Assembly (NCBI RefSeq): GCF_018282095.1
Contig: NZ_CP074128.1
Location: 62,001 to 126,000 of the forward strand
Length of the DNA: 64,000 bases
Reading direction: 5' to 3'
Source of the DNA: Pseudovibrio brasiliensis
Lineage (GTDB): Bacteria > Pseudomonadota > Alphaproteobacteria > Rhizobiales > Stappiaceae
The translations under genes and the position numbers were made by a program. The notes beneath the pieces were generated by a model. It saw nothing but the letters and a program-made list of their open reading frames with translations, did not search any database and was not told the DNA's origin. Position 1 is the first letter of the stretch. Every line of letters begins with the position of its first letter. Positions 1 through 64,000 of this stretch are shown in pieces.

Positions 1-265
1 TGTGATAGTAGCGGCGATCTCCATGCAACAGAATGTCCGTCACGCCATGCGCAACGATAAGCGCTTCCAGAAACAGCTCCCAGTTCTCTTCCGGCTCTGC
101 AAAATGGATGGAGTCAGTCTGCTCCCAGTCATGCACATCACTGCCGCAAAAATGCACCTTCAGCGTCATCGCACCCAGTTGCTCCAGATGGTGCGCTGTG
201 CGTGCGTAGTATCTGGAAAGAGGCCCTTGCAGTAGCAAAATGCAGCGGTTGTTTTCTGAAGTCAT
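1..265 (-). CDS. KpsS-like capsule polysaccharide protein, partial (3' end outside window)
   Basis: Only the first 88 codons are visible, from the ATG at 265. The N-terminus runs MTSENNRCILLLQGPLSRYY and the visible part ends in GDRRYYH. The QGPLSRYY start and the GDRRYYH segment match the opening of Capsule_synth (KpsS/LipB) proteins, and the neighbouring gene has a similar ADRRPYH segment. Family members act at the cytoplasmic face in making or attaching the poly-Kdo linker of capsules. The start codon overlaps the upstream gene's stop (ATGA at 265-262), so the two are translationally coupled in the capsule-export operon. It is the second KpsS-like copy in tandem. It could also be a KpsC-like protein, because the diagnostic C-terminal part is not seen. 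Confidence 0.7.
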   Translation of the reverse strand, partial: MTSENNRCILLLQGPLSRYYARTAHHLEQLGAMTLKVHFCGSDVHDWEQTDSIHFAEPEENWELFLEALIVAHGVTDILLHGDRRYYH

Positions 266-1566
266 TTGTCACTCCAGTAACAATCATCTGGAATAGGAGT
301 ACCCGCCGCCTTGGCCTGCGCCAGACGCGGCGGTGTTTCAACATAAGCGCCATGCCCGTTGACGCCGTCATTCAATATGCGTTTCATAAACTCTTTTGCA
401 GCCAGCTGCCGGCCTTCGGGATTGAAAAAGCTTCCACGCACCTGAATGGTATGTCCCATGAGCTTTTCCAGATCGTGATAAAGGTCAGCATTCGGCTTGA
501 AAGGTTCCTTCCAAAAGTCACCCAAAGAGCGCTGATCCGTCAATCCGGCAATATCATAGACAGCGGTGCCCATCGCTTTCACTGGCACCCCAATACTGAG
601 AGATTCCATGCCCACCGTACTGTTCACCAGCACACAGCCACGGGAATGCTTGAGCAGTTCTCTCAGGTTCCCGCCATCAATGATAATAGTCCGGTCCTGA
701 CATCCAAACTCCGCTGCAACATCACGGATAACCTGCGGCCAGTTCTCCACGTTGTTGTCAAACGGATGAAGCTTGAACACCAGCTTGTTGTCAGCAGGCG
801 CACTTTCCGCAAACGTGCTGAAAAGCTCCCGAATAAAGCTGGAAAGGTGCTTGTAGTGTGAGTGGTGCCGGATCTGATAATCCCCCTGCATCTGCATGGG
901 AACCACAAAGTAGTTGGCGCGCTCCTCAACAAGCCGTGCAATAGTCTCTTCCGCTTCTACGCCAAGCCGCTTCTGACGCATCAACCGCGGTATGTAACTG
1001 AAGTAATCACGGAACGGATGGTAATACCGATCACGCTGATAAAATGGGTAGAGGTAAGGAAAGAACACCGGAATGAGGTTACAAATCACCTCATTGGTCG
1101 CTTCCTGCAAAAAGGCATGCGGAAACCGCCCCGCCGCCCGAAGGTCCGGCAGATCAGCCGCGCATTTCTGGATCTGTGCAGGATCATTGGGGAAGTGAGA
1201 GTAGACGCCCATCCCACCACGCTCCAGCGTGATCCAGTCCGGTCGCATATATCCAAATTCATAGGCAAAAGTGTTGATGCCGCGCCTCATGGCAACATCA
1301 TGCGCAACACGATGATAAGGCCGACGATCCGCATAATAGAGGATGTCCGTCACCCCCTTCTCATCAATCAGCTTCTCAAGCCTGGCGCGCCAGTTCTTCA
1401 ACCGCCCCCAATAATTCTTCGCGCCCAACCCAACACGAAAGTACCAGTCACTCAATGAAAAATTGACAACAGTATAAGCAATGCCTAGCGCCTCAAATTC
1501 CTTCACCAACGCCCGACAAAACCCGGATGGATGAGACTGCAAAATAAGAACCGACCGCCCTGACAT
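262..1566 (-). CDS. KpsS-like capsular polysaccharide biosynthesis/export protein
   Basis: A 434-residue soluble protein with the pattern of the Capsule_synth family (KpsS/KpsC/LipB). It has an N-terminal LILQSHPSGF segment, ADRRPYH near residue 100, a central Y/R-rich segment, and a C-terminal nucleotide-sugar-transferase-like half with KLHPFDNN and VNSTVGMESLS (S-T-V-G-x-E). The family is known for Kdo-linker synthesis on the phospholipid anchor of exported capsules; the exact sugar here is inferred. It lies 14 bases downstream of kpsT and overlaps the next KpsS-like gene by four bases, so it belongs to the export operon. Its base composition is normal for the window, unlike the AT-rich kpsMT just upstream. 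Confidence 0.85.
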   Translation of the reverse strand: MSGRSVLILQSHPSGFCRALVKEFEALGIAYTVVNFSLSDWYFRVGLGAKNYWGRLKNWRARLEKLIDEKGVTDILYYADRRPYHRVAHDVAMRRGINTFAYEFGYMRPDWITLERGGMGVYSHFPNDPAQIQKCAADLPDLRAAGRFPHAFLQEATNEVICNLIPVFFPYLYPFYQRDRYYHPFRDYFSYIPRLMRQKRLGVEAEETIARLVEERANYFVVPMQMQGDYQIRHHSHYKHLSSFIRELFSTFAESAPADNKLVFKLHPFDNNVENWPQVIRDVAAEFGCQDRTIIIDGGNLRELLKHSRGCVLVNSTVGMESLSIGVPVKAMGTAVYDIAGLTDQRSLGDFWKEPFKPNADLYHDLEKLMGHTIQVRGSFFNPEGRQLAAKEFMKRILNDGVNGHGAYVETPPRLAQAKAAGTPIPDDCYWSDK

Positions 1567-1580
1567 GATACTCTGCCCAG

Positions 1581-2237
1581 CTACTTAAGCTGGTTCTCCC
1601 GATGCACAGCCAGTGCTTCATCAATTGAATCATACATAGTGAGATTACCCTCATGAAGCAAACATGCAGTGTCACAGAGTTTTTTTATTGTAGCTTCTGA
1701 ATGAGAAATCATAATAATGTTTGCGTGTTTCAGTTTTGTTTGAAATACTTCATCGCACTTCCGCTTAAAGCGAGCATCTCCTACAGCTGTAACTTCATCA
1801 ATTAAATAACATTTAAAATTTATAGCCATGCTTATTCCGAAGGCTAAACGTGCTCTCATACCACTCGAGTATGTTTGAATAGGTAAAGTCATTGACGGTC
1901 CAAGCTCGGAGAAATCTTCTACAAACTCCACCATTCTTTCTGTATCTTCACCATACATGCGCGCTACAAAACGTACGTTTTCGATTCCTGTCATTTGACC
2001 TGCAAAACCACCACCAAAACCAAGCGGCCAAGAAATATTTACGTTGCGTTTAATTTGTCCACTATCTGGTAACTCAGCACCCGCAATTAGACGCATTAGA
2101 GTTGACTTACCGGCTCCATTATGACCCAATATTCCGATATTCTTTCCCTTCGGGAAACGGGCTGTTAAACCACTTAAAATAGTTTTGGTGACACCCTTAA
2201 GACGGTAAGTCTTACGTACATCGCGAAACTCAATCAT
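1581..2237 (-). CDS. kpsT: Capsule ABC exporter ATP-binding protein (KpsT)
   Basis: A 218-residue ATPase that powers export of capsular polysaccharide with KpsM. Walker A is GHNGAGKS at residues 38-45, the signature is YSSGMRARLAFG, and Walker B is CYLIDEV followed by the D-loop-like AVGD. The short length and absence of a C-terminal carbohydrate-binding domain fit KpsT/group 2 capsule exporters rather than Wzt O-antigen exporters. The start codon overlaps the kpsM stop by one base (TAATG), a sign of coupled translation. The gene is clearly more AT-rich than the rest of the window, as in many horizontally exchanged capsule loci. Confidence 0.93.
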   Translation of the reverse strand: MIEFRDVRKTYRLKGVTKTILSGLTARFPKGKNIGILGHNGAGKSTLMRLIAGAELPDSGQIKRNVNISWPLGFGGGFAGQMTGIENVRFVARMYGEDTERMVEFVEDFSELGPSMTLPIQTYSSGMRARLAFGISMAINFKCYLIDEVTAVGDARFKRKCDEVFQTKLKHANIIMISHSEATIKKLCDTACLLHEGNLTMYDSIDEALAVHRENQLK

Positions 2238-3004
2238 TAATTAGATTTCTTTCTGTACAGGCGTTCTCCATAGAATCCGACCAGTATAAGAGTTGTAATC
2301 CATATTATTAGGTATGATTTATCAAGAACTACGCTGTGGTAGTTTCCATAATAACCAACGCGGAACCATTCGACACCGTGAAGTATCGGATTCCACGCGA
2401 GTAACTTTACAATGTTAGTTGGAAAGTCGCTAGGAACGTAAAAAATGCCAGACAAGAAAAATAAAGGTCGACTTATTATTGCTTCGAGTTGCTTCCAAGT
2501 CGGCCAGAGTCTAAACAATACAGCATTCGTTACGCCAGCGCCTAAACCAAGTAAGGTTAGCATAAAGAATGCTAGGGCGCATTCTTCGATGTGAACCGGG
2601 AAGGGGGCATCGTCTGTCCATATAATTGTCGAAAAAAAGACAATCAATATTACAAGGTAAGTAAGCAATATTAATATGTACTTCGATATCAAAATGTCAG
2701 TCTGGTTCACCAGAGGGTAGCTGAGCAATCCTTTGCTAGAGTTAACTGCTGTCATTAATGATCCGGAAAGCTTCGAGTATGTCTGGAAAGGCAAAAGTCC
2801 GCTCGCAAAAAATAAAGCGAAACTAGTTCCAAACGCAGGTGATCTACCAACGGTGGAGAAAATTAAAACCAACAGCAGTGTGCCAAGAGCCGGATTTACG
2901 ATCGCCCACAAGTAACCAAGTTGAGTATTTCCGAAAGCTGTTCTTGTTTCTCGTAGAACAAGAGCCCCAATTACTCTCACTTGCGTTGAAACTACACTTT
3001 CCAT
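2237..3004 (-). CDS. kpsM: Capsule ABC exporter permease (KpsM, ABC-2 family)
   Basis: A 255-residue inner-membrane protein of the ABC-2 family with about six hydrophobic helices and the amphipathic N-terminal VIGALVLRETRTAFG typical of polysaccharide exporters. The segment GTSFALFFASGLLPFQTYSKL and the C-terminal WNPILHGVEWFR are conserved in KpsM/BexB-type proteins. With KpsT it forms the cytoplasmic-membrane pore for the finished, lipid-anchored polysaccharide. It is placed between kpsE (nine bases upstream) and kpsT (one-base overlap). The gene is strongly AT-rich, with local stretches near 30% GC, in contrast to the flanking KpsS-like gene. Confidence 0.93.
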   Translation of the reverse strand: MESVVSTQVRVIGALVLRETRTAFGNTQLGYLWAIVNPALGTLLLVLIFSTVGRSPAFGTSFALFFASGLLPFQTYSKLSGSLMTAVNSSKGLLSYPLVNQTDILISKYILILLTYLVILIVFFSTIIWTDDAPFPVHIEECALAFFMLTLLGLGAGVTNAVLFRLWPTWKQLEAIISRPLFFLSGIFYVPSDFPTNIVKLLAWNPILHGVEWFRVGYYGNYHSVVLDKSYLIIWITTLILVGFYGERLYRKKSN

Positions 3005-3013
3005 TATTTTGCT

Positions 3014-4393
3014 CTACTTGAGGTGGTCACGAATGGAATAGGTGATAACAGTAGCAAGAGCCCACATTGCAAACAAAGCAACAAGAAGTATTAGAGAGTT
3101 TATTACTCGTCTTGGATAAATGGCATCTTCAGGTTTGGAGGGCGGATTGAACACAGCAAGATATCTTTGCTGCCTATCTGCTTCAGCTCGCGAACGCTCC
3201 AAACCAGCAAGGGCCGCAGTGTAAGCTTGTTGCGCGAATTCTTGTTCAACAACAAGTTCTTCATAATTAGCGAGTAAGCTTGATAAAGAAGATAAGCGAT
3301 CCGTCGCCCCTGAAGGTTCTTGCGAAGATGTTAAATTTCTCCCGCTAATCTCATCTTTTTTGTTCAAAATTTGCTTTATAAGTACTTCTTCTTGCTTTCG
3401 TAATTGGCGGATTGTAGGAGAGCTTTCATCGATGGTACCAACTAGCGTTGCAAGTCGAGATCTCGTATCTAATAGTTGCTTCTCTAAACCAGCAATTAAT
3501 TCGATTTGAACCTCTGCATTTCTGGTTGGATCAATAGAGCTTTCTGCACTTCGAAAATCTTTCATTCGCATTCTGATTATCTTTAAGCGTAGCTCTGCTC
3601 GTCTGACTTCTTCTTCCGCGAACTTTACAGCATCTCTGCGCGCATTCTGAGATAAAGTATTAACAAGTTCAGCTCCATAGGAAAGAACTCTCGTGGCGAT
3701 GCGCTCTGTCATCTCTGGTGTGAAGGCTTGGACCTCTACTTCAATAATACTTGAAGTATTATCAAAACTCGTTGAAATCATGCCCTGCCAATAACCTACT
3801 AACTCTTCTATAGGAAGTTTGTCGTCAAGTCGATAAATGAAGTCAATATCACTATCACTGAAATGAGTGATAATATCTTCGTCGCTGCTGAGACGTTCGA
3901 CAACTTCTCTGCCTCTCAAATAATCCATTAAAATGAAAGAGTCAGTTGTTGTTGTACCCACACTAGCCAAACCTGTAAGGGCTCCAAGAAAATCGCCGCC
4001 GGCTGTCGTTCCATCCATGCCGCGTACCGAGAAACCCACAGTTGAAGAGTAGCGGTCTGATGCGATGAAAAGAAAATAAGTTGAGCCCAAGGCACCTGGT
4101 ACCAACACCATAAGCGCAAGTGAAAGCGCCAATAGCCTTCTTCTTAATTGTTGTGGGCGTAAATTGCGAAAGTTGAAAAAATCTTTATCCTGAATTCCTT
4201 TCGACTGATTGCTCTTGTCGATTGGTAAAGCAACTACAGATGCAACTTTTTTTAAAGGAGAAGCAGCTTTTACAGGTTGCTTTGTTGTTTTCTCTGTTTG
4301 GATCTTAGGAGCAAGCTTCGTTTGCTTCTGGTCTGAAGTTTTAGACGCAGTGGGGTGAATTTCTGCAACTTTCGCTGTTGACCCTTTTTCCAT
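3014..4393 (-). CDS. kpsE: Capsule export inner-membrane/periplasmic adaptor (KpsE-like)
   Basis: A 459-residue polysaccharide co-polymerase-type protein. It has a cytoplasmic N-terminal extension of about 80 residues rich in Lys, Thr, Pro and Gln, a first membrane helix at about 90-115 (LLALSLALMVLVPGALGSTYFLF), and a periplasmic domain. A long coiled coil follows (about 245-400; EEEVRRAELRLKIIRMRM, IAGLEKQLLDTRSRL, LLANYEELVVEQEFAQQAY), then FNPPSKPEDAIYPRR and a C-terminal helix near 435-455. This is the KpsE/BexC/CtrB architecture, which bridges KpsMT to the outer-membrane channel. It sits directly upstream of kpsM and downstream of the Wza/KpsD-like gene. Only the low-complexity cytoplasmic tail is unusual. 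Confidence 0.9.
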   Translation of the reverse strand: MEKGSTAKVAEIHPTASKTSDQKQTKLAPKIQTEKTTKQPVKAASPLKKVASVVALPIDKSNQSKGIQDKDFFNFRNLRPQQLRRRLLALSLALMVLVPGALGSTYFLFIASDRYSSTVGFSVRGMDGTTAGGDFLGALTGLASVGTTTTDSFILMDYLRGREVVERLSSDEDIITHFSDSDIDFIYRLDDKLPIEELVGYWQGMISTSFDNTSSIIEVEVQAFTPEMTERIATRVLSYGAELVNTLSQNARRDAVKFAEEEVRRAELRLKIIRMRMKDFRSAESSIDPTRNAEVQIELIAGLEKQLLDTRSRLATLVGTIDESSPTIRQLRKQEEVLIKQILNKKDEISGRNLTSSQEPSGATDRLSSLSSLLANYEELVVEQEFAQQAYTAALAGLERSRAEADRQQRYLAVFNPPSKPEDAIYPRRVINSLILLVALFAMWALATVITYSIRDHLK

Positions 4394-4564
4394 GATGCGT
4401 CTTTGCCTTTTTAGATTGCTTGATCACCCGAACAGTTGGGTAAAATAGTTCTTACTTGAAAACCGCTGATTACTCGTTGAAATTAGCACAAGAGCTTTGA
4501 TTGAGAAACCGAATTTGATTCGGCTATAAAAGTAACAGGCTATTGTGTTGATTTTCCCTCAGTA

Positions 4565-5761
4565 TCAAAAAGTGCTCGCCGTTTTGCTAATTGCGAGTGT
4601 TCCGCTCAATATTTTTATGAACTTATTAAGTTCAGCTCCATAAGCGCTTGAGACATAAACAACATCTTTGTCTCTCAAAGTGAACAGCTGACCTTTGAAG
4701 TAGGAGCGGGCATCTCTCATGTTTAGGCGATAGATCACAGGAACTTTGCCTGAGTTTGAGCCGCGATACTCCGTTTTAAGTTGTGCAATTACCTGCGGAT
4801 CTTCATAGCGGAATACGAAGAGGCCTTGAGAGTTTGCTGCATTCTTATCCAGACCACCGATACGGCCTAATGCTTCAACGAGTGAAACATTGGATGCTTG
4901 CAGTGGATACTCGCCAACCTTTGGTACGGCACCAAATGCTGTAAACGTCTGCGGATCGTGTGTTACAAAAATTCGATCACCCGGGCGTACGTAGATATTT
5001 TCATCGTTGTTGAGGAAAACGTTGCTCAGAAGTTGTTTTGCCTGTCTGCCATTTCGTGAGACTGAGACATAGCTTTCTGTTGCAGGAGATGCGTTACCTC
5101 CAGCATTGGCGACAACATCAAGCAGTTTTTTGCCGCTAAGATCTAATGGATACTGACCTGGCTTGCGAACGGCACCATTCACAGTGACGAGGCTGCTGGC
5201 GTTTTGCTTCAGAGTTACGATTACTTGCGGGTTGGTCGCCTTGCGATCGAGTGCCACCTGGAGCGCTTCCTGAAGCCGCTCAACAGATTTACCTCGCGCG
5301 TGTACCTTGCCGACGTAAGGGATTGTAATCGCGCCGCTTTGGTTGACCATGAACGGACCAAGTTCTACGCCACCGGCCTGACCATTTGGAGTAAACAGGC
5401 GATCATTGCCTTGCTCCCAGACGACAACAGAAACAGTATCGCCGATCCCGACTATATGCTTAGGCGCCCATTTCCCGCCAGTAAATACCTTCGCCAGACC
5501 GTTCGGCTGGTAAGCTGAAAGGACTGAGGTAACATTATCATCCAAGTCAATCAGGTGATAATCAAAAGGCTCGGCACGGCGCTCGGTAGAAGCTGCTTGT
5601 ATCTCCGAAGAAATCGGCCCTGCGGAGGGTAGAGCAGCACATCCTGCCAAGAGCGCAAGGAGCGGAGCTACAACCATTGTTGACTTTAGGAAATGCGAAG
5701 TCGCTGAAGCCTTATTGGAATTCGCTAACACACGAGAAAATTTCATAAAAATTCTATCCAC
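4565..5761 (-). CDS. Outer-membrane polysaccharide export lipoprotein (KpsD/Wza-like)
   Basis: A 398-residue protein with a lipoprotein signal: hydrophobic APLLALLAG followed by Cys41 (lipobox LAGC), then a polysaccharide-export domain (PF02563 type; VGIGDTVSVVVWEQ, GAITIPYVGKVHARGKSVERLQEAL) and SLBB repeats (VTVNGAVRKPGQYPLDLSGKKLLDVVANAGG; FTAFGAVPKVGEYPLQ). It would form the outer-membrane channel for capsule export. The first ATG at 5761 gives a long n-region; a second Met at 5746 is equally plausible. It is the promoter-proximal gene of the leftward capsule operon, and 171 bases separate it from kpsE, leaving room for a second promoter. Size is close to Wza and KpsD-short forms. Confidence 0.88.
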   Translation of the reverse strand: MDRIFMKFSRVLANSNKASATSHFLKSTMVVAPLLALLAGCAALPSAGPISSEIQAASTERRAEPFDYHLIDLDDNVTSVLSAYQPNGLAKVFTGGKWAPKHIVGIGDTVSVVVWEQGNDRLFTPNGQAGGVELGPFMVNQSGAITIPYVGKVHARGKSVERLQEALQVALDRKATNPQVIVTLKQNASSLVTVNGAVRKPGQYPLDLSGKKLLDVVANAGGNASPATESYVSVSRNGRQAKQLLSNVFLNNDENIYVRPGDRIFVTHDPQTFTAFGAVPKVGEYPLQASNVSLVEALGRIGGLDKNAANSQGLFVFRYEDPQVIAQLKTEYRGSNSGKVPVIYRLNMRDARSYFKGQLFTLRDKDVVYVSSAYGAELNKFIKILSGTLAISKTASTF

Positions 5762-5992
5762 GTTTCCGTCAATGTCGAATTGAGATTGTAGTAAATACTC
5801 AGCTCATATATGGGGATGTAAATACCTTATTTGTGGCAAAAAAACAAATGCAGGTAGCGGAACGATGATGACTACTCGTTGTTTTCTATGGAGAAAGACT
5901 GCAAAACTGTGCGCAGTTACAAGACCGCATTGGAAATTAACCATCTGTTTGCCATGAATGGCGAGATGTGGGTGTCTGGAGGCCGATTCACC
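5762..5992. promoter_or_regulatory. Divergent intergenic region between capsule export operon and reductase
   Basis: This AT-rich 231-base gap separates the leftward capsule-export operon from the rightward reductase gene and must hold both promoters. A good Shine-Dalgarno GGAGG at 5978-5982 sits ten bases before the ATG at 5993 and fixes the reductase start there. An in-frame ATG at 5879 lies further upstream but lacks a ribosome binding site and encodes non-conserved residues. No clear operator palindrome was recognised. Confidence 0.5.
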
Positions 5993-6760
5993 ATGTTCAA
6001 ACCCAAGTCGATTCTCATCACTGGTGCCAGTTCGGGTTTAGGGCGGGCTATTGCGCTGGGGTATGCTGAGGCGGGTGTAACGCTTTGTTTGACAGGGCGA
6101 AATGAGGAGCGGTTGGGGGAGACTGTTAGGTCTGCGGAGGAACTTGGTTGCCGGGTGCTTTGGAAGCCGTTGGACATTTGCAATGCCCAAGTTGTTCAAA
6201 GTTGGGTCGATGAACTGGAGCAGGAGGTTTCCCTGGATCTGGTGATTTCCAATGCGGGTATAACAGGTTCTCATGGCATTGATGGTTCTGTTGAAACTGC
6301 CGAGACGGCGCATGCACAGATTGCGACGAATCTTGGGGGAACGGTCAACCTGCTCACGGCGGTTGCTCCTTACATGCAAAAGCGCAAAAGCGGGCGCATT
6401 GCTTTGATCAGTTCGCTTGCTGGAATGCAGCCGATTTCAGACGGTCCTGCTTATGGGGCCTCGAAGGCAGGCATCATTGCTTATGGGGAGGCAATGCGCG
6501 ATCACTTGCACAAGTGGGGAGTGTTCGTTTCGGTGATTTGCCCAGGCTATATTCTCACACCGATGGCAGACCAGTTTAAGAGCTGGCGTCCCTATGAGTT
6601 CACTGCGGAACAGGCGGCAGAAAAGATCAAGAAGGCGATTGCGCGGAAGAAGGCATTTTATGCATTTCCGTGGCAGCTCGCCTTGAGCATTCGGATTGGA
6701 AAATTGCTGCCATGGCAGTTGCGGCGGCATGGAAATCAGCGCTTTAATTATCAGCGCTGA
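5993..6760 (+). CDS. rkpH: SDR-family reductase, RkpH-like (3-ketosphinganine-reductase type role proposed)
   Basis: A 255-residue classical short-chain dehydrogenase. The nucleotide-binding motif TGASSGLG is at residues 10-17, NAG follows the fourth strand, and the active-site pair is Tyr154/Lys158 in YGASKAG. The C-terminus has a basic hydrophobic tail (FPWQLALSIRIGKLLPWQLRRH), as in membrane-associated ketosphinganine reductases. The start was chosen at the ATG with a strong ribosome binding site. In Sinorhizobium, rkpH is an SDR linked to rkpA and rkpG and required for K-antigen. Here it converges on the oxoamine synthase gene, 19 bases away. I infer that it reduces the beta-keto group of the aminoketone product. 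A generic SDR is the alternative. Confidence 0.8.
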   Translation: MFKPKSILITGASSGLGRAIALGYAEAGVTLCLTGRNEERLGETVRSAEELGCRVLWKPLDICNAQVVQSWVDELEQEVSLDLVISNAGITGSHGIDGSVETAETAHAQIATNLGGTVNLLTAVAPYMQKRKSGRIALISSLAGMQPISDGPAYGASKAGIIAYGEAMRDHLHKWGVFVSVICPGYILTPMADQFKSWRPYEFTAEQAAEKIKKAIARKKAFYAFPWQLALSIRIGKLLPWQLRRHGNQRFNYQR

Positions 6761-6779
6761 TTCAAATAGTTAGCGTCAA

Positions 6780-8141
6780 CTAGGCCGACATGACTTGTTG
6801 AATAGAGATGGGGTTGCTGTTGTAAGTCGCCATCTCTTCATTCACCAGCTGAACTGCCTGGTCCAGCTGCACCTCTGTGTGCTCTGACGTAATGAAAAAG
6901 CGTAGACGAGCGGATTTTTCTGGCACAGCAGGATAAATGATTGGCAGTACATTCAGCCCACGATCCAGCAGGCGAGCAGCCAGAACGGTTGCCTTCAAGG
7001 AATCACCGACCATAATTGGAACCACAGCGCAGCCTTGGCTTACGCCGGTATCAAGATTTGCCGCTTGTGCTTTTTCCAGGAAGTACTGACCATTTGATTG
7101 TGCTGCCTGAACACGCTCTGGCTCTGCTTCCATCAAGCGAATGGCTTCACATACGGCGGCCGCAATTGGCGGAGCGATGCCAACGCTGAACACAAAGCCG
7201 GAAGCGGTAAGTTTCAGGTAATCAACCAGGTCACTACACCCGGCAATATAGCCACCACATCCAGCTAGTGTTTTGGAGAATGTACCCATCCAGATGTCGA
7301 CGTCTTTGGGATCAATCTGGAAGTGCTCAGCGATCCCGCGACCCGTCTTACCAAGAATGCCGATGGAGTGCGCCTCATCGACCATGAGCCACGCACCATA
7401 CTTTTTCTTAATCTCAATAAGACGTGGCAAATCCGGATAATCGCCATCCATGGAGTACACGCCTTCCACCACGATCAGAACGCGTGGGTGCTTGTGCGCG
7501 CGCAATTCCAGAATGTTTTCAAGGGCATCAAGATTGTTGTGCGGGAAGGACTGGCGGACAGCACCGGAGAGTTTGGCGCCGGTTACAATGCTGTTGTGGA
7601 TGTAGCTGTCGTGGATGATCAGATCATCCGGCTGCATCAGCTGGCCGATGCTGGTGACGTTGGTGGCATGCCCGCTGACAAATGCAACAGAGCTCTCGAC
7701 ACCATGCATCTTCGCAATGAGTTCTTCCAGCTCTGTGTGGATCACACGCTCACCAGCCACAACTCGGCTTGCGCTGGCAGAGATGCCATAGTGGTCAACG
7801 GCGTTTTTCGCGGCTTGCTGAACCTTTTCGTGGCCGTTCAATCCGAGATAATCGTAGGAGGAGAAGTTAAGGTACGTCTCTCCATCAATTTGGGTTGTCG
7901 CCCCGGCACGTGCTTCATGGGCGCGGAAGAACGGGTTGTTGATCTGCAACAGATCCGCCGCGGCCTTTTGAAGGCGAATTTCTTTAAAACCCGGCAAGTC
8001 AGCAAATTTTGGTGCGATTACCTGTGTCTGAGCTGGTTTGGTTGCCTTTGGCTTCGGAGCAGCCGACTTTGAGCGCCGCACAGCGCTCAAAGCACTTAAA
8101 CGGTCGTCTTTGCTCAGTTTTTTCTTTTCTGACTTGGCCAT
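6780..8141 (-). CDS. rkpG: Alpha-oxoamine synthase (8-amino-7-oxononanoate synthase/SPT family), RkpG-like
   Basis: A 453-residue PLP enzyme of the alpha-oxoamine synthase family, which condenses an acyl thioester with an amino acid and releases CO2. The core starts near residue 70. Motifs are NFSSYDYLGL (92-101), SGHATN, DEAHSIG with Asp255 and His258, and the PLP lysine Lys290 in GTFSKTLAGCGGY. An N-terminal basic, Lys/Ala/Pro-rich linker of about 50 residues is extra relative to BioF. The ATG overlaps the stop of the giant synthase gene by one base (TAATG), so both are made together. This argues that it acts on the chain carried by the synthase's ACP rather than in biotin synthesis. Matches Sinorhizobium RkpG in context and family. 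Confidence 0.87.
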   Translation of the reverse strand: MAKSEKKKLSKDDRLSALSAVRRSKSAAPKPKATKPAQTQVIAPKFADLPGFKEIRLQKAAADLLQINNPFFRAHEARAGATTQIDGETYLNFSSYDYLGLNGHEKVQQAAKNAVDHYGISASASRVVAGERVIHTELEELIAKMHGVESSVAFVSGHATNVTSIGQLMQPDDLIIHDSYIHNSIVTGAKLSGAVRQSFPHNNLDALENILELRAHKHPRVLIVVEGVYSMDGDYPDLPRLIEIKKKYGAWLMVDEAHSIGILGKTGRGIAEHFQIDPKDVDIWMGTFSKTLAGCGGYIAGCSDLVDYLKLTASGFVFSVGIAPPIAAAVCEAIRLMEAEPERVQAAQSNGQYFLEKAQAANLDTGVSQGCAVVPIMVGDSLKATVLAARLLDRGLNVLPIIYPAVPEKSARLRFFITSEHTEVQLDQAVQLVNEEMATYNSNPISIQQVMSA

Positions 8142-11100
8142 TAATTCAAAATTCTTGCGTTCTTGCCTTGATGGGAATCGAGGATTTCGCGAACGCTCGA
8201 TTTTTGAGCGTCATCGAGATCATCAGAAAGGTGCTGGCTTGCCAGAGTGTTGTGCGAGCCTTCCTCAGCAGAGGCATCACCACCTTCACGTTTGCGGAGC
8301 TTTTGTAGAATCTGAGCTGCAAAGTCATCCAAACATGTCCCGCCGGAGATAGAAACCAGCGGAATCTCCAGATTGAAACGTTTCTGGATACCCATTCGCA
8401 GTTCCAGCCCCATCAACGAATCCATACCGAATTCGGCCAGTGGCCGCTGATGTGAGATGTCTTCCGCAGGAAGGCGTAGGATACGGCCAATTTCGCCGGC
8501 TAGAATATGCGCGACGACCTCTTTAGCTTCTGCATCAGATTTGCCTTCAATCAATGAAAGAATGTCTGTTGCACCATCACTGTCGCCATCAACGTCAGTG
8601 CGGCCCACGATCTCCTGGAAGAGAGGCTTACTGAGTAGGGACAGAGACTGATGTGCTGCAGCCCACGCGAAGCGGCCTATATGGACAACTGCACTTGGGG
8701 CAGATCCATCATCCTGTTCCATCGCCAGCTTGAGGATATCCAGACCTTCACGTGCCTTGATGGTTGCTTCACCAAGGTGACGGGAAAGCTTGTCGGAAAC
8801 ATCGGCGTTTCTGGCAAGGAAGCCCACATCGCCGATCGCACCCCAGCCAACAGCTGTAGCAGGCCTACCCGCTTTACGGCGCGCTCTTGCGAGGCCTTCC
8901 AGATAACCATTGGCCGCCACATAATGAGACTGACCTGGGTTGCCAATCAGTGTTGTTGCTGAAGAGAACAGAATGAATTGTTCAAGCTCGTCGTCGCGCG
9001 TCAGCTCATCAAGCAGACTTGCACCCTGAACTTTGGGCTCCAGAACCTTGCGGAAGCGCTTTTCGTCAAGTTGCTGAATGATACCGTCATCAAGCACCAT
9101 CGCTGCATGGGTAACGCTCTTGATTGGCGCGGACTGGCGCAGTTCGGTCAACAGGGTGTTGATCGCAGCCCGGTCGGTCACATCACAGCTGACTGCAGAG
9201 ACGTTAACACCTTTGTTGGCAAGTGTCTCAAACAGCTTCTCATGCGCTTCACTGACGTTTGCAGAGCGGCTTGTCAGAGTGATACGACGTGCGCCGTTGT
9301 CCGCCATCCAACGGCAGATCTCTAGGCCAAAGCCCCCCAGTCCGCCAATGACAACATGATGCCCATCAGAGGAGAACTCCAGCGGTTTACGTTCCTGAGG
9401 GACGCGTACCTCTTCTGGCTCAGGAGGTGTAATCAGGATCTTCCCGATGTGGCCGGAGCGCTGCATCAGACGGAAGGCATCCTGCACGTTGCGACCTTCG
9501 AACACGCGATATGGCAGTGGAGTGAAGGTGCCATCTTTGATCAGCTCAAAGACATCTTCAATCAGCTTGCGGGCCAGATCACTGTCATGCAGAAGGATCT
9601 GGTCCAGATCAATGCCGAAGTAAGACACATTGCGACGGAATGGGCGCAGGCCGATTTTGGTATTTGCGTAGTAATCGCGCTTACCCAGCTCAAGGAAGCG
9701 GCCAAATGGGCGAACAATGTTGATACTCGCTTCCATCGCTTCGCCAGCGAGGGAGTTCAGAACAGCATGGACACCTTTCCCATCTGTGATTTCCATGACC
9801 TTGTCAGGGAAATCGAGACTACGGGAATCGAGAATTTGGTCTGCTCCAAGCAGGCGCAGAATCTCACGTTTCTCTTCAGAACCGGCTGTTGCGATAATTT
9901 TTGCACCAACGTGCTTTGCAATCTGCAATGCAGCAAGGCCAACGCCACCAGCGCCACCATGGATGAGAACCCATTGATCTTCTTTGAGTTCTCCAAGGTG
10001 AATGAGAGAGTAGTAAGCTGTCAGGAAGGCAACCGGATAGGTTGCAGCTGATACAAGATCCTGGCTCTGATCAAGCTTTGCAACTGCGAACTTAGGACAC
10101 GTCACATAAGATGAATAACCACCAGAAGTGAAGGCAACCACTTTGTCTCCAACTGAGACATCGCTCACATTCTCTCCGACACGGGTAACCGTACCGGAGA
10201 TCTCCAGACCCAGATTTGGGCCGCCATATCCATCTTCGAGAGCTTCTTCAGGAAGCATTCCCAGGGTCCACATCACATCACGGAAGTTAAGGCCCGTTGC
10301 CGCAACCTTGATCTCTACATGATCCTGTGTAGGCTCAATACGCTCCTGCCCGCGCCAATCCAGATGGTTCAGAGATCCCGCTTCAGAGAAGTTGAGTTCA
10401 ACATTTTCTGCAGGTACCCAGGAAGATTGGCCAAATCCGGATTTGACGCGTGAAACCACCTGATTTTCATGTGGCAGGAGAAGCTCGTTCTCCTGATTTT
10501 GTGAGAACACAGCCTCCAGAACATCTGAGGTAATGTCCTCAATGGACTTATCAAGTGCAACGTCCAGTGTGAGTGGTGTAAGCTCTGGTGCTTCGTTTCC
10601 AAGCACACGTGCAAACGTCCAGGCAGCACTTTGTACTGGCACTTCCTGCTTTGAGTTATGGCCACTGCCGCCAGGAGCAACAAATGCAAGCTGCCCAGCA
10701 AGCCCCGGATAGGCTTTGACAAGACCGACGCAGGTTGCGCAGCGCTTCATCACCTGATCGACAGGATTATCGCCAGTTTCAGCCAAACCATAAAGATGGA
10801 TGATCGTTTTCTGATCAGCATCTAGGAAGGATGATCCCGCCAGAGCAGTCTTCCATCCGCTTGCCTCATTCAGATCAAACTGATCGCTGTCAGCATCGAG
10901 AATAGTGATATTGCATGAAGCGAGGCGTTCATCCGCTTTGATCGCTTTGGCAATCTCCTGTTCTTGCTTCGCATTACCGGTAAGAACGAGGAGAGCATCG
11001 CTATCTGTCAGATCAAGTGCTGCACTTGTCTGCTGATCAGTTTTGTTGGCTTTAGACGTTGCATTCAGCAAAACAACGGAAGCACCATCTTTCAGCGCTT

Positions 11101-14100
11101 CTATTGAAATCGGTGTCTCAAATGAAGTGTTGCCAAACAGATCCAGCCAGTCATTGCTTGACTTAAGTGGACCGACTGGGAACTCATCGGACAACGAACC
11201 TGCAAACCAGTCTTGAGACAAGCCGAAGGCAACGTCATGGAAGACGTCGGTCAGAGGCTCAATCGCCAGGAACTGGCCACCTTCTGAGAGCGATTGCCCC
11301 AACTTGTCGAAGAGTTGAGGCTCGCTCTGACACGCTGTGTGGAGCAGGCCAGAAGAGACAATAATGTCGAATGGCCCTTGTTCCAGGGCTGCTTCCCAGG
11401 TGTGACCACTATCCAGATTGCTGGTGTCGAAAACAGTAATGTTCGGCTCGTCCAGGACACTGGCTGTCAAACGGGCAGCGCTTTTATGATTGCTGTCCGC
11501 GATAGAAATACGCGTAATCCGATTTGGAAGAAGCTGCTGAACATCCTTTGCCAGGTTCAGGCCAGAGCCGCTCAGGTCCAAAACGTGTAGTGGCGTGTTC
11601 AGATCCCAATCAGTAAGCGCAGTCTTCAACCATTGTGACACGCTCTTGCTGCGTGTTTGTGCTTCTGGAGAAGAATACCAATACTGTTCTAACATCGCGC
11701 TGGAATGCTCGAGATTTTCCTCATCAACAGTACCGCGTTGAAGGCCCTCAAGAACATGTTTGCGGGTGGTCGCAAGGATTGTTGCCGCAGCGATATCTTT
11801 CGGACTTTCCTCAAGCACACTTTCAACCAGTAAATCGAACTCCGGCAGTTCAAAATCGCTGTTCAAATCAAATCGACCTGCACCACAGTCTGTCGCCGCA
11901 CCGGCTTCTTCCAGAATACTTAGAAGATTGATGAAATAGCGTCGGTGATTGACAGGCAGGCTTTCGATGGTAACGGTCTGATCATCATCGGCAAATTTTG
12001 AGATGATATCGAAAGCCGTCCGCTGTGCCGCTGCGTTGAGCAGCAAGTAAGCTTCCCGCTCCGCTTCGTCTTCAACGGTTCTGAATTTTTCGGCAACGTA
12101 ATCTTCAATTGCAGGGAAGACGTGAGCCAGTTTATTTGCCTGAGCTGATGGGCTGCGCTGAAGAGCAGACTCTACGCGATAAATCAGATCGGAAGGATTG
12201 TCTTTTCTGCCGAGCTCAGTTGCTCTGAAACGTCCGCCTTTGATTGCGATGATGACGTTGTCATCTTCATCGAAGATCTGGAAGTCCGCCAGAATTGAGA
12301 GATCAGACGCACGTTTGACCTGAATGCGCACATAAGCAGGGGATGAACCTGATTTGTACTGACGAACTTTATCAAAGAAGATCGGCACGTAAGCCTTAGG
12401 ACGGCTGTTTTGTGTCGTTGTTTCTCTGAACAAAGACAGCAACCCGTGGAAACACCCATCTAGCTCAGCGGGGTGAATACCGAAGGCGGAGACTTGATCA
12501 ACTTCGTCAAGAGCAGACAGATGGACGATAAATGTACCTTGATCTACTTGGGAGACGTTTTGAGTGCGCTGGAAGCGTAGCCCAAATTCTAATCCATAGG
12601 TCAGAGCAGCTTTATAAATTTCCTCGCCACTGTTGATGAGGCTCGCAGCTTCAAAGTCCAGCTGAATGTCAGGTGCTGTTGTCTCCAGCTTCCCAACGCG
12701 GCCAACGGCATGCAGCGTCCAGTCATCGCCACTCAGGCGCATGCGACTAGAGATTTTAATTGTGCCTGTTTCCTCAGAGATTTCAGTTTGAACTTCCGTC
12801 AGATATTCGTCGCTCAAGACCAACGCTTGCAAAATATCCATGGAGCGAAGTTCAACAGCTTCAGAGCCAAACAAAGAGATGCCAGCTGCAAGAGCCATCT
12901 CAACATAACCGGCACCTGGGAAGATCATCTGGCCGTTGATGACGTGATCTTCCAGGAATGGAACGGTGAAGCGGTCCAGATGGGTCGTCCAGAGATTGTA
13001 ATTGTTGTTTGGGCGCCATCCAAGCAGAGGATGTTCTCCCCCCCGGAAGATGCCCATGTTGGCTTCATGACTGTTTTCAAAGCGGAAGCTTTTGTTTTGC
13101 CAAGGCAGAGGTGGCAGATTGACTGGCTCCTCTGGGTTCTGGCCAAAAAGCTTATCTGTATCGACTTTAATGCCTGCAACAAAAGCGCGGGCCACCAGAT
13201 TAATGACCGGATCTGCACCATTCAGCTGCTCATTGGACAAACTGGAAAGGACGGAACCTTTTCCGCCTTTGTCAGCTGCAACCTGGCGGAGATAACTCTG
13301 CAGAATTGGCTTTGGTCCAATCTCGATGATCGTGTCAGCACCAAGATCCAAAGCAGTGGCAACAGCTTTTGAAAACAGCACTGGTTTGCGAAGGTTCCGC
13401 CACCAGTAATCTGCGTTCAAATCCTCACCGTCAGCGACAGCGCCTGTCACGGTGGAGATGAAAGGGATATGGCTTGCAGTAGATTCAACCGTCCCCACTG
13501 CATTGCGGAATGGTCGTTCAACAGGTTCAATAAGTTGACTGTGGAACGGGTAGTTCAACGCAACTTTTCTGAAGGCAACATGGTTGGCCCGGGCAAACTT
13601 TGCAAAGCCGTCCATGTCTTCTTTAGTGCCAGACAAGCTGACTGACTTTAGACTGTTTTCAGCTGCAACTTCGATGGAGTCAAAGCCGCTTTGGGCAACA
13701 AGGCGGCGTGCTTCGTCGGCAGGAAGTACAAGTGCTGCCATGGTGCCGTGACCAGCAACCACTTCTTGTTCTGCAGATCTATGGAAAACAAGGTTGACGG
13801 CGGTTTCTAAGGTGAGTGCGCCTGCAATGTGAGCGGCAGCGACTTCGCCGATGCTGTGACCCAACACCATGTCTGGTTTGAGTGCATAGTCTTCCAGAGC
13901 CTTGCACAGGGCGACCTGAACAGCAAACAGAAGCGGTTGCGCGATGCTGGTCTTTTTGAGATCGTCTTCAAGCGTTTCACTGAAGAGTTCAGTTTTCAGT
14001 GACCAGCCGGACAAGCCAGTGAAGATTGCATCTACATTATTGAAGACCTGCTTAAACGATCCGTTTGCAGCGTAGGCATCACGGCCCATGCCTGCCCACT

Positions 14101-15721
14101 GAGCACCATTTCCTGAAAATGCAAACGCGCATTTCCCGGTGCTTGCAGCTTTGTTGGAGTAGATGACATTCGTGTTTTTCTTATCATTCGTAAAGTCGGA
14201 AAGCGCCGTCTTCAATAGTGTGAGATCAGCACCTGTAAACACAGCTTTTTCTTGGAAAGCGCGCTTCCGATGGAATGTTGCTGCACAAATCTTCTGACTA
14301 TCCTTTTCAGTCAAAAGATTTTCATGCGCATACTTTTGAGCAAGTTCAACAAGGGCTTCTTTGGTTGGCGCGCTAAGAAGCAAAGTACTCTGATTTTGCT
14401 GAGTATTGAGCTGAGTTACATTTTCAGTTGGCGTATCTGGATCGCTGATGATGACGTGGGCGTTTGTACCCCCAAAACCAAATGAGTTCACGCCAGCAAA
14501 ACGTGGAGCACCAGTGCGCGGAAGCTCAACACCTTCACCGGCGACTTTAATGTTTAAGGCATCAAAATCGATATCCGGGTTTGGATCTTTAAAGTGCAGA
14601 CTGGCCGGGAAGTAATCATTCTGCAGAGCTAGGATTGATTTTGCTAGTCCAACCAACCCTGATGCCGGCTCCAAGTGACCAACATTGGTTTTTACAGAGC
14701 CAATAGGCAGCGGCGTGCGCCGTTTTTGTGCGAGAGTTCGACCAATGGAACCGGCTTCAGCGGGATCCCCCACACGAGTACCTGTACCGTGGGCTTCAAC
14801 AAATGCGAGCTGGTTTGGATCAATTCCGTGCGTCTTATATACGCGATCAAGTAGATTGGCCTGTTCCACATCCGATGGAAGGGACATGCCAACTGTTCGA
14901 CCATCAGAGTTGACGTCAACAGCAACGATATCTGCGTGTGATCGCTGGCCTTTCCAACGCGGAGCGTCCTTCCGTTTGATGACGAGTGCAACACCACCTT
15001 CAGAACGCACATAGCCGTTACCATTGGTATCGAAGGCTTTACACTGACCATCTGGAGACAACATGGTTGCCTGCGCAAAGCCGACAAATGGAAACGGACT
15101 CGCAAGCACGTTAACACCTGCCACAATCGCACAATCAATACGACCGGAACTCAGCGCTCGATAGGCTTCGTGAAGCGCAACCAGAGAAGAAGAGCATGCA
15201 GTGTCGACCGTAAAGCTTGGGCCTTTAAAGTCGAAGATGTAAGAAAGACGATTGGAGATAATAGATAGAGTGTTGCCGGTCATAAAGTGACCAGTTGCTA
15301 CATTCGGATCGAATAGGCTTTCATTAGCATAATCGAGAGCAGACGCACCTACATAAACACCAACATGATCGCCTGCAAGAGTCTCAGGCGAAATGCCTGC
15401 GTCTTCAATCGCTTCCCAAGCAAGCTGGAGTAGGATCCGTTGCTGAGGATCCATTTGCTCCGCTTCACGAGGTGAAATGCCAAATGCGGTTGGATCAAAA
15501 TCCCAGAGATTGTCTAGAATGCCAGCCTTGAAAGTATATGCCTTTCCTGGCTCTGACACCCGAGGATGTAAGTAGCGGAAATGAGACCAGCGATCTGTAG
15601 GAATTTCAGTGATGCTGTTTTGCTCTGACTTCAGCAAATGCCATAATGCTTCTTTGTTTGAAGCTCCAGGTACACGAACTGATAGGCCTACAATTTCCAA
15701 CACGCAGCAAAACTCACTCAA
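8141..15721 (-). CDS. rkpA: Type I reducing polyketide/fatty-acid synthase, RkpA-like (KS-AT-DH-psiMT-ER-KR-ACP)
   Basis: A single 2,526-residue multienzyme. The KS has Cys176 in DTACSSSL, with later EAHGTGT and NVGHLE histidines. The AT has Ser623 in GHSIGE and YPFHS at its specificity position. The DH has His926 in the DHVINGQMIFPG segment and Asp1088 in LDGCFHG. A methyltransferase-like region near 1380 has a degenerate SAM motif (DLSGSGLN). The ER NADPH loop GGAGGVG is near 1922, the KR has GGLGGFG near 2125 and Tyr2267, and the ACP Ser2435 is in GMDSLMGLE. There is no thioesterase, so release must come from another protein, most likely the coupled oxoamine synthase. The start is TTG at 15721, or GTG at 15703, which has a better ribosome site (GAGTGAG). 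Length and neighbours match Sinorhizobium RkpA. It extends a fully reduced acyl chain. Confidence 0.9.
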   Translation of the reverse strand: MSEFCCVLEIVGLSVRVPGASNKEALWHLLKSEQNSITEIPTDRWSHFRYLHPRVSEPGKAYTFKAGILDNLWDFDPTAFGISPREAEQMDPQQRILLQLAWEAIEDAGISPETLAGDHVGVYVGASALDYANESLFDPNVATGHFMTGNTLSIISNRLSYIFDFKGPSFTVDTACSSSLVALHEAYRALSSGRIDCAIVAGVNVLASPFPFVGFAQATMLSPDGQCKAFDTNGNGYVRSEGGVALVIKRKDAPRWKGQRSHADIVAVDVNSDGRTVGMSLPSDVEQANLLDRVYKTHGIDPNQLAFVEAHGTGTRVGDPAEAGSIGRTLAQKRRTPLPIGSVKTNVGHLEPASGLVGLAKSILALQNDYFPASLHFKDPNPDIDFDALNIKVAGEGVELPRTGAPRFAGVNSFGFGGTNAHVIISDPDTPTENVTQLNTQQNQSTLLLSAPTKEALVELAQKYAHENLLTEKDSQKICAATFHRKRAFQEKAVFTGADLTLLKTALSDFTNDKKNTNVIYSNKAASTGKCAFAFSGNGAQWAGMGRDAYAANGSFKQVFNNVDAIFTGLSGWSLKTELFSETLEDDLKKTSIAQPLLFAVQVALCKALEDYALKPDMVLGHSIGEVAAAHIAGALTLETAVNLVFHRSAEQEVVAGHGTMAALVLPADEARRLVAQSGFDSIEVAAENSLKSVSLSGTKEDMDGFAKFARANHVAFRKVALNYPFHSQLIEPVERPFRNAVGTVESTASHIPFISTVTGAVADGEDLNADYWWRNLRKPVLFSKAVATALDLGADTIIEIGPKPILQSYLRQVAADKGGKGSVLSSLSNEQLNGADPVINLVARAFVAGIKVDTDKLFGQNPEEPVNLPPLPWQNKSFRFENSHEANMGIFRGGEHPLLGWRPNNNYNLWTTHLDRFTVPFLEDHVINGQMIFPGAGYVEMALAAGISLFGSEAVELRSMDILQALVLSDEYLTEVQTEISEETGTIKISSRMRLSGDDWTLHAVGRVGKLETTAPDIQLDFEAASLINSGEEIYKAALTYGLEFGLRFQRTQNVSQVDQGTFIVHLSALDEVDQVSAFGIHPAELDGCFHGLLSLFRETTTQNSRPKAYVPIFFDKVRQYKSGSSPAYVRIQVKRASDLSILADFQIFDEDDNVIIAIKGGRFRATELGRKDNPSDLIYRVESALQRSPSAQANKLAHVFPAIEDYVAEKFRTVEDEAEREAYLLLNAAAQRTAFDIISKFADDDQTVTIESLPVNHRRYFINLLSILEEAGAATDCGAGRFDLNSDFELPEFDLLVESVLEESPKDIAAATILATTRKHVLEGLQRGTVDEENLEHSSAMLEQYWYSSPEAQTRSKSVSQWLKTALTDWDLNTPLHVLDLSGSGLNLAKDVQQLLPNRITRISIADSNHKSAARLTASVLDEPNITVFDTSNLDSGHTWEAALEQGPFDIIVSSGLLHTACQSEPQLFDKLGQSLSEGGQFLAIEPLTDVFHDVAFGLSQDWFAGSLSDEFPVGPLKSSNDWLDLFGNTSFETPISIEALKDGASVVLLNATSKANKTDQQTSAALDLTDSDALLVLTGNAKQEQEIAKAIKADERLASCNITILDADSDQFDLNEASGWKTALAGSSFLDADQKTIIHLYGLAETGDNPVDQVMKRCATCVGLVKAYPGLAGQLAFVAPGGSGHNSKQEVPVQSAAWTFARVLGNEAPELTPLTLDVALDKSIEDITSDVLEAVFSQNQENELLLPHENQVVSRVKSGFGQSSWVPAENVELNFSEAGSLNHLDWRGQERIEPTQDHVEIKVAATGLNFRDVMWTLGMLPEEALEDGYGGPNLGLEISGTVTRVGENVSDVSVGDKVVAFTSGGYSSYVTCPKFAVAKLDQSQDLVSAATYPVAFLTAYYSLIHLGELKEDQWVLIHGGAGGVGLAALQIAKHVGAKIIATAGSEEKREILRLLGADQILDSRSLDFPDKVMEITDGKGVHAVLNSLAGEAMEASINIVRPFGRFLELGKRDYYANTKIGLRPFRRNVSYFGIDLDQILLHDSDLARKLIEDVFELIKDGTFTPLPYRVFEGRNVQDAFRLMQRSGHIGKILITPPEPEEVRVPQERKPLEFSSDGHHVVIGGLGGFGLEICRWMADNGARRITLTSRSANVSEAHEKLFETLANKGVNVSAVSCDVTDRAAINTLLTELRQSAPIKSVTHAAMVLDDGIIQQLDEKRFRKVLEPKVQGASLLDELTRDDELEQFILFSSATTLIGNPGQSHYVAANGYLEGLARARRKAGRPATAVGWGAIGDVGFLARNADVSDKLSRHLGEATIKAREGLDILKLAMEQDDGSAPSAVVHIGRFAWAAAHQSLSLLSKPLFQEIVGRTDVDGDSDGATDILSLIEGKSDAEAKEVVAHILAGEIGRILRLPAEDISHQRPLAEFGMDSLMGLELRMGIQKRFNLEIPLVSISGGTCLDDFAAQILQKLRKREGGDASAEEGSHNTLASQHLSDDLDDAQKSSVREILDSHQGKNARILN

Positions 15722-16076
15722 ATTTGGGGTAGCATCTAGATCTGTGATGCCTGCATCTAAACTTAAAGTTCCATATATAACCTAGACGCGAATGTACTTT
15801 CAAAAAAGAAGGCATCAACAGAAATTTTGATATCCCTTGATGTTGGAGGAGAGATATTGTCTCTACTAAATAAGTGGTAATTTTAATTGAGTTGAATTTT
15901 ATGAAAAAATTAACTTCAGGGCATTTCGGTTGTTTTTGATTTTCGTTGTTTTTACTTGGTTCAATCGGTTTGGGTTAGTATTATTTATTTATTATCTCTG
16001 TATTGATACTCTGTTGCGATTGCTTTTTATGTTCAATCGCTCTCCTTTCAAAGGGAGGAGAAATATAATATGAACT
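15722..16076. other. AT-rich intergenic region with promoter of the synthase gene
   Basis: About 355 bases without a conserved gene, markedly AT-rich around 15840-16020. It lies upstream of the leftward synthase gene and downstream of the leftward Fic gene. Near 16044-16059 is a short hairpin (TCTCCTTT/AAGGGAGG). Its right arm is a near-perfect Shine-Dalgarno sequence, followed by an ATG at 16070 that opens a 54-codon rightward frame antisense to the Fic 3' end. No other element was recognised. Confidence 0.45.
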
Positions 16077-17603
16077 TTACTCAAAACACTGCTCATAAAT
16101 CTCTTCTATACGCTTCGTTTCTTCTTCAGTCAGTGCTTCGAATTCTTTTGATCTCGCGCGGTGAGAGAGTTTTCCGTTATTTTGATTCAGGAATCGGAAG
16201 AGGAGATCGGACAGTCGGGCGGGCATGTCGATGAGTTGGGAGAGTTCGCGTTGGAAGCGGTCGTGGTTTTGTAAGAAGCGGGCTTCCTCGGGTAAATCGT
16301 GTTCAACCGTACGTTTTACACAGGCGTAGAGGAATTCTGCGTGGGCTGTAGCATCAAAGAATCGGTAAAAGTCAGCAGTTTCGTTGGTCACAGTGAGGTT
16401 GCCGTGGGATGTGGGTTGCCAGTCAACCTTGCCGAGAAGGCGTGCTGAGTAATCTTCCAGCACCTGTCTGTAAGTATCGATTCGTTCCAGAATCACGGAG
16501 GAGACCGGGAACACCACGCCAGGTGGATTGAAGCCGCGCTGTGCTAGTGCGTGGTGGATCAGATAGCGGTGTAGCCTTCCGTTGCCGTCTTCAAATGGAT
16601 GCACGTAAACGAAGCCGAAAGCGAGAACAGCTGCAGCCAGAACAGGGTCCAGATGCTTAGCATGGTCATGCGCAAAGTCGATCATGCCTTTCATCAAGCT
16701 TCTTAGATCTTCTGGTTTTGCGCTGATGTGATCTGGCACGGGCATACGGGTTTCGCGGTCGTGCATGCCGACGAAACCACCTTCTTCACGCAGGCCCAGA
16801 TGAACGAAGCGGTCGTCACCAATCACGATGCGTTGCAGGCGAAGGAACTCGTCGATGCTCAGTGGTGTTTTGCCAGCCTCTGCGATGGCACGCCCCCAGC
16901 GTTGGATACGGTCATGTGCCGGGCGTTCTCCCTCAATGGCGAAGCTGGACTTGCTATCTTTAAGGAGCAGAAATGCCGCTGTGCGAGCGAGCAGGTCTTT
17001 GGGAACGGATGCGGCTGCATCCATAGCTTTTTCCTGCAGTTTGGCCTGCTGAAAGGCCTCCAGATCCTTAGTGCAGAAGATGAGAGGGCAGAACAGAGGT
17101 GTTCCGGGCAGGTTGTTGCGCACGCGATGACGGGGTGAGGAGACAGCGCTGCCACCGAATTGCTTGTCAGTATCCAGTGCATCTACATAAGCACCTGTCT
17201 CAACATCGGGCAGGTTCAGTTGCTCGCCAAGCAACCATTCATAGAGAAACCAGATGCGCCGTGTATAGCGGCCCGTCGGGCGGGATCTTACCAGTTCTAC
17301 AATGGGTTCCGGACCGCAGGCGAGGAACAAGCGCTTGAGCAATGCCAGATCCAGTCCTTCGTTTTTCAGCGCAAAAGTGAGGTGGCCCAACAGTGTGGCT
17401 TCCGGGGCGTGGCGAGGTGTGAAAATACGCCAGCCGTCTTGCTCGATGATCTTGTGACGATCTCCAATGGCGCATAATCTGTGCGGAAGTGGTACTCTTA
17501 AGTCATAGGCATCAATGAGCGCTGAGTAGCCTGCTGGGGTTGCAGGTACGGGAAGCCAGCTTTCGTGAAAAACTGTTACGGCCTGTGAAAAAGGCTTACT
17601 CAT
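16077..17603 (-). CDS. Fic-domain protein adenylyltransferase, class II (N-terminal inhibitory motif)
   Basis: A 508-residue protein with a Fic core HPFEDGNGR, catalytic His335, and the class II inhibitory helix motif S-x-x-x-E-G at Ser220-Gly225 (SFAIEG). Fic enzymes transfer AMP from ATP to hydroxyl groups of target proteins; the inhibitory glutamate blocks ATP until relieved. The N-terminal 150 residues carry a region seen in larger bacterial Fic proteins, and the C-terminal 130 residues are probably helical. No antitoxin gene is adjacent, as expected for a self-inhibited class II protein. The ATG at 17603 follows, and its 5' codons overlap, short direct repeats at 17564-17720. Target is unknown. 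Confidence 0.88.
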   Translation of the reverse strand: MSKPFSQAVTVFHESWLPVPATPAGYSALIDAYDLRVPLPHRLCAIGDRHKIIEQDGWRIFTPRHAPEATLLGHLTFALKNEGLDLALLKRLFLACGPEPIVELVRSRPTGRYTRRIWFLYEWLLGEQLNLPDVETGAYVDALDTDKQFGGSAVSSPRHRVRNNLPGTPLFCPLIFCTKDLEAFQQAKLQEKAMDAAASVPKDLLARTAAFLLLKDSKSSFAIEGERPAHDRIQRWGRAIAEAGKTPLSIDEFLRLQRIVIGDDRFVHLGLREEGGFVGMHDRETRMPVPDHISAKPEDLRSLMKGMIDFAHDHAKHLDPVLAAAVLAFGFVYVHPFEDGNGRLHRYLIHHALAQRGFNPPGVVFPVSSVILERIDTYRQVLEDYSARLLGKVDWQPTSHGNLTVTNETADFYRFFDATAHAEFLYACVKRTVEHDLPEEARFLQNHDRFQRELSQLIDMPARLSDLLFRFLNQNNGKLSHRARSKEFEALTEEETKRIEEIYEQCFE

Positions 17604-17720
17604 GCGCTGCTCCCGTGAAAAACTGTTACGAAAGATAGCGCAGTGGGGAGCTTATGTGAATACCTGTCATTTTTCAGAGTGAACTCCGAATAACCGTCAG
17701 CTCCTGTGAAAAAGCGTTAT
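17564..17720. repeat. Four short direct repeats at the Fic gene 5' end (GTGAAAAA-type, 17 bp)
   Basis: The 17-base unit CGTGAAAAACTGTTACG occurs identically at 17564-17580 and 17614-17630. Two diverged copies sit at 17583-17599 and 17704-17720, where CTGTGAAAAAGCGTTAT is preceded by the same CTCC. The first two copies lie inside the opening codons of the Fic gene, the third just upstream, and the fourth at the 3' end of hmgA. Spacing is irregular (19, 31 and 90 bases), so this is not a CRISPR. It could be a multi-site operator or the result of local duplication. Confidence 0.6.
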
Positions 17721-19081
17721 TTCAAGCCGGGAGTGCCATCAAATTTGCGCTCCAGGCCAGACCAGCAGTCCACATAATCGACCTGAAGAGGGGCTTCTTT
17801 TCCCGCAAACTCAGTCAGTTGTTGCGGAAAACGGGTTTCGAACATGAAGCTCATGGTGTCTTTCAGCTTCACCGGATCCCAGCTGCTGTGCGAGGCTTTT
17901 TCAAAAGCTTCCTGATCTGGGCCATGGGGTAGCATGCAGTTGTGAAGACTGATGCCACCGGGGACGAAGCCATGTGGTTTGGCATCATACTGCCCATAAA
18001 TATTGCCCATCAGTTCAGACATGATGTTCTTATGGTACCAAGGTGGCCGGAAGGTATCTTCCTGCGGCAGCCAGCGGGGTGGGAAGATCACGAAGTCAAT
18101 ATTGGCCGTGCCTTCCTCTGAGGTTGGAGCTGTGAGCACGGTGAAGATTGAAGGGTCTGGGTGGTCGAAGCTGATTGCGCCCACGGGAGAAAAGTGGCGC
18201 AGGTCGTATTTATAAGGGGCGTAGTTGCCGTGCCATGCCACAACGTCCAGCGGTGAGTGGTCGATGGTCGTCTGGTGAAATTCTCCGCACCATTTGATTG
18301 TCACGTGACATGGGCGTTCGATGTCTTCAAACTGCGCTACTGGCGTTTTGAAATCCCTTGGATTTGCAAGGCAGTTAGCGCCAATTGGGCCGCGGTTGGG
18401 CAGCGTGAACTTAGCGCCGTAATTCTCGCAGATGAAGCCTCTGGCCTTGCCGTCGGGCAGGCTGACTTTAAACACCATGCCACGCGGCAATATGCAGATT
18501 TCTAGCGGTTCCAGATCGATTATGCCGAACTCGGTTGCGATCTTCAGGCGGCCAGTTTGTGGCACCACCAGCAACTCCGCATCGGCATTATAAAAGTACT
18601 CGTCCTCCATATCGGCGTTGGCCAGATATACATGCGCCGCCATGCCCACTTGTACGCCGACGTCGCCGGCTGTGGTCATGGTGCGGATACCATCGATGAA
18701 CGTGAGCTTTTGACCTTCAGGAAACGGAACCGGGTCCCAGCGATACTGGCCAAGTGAAACAACATCAGGGATCTTGTGGGGAGCGGTTTTCCAGTAGGGA
18801 TGCGAGATTTTCTGCAAGCGGTCCAGGTGCTTAACGGAGGGTCTGATGCGATAGAGCCAGGAGCGTTCCAGTGTTCTGTGGGGAGCGGTGAAAGGAGAGC
18901 CGGAGAGCTGTTCAGCATAGAGGCCGTATTCAACTCGTTGCGGTGAGTTCCGTCCTTGTGGCAGGGCCCCCTTTAGGGCCTCGCTCTCAAAATCATTGCC
19001 AAACCCGGCCATATATCCCGGTGTGGTTCCATAGCGGCTGTCATGGGTGCTCTCTGGGTTTTGATCAGTTGGTTTTTCCAT
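17717..19081 (-). CDS. hmgA: Homogentisate 1,2-dioxygenase
   Basis: A 454-residue enzyme that opens the ring of homogentisate to maleylacetoacetate in tyrosine/phenylalanine breakdown, using non-haem iron. The whole sequence is recognisable: [45 protein letters not shown] [14 protein letters not shown], and the iron-site region with [14 protein letters not shown] and [11 protein letters not shown]. Length matches the family (about 430-450). It stands alone: no fumarylacetoacetase, maleylacetoacetate isomerase or hydroxyphenylpyruvate dioxygenase gene is adjacent, so the rest of the pathway must be elsewhere. The first ATG at 19081 gives a short, Asp/Ser-rich leader before the conserved core. 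Confidence 0.96.
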
Positions 19082-20021
19082 GGTCCACTCCGGGCATCAC
19101 CAGCGGTTTTGGGTCAGGTAGAGAAGGTGGTTCAATCCTCAGGCTTGAACGAGCAAAGGCATCTGAGCACAGAACCAGATGCACGCAATCAACGCGATCT
19201 GGTGGAGGTAATCCATCTCCCGAAAACTATGGGAAGAAAATGGCGGGGCCATGAGCCTTTACTGAATTACCTGCCAACAATCCTGACCCTTTAAACTGCG
19301 GCACCCATGATCCGTGGATTGGCTAATTCTTCAATAACAGTAGGGTGATAGCCAGCAACTGAGCAGCTTGTCTGAAAGAGCAGGTGAGAGAGTGATGTTC
19401 GCCGCTGCTACATGGAGGCGCGCCTTCCATTTTGGGCTGGTAGGTGAATAGATCATCTCGCAAGTCGCTTGCTCATTTTTTGGAGGTCAGGGCTTCTCAG
19501 TTGTCCTAGATGATGGGGGATTTCTCCGTTTAGGTCCGTTTTCAGGTTGAGTTGGGCGCGTAAAAGCGAAGGCGAGTGGGGGCTTGTTTTCGTGGTTGTC
19601 ATCCTGAAAGCGGACCTTGCATCCGTCACGCTCCTTAATGAGCGCCAACTCTTCCAAAACTCAGGGCGTGTTCACTACTCTTCGTCGGGGATGGTAGCTA
19701 ATTGCGTCATGCTTCAGAGGGGGCGTCTCTCGAACGCGCATCCTTGTTGATGAGAAAGTTGAAACCTTTCTAATTTGGTTGGTCGTCTAGTGCAGTTGGG
19801 AGCCGTCCTAAAGCCAGATTCTCTCAAAATAGTTCTCAGAATCGCACTTCTCTAATATTTATACATGAGAAATTTCAATCAAATTCTTATCAGAAAAACC
19901 GCAGAAATTTGCTAATTCGACGTAGCAAGCTATTTTGGCTCATCAAAAATACGCAAATTTTTCTAGACAGCGCTCCGAAAATCTATCTAAGTTGATAACG
20001 TTTCATATTTGGGAGCTTGTT
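19082..20021. other. Long intergenic region upstream of hmgA and the sugar ABC operon
   Basis: About 940 bases without a convincing gene. The gap contains the divergent promoters of hmgA (leftward) and the carbohydrate operon (rightward). Short open frames at 19082-19294 and 19547-19750 show no recognisable family and mixed composition, so I do not call them. The 150 bases before the operon are AT-rich. I see no tRNA, insertion sequence or clear hairpin terminator. Confidence 0.5.
19993..20006. promoter_or_regulatory. Possible LacI-family operator before the sugar ABC operon
   Basis: TGATAACGTTTCAT has the central CG and one near-consensus half of LacI/GalR operators (TGNAANCGNTTNCA), with three mismatches overall. 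It lies 15 bases before the ATG of the binding-protein gene. The operon encodes its own LacI-type regulator, which is the obvious candidate to bind. The match is weak. Confidence 0.3.
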
Positions 20022-21293
20022 ATGAAAATATTGAATTCGGCATCTGCACTCGCAATTGCCGCTATGACATTTGTGGGGGGAACCGCATTTGCAGCTGACA
20101 AAGAGCTTGTGATCTTCAACTGGCTGGGTGGCTCAGAACGTGATCTGATCATCGCATTGGAAGAGGGTTTCACCGCCAAATATCCAGACTATGAGATCAA
20201 GGACATCAATCCGGCAGCGGGTGGGGATGACCCGCGCTCTGGCATTCGTTCTGCAATGCTTTCTGGCGAACAGTTTGATCTCCTGCTCAACACCTGGCCA
20301 TCCTTTGAGAAAGAGCTGGTGGATGCTGATCTGATCCGTCCGATTGATGCAGCATGGGAGCAGTATGGCTGGTCATCTGCGCTGAACGACAGCTGGCGCA
20401 ATCTGGCAACCTATGACGGCAAAACCTATGGCGCATACTTCATCGCGGGCAACCGTTCCGGTGTTTGGTACCGTCCAGATACACTGGCGAAAGCTGGCAT
20501 CGCGGGTGAGCCAACCCAGTGGAAGGACTTCCTAAGCTCTTTCAGTGCCTTGAAAGAAATCGGTATGCTACCTGTTTCCATCGGTGCGCGGAGCTGGGCG
20601 CAGACAGAATGGTTTGAAAACGCACTGCTGCGCACTGCTGGTCCGGCGTTTGCCAAGGAACTTTCTGAGCACAAAGTGGCGTGGACGGATGACCGCGTGA
20701 AGGAAACCTTCCGCAATCTGCGTGACATGCTGGAAGCGGACTGCTGCGCAGAGCCGGGCGCGATGCTCAGCTCTCACTGGACAGACGCTGCTGATGCCGT
20801 GCTGAAAAACAAGAAGGCAGGCTTCATGCTGATTGGCTCCTGGGCAAACCAGCGCGCCAAGAATGAGTATTCACTGACTCCGGTGAAAGACTACTCCTTC
20901 ATGCAGTTCCCGGTGATCAAGCCGGAATACGGCAACGCGATGAGTGTTGACGGAAAGAACTTCCTTGTGATGAAGCAAGCGAAGAACCCGGAAGGTGCAG
21001 AACTGTTTATTGATTTCGTTCTGAGCAAGGAAGGCGCTGCAATCATTGCAGAGCAGAACCTTGCAACACCGAGCGCGCACGTGGATCCCTCGTCCTACGA
21101 TCCAATCGTGCGTAAATACGCTCAGATTTTGCCGCTCGTAGACGTTTTCTTTGTTCTTGACGATCTTCTGCCAGCTGAGTTGAGCGGTGAGTTCCGCGTT
21201 GGCTTGCAGAAATTCCTTCGCGACCCAAGCGATGAGAACATTGATGCTGTTACTGCAGCGCTCGAAGCTAAAGCGAGTGAGCTTTATCAATGA
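20022..21293 (+). CDS. Carbohydrate ABC transporter substrate-binding protein
   Basis: A 423-residue periplasmic binding protein of the family 1 (sugar) type. Starting at the ATG at 20022, which has GGGAG six bases upstream, the protein has a clean Sec signal (MKILNSASALAIAAMTFVGG, ending AFAAD). The mature part has the typical VIFNWLGGSERDLI, FDLLLNTWPSF and PVSIGARSWAQTEWF segments. An in-frame ATG at 19935 would bury the signal and is rejected. It is the first gene of a seven-gene operon and overlaps the permease gene by four bases. Substrate is not readable from sequence; the operon's hydrolase suggests an oligosaccharide or glycoside. Confidence 0.92.
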   Translation: MKILNSASALAIAAMTFVGGTAFAADKELVIFNWLGGSERDLIIALEEGFTAKYPDYEIKDINPAAGGDDPRSGIRSAMLSGEQFDLLLNTWPSFEKELVDADLIRPIDAAWEQYGWSSALNDSWRNLATYDGKTYGAYFIAGNRSGVWYRPDTLAKAGIAGEPTQWKDFLSSFSALKEIGMLPVSIGARSWAQTEWFENALLRTAGPAFAKELSEHKVAWTDDRVKETFRNLRDMLEADCCAEPGAMLSSHWTDAADAVLKNKKAGFMLIGSWANQRAKNEYSLTPVKDYSFMQFPVIKPEYGNAMSVDGKNFLVMKQAKNPEGAELFIDFVLSKEGAAIIAEQNLATPSAHVDPSSYDPIVRKYAQILPLVDVFFVLDDLLPAELSGEFRVGLQKFLRDPSDENIDAVTAALEAKASELYQ

Positions 21294-22243
21294 GTGTACA
21301 ACATGGGTCTATCTTAACCTCCCAGACCCAGGCGGGGCCTTTTGCGGGCCTCGCCACCCGGCTCTTCGGAGGTAACCTGCGCCGCGCCGACTGGATTGCA
21401 TTCGCACTGTTGGCGCCGACACTGATCTTCTTCAGCATTGGTGTGCTGTATCCGCTCTTTGAGACGATCCGTGTGAGTTTTCTTGACTGGACCGGATTGA
21501 GCCAACCGAAACCTGCAGGTTTCTCTAACTATATCAAGCTGTTCAATGACGCGAACTTCTGGAACGCACTGCGGGTGACGCTCACCTGGACATTGGCTTG
21601 TACCGGTATTTCCGTCTTTATTGGTTGGAGTGTTGCGCTGATTTCCGGTCTGGCTCCCAAGCAGACCGCACCGTTCCGCGTGGCCATCTTTGCAGCCTAC
21701 GGCATCTCTGAAACCGCTAGTGGCCTGATGTGGCTGGGCATTTTGCAGCCGGACTTTGGTCTTCTCAACGGCGTGTTGCGCGTGGTCGGGCTGGAAGGCT
21801 GGGCGTCTCCATGGCTGGGTGAACCATCCACCGCGATCTGGGGTGTTGTCGCAGCCTATGTCTGGACACAGGCCGGTCTGCCTCTGCTTACCTGCTATGC
21901 GGCTATTCAGGCGATCCCGAAAAGTCAGATTGAAGCGGCGCATATGGATGGAGCAACCCACTTCCAGATCCTGCGCTACATCATGGCACCTCTCAGTCTT
22001 CCCGGGGTGCGTATCGCGATCTTCATCAACCTGCTGAACAGCCTTAAAGCGTTCGATATGATCCACATTCTGACAGCTGGTGGGCCGATTAGAGCAACGG
22101 AAACAGTAGGTTACTTTATGTATCAGGAGTCTGTTGTCTACTTTAAGCAGGGCTATGGCGCTGCGAGTACAGTGGTGCTTCTGCTCGCGGTTATCGCCTG
22201 TTCCATCCCACTCATTCTGGACAAGGCATCGGAGAGCAAATGA
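21290..22243 (+). CDS. Sugar ABC transporter permease (MalF/UgpA type)
   Basis: A 317-residue inner-membrane permease with six predicted helices and the cytoplasmic EAA loop (AIPKSQIEAAHMDGATHFQILRYI; EAA-x3-G form E-A-A-H-M-D-G). Helix 1 (AFALLAPTLIFFSIGVLYPLF) and the LYPLFETIRVSFLDW segment are standard for CUT1 sugar importers. The N-terminal tail before the first helix is about 35 residues. ATGA overlaps with both flanking genes show tight coupling with the binding protein and the second permease. It forms the membrane pore together with the next gene product. Confidence 0.94.
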   Translation: MSVQHGSILTSQTQAGPFAGLATRLFGGNLRRADWIAFALLAPTLIFFSIGVLYPLFETIRVSFLDWTGLSQPKPAGFSNYIKLFNDANFWNALRVTLTWTLACTGISVFIGWSVALISGLAPKQTAPFRVAIFAAYGISETASGLMWLGILQPDFGLLNGVLRVVGLEGWASPWLGEPSTAIWGVVAAYVWTQAGLPLLTCYAAIQAIPKSQIEAAHMDGATHFQILRYIMAPLSLPGVRIAIFINLLNSLKAFDMIHILTAGGPIRATETVGYFMYQESVVYFKQGYGAASTVVLLLAVIACSIPLILDKASESK

Positions 22244-23061
22244 TCAATCAAACTCCAAAATGGCCTGTTTTTGTGCTGGGGTCTGTGGCGCTGGTCTGGA
22301 TCATTCCGCTGGTCGGTATCATCGCCATGTCCATCCGTCCGGAGGGGGAAATCACCAATGGCTGGTGGACGATTGAGCCTTTCACGTTCACGCTGGAAGC
22401 CTGGCGTGAGGTCTGGGTCAACTACCCGATTGGCCGAGCATTTCTGAACTCGCTGGCTGTTGCCAGTTTCGCAACTATCCTCCCAGTTCTGTTCGCACCA
22501 GCGGCGGCCTATGCGTTCCATTATCTCAAGTTCCCGTTTCGGCGGATCTTGCTGCTTATTCTTGTGAACGCATTTGTTGTTCCAAATCAGGTGGTTATCA
22601 TTCCACTCTTCAAGCTGTGGCGAGAAACAGGGCTGATCGACACCTACTGGTCGGTGGTCATTCCGTTTGTTGGCCTGTCTTTTGCCTGGTCGGTTTTGCT
22701 CGTCAAAAACTTCCTTTCCAACTTCCCGCGCTCGTTGATTGATGCGGCGCAGGTGGATGGGTGTGGGCACTTGCGGACCTACTTTTTCATCGTGCTACCA
22801 AACACGCTGACGGCGATGGCGGCGGTTGGCATTCTGCAGTTTATGTGGACGTGGAACTCGCTTCTGCTGCCGATGTTGTTCCTGCGGGAAAATGCGACAC
22901 TGCCGGTGATGCTCTCCACGATCTCCGGCACCTATGAACCCAACTGGGATCAGCGCGCGGTCGCGACCATCATCACCTCCATCTTACCACTCGTTATCTT
23001 CTTGTTCTTCCAGAAGTATTTCTCCGCTGACGGCAAAAATAACAGCGGCTCCAAGGGCTAA
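22240..23061 (+). CDS. Sugar ABC transporter permease (MalG/UgpE type)
   Basis: A 273-residue CUT1-type permease, partner of the previous gene. Helix 1 is FVLGSVALVWIIPLVGIIAM, and the EAA loop is SLIDAAQVDGCGHLRTYFFIVLP (D-A-A-x3-G form). The C-terminal VFLFFQKYF-like LVIFLFFQKYFSAD is standard for MalG-type proteins. The start ATG overlaps the stop of the first permease by four bases. Only three bases separate its stop from the hydrolase gene, so uptake and breakdown of the substrate are co-expressed. Confidence 0.94.
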   Translation: MINQTPKWPVFVLGSVALVWIIPLVGIIAMSIRPEGEITNGWWTIEPFTFTLEAWREVWVNYPIGRAFLNSLAVASFATILPVLFAPAAAYAFHYLKFPFRRILLLILVNAFVVPNQVVIIPLFKLWRETGLIDTYWSVVIPFVGLSFAWSVLLVKNFLSNFPRSLIDAAQVDGCGHLRTYFFIVLPNTLTAMAAVGILQFMWTWNSLLLPMLFLRENATLPVMLSTISGTYEPNWDQRAVATIITSILPLVIFLFFQKYFSADGKNNSGSKG

Positions 23062-23064
23062 ATC

Positions 23065-25161
23065 ATGTGCCAGAAAAAAGAAGTAAAAGACTTCCGATAC
23101 CGCCAGATTCATCTGGATTTTCATACCTCTGAACATATCGGAGGGATCGGATCCAAGTTTGATCCGACGCAGTTTGTTGAAACGCTGAAGCATGGCGAGG
23201 TGGACTCCGTCACCTTGTTCGCCCGTTGCCATCACGGCTGGAGTTATTACCCCACCAATGTGGGCAAGCCGCACCCGGAACTGCAGAACGCAGACCTGTT
23301 GGGGGACATGATCAAGGCCTGTCATGCTGCCGACATTGCGACCCCAATTTACCTGACAGTTCAATGGGATGAGCTGACGGCCCGCGAGCATCCGGAATGG
23401 CGTGTGATGCAGTCGCAGAACACAGCGGCCAATTATCCGGGCACCGAGCCTTCCGCCATGAACCAGCTTACTCCCACATGGCACACCATCTGTCTGAACC
23501 ATGAAGGTGCGATCCAGCGGCAGATCGACATCGCGAAGGAAGTTTGCGCGCGTTATAATCCGCCTGCGCTGTTCATGGACATTCTCGCCTCGTGGGAGTG
23601 TACCTGTAACGCCTGCCTTTCCTCAATGAAATCAGAGGGTTTGGACCCGCTGAGCGCGGACGACCGTAAGAGCAACGATAAACGCGTTCTTTTGCGTTTT
23701 TTTGAAAGGTTTTCGCAAGCGGTCAACGGAGAGTTCCCGGATACACGAATTTTCTTCAACTCTGGCCACATCTACAAAGGCCAGGATGAGCGCTATCAGT
23801 ATTACGGTCATCTGGAGCTGGAGAGCTTGCCGACCGGTGGCTGGGGCTATGACCATTTTCCCGTCTCAGCACGGTACGCGGATACATTGAACCTGCCGTA
23901 CCTGGGTATGACGGGACGCTTCCATACGCACTGGGGTGAGTTCGGCGGCTTTAAGCGGGCTGACGCGCTGACCTATGAGTGCTGCTTGATGGTATCTTTG
24001 GGCGCGCGCTGTTCCATCGGTGATCAACTGCACCCGAACGGGCATATGGACTTTGCAACTTACGACCTGATCCGCCCAGCTTATTCCCGTGTTAAAGCGC
24101 TGGAGCCCTATGCGAGCAACGCGACCTATCAGCGAGAAGTGGCGATCCTTTCTGTTGAGGCGCAGGTCTCCCAGCTTGGCAGCCATCTGGGCCATCGCAG
24201 TGAGCCGAGCGATTCCGCTTCTGCCCGCATGCTGCTGGAAATGCAGATCCCGTTTGATCTCATCTCCTCTTCCAGCAGTTTTGATGACTACAAGCTGATT
24301 ATTTTGCCGGACAGCATTCGCCTGAATGATGACCTTGCGGTTCGCCTGAAAGCGTTTACGGACGCGGGCGGCGCCATTCTGGCCACTGGCGAGTCCGGCC
24401 TTGATGTTGAGGGCAAGCGATACCTCCTCGACATCGGAGCAGAACTGTCTGACACACCAATGGAGTATGACCCGAGCTATCTGTCCTGTCGGGGAAAGCT
24501 GGACGATGATCTGGTCGATGCTTCTGTTGTTATGTACGAGAAGGGGGCATCTCTGCGCGCAACAGATGGTGATGTGCTGGCTGATGTTCGACCATCCTAT
24601 TTCAACCGCACATGGGACAAGTTCTGCTCGCATCTTCACACGCCGGAAGATCCGGACGCTGAGCCAATTGGCGTGGCGATCGTGCAAAAAGGCAATGTGG
24701 CTTATGTGGCGTATCCGCTGTTCCGTCTTTATGGCGCAACGGGCCAGACGCTTTACAAGTATCTGGTGCGCGGCCTTATCAACCGCCTGATGCCAGACCA
24801 GCTGATCGGCACCGAGCTGCCATCGGCGACGCGTATGTCCTTGATGAAGCAGGCCGATGAGCAACGTCAGGTGCTGCACGTGCTTTACGCACCAACCCAG
24901 CTGCGCGGCAGCGGTGTGCCATATAATGATGGTCAGACCCGTGCGGTTGAGATCATCGAGGATGCGCCGGAGCTGAAAGAAGCCAAAGCCTGGGTGCGTA
25001 TGGACGAAGAGCCAACGGATGTGACCTGCGCTTATTCGGGTAAAACACTGCCATGGGAGTATGACAGCCTCGACAAAAAGCTGCACATCGTCTTTCCTAG
25101 CCTCCATATCCATGGGGCCGCCGTTATCTCGCAGGCAGATAACACCGTGGTTGCGGAATAA
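23065..25161 (+). CDS. Glycoside-hydrolase-like protein (GHL6-type barrel with beta-galactosidase trimerisation-like domain)
   Basis: A 698-residue soluble protein without a signal peptide, so it acts in the cytoplasm on imported substrate. The N-terminal 350 residues look like a TIM barrel of the GHL6/alpha-amylase-like kind (FRYRQIHLDFHTSEHIGG, SVTLFARCHHGWSYYPT, ATPIYLTVQWDE, FMDILASWECTCNAC). The middle (about 375-580) looks like the class I glutamine-amidotransferase-like trimerisation domain of family 42 beta-galactosidases (YKLIILPDSIRLND, GGAILATGESG), and the C-terminus is a small beta domain. Family assignment is from pattern memory; the true substrate is unknown. It sits inside the sugar ABC operon, which supports a role in degrading the imported glycoside. 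Confidence 0.75.
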   Translation: MCQKKEVKDFRYRQIHLDFHTSEHIGGIGSKFDPTQFVETLKHGEVDSVTLFARCHHGWSYYPTNVGKPHPELQNADLLGDMIKACHAADIATPIYLTVQWDELTAREHPEWRVMQSQNTAANYPGTEPSAMNQLTPTWHTICLNHEGAIQRQIDIAKEVCARYNPPALFMDILASWECTCNACLSSMKSEGLDPLSADDRKSNDKRVLLRFFERFSQAVNGEFPDTRIFFNSGHIYKGQDERYQYYGHLELESLPTGGWGYDHFPVSARYADTLNLPYLGMTGRFHTHWGEFGGFKRADALTYECCLMVSLGARCSIGDQLHPNGHMDFATYDLIRPAYSRVKALEPYASNATYQREVAILSVEAQVSQLGSHLGHRSEPSDSASARMLLEMQIPFDLISSSSSFDDYKLIILPDSIRLNDDLAVRLKAFTDAGGAILATGESGLDVEGKRYLLDIGAELSDTPMEYDPSYLSCRGKLDDDLVDASVVMYEKGASLRATDGDVLADVRPSYFNRTWDKFCSHLHTPEDPDAEPIGVAIVQKGNVAYVAYPLFRLYGATGQTLYKYLVRGLINRLMPDQLIGTELPSATRMSLMKQADEQRQVLHVLYAPTQLRGSGVPYNDGQTRAVEIIEDAPELKEAKAWVRMDEEPTDVTCAYSGKTLPWEYDSLDKKLHIVFPSLHIHGAAVISQADNTVVAE

Positions 25162-25173
25162 AAGGGCAGTGCA

Positions 25174-26208
25174 GTGAAAAAACCAACCATCCTCGATGTA
25201 GCAGATACCGCGGGCGTCGCCGTTGGCACCGTTTCACGCTATCTGAACGATCAACGCATCAGGAAGGACAACCGGACCCGGATCGAACAAGCGATTGCCG
25301 ATCTGGGATACCGGGCCAATACGCTTGCCCGCGCCATGAAAACAGAGCGCACGAACACGGTCGGGTATCTGGTTCCCAAGTTTGACGAGTTCAACTCGGG
25401 GATTTTGACCCAACTGGTGCGATCTCTGCGTGCCCGTGGGTATTCCATTGTAACCTTTCACCATTCCGATGAAGCGGATGCCATCAACGAGGCGCTGGAA
25501 TCAGCGTCTTCACGGCGCATCGATGCCATCATCTTGTCCGGCACGCATGAAGTGACGGAGAAGGTGCAGGAGCTGCTGACCGGAGAGCAACCGGTCATCA
25601 TCTTCAACAATGATGTGCCGGGCGTGGAAACGGACAAGGTGCTGGTCAATGATGAGGCCGCTGCGCAAGATGCAGTGAGCCGCATGATTGATTTTGGCCA
25701 CACCCGCATTGGCGTGGTGACGGGGGACCTGAATGGAAGCACAGGGCAAAACCGGTTGCAGGGCTACAAAAAAGCCCATGAGCAAGCAGGCCTGAGTGTT
25801 GATGAGGAGTTGGTTTACGTTGGCAATTGGGGCCAGCTGGATGGATACACCGCCATGGACAGGTTCCTTGGCATGGAAAATCCGCCAAGTGCTGTGTTTT
25901 ACTCCAATTACCTGATGACCATTGGTGGTCTGGATTGCTTGTCCAGCAACGGCAAACAGGTGGGCAAAGACATTGATCTTGTCACCTTTGATGACCCGGA
26001 CATGTTCCGGCTAATCCCGCCGGGCATCACCGCTATTGAACAGCCCATTGAGCAGATTGCCCGTCATCTGACGGAAATCGTGCTGAGCCGGCTGGATGGA
26101 ACGGCACCTGACCACCCCCGCAATATTCGCGTCAATTGCGCGCTCAAGCTGCGCGGCTCCTTAGGAGTTGCACGGAAACCCTCCGGAAAAACCCATGAAG
26201 ATAGTTAG
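25174..26208 (+). CDS. LacI-family transcriptional regulator of the sugar operon
   Basis: A 344-residue regulator. The N-terminal helix-turn-helix reads TILDVADTAGVAVGTVSRYLN, followed by hinge residues (GYRANTLARAMKTERTNTVGYLVP) and a periplasmic-binding-protein-like sensor domain that would bind a sugar. The start is GTG at 25174 with AAGGG upstream. It lies 12 bases after the hydrolase gene, and its 3' end overlaps the next gene by 14 bases. Being inside the operon, it probably represses its own operon; a weak operator candidate lies at 19993-20006. Confidence 0.94.
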   Translation: MKKPTILDVADTAGVAVGTVSRYLNDQRIRKDNRTRIEQAIADLGYRANTLARAMKTERTNTVGYLVPKFDEFNSGILTQLVRSLRARGYSIVTFHHSDEADAINEALESASSRRIDAIILSGTHEVTEKVQELLTGEQPVIIFNNDVPGVETDKVLVNDEAAAQDAVSRMIDFGHTRIGVVTGDLNGSTGQNRLQGYKKAHEQAGLSVDEELVYVGNWGQLDGYTAMDRFLGMENPPSAVFYSNYLMTIGGLDCLSSNGKQVGKDIDLVTFDDPDMFRLIPPGITAIEQPIEQIARHLTEIVLSRLDGTAPDHPRNIRVNCALKLRGSLGVARKPSGKTHEDS

Positions 26209-27064
26209 CTACAACATTCAATACGGAACCGGCATCGACGGAAAAGTCGATCTGGAGAGAATTGCAGGAGAACTTGAAGGGGCCGACATCATCGGCCTGC
26301 AGGAAGTTGACCGCTTCTGGAAACGAAACGGCAATGTAGATCAGGCCGCGGAACTGGCCGATCTGCTGGGTGGATATCGCTGGGTCTATGGCCCGGGCCT
26401 TGATATGGACGCCTCGTTTCATGATGAAAACGGCAAGCTGGTCAACCGCCGCCGTCAGCACGGGGAAATGATCCTTTCCAAATACCCGATCATTTCCACC
26501 CGCACTTATCCTTTGCCCAAGATGGGCTCCATCACTCGTCACGCCATTCAGGCGGCTCTTCTAGAAGCCGTCATTGATGCGCCGGGAGGACCGCTGCGGG
26601 TCTACAACACCCACCTGTTCTACTGGTCGCCAGACTTCGCGCTGGTGCAGGCACAGTTTGTGAGGGACCGCATCAAGACAGCGCCATCAGAGGGTGGAGC
26701 ATGGTGTGGGGGCCCAGGCATTGATGCCCACTGGCTCAATGATGAACCGCAACCAACCATGCCAACCGACTGCATTTTGCTGGGCGATATGAACAACGGT
26801 CCGGGCACGCCGGTCTATGAAGTGTTCACCGGCCCGCCATCAGAAGAAGGTGGCCGTGTGCAGACATTGGATGGCTTTGTCGACCCATGGGTGTGGCTGG
26901 GCAATGAGGAGATGAGTGGTAAGACCGCGCACTTTGACACGCGCCGCATTGACCATGTGTTTGTGAGTGCCTCTCTGCGTCACCGCATTGCAGGCATGCG
27001 GGTTGATGAAGATGCGAAGGGCTCTGACCATTTGCCGGTCTGGCTGGAACTGAAGGACGCCTGA
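26195..27064 (+). CDS. Endonuclease/exonuclease/phosphatase (EEP) family protein
   Basis: A 289-residue metal-dependent phosphodiesterase-fold protein. Active-site motifs are all present: SYNIQ (Asn), LQEVD (Glu), NTHLFYW (His), GDMNNGP (Asp/Asn), RRIDHVFV (Asp) and SDHLPVW (His). There is no signal peptide. The start at 26195 was chosen because MKIVSYNIQ is the family start; the upstream ATG at 26168 only adds residues overlapping the LacI gene. The EEP fold covers DNA repair nucleases, sphingomyelinases and inositol phosphatases. Inside a sugar uptake operon it more likely cleaves a phosphate ester or phosphodiester of the imported compound (inference). Confidence 0.88.
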   Translation: MKIVSYNIQYGTGIDGKVDLERIAGELEGADIIGLQEVDRFWKRNGNVDQAAELADLLGGYRWVYGPGLDMDASFHDENGKLVNRRRQHGEMILSKYPIISTRTYPLPKMGSITRHAIQAALLEAVIDAPGGPLRVYNTHLFYWSPDFALVQAQFVRDRIKTAPSEGGAWCGGPGIDAHWLNDEPQPTMPTDCILLGDMNNGPGTPVYEVFTGPPSEEGGRVQTLDGFVDPWVWLGNEEMSGKTAHFDTRRIDHVFVSASLRHRIAGMRVDEDAKGSDHLPVWLELKDA

Positions 27065-27075
27065 GGGGGGAAAGC

Positions 27076-28179
27076 ATGGCACAAGTTACTCTGAAAAATC
27101 TCGAAAAGTCCTACGGTCCAACCAAGGTCATTCATGGCATTGATCTGGAGATCAAAGACAAAGAGTTTGTTGTTTTCGTTGGTCCATCTGGCTGCGGAAA
27201 ATCCACCACACTGCGTATGATCGCTGGCCTTGAAACGATTTCGGGTGGCGAGTTGTTTATCGGTGACCGCGTTGTCAATGACATGCCACCGCGCCAACGG
27301 AATATCTCCATGGTGTTTCAGGACTACGCGCTCTACCCGCATATGACAGTGGCGAAGAACCTCGGCTTCTCGCTCAAAATTGCAGGTGTTTCTCAAAGTG
27401 AGATTGAGACGCGTGTGGCAGATGCCGCGGCTATTCTGGGGTTGGAGCCCTACCTGAAGCGCAAGCCGGGGCAGCTTTCCGGCGGTCAGCGCCAGCGCGT
27501 TGCTATGGGTCGTGCCATCGTGCGTCACCCGGATGTGTACCTGTTTGACGAGCCGCTCTCCAACCTGGACGCCAAGCTACGCACCCAGATGCGCATTGAG
27601 ATCAAGAAGCTGCACCAGCGCGTGGGCAACACCATCATCTACGTGACCCACGATCAGGTGGAAGCGATGACATTGGCGGACCGGATCGTGATCATGCGTG
27701 ACGGCATCATTGAACAGGTGGGCAGTCCGCGCGAGGTTTTTGAAAAGCCGAACAACACGTTCGTGGCGACCTTCATCGGGTCTCCGCCCATGAACTTGAT
27801 TGATGCGCACGTGGCCAGCAGCAATGGCGACCCGGTGTTGAAACTGGGTGACGGCAGTGAGCTGAGTGCTCCGGCGCGTCTGCGCAATACTCTCGAAGCA
27901 GGTAAGGCGGTAAAGCTGGGTGTGCGGCCAGAAGACATCTCGCCGGAAGGCAATGCCTTGCCGACAGCCGGTGAAATCGCGCAATTGCAACTGCCTGTAT
28001 TGCTCTCTGAAGACCTGGGCTCAGAGGCAACTTTGTTTACGGAGCTGGCAGGCTCTCCGGTTCAGTCCATCATGTATAATCCGCGCACAGTGCATGCTGG
28101 GGAAACGCTGAGCTTCAACATGGCGCTTGATAAATGCCATGTGTTTGATGGAGAGACCCTGCGCAATTTGGCAGCTTAA
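27076..28179 (+). CDS. Sugar ABC transporter ATP-binding protein (UgpC/MsmK/MalK type)
   Basis: A 367-residue ATPase with Walker A GPSGCGKST near residues 37-45, Q-loop VFQDYALYPHMTV, signature LSGGQRQRVAMGRA, Walker B YLFDEPLSNLDAKL, and a C-terminal regulatory TOBE-like domain (LGVRPEDISPEG), as in MalK/UgpC. It powers the importer encoded at the start of the operon. It follows the EEP gene by 11 bases and is the last gene before a strong terminator at 28267-28296. Sequence and order are ordinary for CUT1 importers. Confidence 0.95.
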   Translation: MAQVTLKNLEKSYGPTKVIHGIDLEIKDKEFVVFVGPSGCGKSTTLRMIAGLETISGGELFIGDRVVNDMPPRQRNISMVFQDYALYPHMTVAKNLGFSLKIAGVSQSEIETRVADAAAILGLEPYLKRKPGQLSGGQRQRVAMGRAIVRHPDVYLFDEPLSNLDAKLRTQMRIEIKKLHQRVGNTIIYVTHDQVEAMTLADRIVIMRDGIIEQVGSPREVFEKPNNTFVATFIGSPPMNLIDAHVASSNGDPVLKLGDGSELSAPARLRNTLEAGKAVKLGVRPEDISPEGNALPTAGEIAQLQLPVLLSEDLGSEATLFTELAGSPVQSIMYNPRTVHAGETLSFNMALDKCHVFDGETLRNLAA

Positions 28180-28266
28180 GTTCTTTTGGGGCGAGCCTTT
28201 GCCGAAAGCCTGTTACCACTTTTCGGCAGGGCCGCAGCTTGAACTGCCGGATTGACGTAAACAAAG

Positions 28267-28296
28267 AAAAGCCCTGAGCTGATGCTCAGGGCTTTT
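28267..28296 (+). terminator. Rho-independent terminator of the sugar ABC operon
   Basis: A perfect 13-bp stem AAAAGCCCTGAGC / GCTCAGGGCTTTT with the four-base loop TGAT. The A and T tracts make it work in both directions, closing the rightward operon and the leftward dehydrogenase gene (stop at 28373). A second weaker hairpin (GCCGAAAG...CTTTTCGGC) lies at about 28200-28228. Confidence 0.92.
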
Positions 28297-28372
28297 GCCG
28301 TTGTCGCGCCTTCCTAAAAAGCGGCTCTGGTTTTCAGGAGGACGCGCTGCTTTAGCCTATAGGGAGGCCAGC

Positions 28373-29890
28373 CTACGCCATTTCTTCCATTTCAAAACCC
28401 GGAACCAGCTCCAGCGGCATATCCTGATAGCAAACCGGACGCAGGAAGCGGCGGATCGCCATAGTGCCGACAGAGGTTGCGCCGAAGTTGGTGGAGGCCG
28501 GGTAAGGGCCACCGTGAACCATGGCATCACACACTTCCACGCCAGTTGGGAAGCCATTTGCAAGCACGCGGCCTGCTTTACGCTCCAGCAATGGCATCAG
28601 CTTGCGGGCTTCTGCATGGTCTGCGGCATCAATGTGGATGGTGCAGGTCAATTGGCCTTCAATGGCGCGGGCCACATCCTGCATCTGCTCGATGTTCTTC
28701 AGCTTGACGACAATGCCAAGCGGGCCGAACACCTCTTCCTGCAGCTCTTTGTTGCCGAGCCAGTTTTCAGCATCCGTCACAAACATATACGGCTTGGCAC
28801 CACGGGTTGCGCAGGCCGTGCCAACCAACTCCTCGACGCCTGCTTCACCAGCGATTTTCTCAGCGCCAGAGCGGTAAGCCGCTGCGATGCCGTCCGTCAG
28901 CATTGGCTGCTCGCCGGTAGCGCCCAGTGCTTCCTGTGCTTTGGTGATGAAGGCATCTGCCTCTGCGCCTTCCACCAGCAGAACCACGCCCGGGTTGGTG
29001 CAGAACTGGCCTGCGCCCATGCACAGGGAACCAGCCCAACCGGCGGCGATCGCCTCACCACGGTTGGCAAGAGCATTCGGGAAGATGAAGTTTGGATTGA
29101 TGGAACCCAACTCGCCGAAGAATGGGATCGGTTCAGGACGGGAGGTGCACAGATCAAACAACGCGCGGCCACCGGCCAGAGAGCCCGTAAAGCCAACAGC
29201 TTTGATCAGCGGGTGCTGCACAAGGGCGGTGCCAACTTCACGGCTACGGCCTTGCACCAGCGAGAATATGCCCGGATGCATGCCGCAGGATTTGATCGCC
29301 GCGTCAATGGCTTGGGCAACAATCTCAGCAGTGCCCGGATGGGCCTCATGGCCCTTCACAACCACCGGACAGCCAGCTGCCAGCGCAGAGGCCGTGTCGC
29401 CGCCTGCAGTGGAGAACGCCAGTGGGAAGTTGGAGGCGCCGAATACGGCAACCGGACCAACCGGACGCTGGCTCAAACGCAGGTCAGGACGTGGCAGAGG
29501 CGCGCGGTCTGGCATGGCTTCATCGTGGGTGAGGTCCAGATACTCGCCTTTTTCAATATGGTCAGCGAACAGGCGCAGCTGGCCAACGGTGCGGCCACGC
29601 TCACCGTTGAGGCGCATTTCCGGCAGACCGGTTTCAGCGCAACCTACTTCGGTGATTTCCGCACCGCGCGCGTCGATCTCGTCTGCGACAGTGCGCAGGA
29701 ACTTGGCGCGCTCCGTGCGGGTGGTCCAGCCGAAGGTCATGAAGGCGTCTTCAGCAGCCTTTACGGCGCGGTCAACCAGCTCCGTGGTGCCGCAGGCATA
29801 GCTTTGGGCAGAGCCCGAGAACGGGGATGACTCGAATTTCTGGGCGTTATCGACCCATTCTCCGGCGATGAGATGGCAACCTGTTAGCAT
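28373..29890 (-). CDS. Aldehyde dehydrogenase, alpha-ketoglutaric semialdehyde dehydrogenase type
   Basis: A 505-residue NAD(P)-dependent aldehyde dehydrogenase. It has the catalytic Cys297 in GQFCTNPG, Glu260 in FFGELGSINP, the cofactor segment PVGPVAVFGASNFPLAFS, and GFTGSLAGGRALF. This pattern (NFPLAFSTAGGDTASALAAGCPVVVKGH) is that of 2,5-dioxovalerate dehydrogenases, which oxidise alpha-ketoglutaric semialdehyde to 2-oxoglutarate at the end of non-phosphorylative sugar-acid or hydroxyproline breakdown. Which pathway feeds it cannot be said. It converges on the sugar ABC operon. A perfect palindrome lies 73 bases before the ATG and may bind its regulator. Confidence 0.9.
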   Translation of the reverse strand: MLTGCHLIAGEWVDNAQKFESSPFSGSAQSYACGTTELVDRAVKAAEDAFMTFGWTTRTERAKFLRTVADEIDARGAEITEVGCAETGLPEMRLNGERGRTVGQLRLFADHIEKGEYLDLTHDEAMPDRAPLPRPDLRLSQRPVGPVAVFGASNFPLAFSTAGGDTASALAAGCPVVVKGHEAHPGTAEIVAQAIDAAIKSCGMHPGIFSLVQGRSREVGTALVQHPLIKAVGFTGSLAGGRALFDLCTSRPEPIPFFGELGSINPNFIFPNALANRGEAIAAGWAGSLCMGAGQFCTNPGVVLLVEGAEADAFITKAQEALGATGEQPMLTDGIAAAYRSGAEKIAGEAGVEELVGTACATRGAKPYMFVTDAENWLGNKELQEEVFGPLGIVVKLKNIEQMQDVARAIEGQLTCTIHIDAADHAEARKLMPLLERKAGRVLANGFPTGVEVCDAMVHGGPYPASTNFGATSVGTMAIRRFLRPVCYQDMPLELVPGFEMEEMA

Positions 29891-29962
29891 CGTTTCCTCG
29901 GCGCATGAAGTTATCTGGCAGGCGCTGCGGCGCTGGTGTGCAGCCCACAGCTGAATTTTGAC

Positions 29963-29976
29963 AGTGATATATCACT
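29963..29976. promoter_or_regulatory. 14-bp perfect palindrome upstream of the dehydrogenase gene (operator candidate)
   Basis: AGTGATATATCACT is a perfect palindrome in the short gap between the methyltransferase-like gene and the dehydrogenase. It is further bracketed by GACAG and CTGTC. The position, 73-86 bases before the dehydrogenase ATG, and the AT-rich core fit an operator for a GntR-type or similar dimeric regulator; which protein binds is unknown. Confidence 0.5.
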
Positions 29977-30026
29977 ATCCTCTGTCAGGTTCAAGCCGAT
30001 AACTTCATATTGTGCAAAGGTCTTTC

Positions 30027-30527
30027 CTACCGCAGATCCGTAAGAGCCTCATCTTCCACACGAATTCGCAGGGCAAGGATGGCACCGTTAAAGCCGGAGA
30101 ACAGGAAGGCGATCGGGAACAAGCCGAGCACCATAGGGGCGGTGAAGATCTCCAGTGCCACCAGCAAGTAATTGGGATGACGCACAAACGCAAACGGTCC
30201 TTTGGTCACCAGCGGCGTTTTCGCCACAATAATGCGCGTGGTCCAGCGACGACCCATGCTGAGCAGAATCCAGAGCCGGAACACCTGCAAAACGGCGAAC
30301 ACCATTAGCCACGGAATGGAGACCGGCTTGTCGTAGCCCAGCACAACAAGTGCGATGATCCACGCCACATGCACGCTGACAATCAGCGGGTAGTGGGAGG
30401 CGCCAACCTCATAAGCCCCTTCCTCCAGTAAGCGTTTGGTGTTGCTGCGGGCGATGACCAGCTCGGAGAGGCGCTGAAGGATGATGAACCCTAAAAACAG
30501 CAGGGCAGCTAAGGAAGCATCAGGCAT
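30027..30527 (-). CDS. Isoprenylcysteine carboxyl methyltransferase (ICMT)-family membrane protein
   Basis: A 166-residue integral membrane protein with about four to five helices and the ICMT/PEMT C-terminal signature VTKGPFAFVRHPNYLLVALEI (RHPxY) and terminal RIRVEDEAL. Bacteria lack prenylated CaaX proteins; family members beside type III PKS genes (Streptomyces SrsB is the known case) O-methylate alkylresorcinol-type lipids using S-adenosylmethionine. The start codon overlaps the 3' end of the PKS gene by eight bases, so the two are co-translated. The product is inferred from the neighbour, not proven. Confidence 0.88.
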   Translation of the reverse strand: MPDASLAALLFLGFIILQRLSELVIARSNTKRLLEEGAYEVGASHYPLIVSVHVAWIIALVVLGYDKPVSIPWLMVFAVLQVFRLWILLSMGRRWTTRIIVAKTPLVTKGPFAFVRHPNYLLVALEIFTAPMVLGLFPIAFLFSGFNGAILALRIRVEDEALTDLR

Positions 30528-31641
30528 TGATCACCCCCTCTGGTTTTGAAAAGTCAGTTGCGTCCCGGTGCCCGCCAGCCCCTGAGGGAATGACACTGAC
30601 CGGTTGGAAGGAAGCTGTGAAACCGGGGCCAAGGGCGCACATGACCATGTTGCCCTGTGCGCCGCGCTCCAGAACCCGTTCCAGCACAAACAGGGCTGTT
30701 GGAGCGGACATGTTGCCGAACTCCTGCAGGATCTCGCGCTCCACATCCAGAACACCGGTGGGCAGATCCAACGCGCCTTCCAATGCCTGCACCACCTTCG
30801 CACCGCCCGGGTGGCAGACGAAGCGGTCAACGACAGACTTTTCCATGGAAAGGGCACTGAGACTGCGCTCTGTCACATCGCGGAAGTGCTCTGTGGCGAA
30901 GTCGGGGATAGAGCGGTCGAACACCACGCCAAGGCCGTGTTCTTCCACGTTCCAGCCCATGATGTTGAGTGTGTCCGGCCACATCTCCTGATGTCCCGCC
31001 CCCAGCTGGAACACCGGTTTGGACCCTTCCGGCTTGCTGGTGGACAGGCAGGCAGCTCCTGCGCCATCGCCAAACAGAACGGTGGCGATGATATCGGCCT
31101 TGGTGAGGCGGTCACTGCGGAAGGAGAGTGTACAGCCTTCTAGCGCGACCATGAGCACGTTGCTGCCCGGTTTCGCCTGCGCCAGCTGCTGTGCGATGGA
31201 AAGACCGGAAACGCCACCGGCGCACCCCAGCCCAAACACCGGCACGCGCATAATGTCCTGCCGGAATCCCATCTGCTTCCAGGCCTGCGCTTCCAGCGTT
31301 GGTGTTGCGATCCCGGTAGAGGAGACGGTGACGATCGTATCGATCTCATCTGCCCGCAACCCCGCTTTAAGCAGCGCTTTGCGGGCGGCGGTGATGAACA
31401 GCTCCGTTGCGCCGCGCACATAGGTTTCGTTTCTGGTCTTCCAGTCCTGAGGTTCCAGAAACCATTCCAGTGGCGCAAAGGAGTATCGGGTTTTGACACC
31501 GGCGGTCAGAAACGTGCCAGCCATGCGCTCGAACTGCGCAAACTTTGGCCCAAGAATCCGGCGAGCGTAGTCCAGCACCAGAGTCTGGGGTAATTCATAG
31601 GGCGGCACCGCTGTCGCAAGGCCAGTCAGGTAAACGGGCAT
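30520..31641 (-). CDS. Type III polyketide synthase (chalcone/stilbene synthase family)
   Basis: A 373-residue ketosynthase. The catalytic triad is Cys140 in FGLGCAGGVSG, His277 in FVCHPGGAK and Asn310 in GNMSAPTALF. It builds pyrones or resorcinols from an acyl-CoA starter and malonyl-CoA. The start at 31641 (MPVYLTGLATAVPP) has GGAGAG just upstream; an in-frame start at 31707 adds a non-conserved charged leader. The C-terminus GPGFTASF is the family's G-F-G loop variant. Pairing with the ICMT-like gene points to a methylated alkylresorcinol or alkylpyrone membrane lipid. It is independent of the type I synthase at 8-15.7 kb. Confidence 0.93.
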   Translation of the reverse strand: MPVYLTGLATAVPPYELPQTLVLDYARRILGPKFAQFERMAGTFLTAGVKTRYSFAPLEWFLEPQDWKTRNETYVRGATELFITAARKALLKAGLRADEIDTIVTVSSTGIATPTLEAQAWKQMGFRQDIMRVPVFGLGCAGGVSGLSIAQQLAQAKPGSNVLMVALEGCTLSFRSDRLTKADIIATVLFGDGAGAACLSTSKPEGSKPVFQLGAGHQEMWPDTLNIMGWNVEEHGLGVVFDRSIPDFATEHFRDVTERSLSALSMEKSVVDRFVCHPGGAKVVQALEGALDLPTGVLDVEREILQEFGNMSAPTALFVLERVLERGAQGNMVMCALGPGFTASFQPVSVIPSGAGGHRDATDFSKPEGVINA

Positions 31642-31771
31642 CGGCTCTCCAACCCTGCTTTCTTTCTTGCCAGAACATGCATCATCAACTTTATAGGCCT
31701 TGACCAAACCGCTGAAAATCCGGCGTTTTTTGGGGTTGTTTTGGTGGGGTGAGATTGAGTGCTACGGATTG

Positions 31772-32287
31772 TCAGAGTGCGGCTTGCCGGGCCTCCCGTT
31801 CAGTTGCGGATTTCATACGGTAGATGGTGATCGCCAGCAGCGTGGCATTGGTGATGTCGTTGAGCGACCCGCCCCAGGATCCCACGATCAGGGCGTTGAC
31901 CATCCATGTGAGCGCACAGGAGAACATGGCGATGCGCATCTGGATTCCACTGAGACAGAAGAGCGCGAACCCGCTCATGAGAGAGGCTGTCCAAGGCAGT
32001 AGGTCAATGAGGCCTTCATACACCATCACACTCATGATGGTTTGGATGACAGCAAAGATGCCAAACCACGTGTAGCCTTTGAAGCGCAGGGAAACGAAGG
32101 ACCGCACACCATTGACGCCAAGGTTCGTGCCTGCCACATACGCGCCCATGAGCACATAATGGATGCAGAATAGGGAGCAGCTGACAAATAGCAGGCCGCG
32201 AAACAGCTGGTCACGTTTGGTGGAAAAGCCAACCATGTTGACGGCATAGGCCGCCAGCCCAAAGCCCTGTATGACGAGTGGATCCAT
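31772..32287 (-). CDS. YgjV-family inner-membrane protein
   Basis: A 171-residue polytopic protein with about five to six short helices, matching the Imp-YgjV family: MVGFSTKRDQLFRGLLFVSC near the start, then HYVLMGAYVAG and NGVRSFVSLR. The function is not established; conserved polar residues (KRD, HY, R) in the membrane suggest a small transporter. It lies 130 bases from the type III PKS gene and is probably its own transcript. It is ordinary in composition. Confidence 0.8.
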   Translation of the reverse strand: MDPLVIQGFGLAAYAVNMVGFSTKRDQLFRGLLFVSCSLFCIHYVLMGAYVAGTNLGVNGVRSFVSLRFKGYTWFGIFAVIQTIMSVMVYEGLIDLLPWTASLMSGFALFCLSGIQMRIAMFSCALTWMVNALIVGSWGGSLNDITNATLLAITIYRMKSATEREARQAAL

Positions 32288-32391
32288 CTTCCATTTTCTT
32301 TCTTATTGGAAGAGGAGTGTAGGCGTGAAAGGACAGCAGATCGTCTGTAATAGCGCGGGTCAGAGATACTACGCGCTGGATAAGTTGTGGT

Positions 32392-32922
32392 TCACAGCGT
32401 CAGAGTAAAGCGGTGCAATGTCAACGGGTTGCCGTTCAGGTGGACGGTCTTGGTTCCGTCTTTATCCCAACGGAAACCACAGGCCCGCAGCACGTTGGAA
32501 GAGGCCGGATTGTTGTCTGCCGCAAAGGCTTCCAGCTCCGATAGATCCCCTTGCGCCCGCACCAGATCCGCAACGGCAACAACGGCGGCTTTGGCGTAGC
32601 CTTTGCCAAGGTGTTTTTCACCCACGCGGTAGCCCAGTTCTGCTGTGTTCAAAGGCTCCTTGCCTAGGTTGCGCAGGTTAATGCGGCCCACAAGTTCGCC
32701 AGCCTCGGAGCGCATCAGATAAAACCGATCCGGGTCCGTCATCAGATCGCGAATGACCTGCTTCAGGGATTCTTCCTCAAAATGCTCTGGCCCGCGGGCT
32801 GGGACCCATTTTTCAAAGAAGGTGCTGTTGCTGCTCTCAAACTCCAGAACATCAAGAGCATCCTCCTCGCAGATTTCGTGAAGAGTGAGGGGCGGCAGGG
32901 CAAGGTCGCTGGGTGTATTCAT
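32392..32922 (-). CDS. GNAT-family N-acetyltransferase (RimJ/RimL-like)
   Basis: A 176-residue acetyltransferase with the usual order: LTLHEICEEDALDVLEFES, a central VGRINLRNLGKE, the acetyl-CoA loop AELGYRVGEKHLGKGYAKAAV (Q/RxxGxG/A form), and NPASSNVLRACGFRWDK. The start at 32922 was chosen because the upstream in-frame residues are a non-conserved Cys-rich string. Substrate could be a ribosomal protein N-terminus or a small amine. No partner genes are nearby. Confidence 0.87.
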   Translation of the reverse strand: MNTPSDLALPPLTLHEICEEDALDVLEFESSNSTFFEKWVPARGPEHFEEESLKQVIRDLMTDPDRFYLMRSEAGELVGRINLRNLGKEPLNTAELGYRVGEKHLGKGYAKAAVVAVADLVRAQGDLSELEAFAADNNPASSNVLRACGFRWDKDGTKTVHLNGNPLTLHRFTLTL

Positions 32923-32979
32923 AAAACAGGCACTGATTAAAAAAGACAGGTGCAGCCTACAGCATATAAGTGCAAAGAG

Positions 32980-33013
32980 AAAACCCCTCACGCTGGCAGG
33001 CGCAAGGGGCTTT
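32980..33013 (-). terminator. Terminator after the NCS1 permease gene
   Basis: On the minus strand, a ten-bp stem CCCCTTGCGC/GCGTGAGGGG (two G-T pairs), six-base loop CTGCCA, then TTTT. It lies 26 bases after the permease stop codon and separates it from the acetyltransferase gene. Confidence 0.85.
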
Positions 33014-33035
33014 CGGTGTCAGTCTCAGAAAAAGC

Positions 33036-34538
33036 CTAGAGGTCTTCGCGGGAAAGCGCGTGGGCCGGAATGCTGGAGCAATCCATTTTCACCATGCCCT
33101 GACCGTCCAGATACACCCAGTTGCGGTTGATGCTGGTTGCCAGATACTTCTCATCATCCGTATGCACCAGCTCATCCTGTTTGAACTTCGGCAGGATCCA
33201 GGCCTTCATCAGCACCCAGTAGAGCGCAAAGGCGGTGAAGAAGCCAACGAAGTAGGAAAGGTCGATGGCGTAGATCGCCAGTGCACCGCCTACGACCCAG
33301 GCAATCAGGCCAGCTGGGTTGCAGCCTGCAATGTACTTGAACTGGCCTTCTTCCTCATAAAGCTCTGGCACGTTCAGGCGGCGTTTGCGGATCACGAAGT
33401 AATCACAGATCATGATGCCACCCAGTGAGGCGAGCATGGCGCCGTAAAGGCCAAGATATGTGAAGAGGTGATCAAGGATCAGCCAAGGCATTGCCAGTGT
33501 ACCGACGATTGCTGCCAGAACCAGACCCATGGCGTAGGTGATCCATGGAGCGCCTGCGTTCACGAAGGTCAGCGCTGCTGGGATCAGGTTCGCACTGGTG
33601 TTGGTGGACCACTGTGCCAGCACGACCATGACCAGCAGAACCACCAAGGTGATGCCGGTGCCCTGACCCTGAATAACGGTGATCGGGTTCCAGTCACCTG
33701 CTGCGATGAAGGAGACAGCACCGATCAGCGCGATCCAGCTCTGCACCACTGGCAGGGCGATGAACTGTGCCAGAAACACATTCTTGTTGCGCTTGAAGAA
33801 GCTCTTGGTGCCAGCTTCTACTTTCAGGAAGCGGGTGATGTTTGGAATGTCTACCGCCAGAGAAGACCAGAAGGCCATATTGGCAACAAACAGGGCGACG
33901 ATGGAAATCTCTGCATCGCCTGCAAAGGACCAGATGTCTTTTCCGCTCGCTGTCGCAAGACCATCAAGGGTGAAGTACATCCACACAGAGATGGCCATGA
34001 TGGCCGGAGCTGCGATTTTCGCAAGGCGCTCAACGGCGCGAATGCCCATGGCGGTGTTGATCACCTGCAGCACGGCAAAGCCGATGTACCAGATCACCCA
34101 GTTATCAAAACCGGTGAGGTAGGAGAAGATGCCGTTCAGCGCCAGTGCGCCAAGGTAGGTCTGAATGCCAAACCAGATGGCCGCCACGATGCCGCGGGTG
34201 ATGGATGGAATGTGTGTGCCCACGGTGCCAAACGGCGCACGCAGGTAAACGGCGAAGGAAATGCCGTGCTCGGTGCCGATGTCTGCTGTCATCGCCATAA
34301 CGATGCCCAGCAGCAGGTTGGCGAAGAAGATTGTTGCAATAACGATTGGGAGAGGGAGACCCGCCACACCGCCAGCACCCAGCTGGAAGGTTGCGATGAT
34401 CACCGCCATCGAGATCCAAAGTCCAATGTAACCGCGATTGGAGATGGCACGTTGATTAAGCCAGACGGGAAGGATGGCTGGCTCCATGAGGCGGGATTGG
34501 CCGCGCGAAGTCTCATCCATAACTTGGGTTTGCGCCAT
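33036..34538 (-). CDS. NCS1-family purine/pyrimidine-type permease
   Basis: A 500-residue transporter with about 12 helices. The start (EPAILPVWLNQRAISNRGYIGLWISMAV) and GIQTYLGALALNGIF are typical of nucleobase:cation symporter-1 proteins for uracil, cytosine, allantoin, hydantoin or thiamine. A C-terminal cytoplasmic tail carries a basic segment and FKQDELVHTDDE. No catabolic gene is adjacent, so the substrate is not determined. The gene has its own terminator and a long AT-rich upstream region, suggesting a single-gene unit. Confidence 0.9.
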   Translation of the reverse strand: MAQTQVMDETSRGQSRLMEPAILPVWLNQRAISNRGYIGLWISMAVIIATFQLGAGGVAGLPLPIVIATIFFANLLLGIVMAMTADIGTEHGISFAVYLRAPFGTVGTHIPSITRGIVAAIWFGIQTYLGALALNGIFSYLTGFDNWVIWYIGFAVLQVINTAMGIRAVERLAKIAAPAIMAISVWMYFTLDGLATASGKDIWSFAGDAEISIVALFVANMAFWSSLAVDIPNITRFLKVEAGTKSFFKRNKNVFLAQFIALPVVQSWIALIGAVSFIAAGDWNPITVIQGQGTGITLVVLLVMVVLAQWSTNTSANLIPAALTFVNAGAPWITYAMGLVLAAIVGTLAMPWLILDHLFTYLGLYGAMLASLGGIMICDYFVIRKRRLNVPELYEEEGQFKYIAGCNPAGLIAWVVGGALAIYAIDLSYFVGFFTAFALYWVLMKAWILPKFKQDELVHTDDEKYLATSINRNWVYLDGQGMVKMDCSSIPAHALSREDL

Positions 34539-34901
34539 GTTCTAGATCCTGATGTATATCTAATTTTCTGAGACAGTAAATCTTAGCAGGGCGCAAGTAT
34601 GCGCGTGCAAAAACAGCGCTCACAGCAAGAAGTAGTGATAACATTACCGTTTGCCGGTAGTTGCACTACATGCACTGTGAGGCTGAATACAGCCTGATGA
34701 GATTGTTCTGCTAAAGTCGGCTAACTAACCTGAAAATATGTATTGCGCAAGTAGGTCAGAGCAAATTTTACTAGATTTTCGCAAAAGTATTAGAGTGAAA
34801 ATATTTATCAAGGGCGAAGAAAACTTCAAAACTAAGTTTTTTGATCAGTTGGTAAAAGTATTTTCTGAGATAATTCTTGCAGGCAGCTGAGGGAGTTCTG
34901 C
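34539..34901. other. AT-rich intergenic region upstream of the NCS1 permease
   Basis: About 363 bases with no gene. It contains a small inverted repeat TACCG-TTTGC-CGGTA near 34645-34660 and a very AT-rich part from 34740 to 34880. The permease promoter should be here. No known riboswitch fold was recognised. Confidence 0.5.
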
Positions 34902-35540
34902 TCACGTTAACTCCCTCAACCCTGTAGGTGTGCGGATCTTAGCTGTGTATCTGATTGTCGGGCCATAAATAACTTCGATTGGAAAGTTAATTGCGAGGTC
35001 GCTATAGAGCGCTTTTATGGCTTCAGGTTCAGGATGCTCCAAAGTAAACGTCTCGAGCCGTGCGCCCAGATCCGGAATGTCTGAGGGGTTTTCAGGCACG
35101 CCATAACGGTCAATCAGAGAAGGAGCAGCACCCTCCAGCGGAAGGCTTCCATCCTTGGCAATCGAAAAGGCAAACTCGGGATCGCACTGAGGCAGAGGAA
35201 CATGCTCTCCAAAAATATTGGGATGTTTGGTGATGATTGGAACGATGGATTCCACGCCAGCAACCCAACCTCTTAAACGCCGGCCAGCGTTCCACTCGGT
35301 TTCGATGGTCTTCTGATCATCCAGACCAAACCATCGTGCTCGGTTGGGAGCGGGGCAGGTTGGATCAAGTGCAACGACTTCAAGATAGAGCGTTCCACCG
35401 AGCTGGAGGCGATGATTGTGTGTTCCCATGTAATCATGACAAACACCAAAAGGAACCTGAAGACCAAGGCAGTCTTCAACGTGCTTGACGCCATCCCTTA
35501 AGGTCGGCGCAATCACCGTGATATGGTCAAATTTTAACAT
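34902..35540 (-). CDS. VOC/glyoxalase-3-like domain protein
   Basis: A 212-residue soluble protein beginning MLKFDHITVIAPTLRDG, the standard opening of the vicinal-oxygen-chelate fold, with HNHRLQLGGTLYLEVVALDP as the first metal-site half. The long, single-chain form resembles the Glyoxalase_3 family of unknown substrate. The ATG at 35540 was preferred over an upstream in-frame start at 35594, because conservation begins there. No metabolic neighbours help; it is probably monocistronic. Confidence 0.82.
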   Translation of the reverse strand: MLKFDHITVIAPTLRDGVKHVEDCLGLQVPFGVCHDYMGTHNHRLQLGGTLYLEVVALDPTCPAPNRARWFGLDDQKTIETEWNAGRRLRGWVAGVESIVPIITKHPNIFGEHVPLPQCDPEFAFSIAKDGSLPLEGAAPSLIDRYGVPENPSDIPDLGARLETFTLEHPEPEAIKALYSDLAINFPIEVIYGPTIRYTAKIRTPTGLRELT

Positions 35541-35761
35541 GCTGTGAGGCTCTGAAAAGTTACGGTAGGACTGAGGATTATCGGTGCACTCCAAGAACAG
35601 GGTGCAATCGCCACGGGGGATGTGTGGCTTAGAAATGCCTAACAGTTTGGAACACCTTGGCGGAGGTGTCCAGTGCTCGCGGCAGATGCATATGTTTAGA
35701 GGTTTTGGCGCTGTTGGACTTGAGAGACCTAAGCTGGAAAAGAGACAAACTGGCAGATGAT

Positions 35762-36238
35762 TTACAATGCTGAGAGGATAAGCGCTGCACTACCAAAACT
35801 CAGCATGAATACCAGTGCCATTTGCTTCCATCCGGGAGCAACCAGGTAGGCCTTTTGCGGCTTACCAGGGTGGTAGAATACTGTTACCTCTGAGTTGTGG
35901 TGGTGATCTATGTAGCGGAGCTGCCATCTCAACAATGCCCGCAGATTATAAGACACTTGGACGTGCCAGACGTTAATCCTATTGTTTTCATAGGGCACAC
36001 CATCAACAGAGTAGCTGTAATGCACCTTCGCTCTGTAATTTGTTCCATCATGTGAGCCACCACCCCAGCCATGGACCGATTCTTCATGCAATTTACCGAT
36101 GACACTCGGCCATTTGCTTATCCGGTACATGTATATCAACGAGCACACACCCATCAGTGCGAAGTATCCGGCGGCTGTCAGTAAAATCGTATCACGGTGG
36201 CCTTCGGCAAGAAGTTTAAAATATTCGGTCATATGCAT
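35762..36238 (-). CDS. DUF3592-type membrane protein
   Basis: A 158-residue protein with a hydrophobic helix near residues 18-38, a soluble beta-rich loop (KVHYSYSVDGVPYENNRI, EVTVFYHPGKPQKAYLVAPG), and a C-terminal helix. The YSYxVDGxxYxxxR...V-YxPxxP-x-A-L layout is typical of DUF3592. Function is unknown. A second Met two codons later is an equally possible start. It lies 44 bases downstream of the MarR gene on the same strand and could share its transcript. Confidence 0.8.
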   Translation of the reverse strand: MHMTEYFKLLAEGHRDTILLTAAGYFALMGVCSLIYMYRISKWPSVIGKLHEESVHGWGGGSHDGTNYRAKVHYSYSVDGVPYENNRINVWHVQVSYNLRALLRWQLRYIDHHHNSEVTVFYHPGKPQKAYLVAPGWKQMALVFMLSFGSAALILSAL

Positions 36239-36282
36239 AGGTTAAGTTGAAAAGTGTCTGCTGCCAAGACGCAGGGTAACTC

Positions 36283-36726
36283 TTAACCCTCAGCGGATGG
36301 GCAAGCCCCACAGGAACCGGCAATAATCGACTTTTGCTTCAGCACCTCCAGAATCTTCTCGAAGTCTCCCTGATCCAGGCCGGATTGCTCTTCGATGACT
36401 TTAGAGATGTGTGCGATCGTTTTGTTGCGTAGCTCGTGTCCCTTGTCTGTCAGCGCAACTTCGATTGCGCGGCGGTCTTCTTCTGAGCGTTGGCGCTGCA
36501 AAAGCCCGAGTTTCTCGAACTTATCGACCAGTACAGTCACGTTGGAGGGCAGGCAGAACAGCAGGTCTGCCAGCTTTCCCATGCGCACAGGCGTGCCCAG
36601 ATGCAGCAGCATATTGGTTTCTGTAGGGGTGAGCTTATCAGCGTACTCAGAGTAGGATTTGTGAATGCGGCCCAGAATTTCCTGAAACTGGAAAAGCACA
36701 AGCATGCTGGCTGGTAAGTCGTTCAT
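36283..36726 (-). CDS. MarR-family transcriptional regulator
   Basis: A 147-residue winged-helix regulator: KLTPTETNMLLHLGTPVRMGKLADLLFCLPSNVTVLVDKFEKLGLLQRQRSEEDRRAIEVALTDKG covers helix-turn-helix and wing (DRRA-x2-V-x-LT-x2-G). A C-terminal pair of cysteines (GSCGAC, residues 138-143) may sense redox state. It is divergent from the FAD oxidoreductase gene, 123 bases apart, and a palindromic site lies between. I infer that it controls that pair and itself. Confidence 0.9.
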   Translation of the reverse strand: MNDLPASMLVLFQFQEILGRIHKSYSEYADKLTPTETNMLLHLGTPVRMGKLADLLFCLPSNVTVLVDKFEKLGLLQRQRSEEDRRAIEVALTDKGHELRNKTIAHISKVIEEQSGLDQGDFEKILEVLKQKSIIAGSCGACPSAEG

Positions 36727-36783
36727 TTTGCTCGCTTCCTCACGTCTGCAGGTGGCGTTTTAGCAGGTTTGCTTTAAAAAAGT

Positions 36784-36798
36784 AATATTTATAATATT
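36784..36798. promoter_or_regulatory. Palindromic AT-rich site between marR-type gene and FAD oxidoreductase
   Basis: AATATT-TAT-AATATT is an inverted repeat centred 60 bases before the oxidoreductase ATG and about as far from the regulator's start. MarR proteins bind AT-rich palindromes of 15-20 bases in exactly this kind of divergent gap. Confidence 0.4.
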
Positions 36799-36849
36799 GA
36801 ACTATTAAATGATTGGAGTATATAAAGCGCAACAGAACGGAGTGAAGAT

Positions 36850-37965
36850 ATGTCCAAGTCAGTTGTGATTTATGGTGGTGGTGTTGCCGGTGCGGTCCTT
36901 GCCACGCAGCTTGCAAAACACGCGAACGTGCAGCTTGTGAGCCCGCTTGATTATTTTGAGGTGCCCATGGCGATGCCACGGGTGGCCGTGCAGTCAGACT
37001 ATGCCCACCAAGCGGTCATCCCGTTTCATTCCTTTCTGAAGGACGTGGACTTCATTCACGGCAAATTAGAGCGGTTTACTGGTGAGACAGGGCATGTGGT
37101 GTCAGCAGATGGCACAGAACGGACTATTGAAGCGGATATCTCCATTCTCGCCACTGGCAGTCGTTATCCCTCTGACCTGATCCGTCCGATTGAGGGCTCC
37201 ACGAAAGATCGGCATGCGGCGTTCAAATCAACCCATGGTGCCATTGAGGCAGCTCACAAGATCCTGCTGGTTGGTGGTGGTCCGGTTGGGATTGAACTGG
37301 CCGGTGAAATCAGTGAGAGTTTTCCGGGCAAATCCGTCACTCTGGTGGAATCCAGCAGTGAGGTGTTGAAGGGAACCTCCCGCAAAACAGCCAATCATGC
37401 GGTGAAGGTGCTGCAGCAGCGCGGTGTCAAGTTTATACTGGGTGAGCGGGTGCTTTGGCCGGAACCATCCTCCTCTCAGAAAGCAGAGGCCGGACAGGCC
37501 AAGCTCTCCAGCGGGGCAGTGGTGGAGTATGACCTGATCATCTGGTGCATCGGCGGCAAACCCAACACGGACTACATGCAACAGGATCTGGCTCATCTGC
37601 TGGATGCACGCGGCTATATCGCCGTAGAAGAAACGTTCCAGATGAAGGGCAAGAACAACGTGTTCGCTCTTGGTGATATCGCCGGGATTGATGAGGTGAA
37701 GAAGGCGCTTTATGTGCGCGGACATGTGAAGACCGTGGCTCACAACGTGCAGCAATTGCTCAAGAGCCCACAGGCGAGACTGAAGAGCTATAAGCCCAAA
37801 ACCAACGATACTATGATGCTGGTCACTCTTGGCAGTGGGGGCGGTGTTGCGGATATTCCGCCGGTTGGCACCGTCAAAGCAAACTGGTTTGCTCGCATGG
37901 CCAAGGCGAAGACAATGTTGGTCCCCATGTACCGCAAAGCGCTCGGCGCCTCTGCGAAGGCATAG
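36850..37965 (+). CDS. FAD/NAD(P)-dependent oxidoreductase (AIF/NDH-2-like)
   Basis: A 371-residue two-dinucleotide-domain flavoprotein. The FAD motif GGGVAGAVLA is near residues 9-18, the second GGGPVGIELAGE is near 140, and the FAD-closing GKNNVFALGDIAG is near 270-282. The overall layout (ILATGSRYP, TLVESSSEVL) is that of the AIF/FSP1/NDH-2 group without a membrane tail. It would pass electrons from NAD(P)H to a quinone or similar acceptor. It is followed 10 bases later by an SDR gene and controlled probably by the divergent MarR protein. Confidence 0.88.
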   Translation: MSKSVVIYGGGVAGAVLATQLAKHANVQLVSPLDYFEVPMAMPRVAVQSDYAHQAVIPFHSFLKDVDFIHGKLERFTGETGHVVSADGTERTIEADISILATGSRYPSDLIRPIEGSTKDRHAAFKSTHGAIEAAHKILLVGGGPVGIELAGEISESFPGKSVTLVESSSEVLKGTSRKTANHAVKVLQQRGVKFILGERVLWPEPSSSQKAEAGQAKLSSGAVVEYDLIIWCIGGKPNTDYMQQDLAHLLDARGYIAVEETFQMKGKNNVFALGDIAGIDEVKKALYVRGHVKTVAHNVQQLLKSPQARLKSYKPKTNDTMMLVTLGSGGGVADIPPVGTVKANWFARMAKAKTMLVPMYRKALGASAKA

Positions 37966-37975
37966 GGGTAACTTC

Positions 37976-38614
37976 ATGAAACTGGGAATACTGGGCGCTT
38001 CCGGTTTTGTAGGCCGGGAGTTATGCAAAGCCGCGCTGGCACAGGGCCATGACGTGCGAGCCCTCGTCCGCAATGCTCGCTCTGCTGAGCAGGTGCCGGA
38101 GGGTGTTGAGGTGATCTTTGGTGATTACTTCAGTGCCGCAAGTCTGCGGGAACTGGTGGATGGCGTCGATGCTGTGCTCACCACCATCGGCCCACCGGAA
38201 ACACGGCGTTCACCGCTGAAACCTGCAGACTTTGAAAAAGCCATGCAGCAGCTTGTGGCAGCGATGCAAGAGGCTGGTGTAATCCGTGTGATCCATCTGG
38301 CAAGCGCGGGTACGCGGTACGGTGAGGAGCCGCTCGCTCTCAGCCGCAAACTGATGCGGTCCATCCTCAGCGTGATCGTGCCAGTAGTGATCCCGTCCAA
38401 AGAAGCGGAGCTGCGCGTGCTGTCAGAGTCCGACCTCAACTGGACCTCCATCCGCCCGCCGTTGATCGCCACCAATGTAAAAGGTCAGCTGCAAGCCAGT
38501 GAGATGAAGACGCAAGGCTTCCGTGTGGACGTCACCCAGCTCAGCGCTTTCATGCTGCGGGTGGTTCTGGATGAGCGCTGGTTCAAAACTGCGCCGTTTG
38601 TGGGGACGCGGTAG
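37976..38614 (+). CDS. NAD(P)-binding atypical SDR (NmrA/flavin-reductase-like)
   Basis: A 212-residue Rossmann protein: MKLGILGASGFVGRELCKAAL (GASGFVG), RALVRN for NADP, and VIHLASAGT. It lacks the YxxxK of classical SDRs, placing it with SDR_a5/NmrA-like proteins such as biliverdin/flavin reductase-like enzymes. The ATG at 37976 has AGGGG upstream; longer in-frame starts lie inside the previous gene. It forms a two-gene unit with the flavoprotein. The role is inferred as redox or quinone-related. Confidence 0.85.
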   Translation: MKLGILGASGFVGRELCKAALAQGHDVRALVRNARSAEQVPEGVEVIFGDYFSAASLRELVDGVDAVLTTIGPPETRRSPLKPADFEKAMQQLVAAMQEAGVIRVIHLASAGTRYGEEPLALSRKLMRSILSVIVPVVIPSKEAELRVLSESDLNWTSIRPPLIATNVKGQLQASEMKTQGFRVDVTQLSAFMLRVVLDERWFKTAPFVGTR

Positions 38615-38626
38615 TCGGCCCGTCTA

Positions 38627-39667
38627 TCAAACCTCTGCCTGAGAGCGTTCTTCGAACAGAGCTGCTTCTTGCTCAGCTGACAGGCCGCATTTCAGCGGAA
38701 CATCCCGGCGTGTCCGATCCCATGCAAGCAACGGCTCAAGCGTTTTGGGAAGTGGTCGACAGGCCAATCCTGCGGCCTCTGCGCGGGCGGTGTCCACGTT
38801 CATGAAGTGTGTGTAGTCGGAGGTGGACGGGATCATGGCGGGAAGGTCCGTCCACGGCTGAACGCCAGCTTCCAGAATGCGTTCCTCGTTCACCCACTTC
38901 AGGCGAGCAGGGGAGCCGGAGACCGAAATGATCTGCCGAAGCAAATCGCCCAGTTGCATCGGCGCGCTGGTCACATTCCAGATCCCTCCGCGTTTTTCCT
39001 CTGCGCAGGCCAGAGCAAACTCCGCCACATCCCGCACATCAATCATCTGCACATTTCGAGAGGCTGGAGCTGGGGCTGGTACCTCTGGCTTGTCAGCTGT
39101 GGCCTGATCAATCCGGCGGACCCACCAGGTCAATCGATCCGAATAATCTCCCGCACCGACCAGCAGCCCTACACGCAGAGACGTCACCCGATGTCCAAGC
39201 ATGTCTTCTGCTGCAAGCTCGCAGGCATACTTGAGGCGGCCATAGGAGGCGCCGTAGGAATGTGCCGAGCTGCGATCCTGCGGCTCCAGATTGCGGGCGA
39301 GCGCAAGATCTTCCTCGGTTGGTAGCGGCACCGTATCCTGCTCATTCAGCAAGGGCTTGGTGAAGGTGCCATAGGTGGAGATGGAGGAGATGAACACGTA
39401 GCGCTGCAGGTTGTCTCCTAGCGCTTCAAGTAGATGGCGCACACCGTCCGGTTCAAACGCGCAAGTGTCGAAAGCCCAGTCGAACTGCTGCTCCTGCAAG
39501 ATGCTCAGATCACCATGCCGGTCCGCTGTGATGGCCTTCACGCCATTTGGCAGGGAGCGGTTGGTGTTGCCGCGCACCAGCACCGATACTTCATGTCCTG
39601 CGCTGGTAAGTGTCTCTGTTATCGCACCGCCCAAAAACCCAGTTCCACCGACAACCAAAACCCGCAT
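38627..39667 (-). CDS. NAD-dependent epimerase/dehydratase-like extended SDR
   Basis: A 346-residue extended SDR. It begins MRVLVVGGTGFLGGAITETL, with ISSISTYG and active-site-like YGRLKYACE (YxxxK) near residue 155. Such proteins act on nucleotide sugars, or are plastid-type mRNA-binding homologues; the RNVQMIDVRDVAEFALACAEE segment is common to both. It converges on the SDR at 37976, 12 bases between stops, with no terminator seen. The substrate is not known. Confidence 0.88.
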   Translation of the reverse strand: MRVLVVGGTGFLGGAITETLTSAGHEVSVLVRGNTNRSLPNGVKAITADRHGDLSILQEQQFDWAFDTCAFEPDGVRHLLEALGDNLQRYVFISSISTYGTFTKPLLNEQDTVPLPTEEDLALARNLEPQDRSSAHSYGASYGRLKYACELAAEDMLGHRVTSLRVGLLVGAGDYSDRLTWWVRRIDQATADKPEVPAPAPASRNVQMIDVRDVAEFALACAEEKRGGIWNVTSAPMQLGDLLRQIISVSGSPARLKWVNEERILEAGVQPWTDLPAMIPSTSDYTHFMNVDTARAEAAGLACRPLPKTLEPLLAWDRTRRDVPLKCGLSAEQEAALFEERSQAEV

Positions 39668-39954
39668 GATGTTCTCCCCATTCGTACACCCAACCTAGCG
39701 GGCTGTATGTGTTTGTCCAGCCACACCTTCAGGTTTCACAACCAGAGCGATGTTGACCGACCGAGGAGGCTCTGATATTTCCCCAACCCTCAGCTGCAGC
39801 AATAGGTGCGCAGCACAGTATGGAGCGAACCATGTCTTTCCGTGTTTCGCCCTTCAAAGGGCACTGATCCTTCTCAGAGCCAGCGCTAGCGGCCTGTAGG
39901 ATCTTCTTTCGAGCCAACGCTCGGAAACACTCTCAAGAACTATAGGCCATTTTC

Positions 39955-41112
39955 ATGGGCAATTTACGCTTGGATTGTGCGGGCAGCGCTACAGTTGCGC
40001 CTGCGCCAATCCATCGATTTTACGGGACTTCCGCCTGGATCCTTGGGGATGCAGAAGTCCAACTCAACAAACTTGCGCAGCTTGAGGCGGTCGGCCAGAT
40101 CGCTGCGTTTCCTGATCTTCATCCCGGTCCGGTGGGTGTTGCCATCCTGTCTGACAAGGTGCACCCGCACATGATCGGCAATGATATCGGCTGTGGAATG
40201 ACCGTGTTCCGTACCTCTTTGAGCGCCCACAAGCTGAAGCCGCAAAAGCTGGCAGACCGCTTGCGCGTGTTGCAGGACTACACGGATCCGGCTGAGGGGC
40301 AGGCGCATTTGCGCAGTGCCGGCTTGCCAGATGATCTGGCAGCCACGGCCATCGGCACCATCGGTGGCGGCAACCACTTCTGCGAAGTGCAGGTTCTGGC
40401 AGAAACGCCGGATGTGGAGCTTGCTGCCAAGGCTGGTGTTGCTAAAGGCGACGTGCTGCTCTTCGTCCACTCCGGCTCTCGTTCCTTCGGAGCCAGCATC
40501 TTTGCTGATTATGCAGAGTTTGGTCCGGAAGGGCTGGCTGCAGAGGATGAGCGCACTACGGCTTATCTCAAACTGCATGATTTGGCAGTGCGATGGGCAA
40601 GCCTGAACCGGCAGATCATTGCAGAACGAGCAGCCGCTGCTCTGCGTTGTGATGTGGAGCTGGTGGTCGACAGCAGTCATAACCTCATTGAGCGGTATGG
40701 CGATGGCTTCCTGCACCGCAAAGGGGCAGCTAAAGCGGATGTTGACCTCGTGCCGCTGGCAGGCTCTCGCGATGCAAAGAGCTTTCTGTTGAAGCCAACC
40801 GGCACCAAACCGGAGGCATTGGCATCTCTGGCACATGGAGCGGGCCGCAAATACGACCGTGCCTCCATGCATGGCCGGATTGCCAAGCAGAAATCCGTTC
40901 GCAATGCTTTGTCACGCACCTCTTTCGGAGGCCGTGTGGTCTGTGAGGACAAACAGCTCCTCGTGGAAGAGGCTCCACAAGCCTACAAGAATTCTGAGGA
41001 TGTTCTTGCGCAGCTGGTTGAGGCAGAGCTGGCCACGTGTGTTGGGGTGATGACGCCTGTTGTCACGTTCAAAACCGCGCGTGGGGCAGAAGAGCGGAGG
41101 GGCAAGCGATGA
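39955..41112 (+). CDS. rtcB: RtcB-family RNA ligase (RtcB2, PrfH-associated)
   Basis: A 385-residue manganese/GTP-dependent ligase that joins RNA ends bearing 3'-phosphate or 2',3'-cyclic phosphate and 5'-OH. Visible motifs are metal-binding Cys80 in [24 protein letters not shown], and the guanylylated histidine His294 in [10 protein letters not shown]. The next gene is prfH, overlapping by four bases (ATGA). In bacteria the RtcB-PrfH pair is known to repair ribosomes cut at the decoding centre of 16S rRNA. No RtcA or RtcR is present, which fits the PrfH-linked branch. Confidence 0.94.
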
Positions 41113-41747
41113 CGGAAAAAACAGCCGTTCGTCTGCTGTTGTCATCGGGAGACGGGCCTGCGGAATGCAGGCTCGCCCTTTGCCACAGCGTTGCAGCCAT
41201 GAAGAAAACAGCAAAAAAGCTTGGGCTCTCCTTTGCCAGTGATCCGGAACGTGCTGACCTTTCTGCAAATGTTGCTTCTGCTGAAGTGGCACTTGTGGGT
41301 GAGGGGGCCAAGGCTTTTGCCAGGGCATGGTGCGGCACGATCAAATGGACTTGCCAGAGCCCCTTCCGCCCCAACCATAAACGGCAGAACTGGTTCATCG
41401 GCGTCTATGAGCTGCCAGTCTCGACAGCAGAAGCTGGAGAGTTCAACGCAGAAGACCTGCGCTTTGAAACTCTGCGGGCTGGTGGGCCGGGTGGTCAGCA
41501 CCAGAACAAGACCGAAAGTGCGGTACGGGTCACCCACGTGCCCACAGGCCTTTCCGTTGTTGCGCGGGACGAACGCTCCCAACACCGCAACAAGCAGATT
41601 GCCCTGCAGCGTTTGCAGGAAAAGCTCGCAGGTCTTTCAGCGGAAGAAGATGCGCGCATGCGGAAATCCGAGCGCTTGCTCCATCACCAACTGGAGCGCG
41701 GCAATCCGGTACGGTGTTTCAAAGGAGAGCGGTTTAAGGAAGTCTGA
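41109..41747 (+). CDS. prfH: Peptide chain release factor homologue PrfH
   Basis: A 212-residue class I release-factor-like protein that hydrolyses peptidyl-tRNA on damaged ribosomes. The catalytic GGQ is at residues 128-130 in [17 protein letters not shown]. The domain that recognises stop codons in RF1/RF2 is reduced, as known for PrfH. The ATG at 41109 overlaps the rtcB stop, the expected arrangement for this two-gene module. A hairpin follows ten bases after the stop. Confidence 0.94.
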
Positions 41748-41756
41748 CCTCAACAA

Positions 41757-41790
41757 CCCGAAAGCGCCTCTTTATGATGGCGCTTTCGGG
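41757..41790 (+). terminator. Strong hairpin after rtcB-prfH (terminator-like)
   Basis: A perfect 12-bp stem CCCGAAAGCGCC / GGCGCTTTCGGG with a 10-base loop. No T-run follows, so it may be a weak terminator or an mRNA end-stabilising hairpin before the Nudix gene. Confidence 0.6.
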
Positions 41791-41820
41791 CTCAGATTCG
41801 ATGCGGGGAGAAACAGCGAG

Positions 41821-42234
41821 TTGACTGATATTGTGAATGGTATGCTGGTGCAAAACGGGCGTGTTCTCATGGGCCTGCGCTCTGCATCGCGGAAAAACTA
41901 TCCCGGCCTCTGGAGCTTTGTGGGTGGGCACGTTGAAGCCGGAGAAACGCTGGAGCAGGCTCTGATCAGAGAGCTTGGCGAGGAAGTTGGCATCAAAGCG
42001 CAACGGTTTGCGAAGGTCTTCGAGTTTACAGCACCTGCCCCAAGCGGTGAGGGCTCAATCACGTTTCACTTATTTACGGTCGACCAATGGCAGGGCACGC
42101 CGGAGAACCTGGGCGATGAGCACTCTGAAGTGCGGTGGGTGGCGTTTGAAGAAGCGATCAGACTGCCCGGTATTGCCTTTGCTGAGTATCAGAATGTCTT
42201 TGAGAAACTGAAAGAAGAAGGAGCGCTTCAATAG
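41821..42234 (+). CDS. Nudix hydrolase
   Basis: A 137-residue Nudix protein with a perfect box GHVEAGETLEQALIRELGEEVGI (G-x5-E-x7-REL-x-EE-x-G-I), preceded by MLVQNGRVLMGLRS. It cleaves nucleoside diphosphate-linked substrates; which one is open. The best start is TTG at 41821, ten bases after GGGGAG; a GTG at 41833 and an ATG at 41842 are alternatives. The upstream frame is open to 41221, but that part is only a shadow of prfH. Located 73 bases after prfH, it may or may not be in the same transcript. Confidence 0.87.
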   Translation: MTDIVNGMLVQNGRVLMGLRSASRKNYPGLWSFVGGHVEAGETLEQALIRELGEEVGIKAQRFAKVFEFTAPAPSGEGSITFHLFTVDQWQGTPENLGDEHSEVRWVAFEEAIRLPGIAFAEYQNVFEKLKEEGALQ

Positions 42235-42246
42235 CACTCCTGAAGG

Positions 42247-42483
42247 TTAGCTCTGGCTCTCCTGCTGGGCTTCCGGGACAGCGATTTTGCGACCCCATTT
42301 GATGTTGGACCAAACCAACTCGTGCAGGAAATAGAAGATAAAGCCGAGGATGGAGCTGACGATTGCAATGCCTCCGCCCACGGTGACTGAGCCGGTAAAC
42401 ACAAAGCCGATCAACGTCATAGAGACGAGGCCCATAACCTGCCAGGTAACTGATTTTGTAAAAATGCGTGAAGCTGAATCCAT
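42247..42483 (-). CDS. DUF2061 small membrane protein
   Basis: A 78-residue protein with two hydrophobic helices (MTLIGFVFTGSVTVGGGIAIV and SILGFIFYFLHELVW) matching DUF2061: RIFTKSVTWQVMG at the start and HELVWSNIKWGRK at the end. Function is unknown. It converges with the Nudix gene, 12 bases between stops, and is divergent from the XRE regulator. Confidence 0.8.
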   Translation of the reverse strand: MDSASRIFTKSVTWQVMGLVSMTLIGFVFTGSVTVGGGIAIVSSILGFIFYFLHELVWSNIKWGRKIAVPEAQQESQS

Positions 42484-42609
42484 CTGCGAAATCCGGGTAA
42501 GAATGTAAATCCTGTCTTCGTTGCTACCGGAAAAAATGCGGATTGGACATTTGGTATTTGAGCTGCAATAAATTCATTTTGGTGATTTTATTCTGCAATG
42601 GTGATTTTG

Positions 42610-43449
42610 ATGGATAAGCGTGACAGGGCTGTTTTGTTCAAAAACCGTCTGACTGAAGCCATGGCGCAGGCAGATGTGACACGCAGCCAGCTGGCCCGAA
42701 ATGCCGGCGTGGATCGCTCCACCATCGGCCAGTTGCTGAACAACGAAATCCCACGCCTGCCCAACAGCCAGTTGCTGGCAGACCTTGCGGCGTCCCTTGG
42801 TGTGAGTGCTGATTGGTTGCTGGGGTTGACCAACAGACCGGAGCGCCCCGGTGACATCATCGCGGCAGCCATGGCCATGAGCCCGGCAGAGCGCTCTTCT
42901 GTCGACGAGCAGATCCTCAACTGGCACAAGGAAGCAACCGGCCTGAAAGTGCGCCACGTGCCTGCCACTCTGCCGGATATCTTAAAAACAGACAGAATGC
43001 TGGCCTGGGAGTATGCCTCCTTTCGCGGACTGGATGCAGAAGAGGTGGTTGGGTCCATCCGTGGTCAGCTGGATTGGTTGCGCTCACGTCAGTCAGACTA
43101 CGAGATCGCTATTCCGCTGCATGAGATACAGGCCTGCGCTCAGGGCATCGGCTACTATGCGCATCTGGAAGAAGATACTCGCCGCGAGCAACTGCAGTTT
43201 GTTGCGGACACTTGCCGTCAGATGTTTCCTCGCCTGCGCTTGTTTCTGTTTGATGCGCACAAAGTGTTCAGTGCGCCCATCACCATCTTCGGCCCCAATC
43301 TGGCGGTGATCTATGTGGGACAGTATTACCTCGCTTTCCGCGAAGCGGAGCGAGTCAGTTCCCTGACCGACCACTTTGATTGGCTTGTGCGCGAAGCCAC
43401 CGTAGATGCCAGAGATGTGGCGGATTACGTGGAGACGTTCATACAGTAG
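42610..43449 (+). CDS. XRE-family helix-turn-helix regulator with C-terminal sensor-like domain
   Basis: A 279-residue protein. The N-terminal HTH_3 domain reads TRSQLARNAGVDRSTIGQLLNNE, followed by LPNSQLLADLAASLGVSADWLLG. The C-terminal part (about 90-279; PATLPDIL..., YEIAIPLHEIQACAQGIGYYAHL, MFPRLRLFLFDAHKVFSAPITIFG) is a conserved, apparently helical domain of alphaproteobacterial regulators of this type. Start chosen at ATG 42610 with GGTG six bases before; ATG 42598 is possible. The regulated gene is not obvious; MATE efflux, 12 bases downstream, is convergent. Confidence 0.82.
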   Translation: MDKRDRAVLFKNRLTEAMAQADVTRSQLARNAGVDRSTIGQLLNNEIPRLPNSQLLADLAASLGVSADWLLGLTNRPERPGDIIAAAMAMSPAERSSVDEQILNWHKEATGLKVRHVPATLPDILKTDRMLAWEYASFRGLDAEEVVGSIRGQLDWLRSRQSDYEIAIPLHEIQACAQGIGYYAHLEEDTRREQLQFVADTCRQMFPRLRLFLFDAHKVFSAPITIFGPNLAVIYVGQYYLAFREAERVSSLTDHFDWLVREATVDARDVADYVETFIQ

Positions 43450-43461
43450 TCCGTGTTTAGG

Positions 43462-44874
43462 CTAGGTGGTTTCTGTTTGCTCCAGCGGTGCTTCCCAAAG
43501 TTCTCCGGGGATGTTGCGGTCTCTCAGGCATGAGAAGATTTTGGCGGTGAACAGCAGGCCGAGGGCGAGTTCAAAGGTGCTCAGAGAGATCCAGATGAGC
43601 TGAAGCGCCCCTTCCTCGATGCTCCAATTGTACGCGATCAGGTAGGAGGCCGGAACGCTGCCGAACCACATGGTGAGGATGCGGGTTTTGAAGACAAACG
43701 TGTTCTGGTGAAAGCTCTGTAACATGCCGCTGGCTATGAAAGACACTGCAAACGCCACTGCATAGTACCAGATGTGCGAGGTGACCGAGACGGAGAGCTC
43801 AAAGATATCCTGCCCGTAACTGCCAAGAGAGAACAGCGAGGTGATTTCCCGGTCAAAGCTTTGCAGGATCAGCGTAACAATCGCCACATACGAGAACGCG
43901 ACAAACAGTGAGGCGCTGATGATCTTGGGAATGCGATCATACTGGTTGCGGCCAATGGCCTGCGAGGACAGGATCGTTGCCCCGTTGGCGATGCCGATCA
44001 CCGGTATGATGCCGATGTAGTTGAGAATGACGTTGAAGTTGTTGGCCGCCAGCGCTGTTGTGCCCACAATCGCAACCGCCCAGATGATGGCGGTGTTGCC
44101 AATCTCGTCTGTGCTGTCATGTGCGCCAAGGGGCATACCGCGTTTGAACAGGTTGAGGACATTCAGCGCACGGCGAGATTTGCTGAGCAATGCCCGAGTT
44201 TCAGTCCATGCCGCAACTCGCAGAGCGCGAGGGGTTTTGCGAAGATAGACAATCAGCACCGCCAGTGAGCCGAGCACTGTGCCAATGGCAGAGCCAGCCA
44301 TGCCCAGCTCCGGGAAGCCGTAGGCACCAAACACCAGCAGATAGGTCATGGGCATGGAGACCAACTGACCTGCGATACTGGCCTTGAAGATGAGGCGGGT
44401 GTTGCCGATTGCTCCGAAATAACAACTGGCTGCACCGTCTAAAATCATGATGGAGCCAAACAGCATGGCCCAGCTGAGATAGACATTTTCCAGTGCAACG
44501 ACTTCTTCTGGTCTGCCGCTGAGCTGGGAGATGTTCATCAGCAACGGCAATGTGAGGATGAGGCCCAGCACGCACAGGATGGCGACGGCAAACAGCCTGC
44601 CACCCATTTTGTGGGCCGCTTCAATCCCGCTGCGTGCATAAGCTTCAGCAATAACCGAGCGGCCAATCTGCGTGACGCCAGAGAAGAAGGAGATTGCGGA
44701 CATGCCCATGAAGACAGCGGGGCCGGAAGCCGTGAGCGTCTGTTCTGAATAGGCGGCGAGACACAGTCGATCTACAATCATCATCAGAGTCCGGCCAGAC
44801 ATAGCCAGCATCAATGGACCTGAAATGCGCAGAACCCGCGTCAGTTCATGATGAAACAGCGGAAATCTAAGCAA
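43462..44874 (-). CDS. MATE-family multidrug/metabolite efflux protein
   Basis: A 470-residue transporter with 12 predicted helices in two MatE repeats. It opens with HELTRVLRISGPLMLAMSGRTLMMIVDRLCLAAYS and has the second-half segment PLGAHDSTDEIGNTAIIWAVAIVG. It exports cationic compounds using H+ or Na+. It is divergent from nothing on its left and 224 bases downstream of norB on the same strand; it may have its own promoter. The length is normal. The substrate is not readable. Confidence 0.92.
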   Translation of the reverse strand: MLRFPLFHHELTRVLRISGPLMLAMSGRTLMMIVDRLCLAAYSEQTLTASGPAVFMGMSAISFFSGVTQIGRSVIAEAYARSGIEAAHKMGGRLFAVAILCVLGLILTLPLLMNISQLSGRPEEVVALENVYLSWAMLFGSIMILDGAASCYFGAIGNTRLIFKASIAGQLVSMPMTYLLVFGAYGFPELGMAGSAIGTVLGSLAVLIVYLRKTPRALRVAAWTETRALLSKSRRALNVLNLFKRGMPLGAHDSTDEIGNTAIIWAVAIVGTTALAANNFNVILNYIGIIPVIGIANGATILSSQAIGRNQYDRIPKIISASLFVAFSYVAIVTLILQSFDREITSLFSLGSYGQDIFELSVSVTSHIWYYAVAFAVSFIASGMLQSFHQNTFVFKTRILTMWFGSVPASYLIAYNWSIEEGALQLIWISLSTFELALGLLFTAKIFSCLRDRNIPGELWEAPLEQTETT

Positions 44875-45029
44875 TTAGAAAATGTACCTTACGGAAATAA
44901 AACTAAAAATCGAAATCATTATATATAGCTATCAAAGGTTGTAGAGACACTTTTACGCGATGCACATGGCTATACACAGAATGAATGCATGTGTTGCTAG
45001 GGTGCCACAAATGGCTTAGGCCGCTACGT

Positions 45030-45066
45030 TTTTGAGCCTCGCCAGCTAAGTGGACGAGGCTCAAAA
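45030..45066. repeat. Inverted repeat between norB and MATE genes
   Basis: TTTTGAGCCTCG (45030-45041) and CGAGGCTCAAAA (45055-45066) form a perfect 12-bp stem around a 13-base loop that itself contains CCA...TGG. The A/T tracts are on the wrong sides for a classic intrinsic terminator. It sits 33 bases after the norB stop. Confidence 0.7.
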
Positions 45067-45098
45067 GTTGCTTGTCGGCGGGCTACAAGAGCCCAGAA

Positions 45099-47405
45099 TC
45101 AGACTTTTGCGGCCTGTTCTTTCTCGTTGATTGGTTCCCCGAAGTAAGCGCGATACATGAACATGACGATGGCGAAGATGCCCCAGCCGAAGACCAGATC
45201 TCCTGGCACGCGGGCCCAGACCAACGCGGTCATTACCGGACCGTGGATTGTCTCCGGTGCGCGGGCAAGCCAGTAGCTCTCAGTAAAGCTGATATAGGCC
45301 TGATAGATGCCCTGCGGGATCAGGGAGAGCGCAAGCATCATTGCCAGACCTATGTTGAGCCCCCAGAACGCCTGCTGCAGCCACTTATCGCTCCAGCGGT
45401 TGTCCGGAATGAGCGAGCGCAAGCAGAACAGCATCAAGCCAATGCCCAGTAAGCCATAAACCCCGAACATGGCCGCGTGTCCGTGGGCCGGTGTGGAGTT
45501 GAGGCCCTGCATGTAATAGAGCGCCAGTGGTGGGTTGATGAAGAAGCCGAGCAAACCGGCGCCAACAAGGTTCCAGAACAGAACAGAGGCGAAGAAGTTG
45601 AGCGGCCATTTGTAATGCTCGATCCACTTGGTGTTCTGCTCCAGTTTATGGGTCTGGTAGGCCTCAAAGCCAATGACGAGCAACGGTACAACTTCCAGTG
45701 CTGAGAACACGGCCCCCAGTGCCAGTACGCCAATCGGTGTGCCGCTCCAATAGAGGTGGTGGAACGTGCCCAGCACGCCGCCGGACATGAAGATGATGGT
45801 GGCGAAGATCACCGCAACTGCAGCGGTGGAGGCCCGGAGCAGCTTCAGGTTGACGAAGATGAGCGCGATAATGGCTGTTGCGAACACCTCAAAGACACCC
45901 TCAACCCACAAATGCACCACCCACCAGCGCCAGTATTCCATTACGCTGATATGCGTGTTCTGCCCCCAGAACAGACCGGCACCGTAAAGCAGGCCGATTG
46001 CTGTTGCGGAGAGCAACGTCAAAGCAATGAGGCTGCGGTTGTGGCCGCCTTTGAGGGCTGGATAAAGCGCACGCAGCACCAGCACCAGCCAAAGCAGAAG
46101 TCCGATGAAGAGGAAGATCTGCCAGAAACGGCCCAGGTCAACATACTCATAGCCCTGATGACCGAACCAGAAGTTCATGGTGCGGGAGAAGAACTGGTTC
46201 ACCCCAAGCCACTCGCCCGCAAACGAGCCCACCACAATGATGATCAGGCAGATCCAGAGGAAGTTGACGCCGAGTGTCTGATAGGCAGGATCCTTGCCGG
46301 AAAGCAGGGGAGCCATGAACAGGCCCGTGCCCAGCCATGCTGTCGCGATCCAGAACACAGCGAGCTGTGTGTGCCAGGTTCGGGAGATGGAATAAGGAAG
46401 GATCTCTGCAAGCGGAATGCCATAAAGATCCTGACCTTCAACTGCGTAGTGCGCTGTGAGGATGCCAAGCGCGACCTGAGCGATCATGAGGCCCACAACC
46501 ACCCAGAAGTATTTGGCTGTTGCCCGCATGGAAGGGGTCAGCTTCACATTCGCCAGAGGGTTTTTCGCCGCAGCTCCACCTTCCGGGATGATCCGCTCGC
46601 GCCATAGATCGTACTGGCGGACGTAATAGAAGCACAGCGCACCAGCACAGCCAAGCAGCAGGAGGATACTGATGATGGTCCAAATGAACGCAGCACCGCT
46701 TGGCTGATTGCCAACCAGTGGTTCATGGGGCCAGTTGCTGGTGTAGGTGATGGTATCATCTGGGCGGTTGGTCACTGAACTCCAGGAGGTCCAGAAGAAG
46801 AAGGCGGAGAGTTTTTGGGCTTGTTCAGGAGTGATCAGAATGTTGGGAGGAAAGGCATAGTCATCGCGAAGGTTTTGCCCGTCGATGTTGTCATAAGAGG
46901 CAAACAGTCGTGTGAAATGATCTTCCACCTGTTTGACAGCCGTGGCCCGGTCATCTGAAATGGTAATGGTCTCATTGGCTGGATTATAGCGGTTGCGCCG
47001 CATCTCTTCTTCAATGAGAACCTGAAGGAAAGCCTTTTGCTCATCACTTGGCGGGGTGTAGCCTGTGCCGACCCGTGCCCGGTGAAAAACATCCCGCAGT
47101 GCCAGCGCTTCTCTGTGAAGCCAGTCCGTGGACCAGTCTGGCGCCACGTAACTGCCATGCCCCCAGATACTGCCTTGCTGCATGCCGCCCAGAGATTGCC
47201 AGACGTTCTGGCCTTCTTCGATGTCATCTTTGGTGTAGATCACATCGCCGCTGTCTGAGATCACCATGTTGGGAATAGGTGGTTTCATGCGATAGATTTC
47301 AGCGCCAAAAAAGAGAAGGACACCAAAGGCGAGGACCATGCCCACGCCGAGAAGTATCCAAAGCCGTTTGAGTGAAAAGGTTACATCATAGTCCTTGTCA
47401 AACAT
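45099..47405 (-). CDS. norB: Quinol-dependent nitric oxide reductase (qNOR), single-subunit
   Basis: A 768-residue inner-membrane enzyme that reduces NO to N2O with quinol electrons. An N-terminal extension of about 220 residues resembles NorC but has no CxxCH haem-c motif, which is the mark of qNOR. About 14 helices follow. Haem and FeB ligands can be placed: His345, His498 and Glu502 in HLWVEG, His549-His550 in GTFHH, and His641/His643 in AHGHAAMFG. No norC, norD or norQ neighbours are present, consistent with a detoxifying qNOR. GAAAC-N10-GTTTC at 47431-47450, 26 bases before the ATG, could be an operator; no NsrR or FNR-type box was recognised. Confidence 0.95.
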   Translation of the reverse strand: MFDKDYDVTFSLKRLWILLGVGMVLAFGVLLFFGAEIYRMKPPIPNMVISDSGDVIYTKDDIEEGQNVWQSLGGMQQGSIWGHGSYVAPDWSTDWLHREALALRDVFHRARVGTGYTPPSDEQKAFLQVLIEEEMRRNRYNPANETITISDDRATAVKQVEDHFTRLFASYDNIDGQNLRDDYAFPPNILITPEQAQKLSAFFFWTSWSSVTNRPDDTITYTSNWPHEPLVGNQPSGAAFIWTIISILLLLGCAGALCFYYVRQYDLWRERIIPEGGAAAKNPLANVKLTPSMRATAKYFWVVVGLMIAQVALGILTAHYAVEGQDLYGIPLAEILPYSISRTWHTQLAVFWIATAWLGTGLFMAPLLSGKDPAYQTLGVNFLWICLIIIVVGSFAGEWLGVNQFFSRTMNFWFGHQGYEYVDLGRFWQIFLFIGLLLWLVLVLRALYPALKGGHNRSLIALTLLSATAIGLLYGAGLFWGQNTHISVMEYWRWWVVHLWVEGVFEVFATAIIALIFVNLKLLRASTAAVAVIFATIIFMSGGVLGTFHHLYWSGTPIGVLALGAVFSALEVVPLLVIGFEAYQTHKLEQNTKWIEHYKWPLNFFASVLFWNLVGAGLLGFFINPPLALYYMQGLNSTPAHGHAAMFGVYGLLGIGLMLFCLRSLIPDNRWSDKWLQQAFWGLNIGLAMMLALSLIPQGIYQAYISFTESYWLARAPETIHGPVMTALVWARVPGDLVFGWGIFAIVMFMYRAYFGEPINEKEQAAKV

Positions 47406-47506
47406 GGCTTGCTGCTCCTGACCTTCGGGGGAAACACTGGCTTGCGTTTCAAATCAGACTAACAATCTGTTTCAGGCCGTGCCTCCCTCAAAGTTAGGAG
47501 AGGCGT

Positions 47507-49210
47507 TCAGGTGGCAGCGGGTAGCATGTCACTTTGACTTTTTTGCGGTTCGTTGGCCAAACGGCTGCGCAGCAACTCGCCTTCGCCCTCAACAATTGGA
47601 TAGGCCACTGTGGTCAACAGCGCGTTCAGGTACTTCAGATCGCTGATAGTTTCCAGATGGATGGAACTGGTGGTCCGGCTGGATTTGCGGTTTTGGCTCA
47701 GGCGGCGCAGGTGTGCTTCACGGCTCTTGTACTCCAGCTCACGCACCAGCACTTTGCGGGAAACAAGATCCCGGGCCAGATCCGGGTCGCGGGTGATGAG
47801 CACGCGCAGAGAGATTTGCAGGTTCTGCAGCACGGCTGCGTGCAGGTCCTTAATTTCCTTCCAGCCCTCCTGTGAGAACTCCTTGTTCAGGCCGGAAATC
47901 TTCTCAGCCAGCACCAGCAGGTTACGCTGAATGACGTCGCCCATCTGTTCCAGACAAACGCAGTAGTTCATGAGCTCAGTATACTTCTGATAGTCCTCAT
48001 CGCTCATGGACTGGGTGGTCACATCTGTCAGATATTCTTTGATGGAGCGGTGTAGATCATCAATCTCGTCATCCATCTTCATCAGCCGCTTGGCTGTTTG
48101 CGCATCATCCCCTCGGAATACCACCATAACGCCGCGCAGCATGGCTTCCACCTTCTCACTCATATGCAGCATCTCGCGAGTAGCAGCATTAAAGGCAAGG
48201 TCAGGTGTTTCCAGCAGCTTACGGTCCAGCAGGCTGAGCCGTTCCATGACAGCATCTTCCTCTGACTGGCCAGCGCTGTCGGAAATGATGAGCTTGGTTA
48301 GGCGGGCCACGAGGCCGATTGTCGGAATGCCGAGCAGGACGACGCCCAGGTTGAAGCCACTGTGGAAGTTGGCGATGGCGCGGGCAGGGTCATCACCCAG
48401 CATATCGAGGGTAAGCACATCAAAGCGCATGAGAAGCAGGGTGATCAGCACACCAGCCACGCGGAAGATCATGTTGCCAAGCGGAACACGGCGCACTTCA
48501 GCACTGTCGCTCATGGTCAACACCAGCGGAATAATGCTGGAGCCGATGTTGGCACCCAGAATGAAGAGCAGTGCGCCTTCCATCGGCAGAACACCGGTGC
48601 TTGCCAGTGTCATGATCATCAGCACAACTGCAACGGAGGAGTGCAGCAGCCAGGTGAGGGCAGCGGCGGTGATGATGGCCACAAACGGATCACCAATCAG
48701 CAGGTTCAGGATGACGGGCAGAGAGCCACTTTCGCGCAGAGGCTCAGAAGCCATGCTGATGAAGGACAATGCGATCAACATCTGGCCCACACCGATGATG
48801 ATGCGGCCTGTCTGGCGCATGGTGCGCGTACTGCCGCGGGAGAACAGGGCGCCGCCTACAACGAGACACACCGGCAGTAGCCAGCTCAGGTCGAGGGAAA
48901 GCACCTGCACGACCATTGTGGAGCCCAGATCTGCACCAAGCATGATGGCAAGGCCTGCAGCCAGTGTGATGGAGCCTTTGCTGATGAACCCGCGTGCAAG
49001 AATGGCTGTTGCCGTCGCACTTTGCAAAATGATGGAAACCAGAAAGCCGGTGGTGAAGCTGGTGTAACGGTTCTTGGAGGCCTGCTGCATCCAACCCTGA
49101 AACTTCTGGCCAACTGCGCGCTCAACGCCTGTCCGGATCATTCTAGTTGCCCAAAACAATAGGGAAATACCTGCAGCAAGGTGGAGAAGTATTTCAAAAC
49201 TGCTCATCAC
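47507..49210 (-). CDS. Na/Pi-cotransporter family protein with PhoU-like domain
   Basis: A 567-residue protein: an N-terminal transporter half with two Na_Pi_cotrans repeats (LVSIILQSATATAILARGF and WLLHSSVAVVLMIMTLASTG) over about eight helices, then a cytoplasmic PhoU-like four-helix region from about residue 330 (MLHMSEKVEAMLRGVMV, YLTDVTTQSMSDEDYQKYTELMNYCVCLEQMGDVI). Such YjbB-like proteins export or exchange phosphate. The second repeat has HSS in place of the common QSS. The gene stands alone upstream of norB, 101 bases away, with its own long upstream region. Confidence 0.9.
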   Translation of the reverse strand: MMSSFEILLHLAAGISLLFWATRMIRTGVERAVGQKFQGWMQQASKNRYTSFTTGFLVSIILQSATATAILARGFISKGSITLAAGLAIMLGADLGSTMVVQVLSLDLSWLLPVCLVVGGALFSRGSTRTMRQTGRIIIGVGQMLIALSFISMASEPLRESGSLPVILNLLIGDPFVAIITAAALTWLLHSSVAVVLMIMTLASTGVLPMEGALLFILGANIGSSIIPLVLTMSDSAEVRRVPLGNMIFRVAGVLITLLLMRFDVLTLDMLGDDPARAIANFHSGFNLGVVLLGIPTIGLVARLTKLIISDSAGQSEEDAVMERLSLLDRKLLETPDLAFNAATREMLHMSEKVEAMLRGVMVVFRGDDAQTAKRLMKMDDEIDDLHRSIKEYLTDVTTQSMSDEDYQKYTELMNYCVCLEQMGDVIQRNLLVLAEKISGLNKEFSQEGWKEIKDLHAAVLQNLQISLRVLITRDPDLARDLVSRKVLVRELEYKSREAHLRRLSQNRKSSRTTSSIHLETISDLKYLNALLTTVAYPIVEGEGELLRSRLANEPQKSQSDMLPAAT

Positions 49211-49949
49211 AGCCTCCGGATTCAGCTCTCGCGGTTATTAATAGGAGGCTCACTTAAACGCAGTTGTCGTGGTGTGCGGCAAAGGTCTTTAAGCAGATGT
49301 TGTCGGACTATCAGAATATGCGAGATCCCTCGCTTCCCCCGGAAATGACGAGAGGGAAAGCAAGTGATCGCATCGCGCGCCTTGGGAGCTCTTGCGGATT
49401 CTTGAAATCGATCCGGCAACTAAAATTAGCCACCTCAATGATTTGATAAACAACTTAAGACAGTTATGTCGATAACTCAATATGTTAAGCTCAATTATGG
49501 CGAGAAATTTACGCAATAAGTGCGTTTTTTGAGGTCTTTCGTGATCGCTTGGCTATTGGGCTACCAATTTCTTCAGATAAGTCCAACCTATTGAATTTTC
49601 TGAATTAATGTTAGTTGGCAAAGTAATCATAAACCGTCGCTTAAAAATGCGCACAAGGTGCGTTTTCCCCAGCCTCTCACAAAAGCGTAATGTGGCGACT
49701 ATTTTGCTGAATTTCCGTTATCTGACTCGCTTTTGCCAGAGTTTGAGGAAGACTGCTGCATGTAATGGGTTGGATGATCAGGCCCCCTTGAGAGCAATGT
49801 TTCAAACTCAACAGGTGATCATTGAGGTTGAAAGGATATCTCCAAGCTTGTGTAGAGATTACCTAGGCGTTTTCTGTTGAATCAGGTTAGTAGTTTCTCA
49901 TAGCAGATCACCTATCAAGTTTTACGGTAACAATTACTTTGAGGCTTCT
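49211..49949. other. Intergenic region with one REP-like hairpin
   Basis: About 739 bases without a recognisable gene. A 90-codon frame at 49608-49880 has no signal, family or ribosome site that I can support. At 49320-49351 the minus strand reads CGTCATTTCCGGGGGAAGCG, imperfectly inverted around the centre, reminiscent of the CGTCATTCCCGGG palindromic repeats common in alphaproteobacterial intergenic DNA. The rest is AT-rich and without structure that I can see. Confidence 0.4.
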
Positions 49950-50432
49950 ATGAGTTTTACGCGCGCCATCATGCTGGCTTTGCCTGTGGCTCTGTTGCTT
50001 GGCACTTCTGTGCAGGCGGCGGATGAGCCGACAGAAGAGCAAATCACGACAATTGCTAAATGCGTTGAAGAAAAGGGCGGAGGCTATCCGGCGATGGCCT
50101 GTTTTGGTGAGGTGATGGAACAGTGCATTGGCACCAAGTATCAGAACAGCCATATGATCTACTGCGCCGTGCAGGAGTATGCAGTGTGGGATCAACGCCT
50201 CAACGCGGCTTACGCTGAGATTATGGATATTGCGAGCACCAACGTGAAAGCAAGTCTGAAGAATGCGCAGCGCAACTGGATTAAGTTCCGCAATGACACC
50301 TGCTCGGCCAATGCGCTGATCTATGAAGGTGGCACCCACGCCCCGCTCACTATGTCGGTTTGCATGGGAGATCAAACAGCGGTGCGCAGCTTGCAGCTTG
50401 AGCAGTTTCTTGCCGAAGTTGGCCCTCACTGA
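49950..50432 (+). CDS. LprI-like (DUF1311) secreted protein
   Basis: A 160-residue protein with a Sec signal (MSFTRAIMLALPVALLLGTS, cleavage near VQAADE) and the LprI core: CVEEKGGGYPAMACFGEVMEQC, then CAVQEYAVWDQRLNAAYAEIM, a QRNWIKFRNDTCSAN helix and SVCMGDQTAVRSLQLEQFL. Six cysteines are likely disulphide-bonded in the periplasm. The family includes an inhibitor of lysozyme in mycobacteria; the role here is inferred at most. It is monocistronic by spacing. Confidence 0.86.
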   Translation: MSFTRAIMLALPVALLLGTSVQAADEPTEEQITTIAKCVEEKGGGYPAMACFGEVMEQCIGTKYQNSHMIYCAVQEYAVWDQRLNAAYAEIMDIASTNVKASLKNAQRNWIKFRNDTCSANALIYEGGTHAPLTMSVCMGDQTAVRSLQLEQFLAEVGPH

Positions 50433-50533
50433 CGAACATGGCCTCTCTCTTTAAAGGGGCCAATATTTAGGAATAGCAGTACAGGCCAATGTGTTTAGGC
50501 TGAGCGGATGCTCATCTCTTAAGGTCTGTGCTG

Positions 50534-51433
50534 ATGAAAAAAGTTCTGATTCATATCGGTGCGCACAAAACCGGTACAACTGCTCTGCAAAAGCAGCTCT
50601 ATTCCAAACACCCTGATTTGTTTGATGATCGTACAGACTTCAAAGCGAGCACGTTTCTGCGTCTTTATGAAAATCGAATGATCAAGCCCAAAGCTGAAGA
50701 GCTGGCAGATCTGTTTCAGGAAGCGCTTTTTAAACCAGATACTGATACCTATAGAGTGTCTCATGAAAGACTCATGGGAAAAGCGTTTGTTCATAAACAG
50801 TTCTATCCCAATGTTAAGCGGTTTGCGCAGCTTGCAAAGGAACTCCAGCGTCGGGGTGTCGAAGTTAAAACGCTGGTTACGGTTCGGAACCGTACCGACT
50901 TCCTTGTTTCATTCTTTCTGCATTGTCTTTCGTGGCAAGGCACGCCAAAAACCTTTCATGAGTTTGCAAACAAAGTGGTTACCCCTTCATTCGCCTGGCA
51001 AAGTGTTGCGCAGCAGCTAGAAAAGATTTCTGTCACGTACTTGCCTCAAGAGGCGATGGGAAAGTTCCCGCTTGAGTATGTGGACTGCATTAACAAGTTC
51101 TATGAGAAGAAACTGCTGGAGCCTGACGATATCAGTCATCGTGCTAACTCAGGACTAAATGAGCTTGGGCTGTCTGTCATTCCGCAACTCTCAATGATTG
51201 AGGACACAGGACTTAGAAATGTGCTTCTAAAAAGTGCCCTTGATTATTGTAAGAAAGGCGAACGAGCAAAGGTGCTCTCCAAGGATATTGAAGCAATCTA
51301 TCGCAAACATTTCCTAGATGGAGATATTGCCTTTGCTAAGGCGCATTTTCCTGCTCCCCTCAGGAAAATCTATTCACAGAGTAAACCGGTAACTGAACAG
51401 TTTTGGTTTGCCTTCGCCAAGGCTGATGCCTGA
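50534..51433 (+). CDS. Sulfotransferase-like P-loop protein
   Basis: A 299-residue protein that starts MKKVLIHIGAHKTGTTALQ, the PAPS-binding loop (K-T-G-T-T) of sulfotransferase-fold proteins, with TLVTVRNRTDFLVSFFLHCL as the 3'-phosphate-binding motif (RNRxxxxxS). The rest is only weakly like known carbohydrate sulfotransferases. ATG 50534 is chosen over GTG 50528, with AAGG upstream. The acceptor is unknown; surface polysaccharide is one possibility in a genome with a capsule locus, but nothing adjacent supports it. Confidence 0.78.
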   Translation: MKKVLIHIGAHKTGTTALQKQLYSKHPDLFDDRTDFKASTFLRLYENRMIKPKAEELADLFQEALFKPDTDTYRVSHERLMGKAFVHKQFYPNVKRFAQLAKELQRRGVEVKTLVTVRNRTDFLVSFFLHCLSWQGTPKTFHEFANKVVTPSFAWQSVAQQLEKISVTYLPQEAMGKFPLEYVDCINKFYEKKLLEPDDISHRANSGLNELGLSVIPQLSMIEDTGLRNVLLKSALDYCKKGERAKVLSKDIEAIYRKHFLDGDIAFAKAHFPAPLRKIYSQSKPVTEQFWFAFAKADA

Positions 51434-51810
51434 TTGTTTGTAACTCGAACGATCTCTCGCTTTTACTCTGATTTCCTATGCAATAATAAAGGCTTGAATA
51501 AGCGGGCAAAGCAGGATGCGTGAGCTTACTTGCGGTGAATGTGCGTGAAATGAACAGCCTTGGGTGTGGGCAAGCCGATGATTATCTGTAAGCCAGCCAT
51601 CATAACGCCAAACTCACGCCGGTTTTACTGTACCGTCAGCAATGCGCTGGCATAGTGTGCAAATCACTCAACTGACAGGAGAATCCTGACACCCTCCGGA
51701 ATATTGGAGAGGTTAGCGCTATTGCGCAGGTTTCACTGCCGCTTGAAAACAACAATAATAACAGTAGATGGACGCAAACGTCCCGATCAAGATGAGTGAA
51801 GAGGCGCCGT
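51434..51810. other. Intergenic region before the YnjB-type ABC operon
   Basis: About 377 bases, presumably with the operon promoter. It includes short inverted repeats (CTCC-GGAATATT-GGAG near 51692-51708 and AGCGC-TATT-GCGC near 51715-51728) but no recognised TPP or other riboswitch core. AGAGG before GTG 51811 fixes the ATPase start. Confidence 0.4.
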
Positions 51811-52857
51811 GTGACGCAGGTTCAGCTTAAAAACCTCTCAAAAGTGTTCTCCGGAACACCTGCGGTTGATGCCATCAATCTTGATGTGGCCTGCGGCGAG
51901 TTTCTGGTGCTTTTGGGGCCGTCCGGTTGCGGCAAAACCACGAGTCTGCGCATGGTCTGCGGGTTGGAGCAACCGACCTCCGGCTCCATCTGGTTCAATG
52001 GTCAGGACGTGACTAATCTGCCTGTCCAGAAACGAAAAGTCGGCCTTGTTTCTCAACGCTTTGGCCTGTTCCCGCATATGACGGTTGAGCAGAACGTGGC
52101 GTTTGGGCTCTCCGTGCGCGGTATGTCTGCTGAGGAGCAGATGCGGCAGGTGGGTGAAATGCTGGAGATTGTGCGTCTCTCAACTTTTGCCAAGCGTTTT
52201 CCGTCTCAGCTTTCCGGCGGGCAGATGCAGCGCGTTGCGATTGCCAGAACGCTGGTGACCAAGCCGGAAGTGCTGTTGCTGGATGAGCCTATGGCGAGCC
52301 TTGATACGCTTTTGCGTACCGAAATGCGCCAGTTCATCCGTGATCTGCACGATGAATACGGCATGACAACACTGCTCGTCACGCACGACCAGATCGAGGC
52401 CATGGATCTGGCCGACCGGATTGCGGTGATGTTTGATGGCAAGGTTGCGCAGCTCGCCGCACCTGATGAGATTTACCAGCACCCTGCAAATGAGCAGACC
52501 GCCCGTTTCATGGGTCACTCCAACATCTTTGAGTGCGCGCGTACTTCAGAAAAGCACATCGACAGCCCGTATGGTCAGCTCAGTCTGGGTGAAGCATCAG
52601 CCCGAGGTGCAGTGCAGCCCTCAAAGGCCATGTTGCGGTTTGAGAGTATTAAGATTGGAGAGTGCCGCGAAACACCGCAGAACAATGCGTTTTCCGGCAC
52701 AATCAAACGAGCAGAATTTCTTGGCGCGATGATGCGCTACACGCTTCAGGTGGGAGAGGGATCTCTGACCGTTGAGGAAGCATCTACAATCAAAAGAAAA
52801 ATAGGCGATGCGGTCACTGTGACACTACCGCCAGAACAAATTTGGCTGCTGCAATAA
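51811..52857 (+). CDS. ABC transporter ATP-binding protein (YnjD/PotA-like)
   Basis: A 348-residue ATPase: Walker A GPSGCGKTT, Q-loop LVSQRFGLFPHMTV, signature LSGGQMQRVAIAR, Walker B VLLLDEPMASLD, and a C-terminal TOBE-like domain (LRFESIKIGECRE). The GTG at 51811 (first residues TQVQLKNLSKVF) has AGAGG upstream; a GTG five codons earlier is possible. The Q-loop has SQR in place of the usual FQ. It is the first gene of a four-gene operon with a YnjB-type binding protein and two permeases. Polyamine/iron/thiamine-type importers are the relatives. Confidence 0.92.
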   Translation: MTQVQLKNLSKVFSGTPAVDAINLDVACGEFLVLLGPSGCGKTTSLRMVCGLEQPTSGSIWFNGQDVTNLPVQKRKVGLVSQRFGLFPHMTVEQNVAFGLSVRGMSAEEQMRQVGEMLEIVRLSTFAKRFPSQLSGGQMQRVAIARTLVTKPEVLLLDEPMASLDTLLRTEMRQFIRDLHDEYGMTTLLVTHDQIEAMDLADRIAVMFDGKVAQLAAPDEIYQHPANEQTARFMGHSNIFECARTSEKHIDSPYGQLSLGEASARGAVQPSKAMLRFESIKIGECRETPQNNAFSGTIKRAEFLGAMMRYTLQVGEGSLTVEEASTIKRKIGDAVTVTLPPEQIWLLQ

Positions 52858-52886
52858 GCGGCTGAAGAACCGGTTGGGGGCAATTT

Positions 52887-54254
52887 ATGCAAAGAACAAA
52901 ATCACTCACCAGACAGATGCTTCTTGCAAGCACACTCGCTGTTGTTAGCTGGAGCGGTGTTGCGCAGGCAGAGAACGCACCGGGCATGTTCCGCAGTGAG
53001 TTCCTGAAAGGCAATCTGGGGTGGGAAGATGTAACCGCAAAGGCCCGTGAAGAAGGCACCGTCAACTTCTACTACTGGGGCGGCTCCGACATCATCAACC
53101 TGTGGGTGGATCAGGTTGCAACACCGGCACTGGCCGCAGAAGGTGTACGCCTCAATCCGGTTCGCATCACAGCTACCAAAGACACCGTGGACGTGGTGAT
53201 CGCTGAACTGGCCGCTGGTCGCGGTGAGGAGCAGGGCAGTGTGGATCTGGTGTGGGTCAATGGTGAGAACTTTTACTCTCTGAAACAGCAGAACGCACTG
53301 TGGGGGGCGTTTGCCAACCGTCTGCCAAACTCCGTGAACTTTGAGTGGGATGAGAACGACCCTCGTTCCCTTCTCAACCTGCGTGACTTTGGTGTTGAGA
53401 CTGTTTTTCAGGAAATGCCATGGTCTGGTGAGCAGTATGTGTGCTCCGTCAACCGCGCTCACGTTTCTGCTGAAAACACTCCGGCGACCTTTGCGCAGCT
53501 GAAGACCTATCTGGAAGCCAACCCGGGCAAGTTCACCTATGTGAAGCCACCACATTACCTCGGCAACACCTTCGTGCAGTCCGTTCTTTATGCGCACAAC
53601 CCGGATGGTACTGGTGCTGAGCCGTACCAGAAGAGCTTTGAAGAGCTGGGCGGCGCAGAACTGGCACGCCTGATGGAACCAGGCATTGAGTATCTGAAAA
53701 GCATCGAACCATTGTTGCTGGGTGGTGCCTCTGGCAAGCCGCGCTACCCGGAAAACTCTGGCGAACTGGACAATCTGTTCCTCAACTCCGAGGTTCATTT
53801 CAATTGTAAGTTTGGTGTGTTCGGCAACCATAATGGCCTGATCACCGGTGCTTATCCGGAGCAAGCGGAAGAGATGATCTTCCCGGCTGGCAACATGATC
53901 AAGAACAAGAACTACCTTGCTGTACCGCTCAACAGCCCGCATCCTGCGGCCGCGCTTGTGGCGATCAACTATTTCTCTTCTGCAGAAGCCCAAGCAACGA
54001 AGCTGAAAACAGCAGGTATGCCGGTTGGTCTGGATCTGTGGCGTTTGAGTGAGGAAGAGTCTGCTGAAATCGCAGCTTCTGCACCGCCTCACTACGGTGT
54101 CACGCAGCAGCAGCTGGATGACAACATCGCACCAGATACCAACGCGAGCCTTGTTGATGTGATCGAAGCCACTTGGCTGGCCGTGATCGAGCGCAAGGAA
54201 GATAAGTCACTGGCTGACATCGTGGCGCAGGTTTCTGGCGAACTGAACAATTGA
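52887..54254 (+). CDS. ynjB: ABC transporter substrate-binding protein, YnjB family
   Basis: A 455-residue periplasmic protein with signal MQRTKSLTRQMLLASTLAVV ending GVAQAE. The mature part has VNFYYWGGSDIINLWVD and GSVDLVWVNGENFYSLKQQN, which closely matches the SVDLLWVNGENF segment of E. coli YnjB. The family's ligand is not established. It sits 29 bases after the ATPase gene. A strong hairpin immediately after its stop would favour more binding protein than permease mRNA. Confidence 0.9.
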   Translation: MQRTKSLTRQMLLASTLAVVSWSGVAQAENAPGMFRSEFLKGNLGWEDVTAKAREEGTVNFYYWGGSDIINLWVDQVATPALAAEGVRLNPVRITATKDTVDVVIAELAAGRGEEQGSVDLVWVNGENFYSLKQQNALWGAFANRLPNSVNFEWDENDPRSLLNLRDFGVETVFQEMPWSGEQYVCSVNRAHVSAENTPATFAQLKTYLEANPGKFTYVKPPHYLGNTFVQSVLYAHNPDGTGAEPYQKSFEELGGAELARLMEPGIEYLKSIEPLLLGGASGKPRYPENSGELDNLFLNSEVHFNCKFGVFGNHNGLITGAYPEQAEEMIFPAGNMIKNKNYLAVPLNSPHPAAALVAINYFSSAEAQATKLKTAGMPVGLDLWRLSEEESAEIAASAPPHYGVTQQQLDDNIAPDTNASLVDVIEATWLAVIERKEDKSLADIVAQVSGELNN

Positions 54255-54262
54255 TAGTCTTG

Positions 54263-54294
54263 CGGATGGCGGGCTGCTGCCATCCGCTTCTTTA
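54263..54294 (+). terminator. Intra-operon hairpin after the binding-protein gene (attenuator-like)
   Basis: Nine-bp stem GCGGATGGC/GCCATCCGC with an eight-base loop, followed by TTCTTT, eight bases after the ynjB stop and 12 before the permease start. It probably causes partial termination or protects the upstream mRNA, so that the binding protein is made in excess. Confidence 0.75.
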
Positions 54295-54305
54295 CGAAAC
54301 GATTG

Positions 54306-55229
54306 ATGATGCCCAAGGCGCTTTCAGCTCACTCCAACACCTCTGGCCCTCCTGCATTCATGCAGAACCTGCGGGATATTGCAGAAATTACGCCACTGCT
54401 TGTGGTTTTGCTGGGGCTGTTTGGAGGCGCCGTTGTTCTGGGCGTTCTGCAAAGCTTTGGCTATGCGCCGTGGTTTGGCATCAACGAGTTTCCAACTACT
54501 GAGTATTATGAACGCCTCTGGCTTTCCTCCGACTTCTGGATCTCTCTCGGACTGACGCTTTATTACGGTTTTGCTGCAACGCTGATTGGCCTGGTAGTCT
54601 CCGTTCCGTTGAGCATTGCGCTTTCCAAAAAGTTCAAAGCGTCCCGCCTGTTTGGTACCCTCATTCGCCTGCCTTTGATGGTGCCTTATACGGTTGGTAT
54701 TGCGCTGGCATTGGTGATGTTGGGCAATGGCGGCCTGCTCTCTCGCATTTCTGCCGGGCTTGGCCTAATTGACGATCCTTCGCAGTTTGTGCAGATCCTC
54801 AAAACCCATTGGGGCTGCGGGATCATCGCCGTTTATGTCTGGAAGCAGGTGCCATTCATGACGCTGACCCTCTCTGCTGTTCTGGCCCGCAAAGGAGAGG
54901 ATACCGTGGAGGCCGCCATGGTGCTGGGAGCAAGTTCCAGACAGATCTTCTGGCGCGTCACGCTCCCGCAGATCATGCCGGGCATTGTCTCTGCTTCGCT
55001 CATCTGTTTTGCGTTCAACATCGGCGCTTTTGAAGCCCCGCTTATTCTGGGCGGCGGCTATCCGGATACTCTGCCGGTGCTGGCGTGGCGGTACTTTCAG
55101 GATGCGAACTACGCCTTTCAGCTGCAGGGCATGGCTGTGGTTGTGTCTCTGGCCTTGGTTTCTGGCGTTTTCCTTGGTGTTTATTTGCTGGGCTACCGCA
55201 GATGGGAACGTGCACGGGGGCGTGTGTAA
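54306..55229 (+). CDS. ABC transporter permease (YnjC N-half type)
   Basis: A 307-residue permease with six main helices after a 20-residue leader: LLVVLLGLFGGAVVLGVL, ISLGLTLYYGFAATLIGLVV, and the EAA loop DTVEAAMVLGASSRQIFWRVTLP (E-A-A-x3-G). E. coli YnjC is a fused double permease; here the two halves are separate genes. The Met at 54306 was taken from three adjacent start codons; an internal Met at 54360 is also possible. It overlaps the next permease by one base (TAATG). Confidence 0.9.
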   Translation: MMPKALSAHSNTSGPPAFMQNLRDIAEITPLLVVLLGLFGGAVVLGVLQSFGYAPWFGINEFPTTEYYERLWLSSDFWISLGLTLYYGFAATLIGLVVSVPLSIALSKKFKASRLFGTLIRLPLMVPYTVGIALALVMLGNGGLLSRISAGLGLIDDPSQFVQILKTHWGCGIIAVYVWKQVPFMTLTLSAVLARKGEDTVEAAMVLGASSRQIFWRVTLPQIMPGIVSASLICFAFNIGAFEAPLILGGGYPDTLPVLAWRYFQDANYAFQLQGMAVVVSLALVSGVFLGVYLLGYRRWERARGRV

Positions 55230-56080
55230 TGATCAGCCAAACCTCCAAACTCCGCGATCTTAAGGCGATCAGCCCTTGGCAGCGTCTCCTCGTGCTGACC
55301 ATGGCAACCTTCACCATCGCGCCATTTGCTCCGCTGATCATCCAGTCACTGGCCTTCCGTTGGGCGTGGCCGAACATACTGCCAACGGTGTGGTGGCATG
55401 AGCAGCGTGAACGCTCGCCGTTTCCATTGGCGTGGGATTATGTGTTTTCGCCCAGCTCCCGCGTTGGGGAGGCAACCCTCAACACGCTCGGTATTGGCAT
55501 TGCAGTGACGTTGCTATGTCTGCTCATCTGTCTACCCGCTGCGCGCGTGCTGGCGCAGCGCAACTTCCGTGGCAAAAACCAACTGGAGTTTTTGATCGCT
55601 CTGCCGCTTCTTCTGCCGGAAGCTGCCATTGGCATTGCTTTGCTGATGATCTTTATTTCGCTGGGTCTTGCTGGTACTTATGCGGGCGTGATTGTGGTCC
55701 ATCTGATCCCAACCATTCCCTACATGGTGCGCATGCTCACAGCTGTCTATCAGGGGCATGGCACGGATGCTGAAGACCATGCCCGCGTTCTTGGCGCCAA
55801 TCGCAGGCAGATCTTCTTCCGTGTGACGCTGCCCATGATCCTGCCGGGTGTCATCGCAGGCTGCCTGTTCACCTTTCTGGTCTCAACCAACCTGTTTTTG
55901 CTGACGTTCTTCATTGGTCAGGGCCAAATCATCACCCTGCCAACGCTGCTGTTTGCCAAAATTTCCGGCGGCGCACTGGACGCAACTGGCGCAGGCATAG
56001 CCCTGATAGCCTCTATCCCCGGCATCATCCTGCTGATCTTTACAGACCGCTTTATCCGGAACTATCCGCTTGCAGAGTAA
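55229..56080 (+). CDS. ABC transporter permease (YnjC C-half type)
   Basis: A 283-residue permease, partner of the previous gene. Helices include LLVLTMATFTIAPFAPLII, NTLGIGIAVTLLCLLICL and AAIGIALLMIFISLGLAGTY, and the EAA loop is EDHARVLGANRRQIFFRVTLP. The ATG at 55229 sits in the TAATG overlap; upstream in-frame Met codons belong to a different frame of the first permease. It is the last gene of the operon, 110 bases before the putative effector gene, with a hairpin between. Confidence 0.9.
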   Translation: MISQTSKLRDLKAISPWQRLLVLTMATFTIAPFAPLIIQSLAFRWAWPNILPTVWWHEQRERSPFPLAWDYVFSPSSRVGEATLNTLGIGIAVTLLCLLICLPAARVLAQRNFRGKNQLEFLIALPLLLPEAAIGIALLMIFISLGLAGTYAGVIVVHLIPTIPYMVRMLTAVYQGHGTDAEDHARVLGANRRQIFFRVTLPMILPGVIAGCLFTFLVSTNLFLLTFFIGQGQIITLPTLLFAKISGGALDATGAGIALIASIPGIILLIFTDRFIRNYPLAE

Positions 56081-56097
56081 TACCCTGAAAAATTAGG

Positions 56098-56116
56098 GAC
56101 TTTAAAAACTAAAGTC
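56098..56116 (+). terminator. Inverted repeat after the ABC operon
   Basis: GACTTTA-AAAAC-TAAAGTC, a perfect seven-bp AT-rich stem followed by TGTCTTGTTC, immediately preceded by another short repeat CCCT...AGGG. It may terminate the operon or be an operator for the next gene. Confidence 0.45.
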
Positions 56117-56190
56117 TGTCTTGTTCAACACACCTGAAGGGAGCGCCGTTGGTTAGAGTCCGGCCATCGGAAGAACTTTAGGCATTAGAT

Positions 56191-57651
56191 ATGACAGACA
56201 TTTCAGTTGGCGGTGTATCCTCGCACTATACCCCGCTTGAAGTGAATGCACCGGCAGCTCAACAGGCGGCAGAGCTGGACGGTCATACAGTTTCAAAATC
56301 ACTTGGAACGCGGATTAGTGAAGGCTGGAATAATTTCACCAGCAAAATATCCGGATTTTTTGAAAGTGTTTCCAGCAAATACAATGATTGGAAACAAGCT
56401 CGGGCCGATGCGGTTGTTGAGCGTCAGCAGGAAACAGCAAAGGGCGCTGCTTCTGAAATTATAGGCAGCTTGAAAGACGGTAGGTTGGTGGAGGCCTACC
56501 AGAGCTTTACGCAGCTGCATAGCGTGGCAGAGAATCTGCAGCCAGAAAACCCACGTGCGTTCGTTTCTGAAAAACTGCAGGAAGCAGCAGTTCAGCTTTC
56601 GACGCAAGACCGTGAAGCAATCCGCCTTCATGATTTTAAAGAGGATGGCGAACGTCTTGTTCGTGATCATTCTGCGCATGCAGTGCGTTCGCTGCATATC
56701 TCAGAAGGACTGGTGAAATCCGGCCTGATGTCCGTCAGTGACCTCAGTGCGGAAATCAACTTTATCGAAGACGTCAAAAGCGAAATTCCTACAGCGTTGA
56801 AGCTGGTCAAGAACGAGCTGAAAGGTCAGGCGCTTGCGGACGTTCGAAGCGTCTCCCAAGGGCTTTTCCCGGTTGCTGATGATGGCACGGTGAATACAAC
56901 GCGCAATGACGTCCAGATTTTCCGGAGTGATCACAACGAGACACCTGGAGAAGTGCTCAAGCACACCGGCGAGAACTATCTGACAAAAAGTAGTTTTGAG
57001 AATGTTGGTGGCGTGGACGTCTCGTGTAAGGCGGTGGCTGACTGGCCGCGTTCAAACATCAACTTTGTAGATGGTGACCGCACGCACAACACAACCAACA
57101 CCGGAGGGCCGGATGAGGCACCTGCAAAGGTCGCTGAATCTGTTGCGTTTGCCCGGGAGTTTACTGGCTCTGATGAGGCTACAAAGGTTCTTTCCAGTGT
57201 CGTGCACCAGTATGGTTGGCGAGACCTTTCCTCCAAGATGGTGAATGATGAGGGTCAGTACGTCCACCTCGCGTTAGCTCCCAAAGAGTATGCTTTTGCA
57301 AATGTGCACGGCTCTGACGGTGTGAGACAGGTTGATAATCCTGGCAAACAGGTTGGTGGTGCAGAGTTTACGGTCACCAAGACGGAAAGTGGTGACTTCA
57401 AAGTTGCGATTGATTGGGAGCTGCTGGCCGTTGGGATCAAGGGTGAAAACGGGAATACCGTTTTGTTTGACCCGCGCAATCCAACCCATGCCGCGAACAC
57501 TGATGAAGAGAAGGCAAGCGGCATTTCGAGTGCACTCTCCATTCAGTTAGATGGAGAGATTCTCATCTCTGGTGAGGCTGCCGCGCGCGGTGAATTAGAG
57601 CTTCTGGACAGCTCGTTTGAGCATACCTTCACCGGGAAGCTAACTCTTTAA
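56191..57651 (+). CDS. Putative type III secretion effector (unknown family)
   Basis: A 486-residue soluble protein without a Sec signal. The first 40 residues are rich in Ser, Thr, Ala, Gln and Val (MTDISVGGVSSHYTPLEVNA), as in type III secretion signals. Residues 40-140 are helical and charged (chaperone-binding-like). A middle helical domain spans about 140-220, and the C-terminal 260 residues look beta-rich, with histidine/asparagine-rich stretches (HNTTNTGGPDEAP) and a conserved-looking region (SSVVHQYGWRDLSSKM to TFTGKLTL). I recognise no catalytic family. The key evidence is context: a CesT-like chaperone gene follows on the same strand. Alternatives are a secreted adhesin or a substrate of another chaperone-dependent exporter. 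Confidence 0.7.
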   Translation: MTDISVGGVSSHYTPLEVNAPAAQQAAELDGHTVSKSLGTRISEGWNNFTSKISGFFESVSSKYNDWKQARADAVVERQQETAKGAASEIIGSLKDGRLVEAYQSFTQLHSVAENLQPENPRAFVSEKLQEAAVQLSTQDREAIRLHDFKEDGERLVRDHSAHAVRSLHISEGLVKSGLMSVSDLSAEINFIEDVKSEIPTALKLVKNELKGQALADVRSVSQGLFPVADDGTVNTTRNDVQIFRSDHNETPGEVLKHTGENYLTKSSFENVGGVDVSCKAVADWPRSNINFVDGDRTHNTTNTGGPDEAPAKVAESVAFAREFTGSDEATKVLSSVVHQYGWRDLSSKMVNDEGQYVHLALAPKEYAFANVHGSDGVRQVDNPGKQVGGAEFTVTKTESGDFKVAIDWELLAVGIKGENGNTVLFDPRNPTHAANTDEEKASGISSALSIQLDGEILISGEAAARGELELLDSSFEHTFTGKLTL

Positions 57652-57819
57652 ACTGACGACAACACGAGAGGAAAAGCAGTGCAAACGGCTTGGGCACCCT
57701 CTCGTGTAATTCAACACCCGGCGTCCTTTGTAACCTCGCAAGAGGTTCAAAAGCGCTGGGTTTTGCGCCATTTGCGAGCAGGAGACGCAAATGGCCTTTC
57801 AAAACAAAAGGGGCATCAT

Positions 57820-58299
57820 ATGGAACTGGTTGAAACCGTAATCCGGCAGTTTGGCGAGACGATCGGGTTGTCTGACCTGAAACTAGACAGCGAAAACATC
57901 TGCTCATTGACCGTTGATGGTGAGATCGAGGTGTTTTTTCAGATTCTGGATTTCAAAACAAACGTCATCCGGTTGAACAGCAAACTGGCGAACCTGAACA
58001 GCGTGCCAAAGTCGCTCTACCAGCACTTGCTGGAGGCAAACTACAACGGCATTGGAACAGGTGCGGCAGCGCTTTCCATCAACCTGCGTAGCTCTGAAGT
58101 GCTGCTGACACAGGCTATTCAGGCAGACAAGCTTTCAGCTGAAGAGTTTGCTGACACTGTGAAGTTGTTTGTGAAGTACACGAGCTTCTGGGTGCAGGAA
58201 TTGGTGGAGCTGGCCAAGTTCCCGTCAGATGATCCGGTCTCCATGCCGGAGATGCCGGTCGATAACCTGAGTTCCCAGATGCAATACCTGATGCCTTAA
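57820..58299 (+). CDS. CesT-family type III secretion chaperone
   Basis: A 159-residue acidic protein. VETVIRQFGETIGLSDLKLDSENICSLTVDG, then IEVFFQILDFKTNVIRLNSKLA, LYQHLLEANYNGIGTGAAALSINLRSSEVLLTQAI and LSAEEFADTVKLFVKYTSFWVQEL is the alpha-beta-beta-beta-alpha-beta-beta-alpha layout of the Tir-chaperone (CesT) family (class I effector chaperones). ATG 57820 has AAGGGG upstream; a longer in-frame start at 57679 is not conserved in character. It lies 168 bases after the effector-like gene. No secretion apparatus gene is in the window, so the machine must be elsewhere. Confidence 0.85.
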   Translation: MELVETVIRQFGETIGLSDLKLDSENICSLTVDGEIEVFFQILDFKTNVIRLNSKLANLNSVPKSLYQHLLEANYNGIGTGAAALSINLRSSEVLLTQAIQADKLSAEEFADTVKLFVKYTSFWVQELVELAKFPSDDPVSMPEMPVDNLSSQMQYLMP

Positions 58300-58409
58300 A
58301 CAGCCGGTGCGAGACTTCGGACTTGCTTAAGATCTGAGGTCTCGCAAATCGGGTGGGTTTTGGTTGCGTATCGCTCAATAGTTCTCCCAGTGAACCACTG
58401 GAGGGAACT

Positions 58410-59165
58410 ATGGAACTACATGGACAGACGATTATCGTAACAGGCGCAAGCAGCGGCATCGGTGCTGCTGCTGCCGAACTCTTCGCATCAGAAGGCGCCA
58501 ATGTTGTACTGGGTGCCAGACGCGAAGCTGAGCTTGCTCAACTGGCGAGCGGTATTACAGAGCAAGGCGGTTCGGCGACGTATCTTGCGGGTGATGTCAC
58601 TAATGAAGCCTATGCTTCTGCGCTGGTTGAACATGCCCTTAACACCTATGGCAGGCTGCACGGTGCATTCAACAATGCGGGGATCATGGGAGACATGGAG
58701 CCGGTGCCGGAGATGGACACGGACAACTGGAATGGCGTACTGCGCACGAACCTGACCAGCGCCTTCTATGCAGCCAAAGCGCAGATCCCGGTGCTTAAAA
58801 ATGCCAGTCAGAGCGCTATTGTTTTCACCTCATCCTTCGTTGGCCACACCAACAGCGGCATGCCGGGCATGGGAGCGTATGCTGCCAGTAAGGCAGGATT
58901 GGTAGGTCTGGTGAAGTCACTGGCGGCGGATCATGGGCCAGACGGCATCCGCATCAATGCTCTGCTGCCGGGTGGCACGAAAACAGCTATGGCAGGCGAT
59001 GACCCGGAAGGACATGCCTTCATCTCCAACCTTCACCCACTCAAGCGCATGGCAAACCCAAAAGAGATTGCGCAGGCCGCTCTGTTCTTACTGTCAGATC
59101 GAGCAAGCTTTGTAACGGGCAGTGCCATGACGGCAGATGGTGGGGTGTCTATTCGGCTGGTTTGA
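58410..59165 (+). CDS. Classical SDR-family oxidoreductase
   Basis: A 251-residue glucose/ribitol-dehydrogenase-like SDR with TGASSGIG (11-18), NNAGIMG, and Tyr157/Lys161 in YAASKAG, ending SAMTADGGVSIRLV. ATG 58410 has GGAGGG six bases upstream. An NAD(P)-dependent keto or hydroxy substrate is expected, but not identifiable. It is closed by a strong bidirectional terminator 15 bases after its stop. Confidence 0.92.
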   Translation: MELHGQTIIVTGASSGIGAAAAELFASEGANVVLGARREAELAQLASGITEQGGSATYLAGDVTNEAYASALVEHALNTYGRLHGAFNNAGIMGDMEPVPEMDTDNWNGVLRTNLTSAFYAAKAQIPVLKNASQSAIVFTSSFVGHTNSGMPGMGAYAASKAGLVGLVKSLAADHGPDGIRINALLPGGTKTAMAGDDPEGHAFISNLHPLKRMANPKEIAQAALFLLSDRASFVTGSAMTADGGVSIRLV

Positions 59166-59177
59166 GTCTTGGGAACA

Positions 59178-59206
59178 AAAAGGGGAGGCGTTGCCTCCCT
59201 TTATTT
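59178..59206. terminator. Bidirectional terminator between SDR and the convergent small gene
   Basis: AAAAAGGGGAGGC-GTT-GCCTCCCTTTATTT: a seven-bp perfect GC stem with tri-loop, A-tract on one side and T-tract on the other, so it works in both directions. It overlaps the stop codon of the leftward gene. Confidence 0.9.
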
Positions 59207-59680
59207 ATTCAGGAGCTTGTGTCCCTGCAGTTGAAGCCCTGCTTCCGCGATACGCTTTTCCCATGCTTTGAGCGTGCCAATGCCAGCGGGCTTTTCAAAA
59301 AGGCCAGCCTCTTCAGCCGCCTTCGTCAAAGCAGCGTACATCGGAAAGTTGGGATCACCATCCGGCAGCAGCAGTTCCTTGCGATGCAGGATGGGTGGGT
59401 TATCGCGCTTGGAATAGTCGATGGATTTGCTGGTTTGGGTGGCAAGATCAAACGTGACTGAATGCAGCAGGGCAGGGAAGGCGGAGCTCTCAAAGTCCTC
59501 GTAATGCAACAAGGAGACTTTGTCCTTCGCGATCTTGCAAAGGTTCCATGGTGTATCCGGGTGTTTTGCCGTGACCTGAGCCAATCGATCAGTGTCTTCC
59601 GGTGCGAGCAGATCGACTCCAGAGCGGTGCAAGTAGAGCCAGCCACCAACCCGGCGGCCAATTTTTGTCTTTTGAGCCAT
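59201..59680 (-). CDS. Stand-alone protein resembling the HR...NPPILHRKE part of DNA-phosphorothioation-associated methyltransferases
   Basis: A 159-residue soluble protein. KTKIGRRVGGWLYLHRSGVDLL, KDKVSLLHYEDFESSAFPALLHSV, DYSKRDNPPILHRKELLLPD and FPMYAALTKAAEEAGLF match, from memory, the non-methyltransferase part of dnd-related putative methyltransferases. There is no SAM-binding motif, so it cannot be the methyltransferase itself. Conserved His, Arg and Lys in HRS and ILHRKE suggest nucleic-acid or nucleotide binding, but the function is unknown. No dnd genes are adjacent. It is convergent with the SDR and shares its terminator. Confidence 0.65.
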   Translation of the reverse strand: MAQKTKIGRRVGGWLYLHRSGVDLLAPEDTDRLAQVTAKHPDTPWNLCKIAKDKVSLLHYEDFESSAFPALLHSVTFDLATQTSKSIDYSKRDNPPILHRKELLLPDGDPNFPMYAALTKAAEEAGLFEKPAGIGTLKAWEKRIAEAGLQLQGHKLLNK

Positions 59681-59746
59681 GGCTCTTATCTAACTGAAAC
59701 CATCTGGAAGTGCAGTTCAAATCCGGGTGTTCGTATCAGGAGAAGC

Positions 59747-59783
59747 AAAAACGCACCGCCTTGAGGAGGTAGGCGGTGCGTTT
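59747..59783 (-). terminator. Terminator after the isochorismatase-like gene
   Basis: Thirteen-bp perfect stem AAACGCACCGCCT / AGGCGGTGCGTTT with a nine-base loop; on the minus strand it is followed by TTTTTG, six bases beyond the hydrolase stop codon. Confidence 0.9.
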
Positions 59784-59788
59784 GGTGG

Positions 59789-60616
59789 TTAAGCCTGAAG
59801 CAGCTTAACAGCTTCGTCCGTTGTCCAGACGGCGTTCGCAATGAAGCGGAAGTTGGTCAGAGCGGCCAGATAGCCATCACCATCCGGAATAACAGCTGCC
59901 GCTGTGCCATCACTCACCACAGCAACCTCGAAGCCCTGCTCGATCAGCTCACGCATATGGCTCTCGGTGCAAAGGTTTGCAGACATACCAGCCAGGATCA
60001 CCTGATCTACACCCTGCTTGCGCAGCTGAAGCGAAAGGTCGTTGGTGTCGTTGCCGTAAACCTTGTGCGGGGAGGTGACGATGGTTTTGCCATCGTTGAT
60101 GTAAGGCTTGTACACGTCCAGCCAGTCTGCGCCGGAACCTTCAAAACCGTCCACATTGAGAGCGCCTTTGCGATCGAACATGCCGATGTTGTGCATCAGC
60201 TTTTCCAACGCGCCTTCAAACTTCCAGCCGTGATCAGTTGGGTAATAGTAGTGAGGAGAAACAGCAACGGTGATGTCCGCTGCCTTTGCAGCTTTGAACA
60301 GACGCTCGATGTTGTTTACGGTGTTGTTGCGGGTCACGCTCTCGCCTACAACACCCCAGGTCACGCCATCAGGAGACAGGAAGTCGTTCTGTGGGTCAGT
60401 CACCACAAGTGCAGCGCGGCTCAGGTCCAGCTTCATATCACTTGGAGGCAGAACAGACTTTGCTGGTGGTGCGTATGGGTCTTTCACTTTGTCCTGTGCT
60501 TTGGCGTGCGCTACACCTGCAACTGCTGCACCTCCAACAGCTGCTGCAGCGGTCAGGCCACCGCGCAGAGCATCACGGCGGCTGAGTGTTTTCTTGTGAT
60601 CATGGTCGTTACACAT
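59789..60616 (-). CDS. Tat-exported isochorismatase-family cysteine hydrolase
   Basis: A 275-residue protein with a twin-arginine signal (TLSRRDALRGG then an Ala/Gly/Val stretch, cleavage after AHA) followed by an isochorismatase-like domain. The catalytic triad can be placed as Asp74 (VVTDPQNDF), Lys185 (SPHKVYGND) and Cys216 (SANLCTES). Family reactions include hydrolysis of nicotinamide, ureidoacrylate and other amides, or isochorismate cleavage; the periplasmic location is unusual for the family. ATG 60616 has AAGGAA upstream; an earlier in-frame start is not conserved. Divergent from the AraC regulator. Confidence 0.88.
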   Translation of the reverse strand: MCNDHDHKKTLSRRDALRGGLTAAAAVGGAAVAGVAHAKAQDKVKDPYAPPAKSVLPPSDMKLDLSRAALVVTDPQNDFLSPDGVTWGVVGESVTRNNTVNNIERLFKAAKAADITVAVSPHYYYPTDHGWKFEGALEKLMHNIGMFDRKGALNVDGFEGSGADWLDVYKPYINDGKTIVTSPHKVYGNDTNDLSLQLRKQGVDQVILAGMSANLCTESHMRELIEQGFEVAVVSDGTAAAVIPDGDGYLAALTNFRFIANAVWTTDEAVKLLQA

Positions 60617-60702
60617 CGTCTGTTCCTTCTCGTGTTTGATGAAGAGAAGATGGGAGATGCCATGTGCCTTATGGTCCAAAATTGGTACCTTTTCGTCCTG
60701 AT

Positions 60703-61650
60703 ATGTATCATTCCATCGCTCAGGTCGTTATAGAAGTCTGCATGGATATGCATTTTATTCTCGATGAAATGGAGATACAGGCCCACCCGTTTGCCTTATG
60801 CGAGCTGAACGGTGCCTGTGACCTCGATCTGGACAAAGACCCTTTAGCGACCCTGCATTATGTGTTGGCTGGGGAAGGGGAACTCGTGCTTCCGGGACGC
60901 CCCGCGATCCCCGTACGCAAAGGCTCGTTGATCCTTGTGCCTGCACTCAAAAAACACGTGCTGCGCAGTTTTGGGCAGGTTCAGGATCCGATCCCCAGCT
61001 GCAATCCTGACAAGCTGAAGATGGCACATCTGATCCATAACAGTGAGAGCCAGGACAAAGGCCAGCTCATTGCCATCTGCTCCCGCATTTCGCTCAGTCT
61101 GCGGCAAATGGAAAACCTGATTGATCTGTTGCAGGAACCGATTGTTGAGTATCAGGCCGGTGAAGATGCCTGTGAAGCGCCAATCCGCCGGTTGCTTCTG
61201 GAACTTGCTAACCCGGCACCGGGCAGCCTAGCTATGGTGCGCGCTCTGCTGATGCAATGCATGATCGAGCTGATGCGCCGCCGTTTCAATGATCAGCATG
61301 GTGGGCTGGAATGGATGGCCGCGCTACGTGACCCACGCATGTGGCCAGTACTTCGCCATATCCTCGATACACCGGGCGAGCTACATTCCGTGGAAAGCCT
61401 CGCGTCCCTTGCAGGCATGAGCCGCAGCGGGTTTGCCAAACGCTTTCAGGAAGCTTATGGCAGTGGCCCCATGGAGCTGCTGCGAGATGTCCGCATGCGC
61501 CGTGCTGCCACCATGCTGCTGGAAACTGACCACCCCATTGAGCGCGTCTCGCACCTCATCGGCTTCCGCAGCCGCAGCGCCTTCTCCCGCGCCTTCGAAG
61601 CCGCCATCGGCATCTCACCACAGAAGTTCCGCATGCAGCGGAAAAACTAA
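60703..61650 (+). CDS. AraC-family transcriptional regulator (cupin sensor)
   Basis: A 315-residue protein: N-terminal cupin-like sensor (ATLHYVLAGEGELVLPGRPAIPVRKGSLILVP) and C-terminal double helix-turn-helix (SVESLASLAGMSRSGFAKRFQEAYGSGPMELL, ERVSHLIGFRSRSAFSRAFEAAIGISPQKFR). It is divergent from the hydrolase gene, 86 bases apart by the chosen start, and so likely controls it. The N-terminus is uncertain: GTG 60664, ATG 60703 and ATG 60742 are all in frame. Its 3' end overlaps that of yjjW by four bases (convergent). Confidence 0.88.
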   Translation: MYHSIAQVVIEVCMDMHFILDEMEIQAHPFALCELNGACDLDLDKDPLATLHYVLAGEGELVLPGRPAIPVRKGSLILVPALKKHVLRSFGQVQDPIPSCNPDKLKMAHLIHNSESQDKGQLIAICSRISLSLRQMENLIDLLQEPIVEYQAGEDACEAPIRRLLLELANPAPGSLAMVRALLMQCMIELMRRRFNDQHGGLEWMAALRDPRMWPVLRHILDTPGELHSVESLASLAGMSRSGFAKRFQEAYGSGPMELLRDVRMRRAATMLLETDHPIERVSHLIGFRSRSAFSRAFEAAIGISPQKFRMQRKN

Positions 61651-62513
61651 ATATAAACCGCTGGCGTCACCACGTTCGTCAGCCCCGCTGACCGCAACTC
61701 TGCGGCGATGCGTTCTACCTCTGGCTCTTTCATAGTGGGCCAGGTGAGGGCTTCGCCTTTGACGCCGTGGTGTTGGTAGGCGTTGAGGCGCAAAGGCAGG
61801 TTGGGGCTCAGGGTTTCAACGAAACTACTGAGTTCTCTGATCTCTTCAGGGCTATCTGTGCGATCTGGAATGAGCAGATAGCGCAGTTCGTGTAGCTTGC
61901 CTGCCGCGAAGAGCAGCTTGGCGGAGGCAAGGACGCGCTCGTTTTGGCGCGTGGTAAGCAGGCTGTGTAGGGTGTTATCGAAGGCTTTGATGTCCAGCAT
62001 TACGCCATCAGTAACGGGCAGAACTGTCTTCCATGCAGCTTCAGGCAGATAGCCGTTGCTGTCGATGAAGCAGGTCAGATCCTTTAGCTTCTCATCGGAC
62101 TTGATAGCCGTGAACAGAGCAAGAATGAACTTCAGTTGCGTGGTTGCCTCACCGCCGGAAATGGTGATGCCATTCAGGAACGGTTTATTCTGGTACAAAA
62201 GTGCCAGAACATCATCAACACTGTACTGGGTTACCTTAGGGTTGGCGTTGATGGGGCAGACGTCCAGGCACTTATCGCATTGATCGCAGATGCTTGGATC
62301 GTGCACCACCTTGCCTTGCACCATGGTCAGAGCGCCGGTTGGGCACTCTGGCACGCAGTCACCACAGTCGTTGCACAGCTTCATGGTGTGCGGATTGTGA
62401 CAGGTTGGACAGGCGAAGTTGCAGCCTTGCAGAAACAGGACAAGCCGGTTGCCCGGCCCGTCCACGCAAGAGAACTTTAAAACCTTACTGACTGTAGCGA
62501 GGGGCAAGTTCAT
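61647..62513 (-). CDS. yjjW: YjjW-family glycyl-radical enzyme activase (radical SAM)
   Basis: A 288-residue radical-SAM activase. The SAM cluster cysteines are Cys31, Cys35 and Cys38 (CNFACPTC). Two ferredoxin-type [4Fe-4S] clusters follow: Cys47/50/53/57 and Cys76/79/82/86. GITISGGEATTQ is the SAM-binding GGE motif, and MLDIKAFD follows. It installs the glycyl radical on the YjjI-type enzyme, whose gene it overlaps by 29 bases. The product works anaerobically. An oxygen-sensitive enzyme pair in a mostly aerobic-looking window fits a facultative life style. Confidence 0.95.
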   Translation of the reverse strand: MNLPLATVSKVLKFSCVDGPGNRLVLFLQGCNFACPTCHNPHTMKLCNDCGDCVPECPTGALTMVQGKVVHDPSICDQCDKCLDVCPINANPKVTQYSVDDVLALLYQNKPFLNGITISGGEATTQLKFILALFTAIKSDEKLKDLTCFIDSNGYLPEAAWKTVLPVTDGVMLDIKAFDNTLHSLLTTRQNERVLASAKLLFAAGKLHELRYLLIPDRTDSPEEIRELSSFVETLSPNLPLRLNAYQHHGVKGEALTWPTMKEPEVERIAAELRSAGLTNVVTPAVYI

Positions 62514-64000
62514 GGCTCATCACCCGTGGTGCACGCTCCAGTATTTTACCTTTATCAGCCGCTTCTGCGCCCAGCACAGTTGTGTTGATGCGAGACCCGC
62601 CACATTCCTTGAACTTCGCAATGTCTGACAAGCGCACCATGTAACCGGTGATCCGTACCAGATCATTGTTGGAGACGTTGGCAGAAAACTCACGGAAGCC
62701 CAGCTGGAATGCACCTTTGACCAACTGTTCCAGCGCTGCCGGATTGTTCTCGATGGTCTCGTCCAGTGTCAGGATTTCTGAGACACCAGATGGATAGAAT
62801 GCGTGGTGTTCTGCCAGAGCCTGAACATGCGTGACCGGATCTGGCTCGCTGCCATAAGGTATACGAACACCTGGAGTACAGCCGTCATCATCGCTGAGGC
62901 CCGCTTGCGAATGCAGCATAGCCTTGCCTTGCCAACAGTTCTCTATTGGGCGTGCTTCAACAGCCTCGAAAAGCACTTTGGAGATGCGATGGCCAAGCTG
63001 GTTAGCAATCTCATCATGCCCATATTTACCGGACCTGCCTTCCTTGGCCTGTAATTCGTCCACACACTGGGCCATGGCAAAGATGCCGTACATGGCAGTG
63101 AAGCGGTCTCGGCTGATCCAGCCTTCTTTCACAAGGAAGCTTTCAAAGAAACCGGATTCGTTGAAGAGGTGATCAATCCGGGCTTCAGTCAGGCGGAAGT
63201 TGAGGTCTATGTACTTTGGCAGAACATTTTCGAAGAAGTCCGAGGTGTCTTTGGAGCGACGCGCCACTTCTCGCAGGTTGATGCGGGTGAGTGTGGAGGC
63301 ACCACCGCACAGTGGCAACACATTGTAGCAACTGGCGACACCATAGCCGTACTCATCAAACAATGGCTGATGCAGCGGGTTGTTGGCGATGTGCGGCTTG
63401 GAACATTCAATGATGCTTTTGCAAGCCTGAGAGAAGATTTCGTCAGAGCTGACGTCGGGATCCCAGATGAAGGTCAGGTTCGGCGCGATCTGCTTCAGCT
63501 CGGCATCAATGCGCATGATGGTGCGGGCAACACGGTTGTCGGTTGGCCCCACATTGGCATGCATGAAGGCATCCGGCAGGACACGGTCCAGATAGCGCCA
63601 GAACAGCTTCAGTTTCTTGTAGAGGTCTTCATCACTGACATCATCACAATACGGCAGCAGCAGATTGTCGAGGCGGCCAATGAAAACCGGCATGTTGGTG
63701 ACGGATGGCACGTGATGATAGGCGATCATGAGGGAGTTGATGGCCTCATCCAGCGTGGTGGCTGGGTCCAACTCCAAAAAGGTGCTGCCTTTTTCAAGAA
63801 CAACCGAATAGTCGGGCATTACATAGCGCGGTTTGAATGGCGCATGCCCCTCATACATGTCGCAGATAACGCGCTCTTCCAATGCCTTGGCGGTTTCCTC
63901 ATCAAGCTCAGGATAAGGCAGAGAGTTCTCTGCCTCCAGCGAGAGATAACGCGCCTTTTGCGTAAAGGAGAGGCCTGGGTCTTCCGTAATACCCTTAAAC
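62485..64000 (-). CDS. yjjI: YjjI-family glycyl-radical enzyme, partial (5' end outside window)
   Basis: At least 504 residues are encoded, open to the right window edge; E. coli YjjI is about 516, so roughly a dozen N-terminal residues are missing. The glycyl-radical loop is VRITGYMVRL near the C-terminus (R-I-T-G-Y), and the candidate active-site cysteines lie in ASCYNVLPLCGGASTL. The start MEERVIC seen at 63882 is internal: the frame is open upstream, with a YjjI-like LSFTQKARYLSLEAENSLPY. Substrate is not known for this family. The activase gene follows and overlaps. Confidence 0.92.
   Translation of the reverse strand, partial: FKGITEDPGLSFTQKARYLSLEAENSLPYPELDEETAKALEERVICDMYEGHAPFKPRYVMPDYSVVLEKGSTFLELDPATTLDEAINSLMIAYHHVPSVTNMPVFIGRLDNLLLPYCDDVSDEDLYKKLKLFWRYLDRVLPDAFMHANVGPTDNRVARTIMRIDAELKQIAPNLTFIWDPDVSSDEIFSQACKSIIECSKPHIANNPLHQPLFDEYGYGVASCYNVLPLCGGASTLTRINLREVARRSKDTSDFFENVLPKYIDLNFRLTEARIDHLFNESGFFESFLVKEGWISRDRFTAMYGIFAMAQCVDELQAKEGRSGKYGHDEIANQLGHRISKVLFEAVEARPIENCWQGKAMLHSQAGLSDDDGCTPGVRIPYGSEPDPVTHVQALAEHHAFYPSGVSEILTLDETIENNPAALEQLVKGAFQLGFREFSANVSNNDLVRITGYMVRLSDIAKFKECGGSRINTTVLGAEAADKGKILERAPRVMSHELAPRYSQ

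Follow-up and report, generated by a model that had tools for sequence, protein, structure and literature searches.

The analysed window, a stretch of 64,000 nucleotides of Pseudovibrio brasiliensis DNA, carries an intact PKS and an intact alpha-oxoamine synthase (AOS) belonging to a single AOS clade whose linkage to KpsS-type genes is conserved (Table 1). The likeliest product of the giant PKS and two helpers, the AOS and a reductase of the SDR type, is a long lipid resembling sphingosine; judging from gene context and co-occurrence, this lipid may be the membrane foot of such capsules. We assign a probability of roughly 0.6 to the whole explanation, in which sphinganine made by the PKS, AOS and SDR would serve as the dedicated lipid to which the Kdo linker of the capsule is attached.

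Architecture of the PKS and its oxoamine synthase

As the first-pass annotation had described, the window encodes a thioesterase-less KS-AT-DH-psiMT-ER-KR-ACP protein. Its Pfam order was KS-KS_C-AT-DH-(gap at psiMT)-ER-KR-PP-binding, and the Pfam search gave no match to a thioesterase in the 2,526 residues and none to a methyltransferase domain in the psiMT region. Upon alignment of 80 PKSs, that of the window included, all were found to keep KS C176/H311/H349, AT S623/H727, DH H926/D1088, KR S2254/Y2267 and ACP S2435; P935 of the DH was present in 79 sequences, and only 41 had the DH-motif glycine at 930. Within the psiMT stretch, mean identity to the window PKS was 21%, and the motif-I region was unconserved. 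The GHSIGE and YPFH motifs of the AT presumably indicate a malonyl-type domain, and the PKS probably works iteratively.

The PKS and AOS genes meet in TTAATGG, so that the PKS stop and the AOS start have a common A; this is the TAATG coupling reported earlier. The PLP lysine, also reported as intact, is so, and D255, H258 and K290 are shared by all 108 further AOSs of the set. The window AOS showed 48-94% identity to the AOSs of its set and at most 41% to 33 other AOSs tested. A tree of 61 rows separated the set from the other rows by a single branch (SH-aLRT 94); the window AOS and those of the rhizobial rkp locus fell into one clade, which also includes Pseudomonas AOSs. Two features of the SgaAB kind were found, namely KS-AT-DH-ER-KR-ACP without a thioesterase and, next to it, a same-clade AOS whose PLP site is intact. 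Fusions of ACP and AOS were observed as KS-AT-DH-ER-KR-ACP-AOS in Planktothrix, KS-AT-ACP-AOS in Streptomyces and AMP-binding-ACP-AOS as a single planctomycete protein. In the fungal toxin pathway of fumonisin, a reducing PKS is released by the oxoamine synthase Fum8, which uses alanine.

A canonical bacterial serine palmitoyltransferase (SPT) was rejected as the identity of the window AOS, which scored 199.5 bits against a cut-off of 670 and lies in a separate clade from the SPT-like rows. The canonical pathway (Caulobacter, Sphingomonas) has the AOS fold and the decarboxylative condensation in common with the window, but relies not on a PKS but on an acyl-ACP synthetase and a specialised, free-standing ACP, according to passages of one report (PMC9386255). 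No canonical SPT was seen by profile in the window's genome (best 216 bits); SPT-like matches of 432-835 bits occurred in 16 of the 142 genomes searched in the class, and among the 14 controls, Caulobacter and E. coli gave matches.

Table 1. Features of the capsule and PKS-AOS region in window coordinates.
Feature	Position	Strand	Remarks
Second Capsule_synth protein (432 aa), start only	1..265	-	Runs off the window's left end; contig C3:60967-62265
KpsS-like Capsule_synth protein, Kdo transferase family	262..1566	-	KpsS model under cut-off
KpsT-like ABC transporter ATPase	1581..2237	-	Profile matches
KpsM-like ABC transporter permease	2237..3004	-	KpsM model under cut-off
KpsE/BexC/CtrB-family export protein	3014..4393	-	TIGR01010, under cut-off
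KpsD-like outer-membrane polysaccharide export protein	4565..5761	-	Poly_export, SLBB
SDR, proposed 3-ketosphinganine reductase	5993..6760	+	ATG at 5993; convergent with AOS gene
AOS, RkpG/SgaB type	6780..8141	-	453 aa, PLP Lys290
Iterative (putatively) type I PKS, RkpA/WcbR/SgaA type	8141..15721	-	2,526 aa, putative TTG start at 15721; Pfam and alignment
ACP, residues 2407-2469	8315..8503	-	Phosphopantetheine Ser2435
KR domain, residues 2120-2297	8831..9364	-	S2254/Y2267 intact
ER domain, residues 1777-2098	9428..10393	-	GGAGGVG intact
Degenerate methyltransferase (psiMT) region, about 1190-1560	11042..12154	-	21% mean identity
DH domain, residues 897-1169	12215..13033	-	H926/D1088 intact
AT domain, residues 533-834	13220..14125	-	Motifs GHSIGE, YPFH
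KS domain, residues 10-470	14312..15694	-	C176/H311/H349 intact

Capsule genes around the PKS-AOS pair

The window holds KpsM-, KpsT-, KpsE- and KpsD-like genes together with a KpsS-family gene, the combination of an ABC-transporter-dependent capsule, with scores that stay below the NCBIfam equivalog cut-offs. The same KpsS-family protein and KpsM-T-E-D exporter are found in the E. coli group 2/3 capsule; the E. coli kps locus is not known to contain a PKS-AOS.

Around AOSs of the window's kind, 95 of 109 loci had a PKS match. Matches to kpsS/C/D/E/M were present in 59 of these 95 loci and in none of 20 control loci, the surroundings of other AOS genes in the window's relatives; KpsT was not counted, since the profile for it also matches unrelated-function ABC ATPases (4/20 controls match). 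SDR matches were found in 48 of the 95 PKS loci versus 6 of the 20 controls. The linkage of PKS, AOS and capsule genes thus exceeds chance, and the link to capsule genes proposed at first pass was borne out. Matches to kps genes occurred in 20 of 21 loci of the host and its relatives, and kps or LtaS-like matches in 58 of the 74 other PKS loci; the remaining 17 of the 95, ten of them in stretches of at least 20 kb, had neither.

A similar pattern was evident at the genome level. In the window's order, PF05159 (KpsS family) was present in 34 of 35 AOS genomes versus 4 of 26 AOS-less genomes (61 genomes; Fisher p 1.4e-11, with kinship ignored). The 35 include one genome with its AOS in pieces (G030) and another with an AOS and no PF05159 (G050). 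In the host's family, four of the five AOS-less genomes lack PF05159.

Related loci and the LtaS-like transferase

In Pseudomonas fluorescens, SgaA (PKS), SgaB (AOS) and SgaC (presumed reductase) convert serine into C24-C28 sphinganines, as described in passages of PMC12134224; the product of this family, regarded in the first-pass annotation as chemically undefined, was thus defined for SgaAB in 2025. The Sga cluster resembles the window in having an iterative PKS with an adjoining AOS and an SDR. At a step of five, the MYb115 locus tags (PKS RS19805, AOS RS19800, SDR RS19775; PMC12134224, in part) leave space for four further genes separating the SDR from the AOS. On a Pseudomonas plasmid whose spacing fits these tags, the four intervening genes are PhyH, KpsC, GNAT and LtaS-like; its PKS, AOS and reductase lie amid KpsS, KpsC and Kdo genes and an LtaS/GacH-type phosphoglycerol transferase, and its AOS and SDR fall within the window's clades. 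The Pseudomonas loci L065 and L075 add the same PhyH, KpsC, GNAT and LtaS-like phosphoglycerol transferase genes, whereas in the window kpsDEMTS stand in line with the PKS and an LtaS-like gene is absent.

In a quick tree, the window SDR fell into one clade with the Pseudomonas SDR of the SgaC position (SH-aLRT 96); it scored 99.5 bits against the cut-off of 400 of the curated 3-ketodihydrosphingosine reductase model. Its C-terminal tail, described earlier as membrane-like and basic, looks basic and amphipathic by eye, but no membrane helix was found by Kyte-Doolittle analysis.

The rkp-1 region of Sinorhizobium is also similar: on S. meliloti pSymB, the PKS overlaps an AOS with 53% identity to that of the window, and an SDR and a KpsS-like gene follow. 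The window likewise holds an rkpA-G pair and a KpsS-like protein in one locus. The kinship to rkpA/G/H suggested earlier therefore holds for the PKS-AOS pair but not for the SDR, since that in the rkpH position is of a different type. The full rkp-1 arrangement was rejected for the window: in S. meliloti, a PF00884 (LtaS-like) ORF lies between SDR and KpsS, whereas the window SDR belongs to another clade and no LtaS-like gene was found in its genome. The letters rkpA, G, H, I and J were given to the S. meliloti genes on our own assumption. No kpsE or kpsM match was found in the 29-kb S. meliloti stretch. WcbR-type capsule loci of Burkholderiaceae, to which we presume the name wcb applies, have the PKS and AOS with an LtaS-like gene, and in some cases SDR, KpsS or exporter genes; they differ in carrying, in 13 loci, an LpxC-like deacetylase gene directly before the AOS gene, which was not seen in the window.

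In 13 loci, the KpsS, SDR and LtaS-like genes directly follow one another on the same strand; the LtaS-like gene adjoins the SDR in 24 loci and the PKS in 25. Profile comparison of the LtaS-like family with the PDB (E 0.001) revealed GacH, LtaP, LtaS and one uncharacterised protein, and GacH, LtaP and LtaS also led the fold search; the phosphoethanolamine transferases MCR-1 and EptA matched lower in the list, so the fold does not settle the head group. Thr262, presumably the nucleophile, and the Glu, Asp and His positions that we take to be metal ligands are invariant; the neighbours thus have the fold and residues of the LtaS/GacH kind and are predicted to transfer phosphoglycerol. By the positive-inside rule, the catalytic face was cytoplasmic in 31 of 34 scorable sequences (two periplasmic, one tie), and the controls E. 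coli EptA and OpgB were both periplasmic. In the window's genome, the family profile found no LtaS-like gene at E 1e-10, and three PF00884 proteins were sulfatase-like with a Cys motif; across 61 genomes, three had matches (117, 53 and 42.5 bits). None of the 21 loci of the host and its relatives contained an LtaS-like gene.

Proposed pathway and alternative readings

The PKS would iteratively build a long saturated malonyl-derived chain on its own ACP, from which the AOS would take it for a decarboxylative condensation with an amino acid (most likely L-serine) to give 3-ketosphinganine; this release would replace a thioesterase. The SDR would reduce the ketone to sphinganine. KpsS-family enzymes would then use this sphingoid base as the dedicated lipid end for the Kdo linker, and growth of the capsule chain would follow, with export through KpsM-T-E-D. 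Many relatives encode a further enzyme, a predicted phosphoglycerol transferase, whose action on sphinganine would yield an acceptor for KpsS that resembles phosphatidylglycerol. Release of the chain as an aminoketone that is then reduced to an amino alcohol, as first proposed, is supported by the single AOS clade, the ACP-AOS fusions and the serine-derived sphinganines of Pseudomonas (PMC12134224, in part). From this published relative we infer serine, sphinganine and a long chain for the window system; sphinganine may also serve as capsule acceptor or anchor, a reading suggested by gene context and co-occurrence. In line with it, the rkp-1 region is described as producing a specific lipid carrier for secretion of the K-antigen (PMC4881576).

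Alternatively, the PKS, AOS and SDR might make a free sphingolipid, a membrane component or secreted metabolite, and lie near capsule genes as surface traits gained and lost together. MYb115 produces free sphinganines and probable phosphoglycerol-sphingolipids, handled as secondary metabolites in passages of PMC12134224, and ten PKS loci in long stretches lack kps and LtaS-like matches. We nevertheless consider this unlikely: the consecutive KpsS, SDR and LtaS-like genes are arranged more tightly than a common surface function requires, PF05159 accompanies nearly every AOS in the order, and the MYb115 tags, at a step of five, fit the four plasmid genes. Quite improbable, in our view, is a capsule built in the E. 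coli manner on ordinary (lyso-)phosphatidylglycerol, with the sphingoid lipid unattached to the polymer and helping export or the export complex. In favour of it, a 2005 paper reportedly names, in its title, a 'phospholipid anchor' of the S. meliloti 1021 poly-Kdo capsule. Passages of other papers state phosphatidylglycerol as the acceptor for KpsS in E. coli and in ABC-transporter capsule assembly (PMC12220298, PMC13410964) and give the rkp-1 region a role in secretion (PMC4881576). For an export helper, however, proximity to the genes of KpsS and a phosphoglycerol transferase would be unnecessary, and the predicted face of that transferase is mostly cytoplasmic, where group 2/3 capsules are assembled according to passages of the literature.

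We regard as very improbable that the AOS uses alanine or glycine, which would yield a 1-deoxy-type amino alcohol or aminoketone and no true sphingoid base. Its nearest profile is that of bioF, an alanine-using enzyme, at 357.7 bits (cut-off 426, not reached), ahead of the SPT models, and fold and NCBIfam comparisons did not separate SPT from BioF; however, its four best PDB sequence matches are SPTs. Ser125 of the window AOS is common to 10 of 10 SPT-like rows (one above the curated SPT cut-off), whereas 19 of 20 control AOSs have Thr, which we take to mark 5-aminolevulinate synthase, so that Ser125 would speak against glycine. For PfSgaB, which belongs to the same gene set, PMC12134224 describes a preference for serine over both alanine and glycine.

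A wider reading can be offered tentatively, at somewhat less than even odds: a class of KpsS-dependent capsules across Pseudomonadota would be built on a sphingolipid by PKS and AOS, SDR, a cytoplasm-facing transferase of the LtaS/GacH kind and then KpsS. Glycerol phosphate from phosphatidylglycerol would be placed on sphinganine to give a lyso-phosphatidylglycerol mimic, which would receive Kdo from KpsS; in the window's lineage, the phosphoglycerol step would be lost or performed by another enzyme. Such a scheme would explain together why an LtaS-like gene occupies the rkpI position, why MYb115 has phosphoglycerol-sphingolipids and why rhizobial capsules have a lipid carrier. The genetics of rkp/wcb capsules, in which a giant synthase is tied to K-antigen with its product unnamed, and the 2025 sphingolipid finding did not meet in the literature searched; the main text of PMC12134224 has no match for 'capsul' or 'rkp'. 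Should both concern the same system, capsules of rhizobia, Burkholderiaceae, Pseudomonas and marine Alphaproteobacteria would be anchored by sphingolipids, capsule-mutant phenotypes may be lipid phenotypes and vice versa, and the phosphoglycerol source on MYb115 lipids would become a single-gene question. A transferase of the LtaS/GacH kind that faces the cytoplasm would itself be unusual.

The PKS, AOS and SDR genes of the capsule locus

The first-pass annotation had placed genes for a giant iterative synthase (PKS), an alpha-oxoamine synthase (AOS) and a reductase (SDR, proposed here to act on 3-ketosphinganine) within a capsule locus, and Pfam domains and catalytic residues confirmed that this trio is real and intact. 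The product is very probably an amino-alcohol lipid, and gene context suggests, with a probability of about 0.6, that this lipid is dedicated to the capsule. The stop codon of the PKS contains the start of the AOS gene (junction TTAATGG). To the left of the SDR, KpsD-, KpsE-, KpsM-, KpsT- and KpsS-like genes, all scoring below the NCBIfam equivalog cut-offs, lie on the minus strand, and a second Capsule_synth (PF05159) gene and a formyltransferase-like gene were found past the window's edge. The genome contains two strong PF05159 genes at the capsule locus and one weak match.

In an alignment of 80 PKSs of more than 2,300 residues, the catalytic residues of KS, AT, DH (His, Asp), KR and ACP were identical in all 80 proteins, including that of the window; in the DH motif, the proline was kept in 79 and the glycine in 41. 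Pfam revealed neither a methyltransferase nor a thioesterase match in the window PKS, and the psiMT stretch of the aligned PKSs showed a mean identity of 21% to that of the window. The AT domain carries the motifs GHSIGE and YPFH and is presumably of the malonyl type. The window SDR is 40% identical to the Pseudomonas SDR, and a quick tree grouped it in one clade (SH-aLRT 96) with SDRs from gamma- and betaproteobacterial loci and from further alphaproteobacterial ones; one control SDR (L161) adjoins this clade without support. In contrast, the SDRs of S. meliloti and Shinella are of another type; two SDR types appear to have been recruited to the reductase step on separate occasions.

Positions of the features described in the text (L numbers, loci around AOS genes; G numbers, genomes of the window's order)
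Feature	Sequence	Position	Strand	Description
SDR gene	window	ATG at 5993		convergent with the AOS gene
PKS gene	window	8141-15721	minus	KS, AT, DH, ER, KR and ACP domains (Pfam)
Fic-domain protein	window	16077-17603	minus	directly upstream of the PKS
Type III PKS (chalcone-synthase-like)	window	30027-31707	minus	adjoins an ICMT-family methyltransferase
Formyltransferase-like gene	L009	16206-16952	minus	ends the capsule operon
Fusion protein, Planktothrix plasmid	L069	7527-15125		KS-AT-DH-ER-KR-ACP-AOS
Fusion protein, Streptomyces plasmid	L068	10305-15128		KS-AT-ACP-AOS
Fusion protein, planctomycete	L150	7865-11308		AMP-binding-ACP-AOS
Different AOS (L162)	G019:C1	~2.06 Mb		41% identity; accompanying SDR closer to that of rhizobia
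AOS and Capsule_synth in pieces	G030:C4	~30-35 kb		one AOS piece with an in-frame TGA
LpxC-like deacetylase gene	L066	11887-12801		directly before the AOS gene

Several neighbouring genes recur within the genus. Genes similar to the formyltransferase-like gene (40-84% identical) were present in six same-genus loci, and a gene similar to the Fic-domain gene stands beside the PKS in three (L044, L046 and L047). One of these, L046 (G005:C1), is a second PKS-AOS copy in its genome, with no SDR or kpsS/C/D/E/M match in its 20-kb stretch. The G030 locus looks decayed or badly assembled. The type III PKS and its adjoining methyltransferase may yield a methylated pyrone or resorcinol. No DNA-level match was found in plasmid records.

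Identity of the AOS and probable hand-over from the ACP

According to the main text of a report on Pseudomonas fluorescens MYb115, this strain needs SgaA (the PKS) and SgaB (the AOS) to make sphinganines of C24, C26 and C28; in vitro, SgaB acts as a serine palmitoyltransferase (SPT), and SgaC, an SDR, is the presumed reductase (PMC12134224). Because these products are reported there, the earlier statement that the product of this locus family is chemically undefined is out of date. Compounds heavier by 154 Da are also described and are most probably sphingolipids with phosphoglycerol (PMC12134224). Addition of a glycerol phosphate would explain this mass difference.

Among profiles, BioF gave the window AOS its best score (357.7 bits, under the cut-off), with SPT and related models next; its first four matches among PDB sequences were SPTs. 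An AlphaFold model (mean pLDDT 81) matched human SPT first; since AOS enzymes of every kind matched it alike, the fold leaves SPT versus BioF undecided, and the fold search was dropped as a means of deciding between them. The amino acid used is likely serine. The AOS tree was built from 94 of 142 rows (32 of 80 named rows were kept). A branch with SH-aLRT 94 set 61 AOSs of the PKS-linked set apart from the SPT-like rows (SH-aLRT 100) and the control group; long branches make the deep order unsafe. The window genome contains three AOS-family genes: the PKS-linked AOS, a gene near-identical to one that is named 5-aminolevulinate synthase in a relative, and a gene nearest to BioF. No canonical SPT was seen in this genome.

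Among 20 control AOSs, NCBIfam named two as 5-aminolevulinate synthase and did not so name one (L162), and the tree united 19 of the 20. AOSs like that of L162, at 38-41% identity, were found in G021, G024, G026, G029, G031 and G034; together with its SDR, this type possibly forms a second amino-lipid pathway.

Three single proteins in which ACP and AOS are fused (see table) give the strongest sequence-level indication that the AOS would unload an ACP; all three fall in the AOS clade of the window, although the branch of the Streptomyces row is long. These fusion proteins are candidate amino-lipid synthases. Long open frames had also suggested PKS-AOS fusions in G046 and G024; these were ruled out, as AOS and ACP lie in different frames in the corresponding loci (L062 and L051).

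Linkage of PKS-AOS pairs to capsule genes

After its PKS and AOS, plasmid pL21564-1 of Pseudomonas carries PhyH, KpsC, GNAT, an LtaS-family protein, SDR, KpsS, KpsC and three Kdo genes (kpsF, kdsB and kdsA), with gene names taken partly from the record and partly from profile matches. From the published locus tags, we infer that the PKS-to-SDR spacing on this plasmid agrees with that of MYb115.

We compared 109 test loci, comprising the window's own, 20 of relatives (L044-L063; 19 genomes of the 34 other genomes with the AOS), 8 on named plasmids (chosen from 48 matches) and 80 from a genome scan (the best 80 of 524 confirmed stretches). A PKS match was present in 95 of these 109 loci. Of the 95, 59 had a kps S/C/D/E/M match and 78 either a kps match or a match to the LtaS-like family, a candidate phosphoglycerol transferase; the remaining 17 had neither, 10 of them in stretches of at least 20 kb. 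Around the 20 control AOS genes, no locus had a kps S/C/D/E/M or LtaS-like match, a comparison that somewhat favours the test loci, from which the neighbour profiles were built. The control loci gave matches to the KpsT profile (4/20), SDR (6/20) and, weakly, ER (L162); KpsT was left uncounted because its profile catches ABC ATPases in general. An initial neighbour clustering by greedy ORF picking, which yielded apparent antisense ORFs as families, was replaced by a six-frame profile search. In many relatives, the gap between KpsS and SDR held a further Capsule_synth (KpsC-like) match.

The window's order was represented by 61 genomes: PF05159 was present in 34 of the 35 that have the AOS versus 4 of the 26 that lack it, counts uncorrected for kinship. 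Within the window's family, four of the five genomes without the AOS (three genera) had no PF05159 either.

The terms 'rkp', 'capsul', 'polysaccharide' and 'LTA synthase' are absent from the main text on MYb115, and no capsule link is seen there (PMC12134224). In passages of PMC9386255, RkpF is named as a capsule carrier protein, with no tie to a sphingolipid, and a passage of PMC3908369 compares RkpA/WcbR with sponge PKSs. In a literature sample with few subscription journals or preprints, the titles and abstract openings that came up made no link between PKS-derived sphingolipids and capsule, which does not prove that none exists.

A candidate phosphoglycerol transferase and a possible capsule acceptor

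In 13 of the listed loci (scan part, the best 80 of 524), KpsS, SDR and LtaS-like genes are consecutive and co-directed. By profile, the LtaS-like family matched GacH (E 5.8e-29), LtaP and LtaS in the PDB. The predicted model (pLDDT 87) has five long N-terminal helices in agreement with the hydropathy peaks, and the best structural matches of its domain were GacH with sn-glycerol-1-phosphate, LtaP and LtaS; lower-ranking matches included phosphoethanolamine transferases and sulfatases. Thr262 and the Glu/Asp/His positions were invariant in two overlapping alignments (12/12 and 8/8 rows), which include an S. meliloti ORF located between SDR and KpsS.

Our boldest reading is that phosphoglycerol-sphinganine would be the acceptor of KpsS. 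The main objection is that LtaS-type enzymes work at the opposite membrane face from KpsS. A positive-inside count, a rule of thumb, predicted a cytoplasmic LtaS-like catalytic domain for 31 of 34 sequences, with two periplasmic and one tie (one of 35 was left out as it had no motif, and several ORF starts are uncertain); E. coli EptA and OpgB, their membrane parts delimited by hand, came out as periplasmic. This predicted cytoplasmic side weakens the objection.

Neither a PF00884 search nor a family-profile search found the LtaS-like transferase in the window genome, whose three PF00884 proteins have a Cys-x-Pro-x-Arg-like motif by eye and hardly resemble the family in sequence. None of the 21 own and relatives' loci has an LtaS-like gene. 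In 60 relatives, the profile matched clearly at 117 bits in one genome of another family (G060) and weakly in two others (G005, 53 bits; G027, 42.5 bits). In the window's lineage, the acceptor may be either sphinganine itself or a lipid with a head group from another enzyme, or the capsule lipid may be a different one.

As a further neighbour, the LpxC-like deacetylase gene directly precedes the AOS gene in L066 and 12 further listed loci, and a GNAT gene follows the AOS gene in 11.
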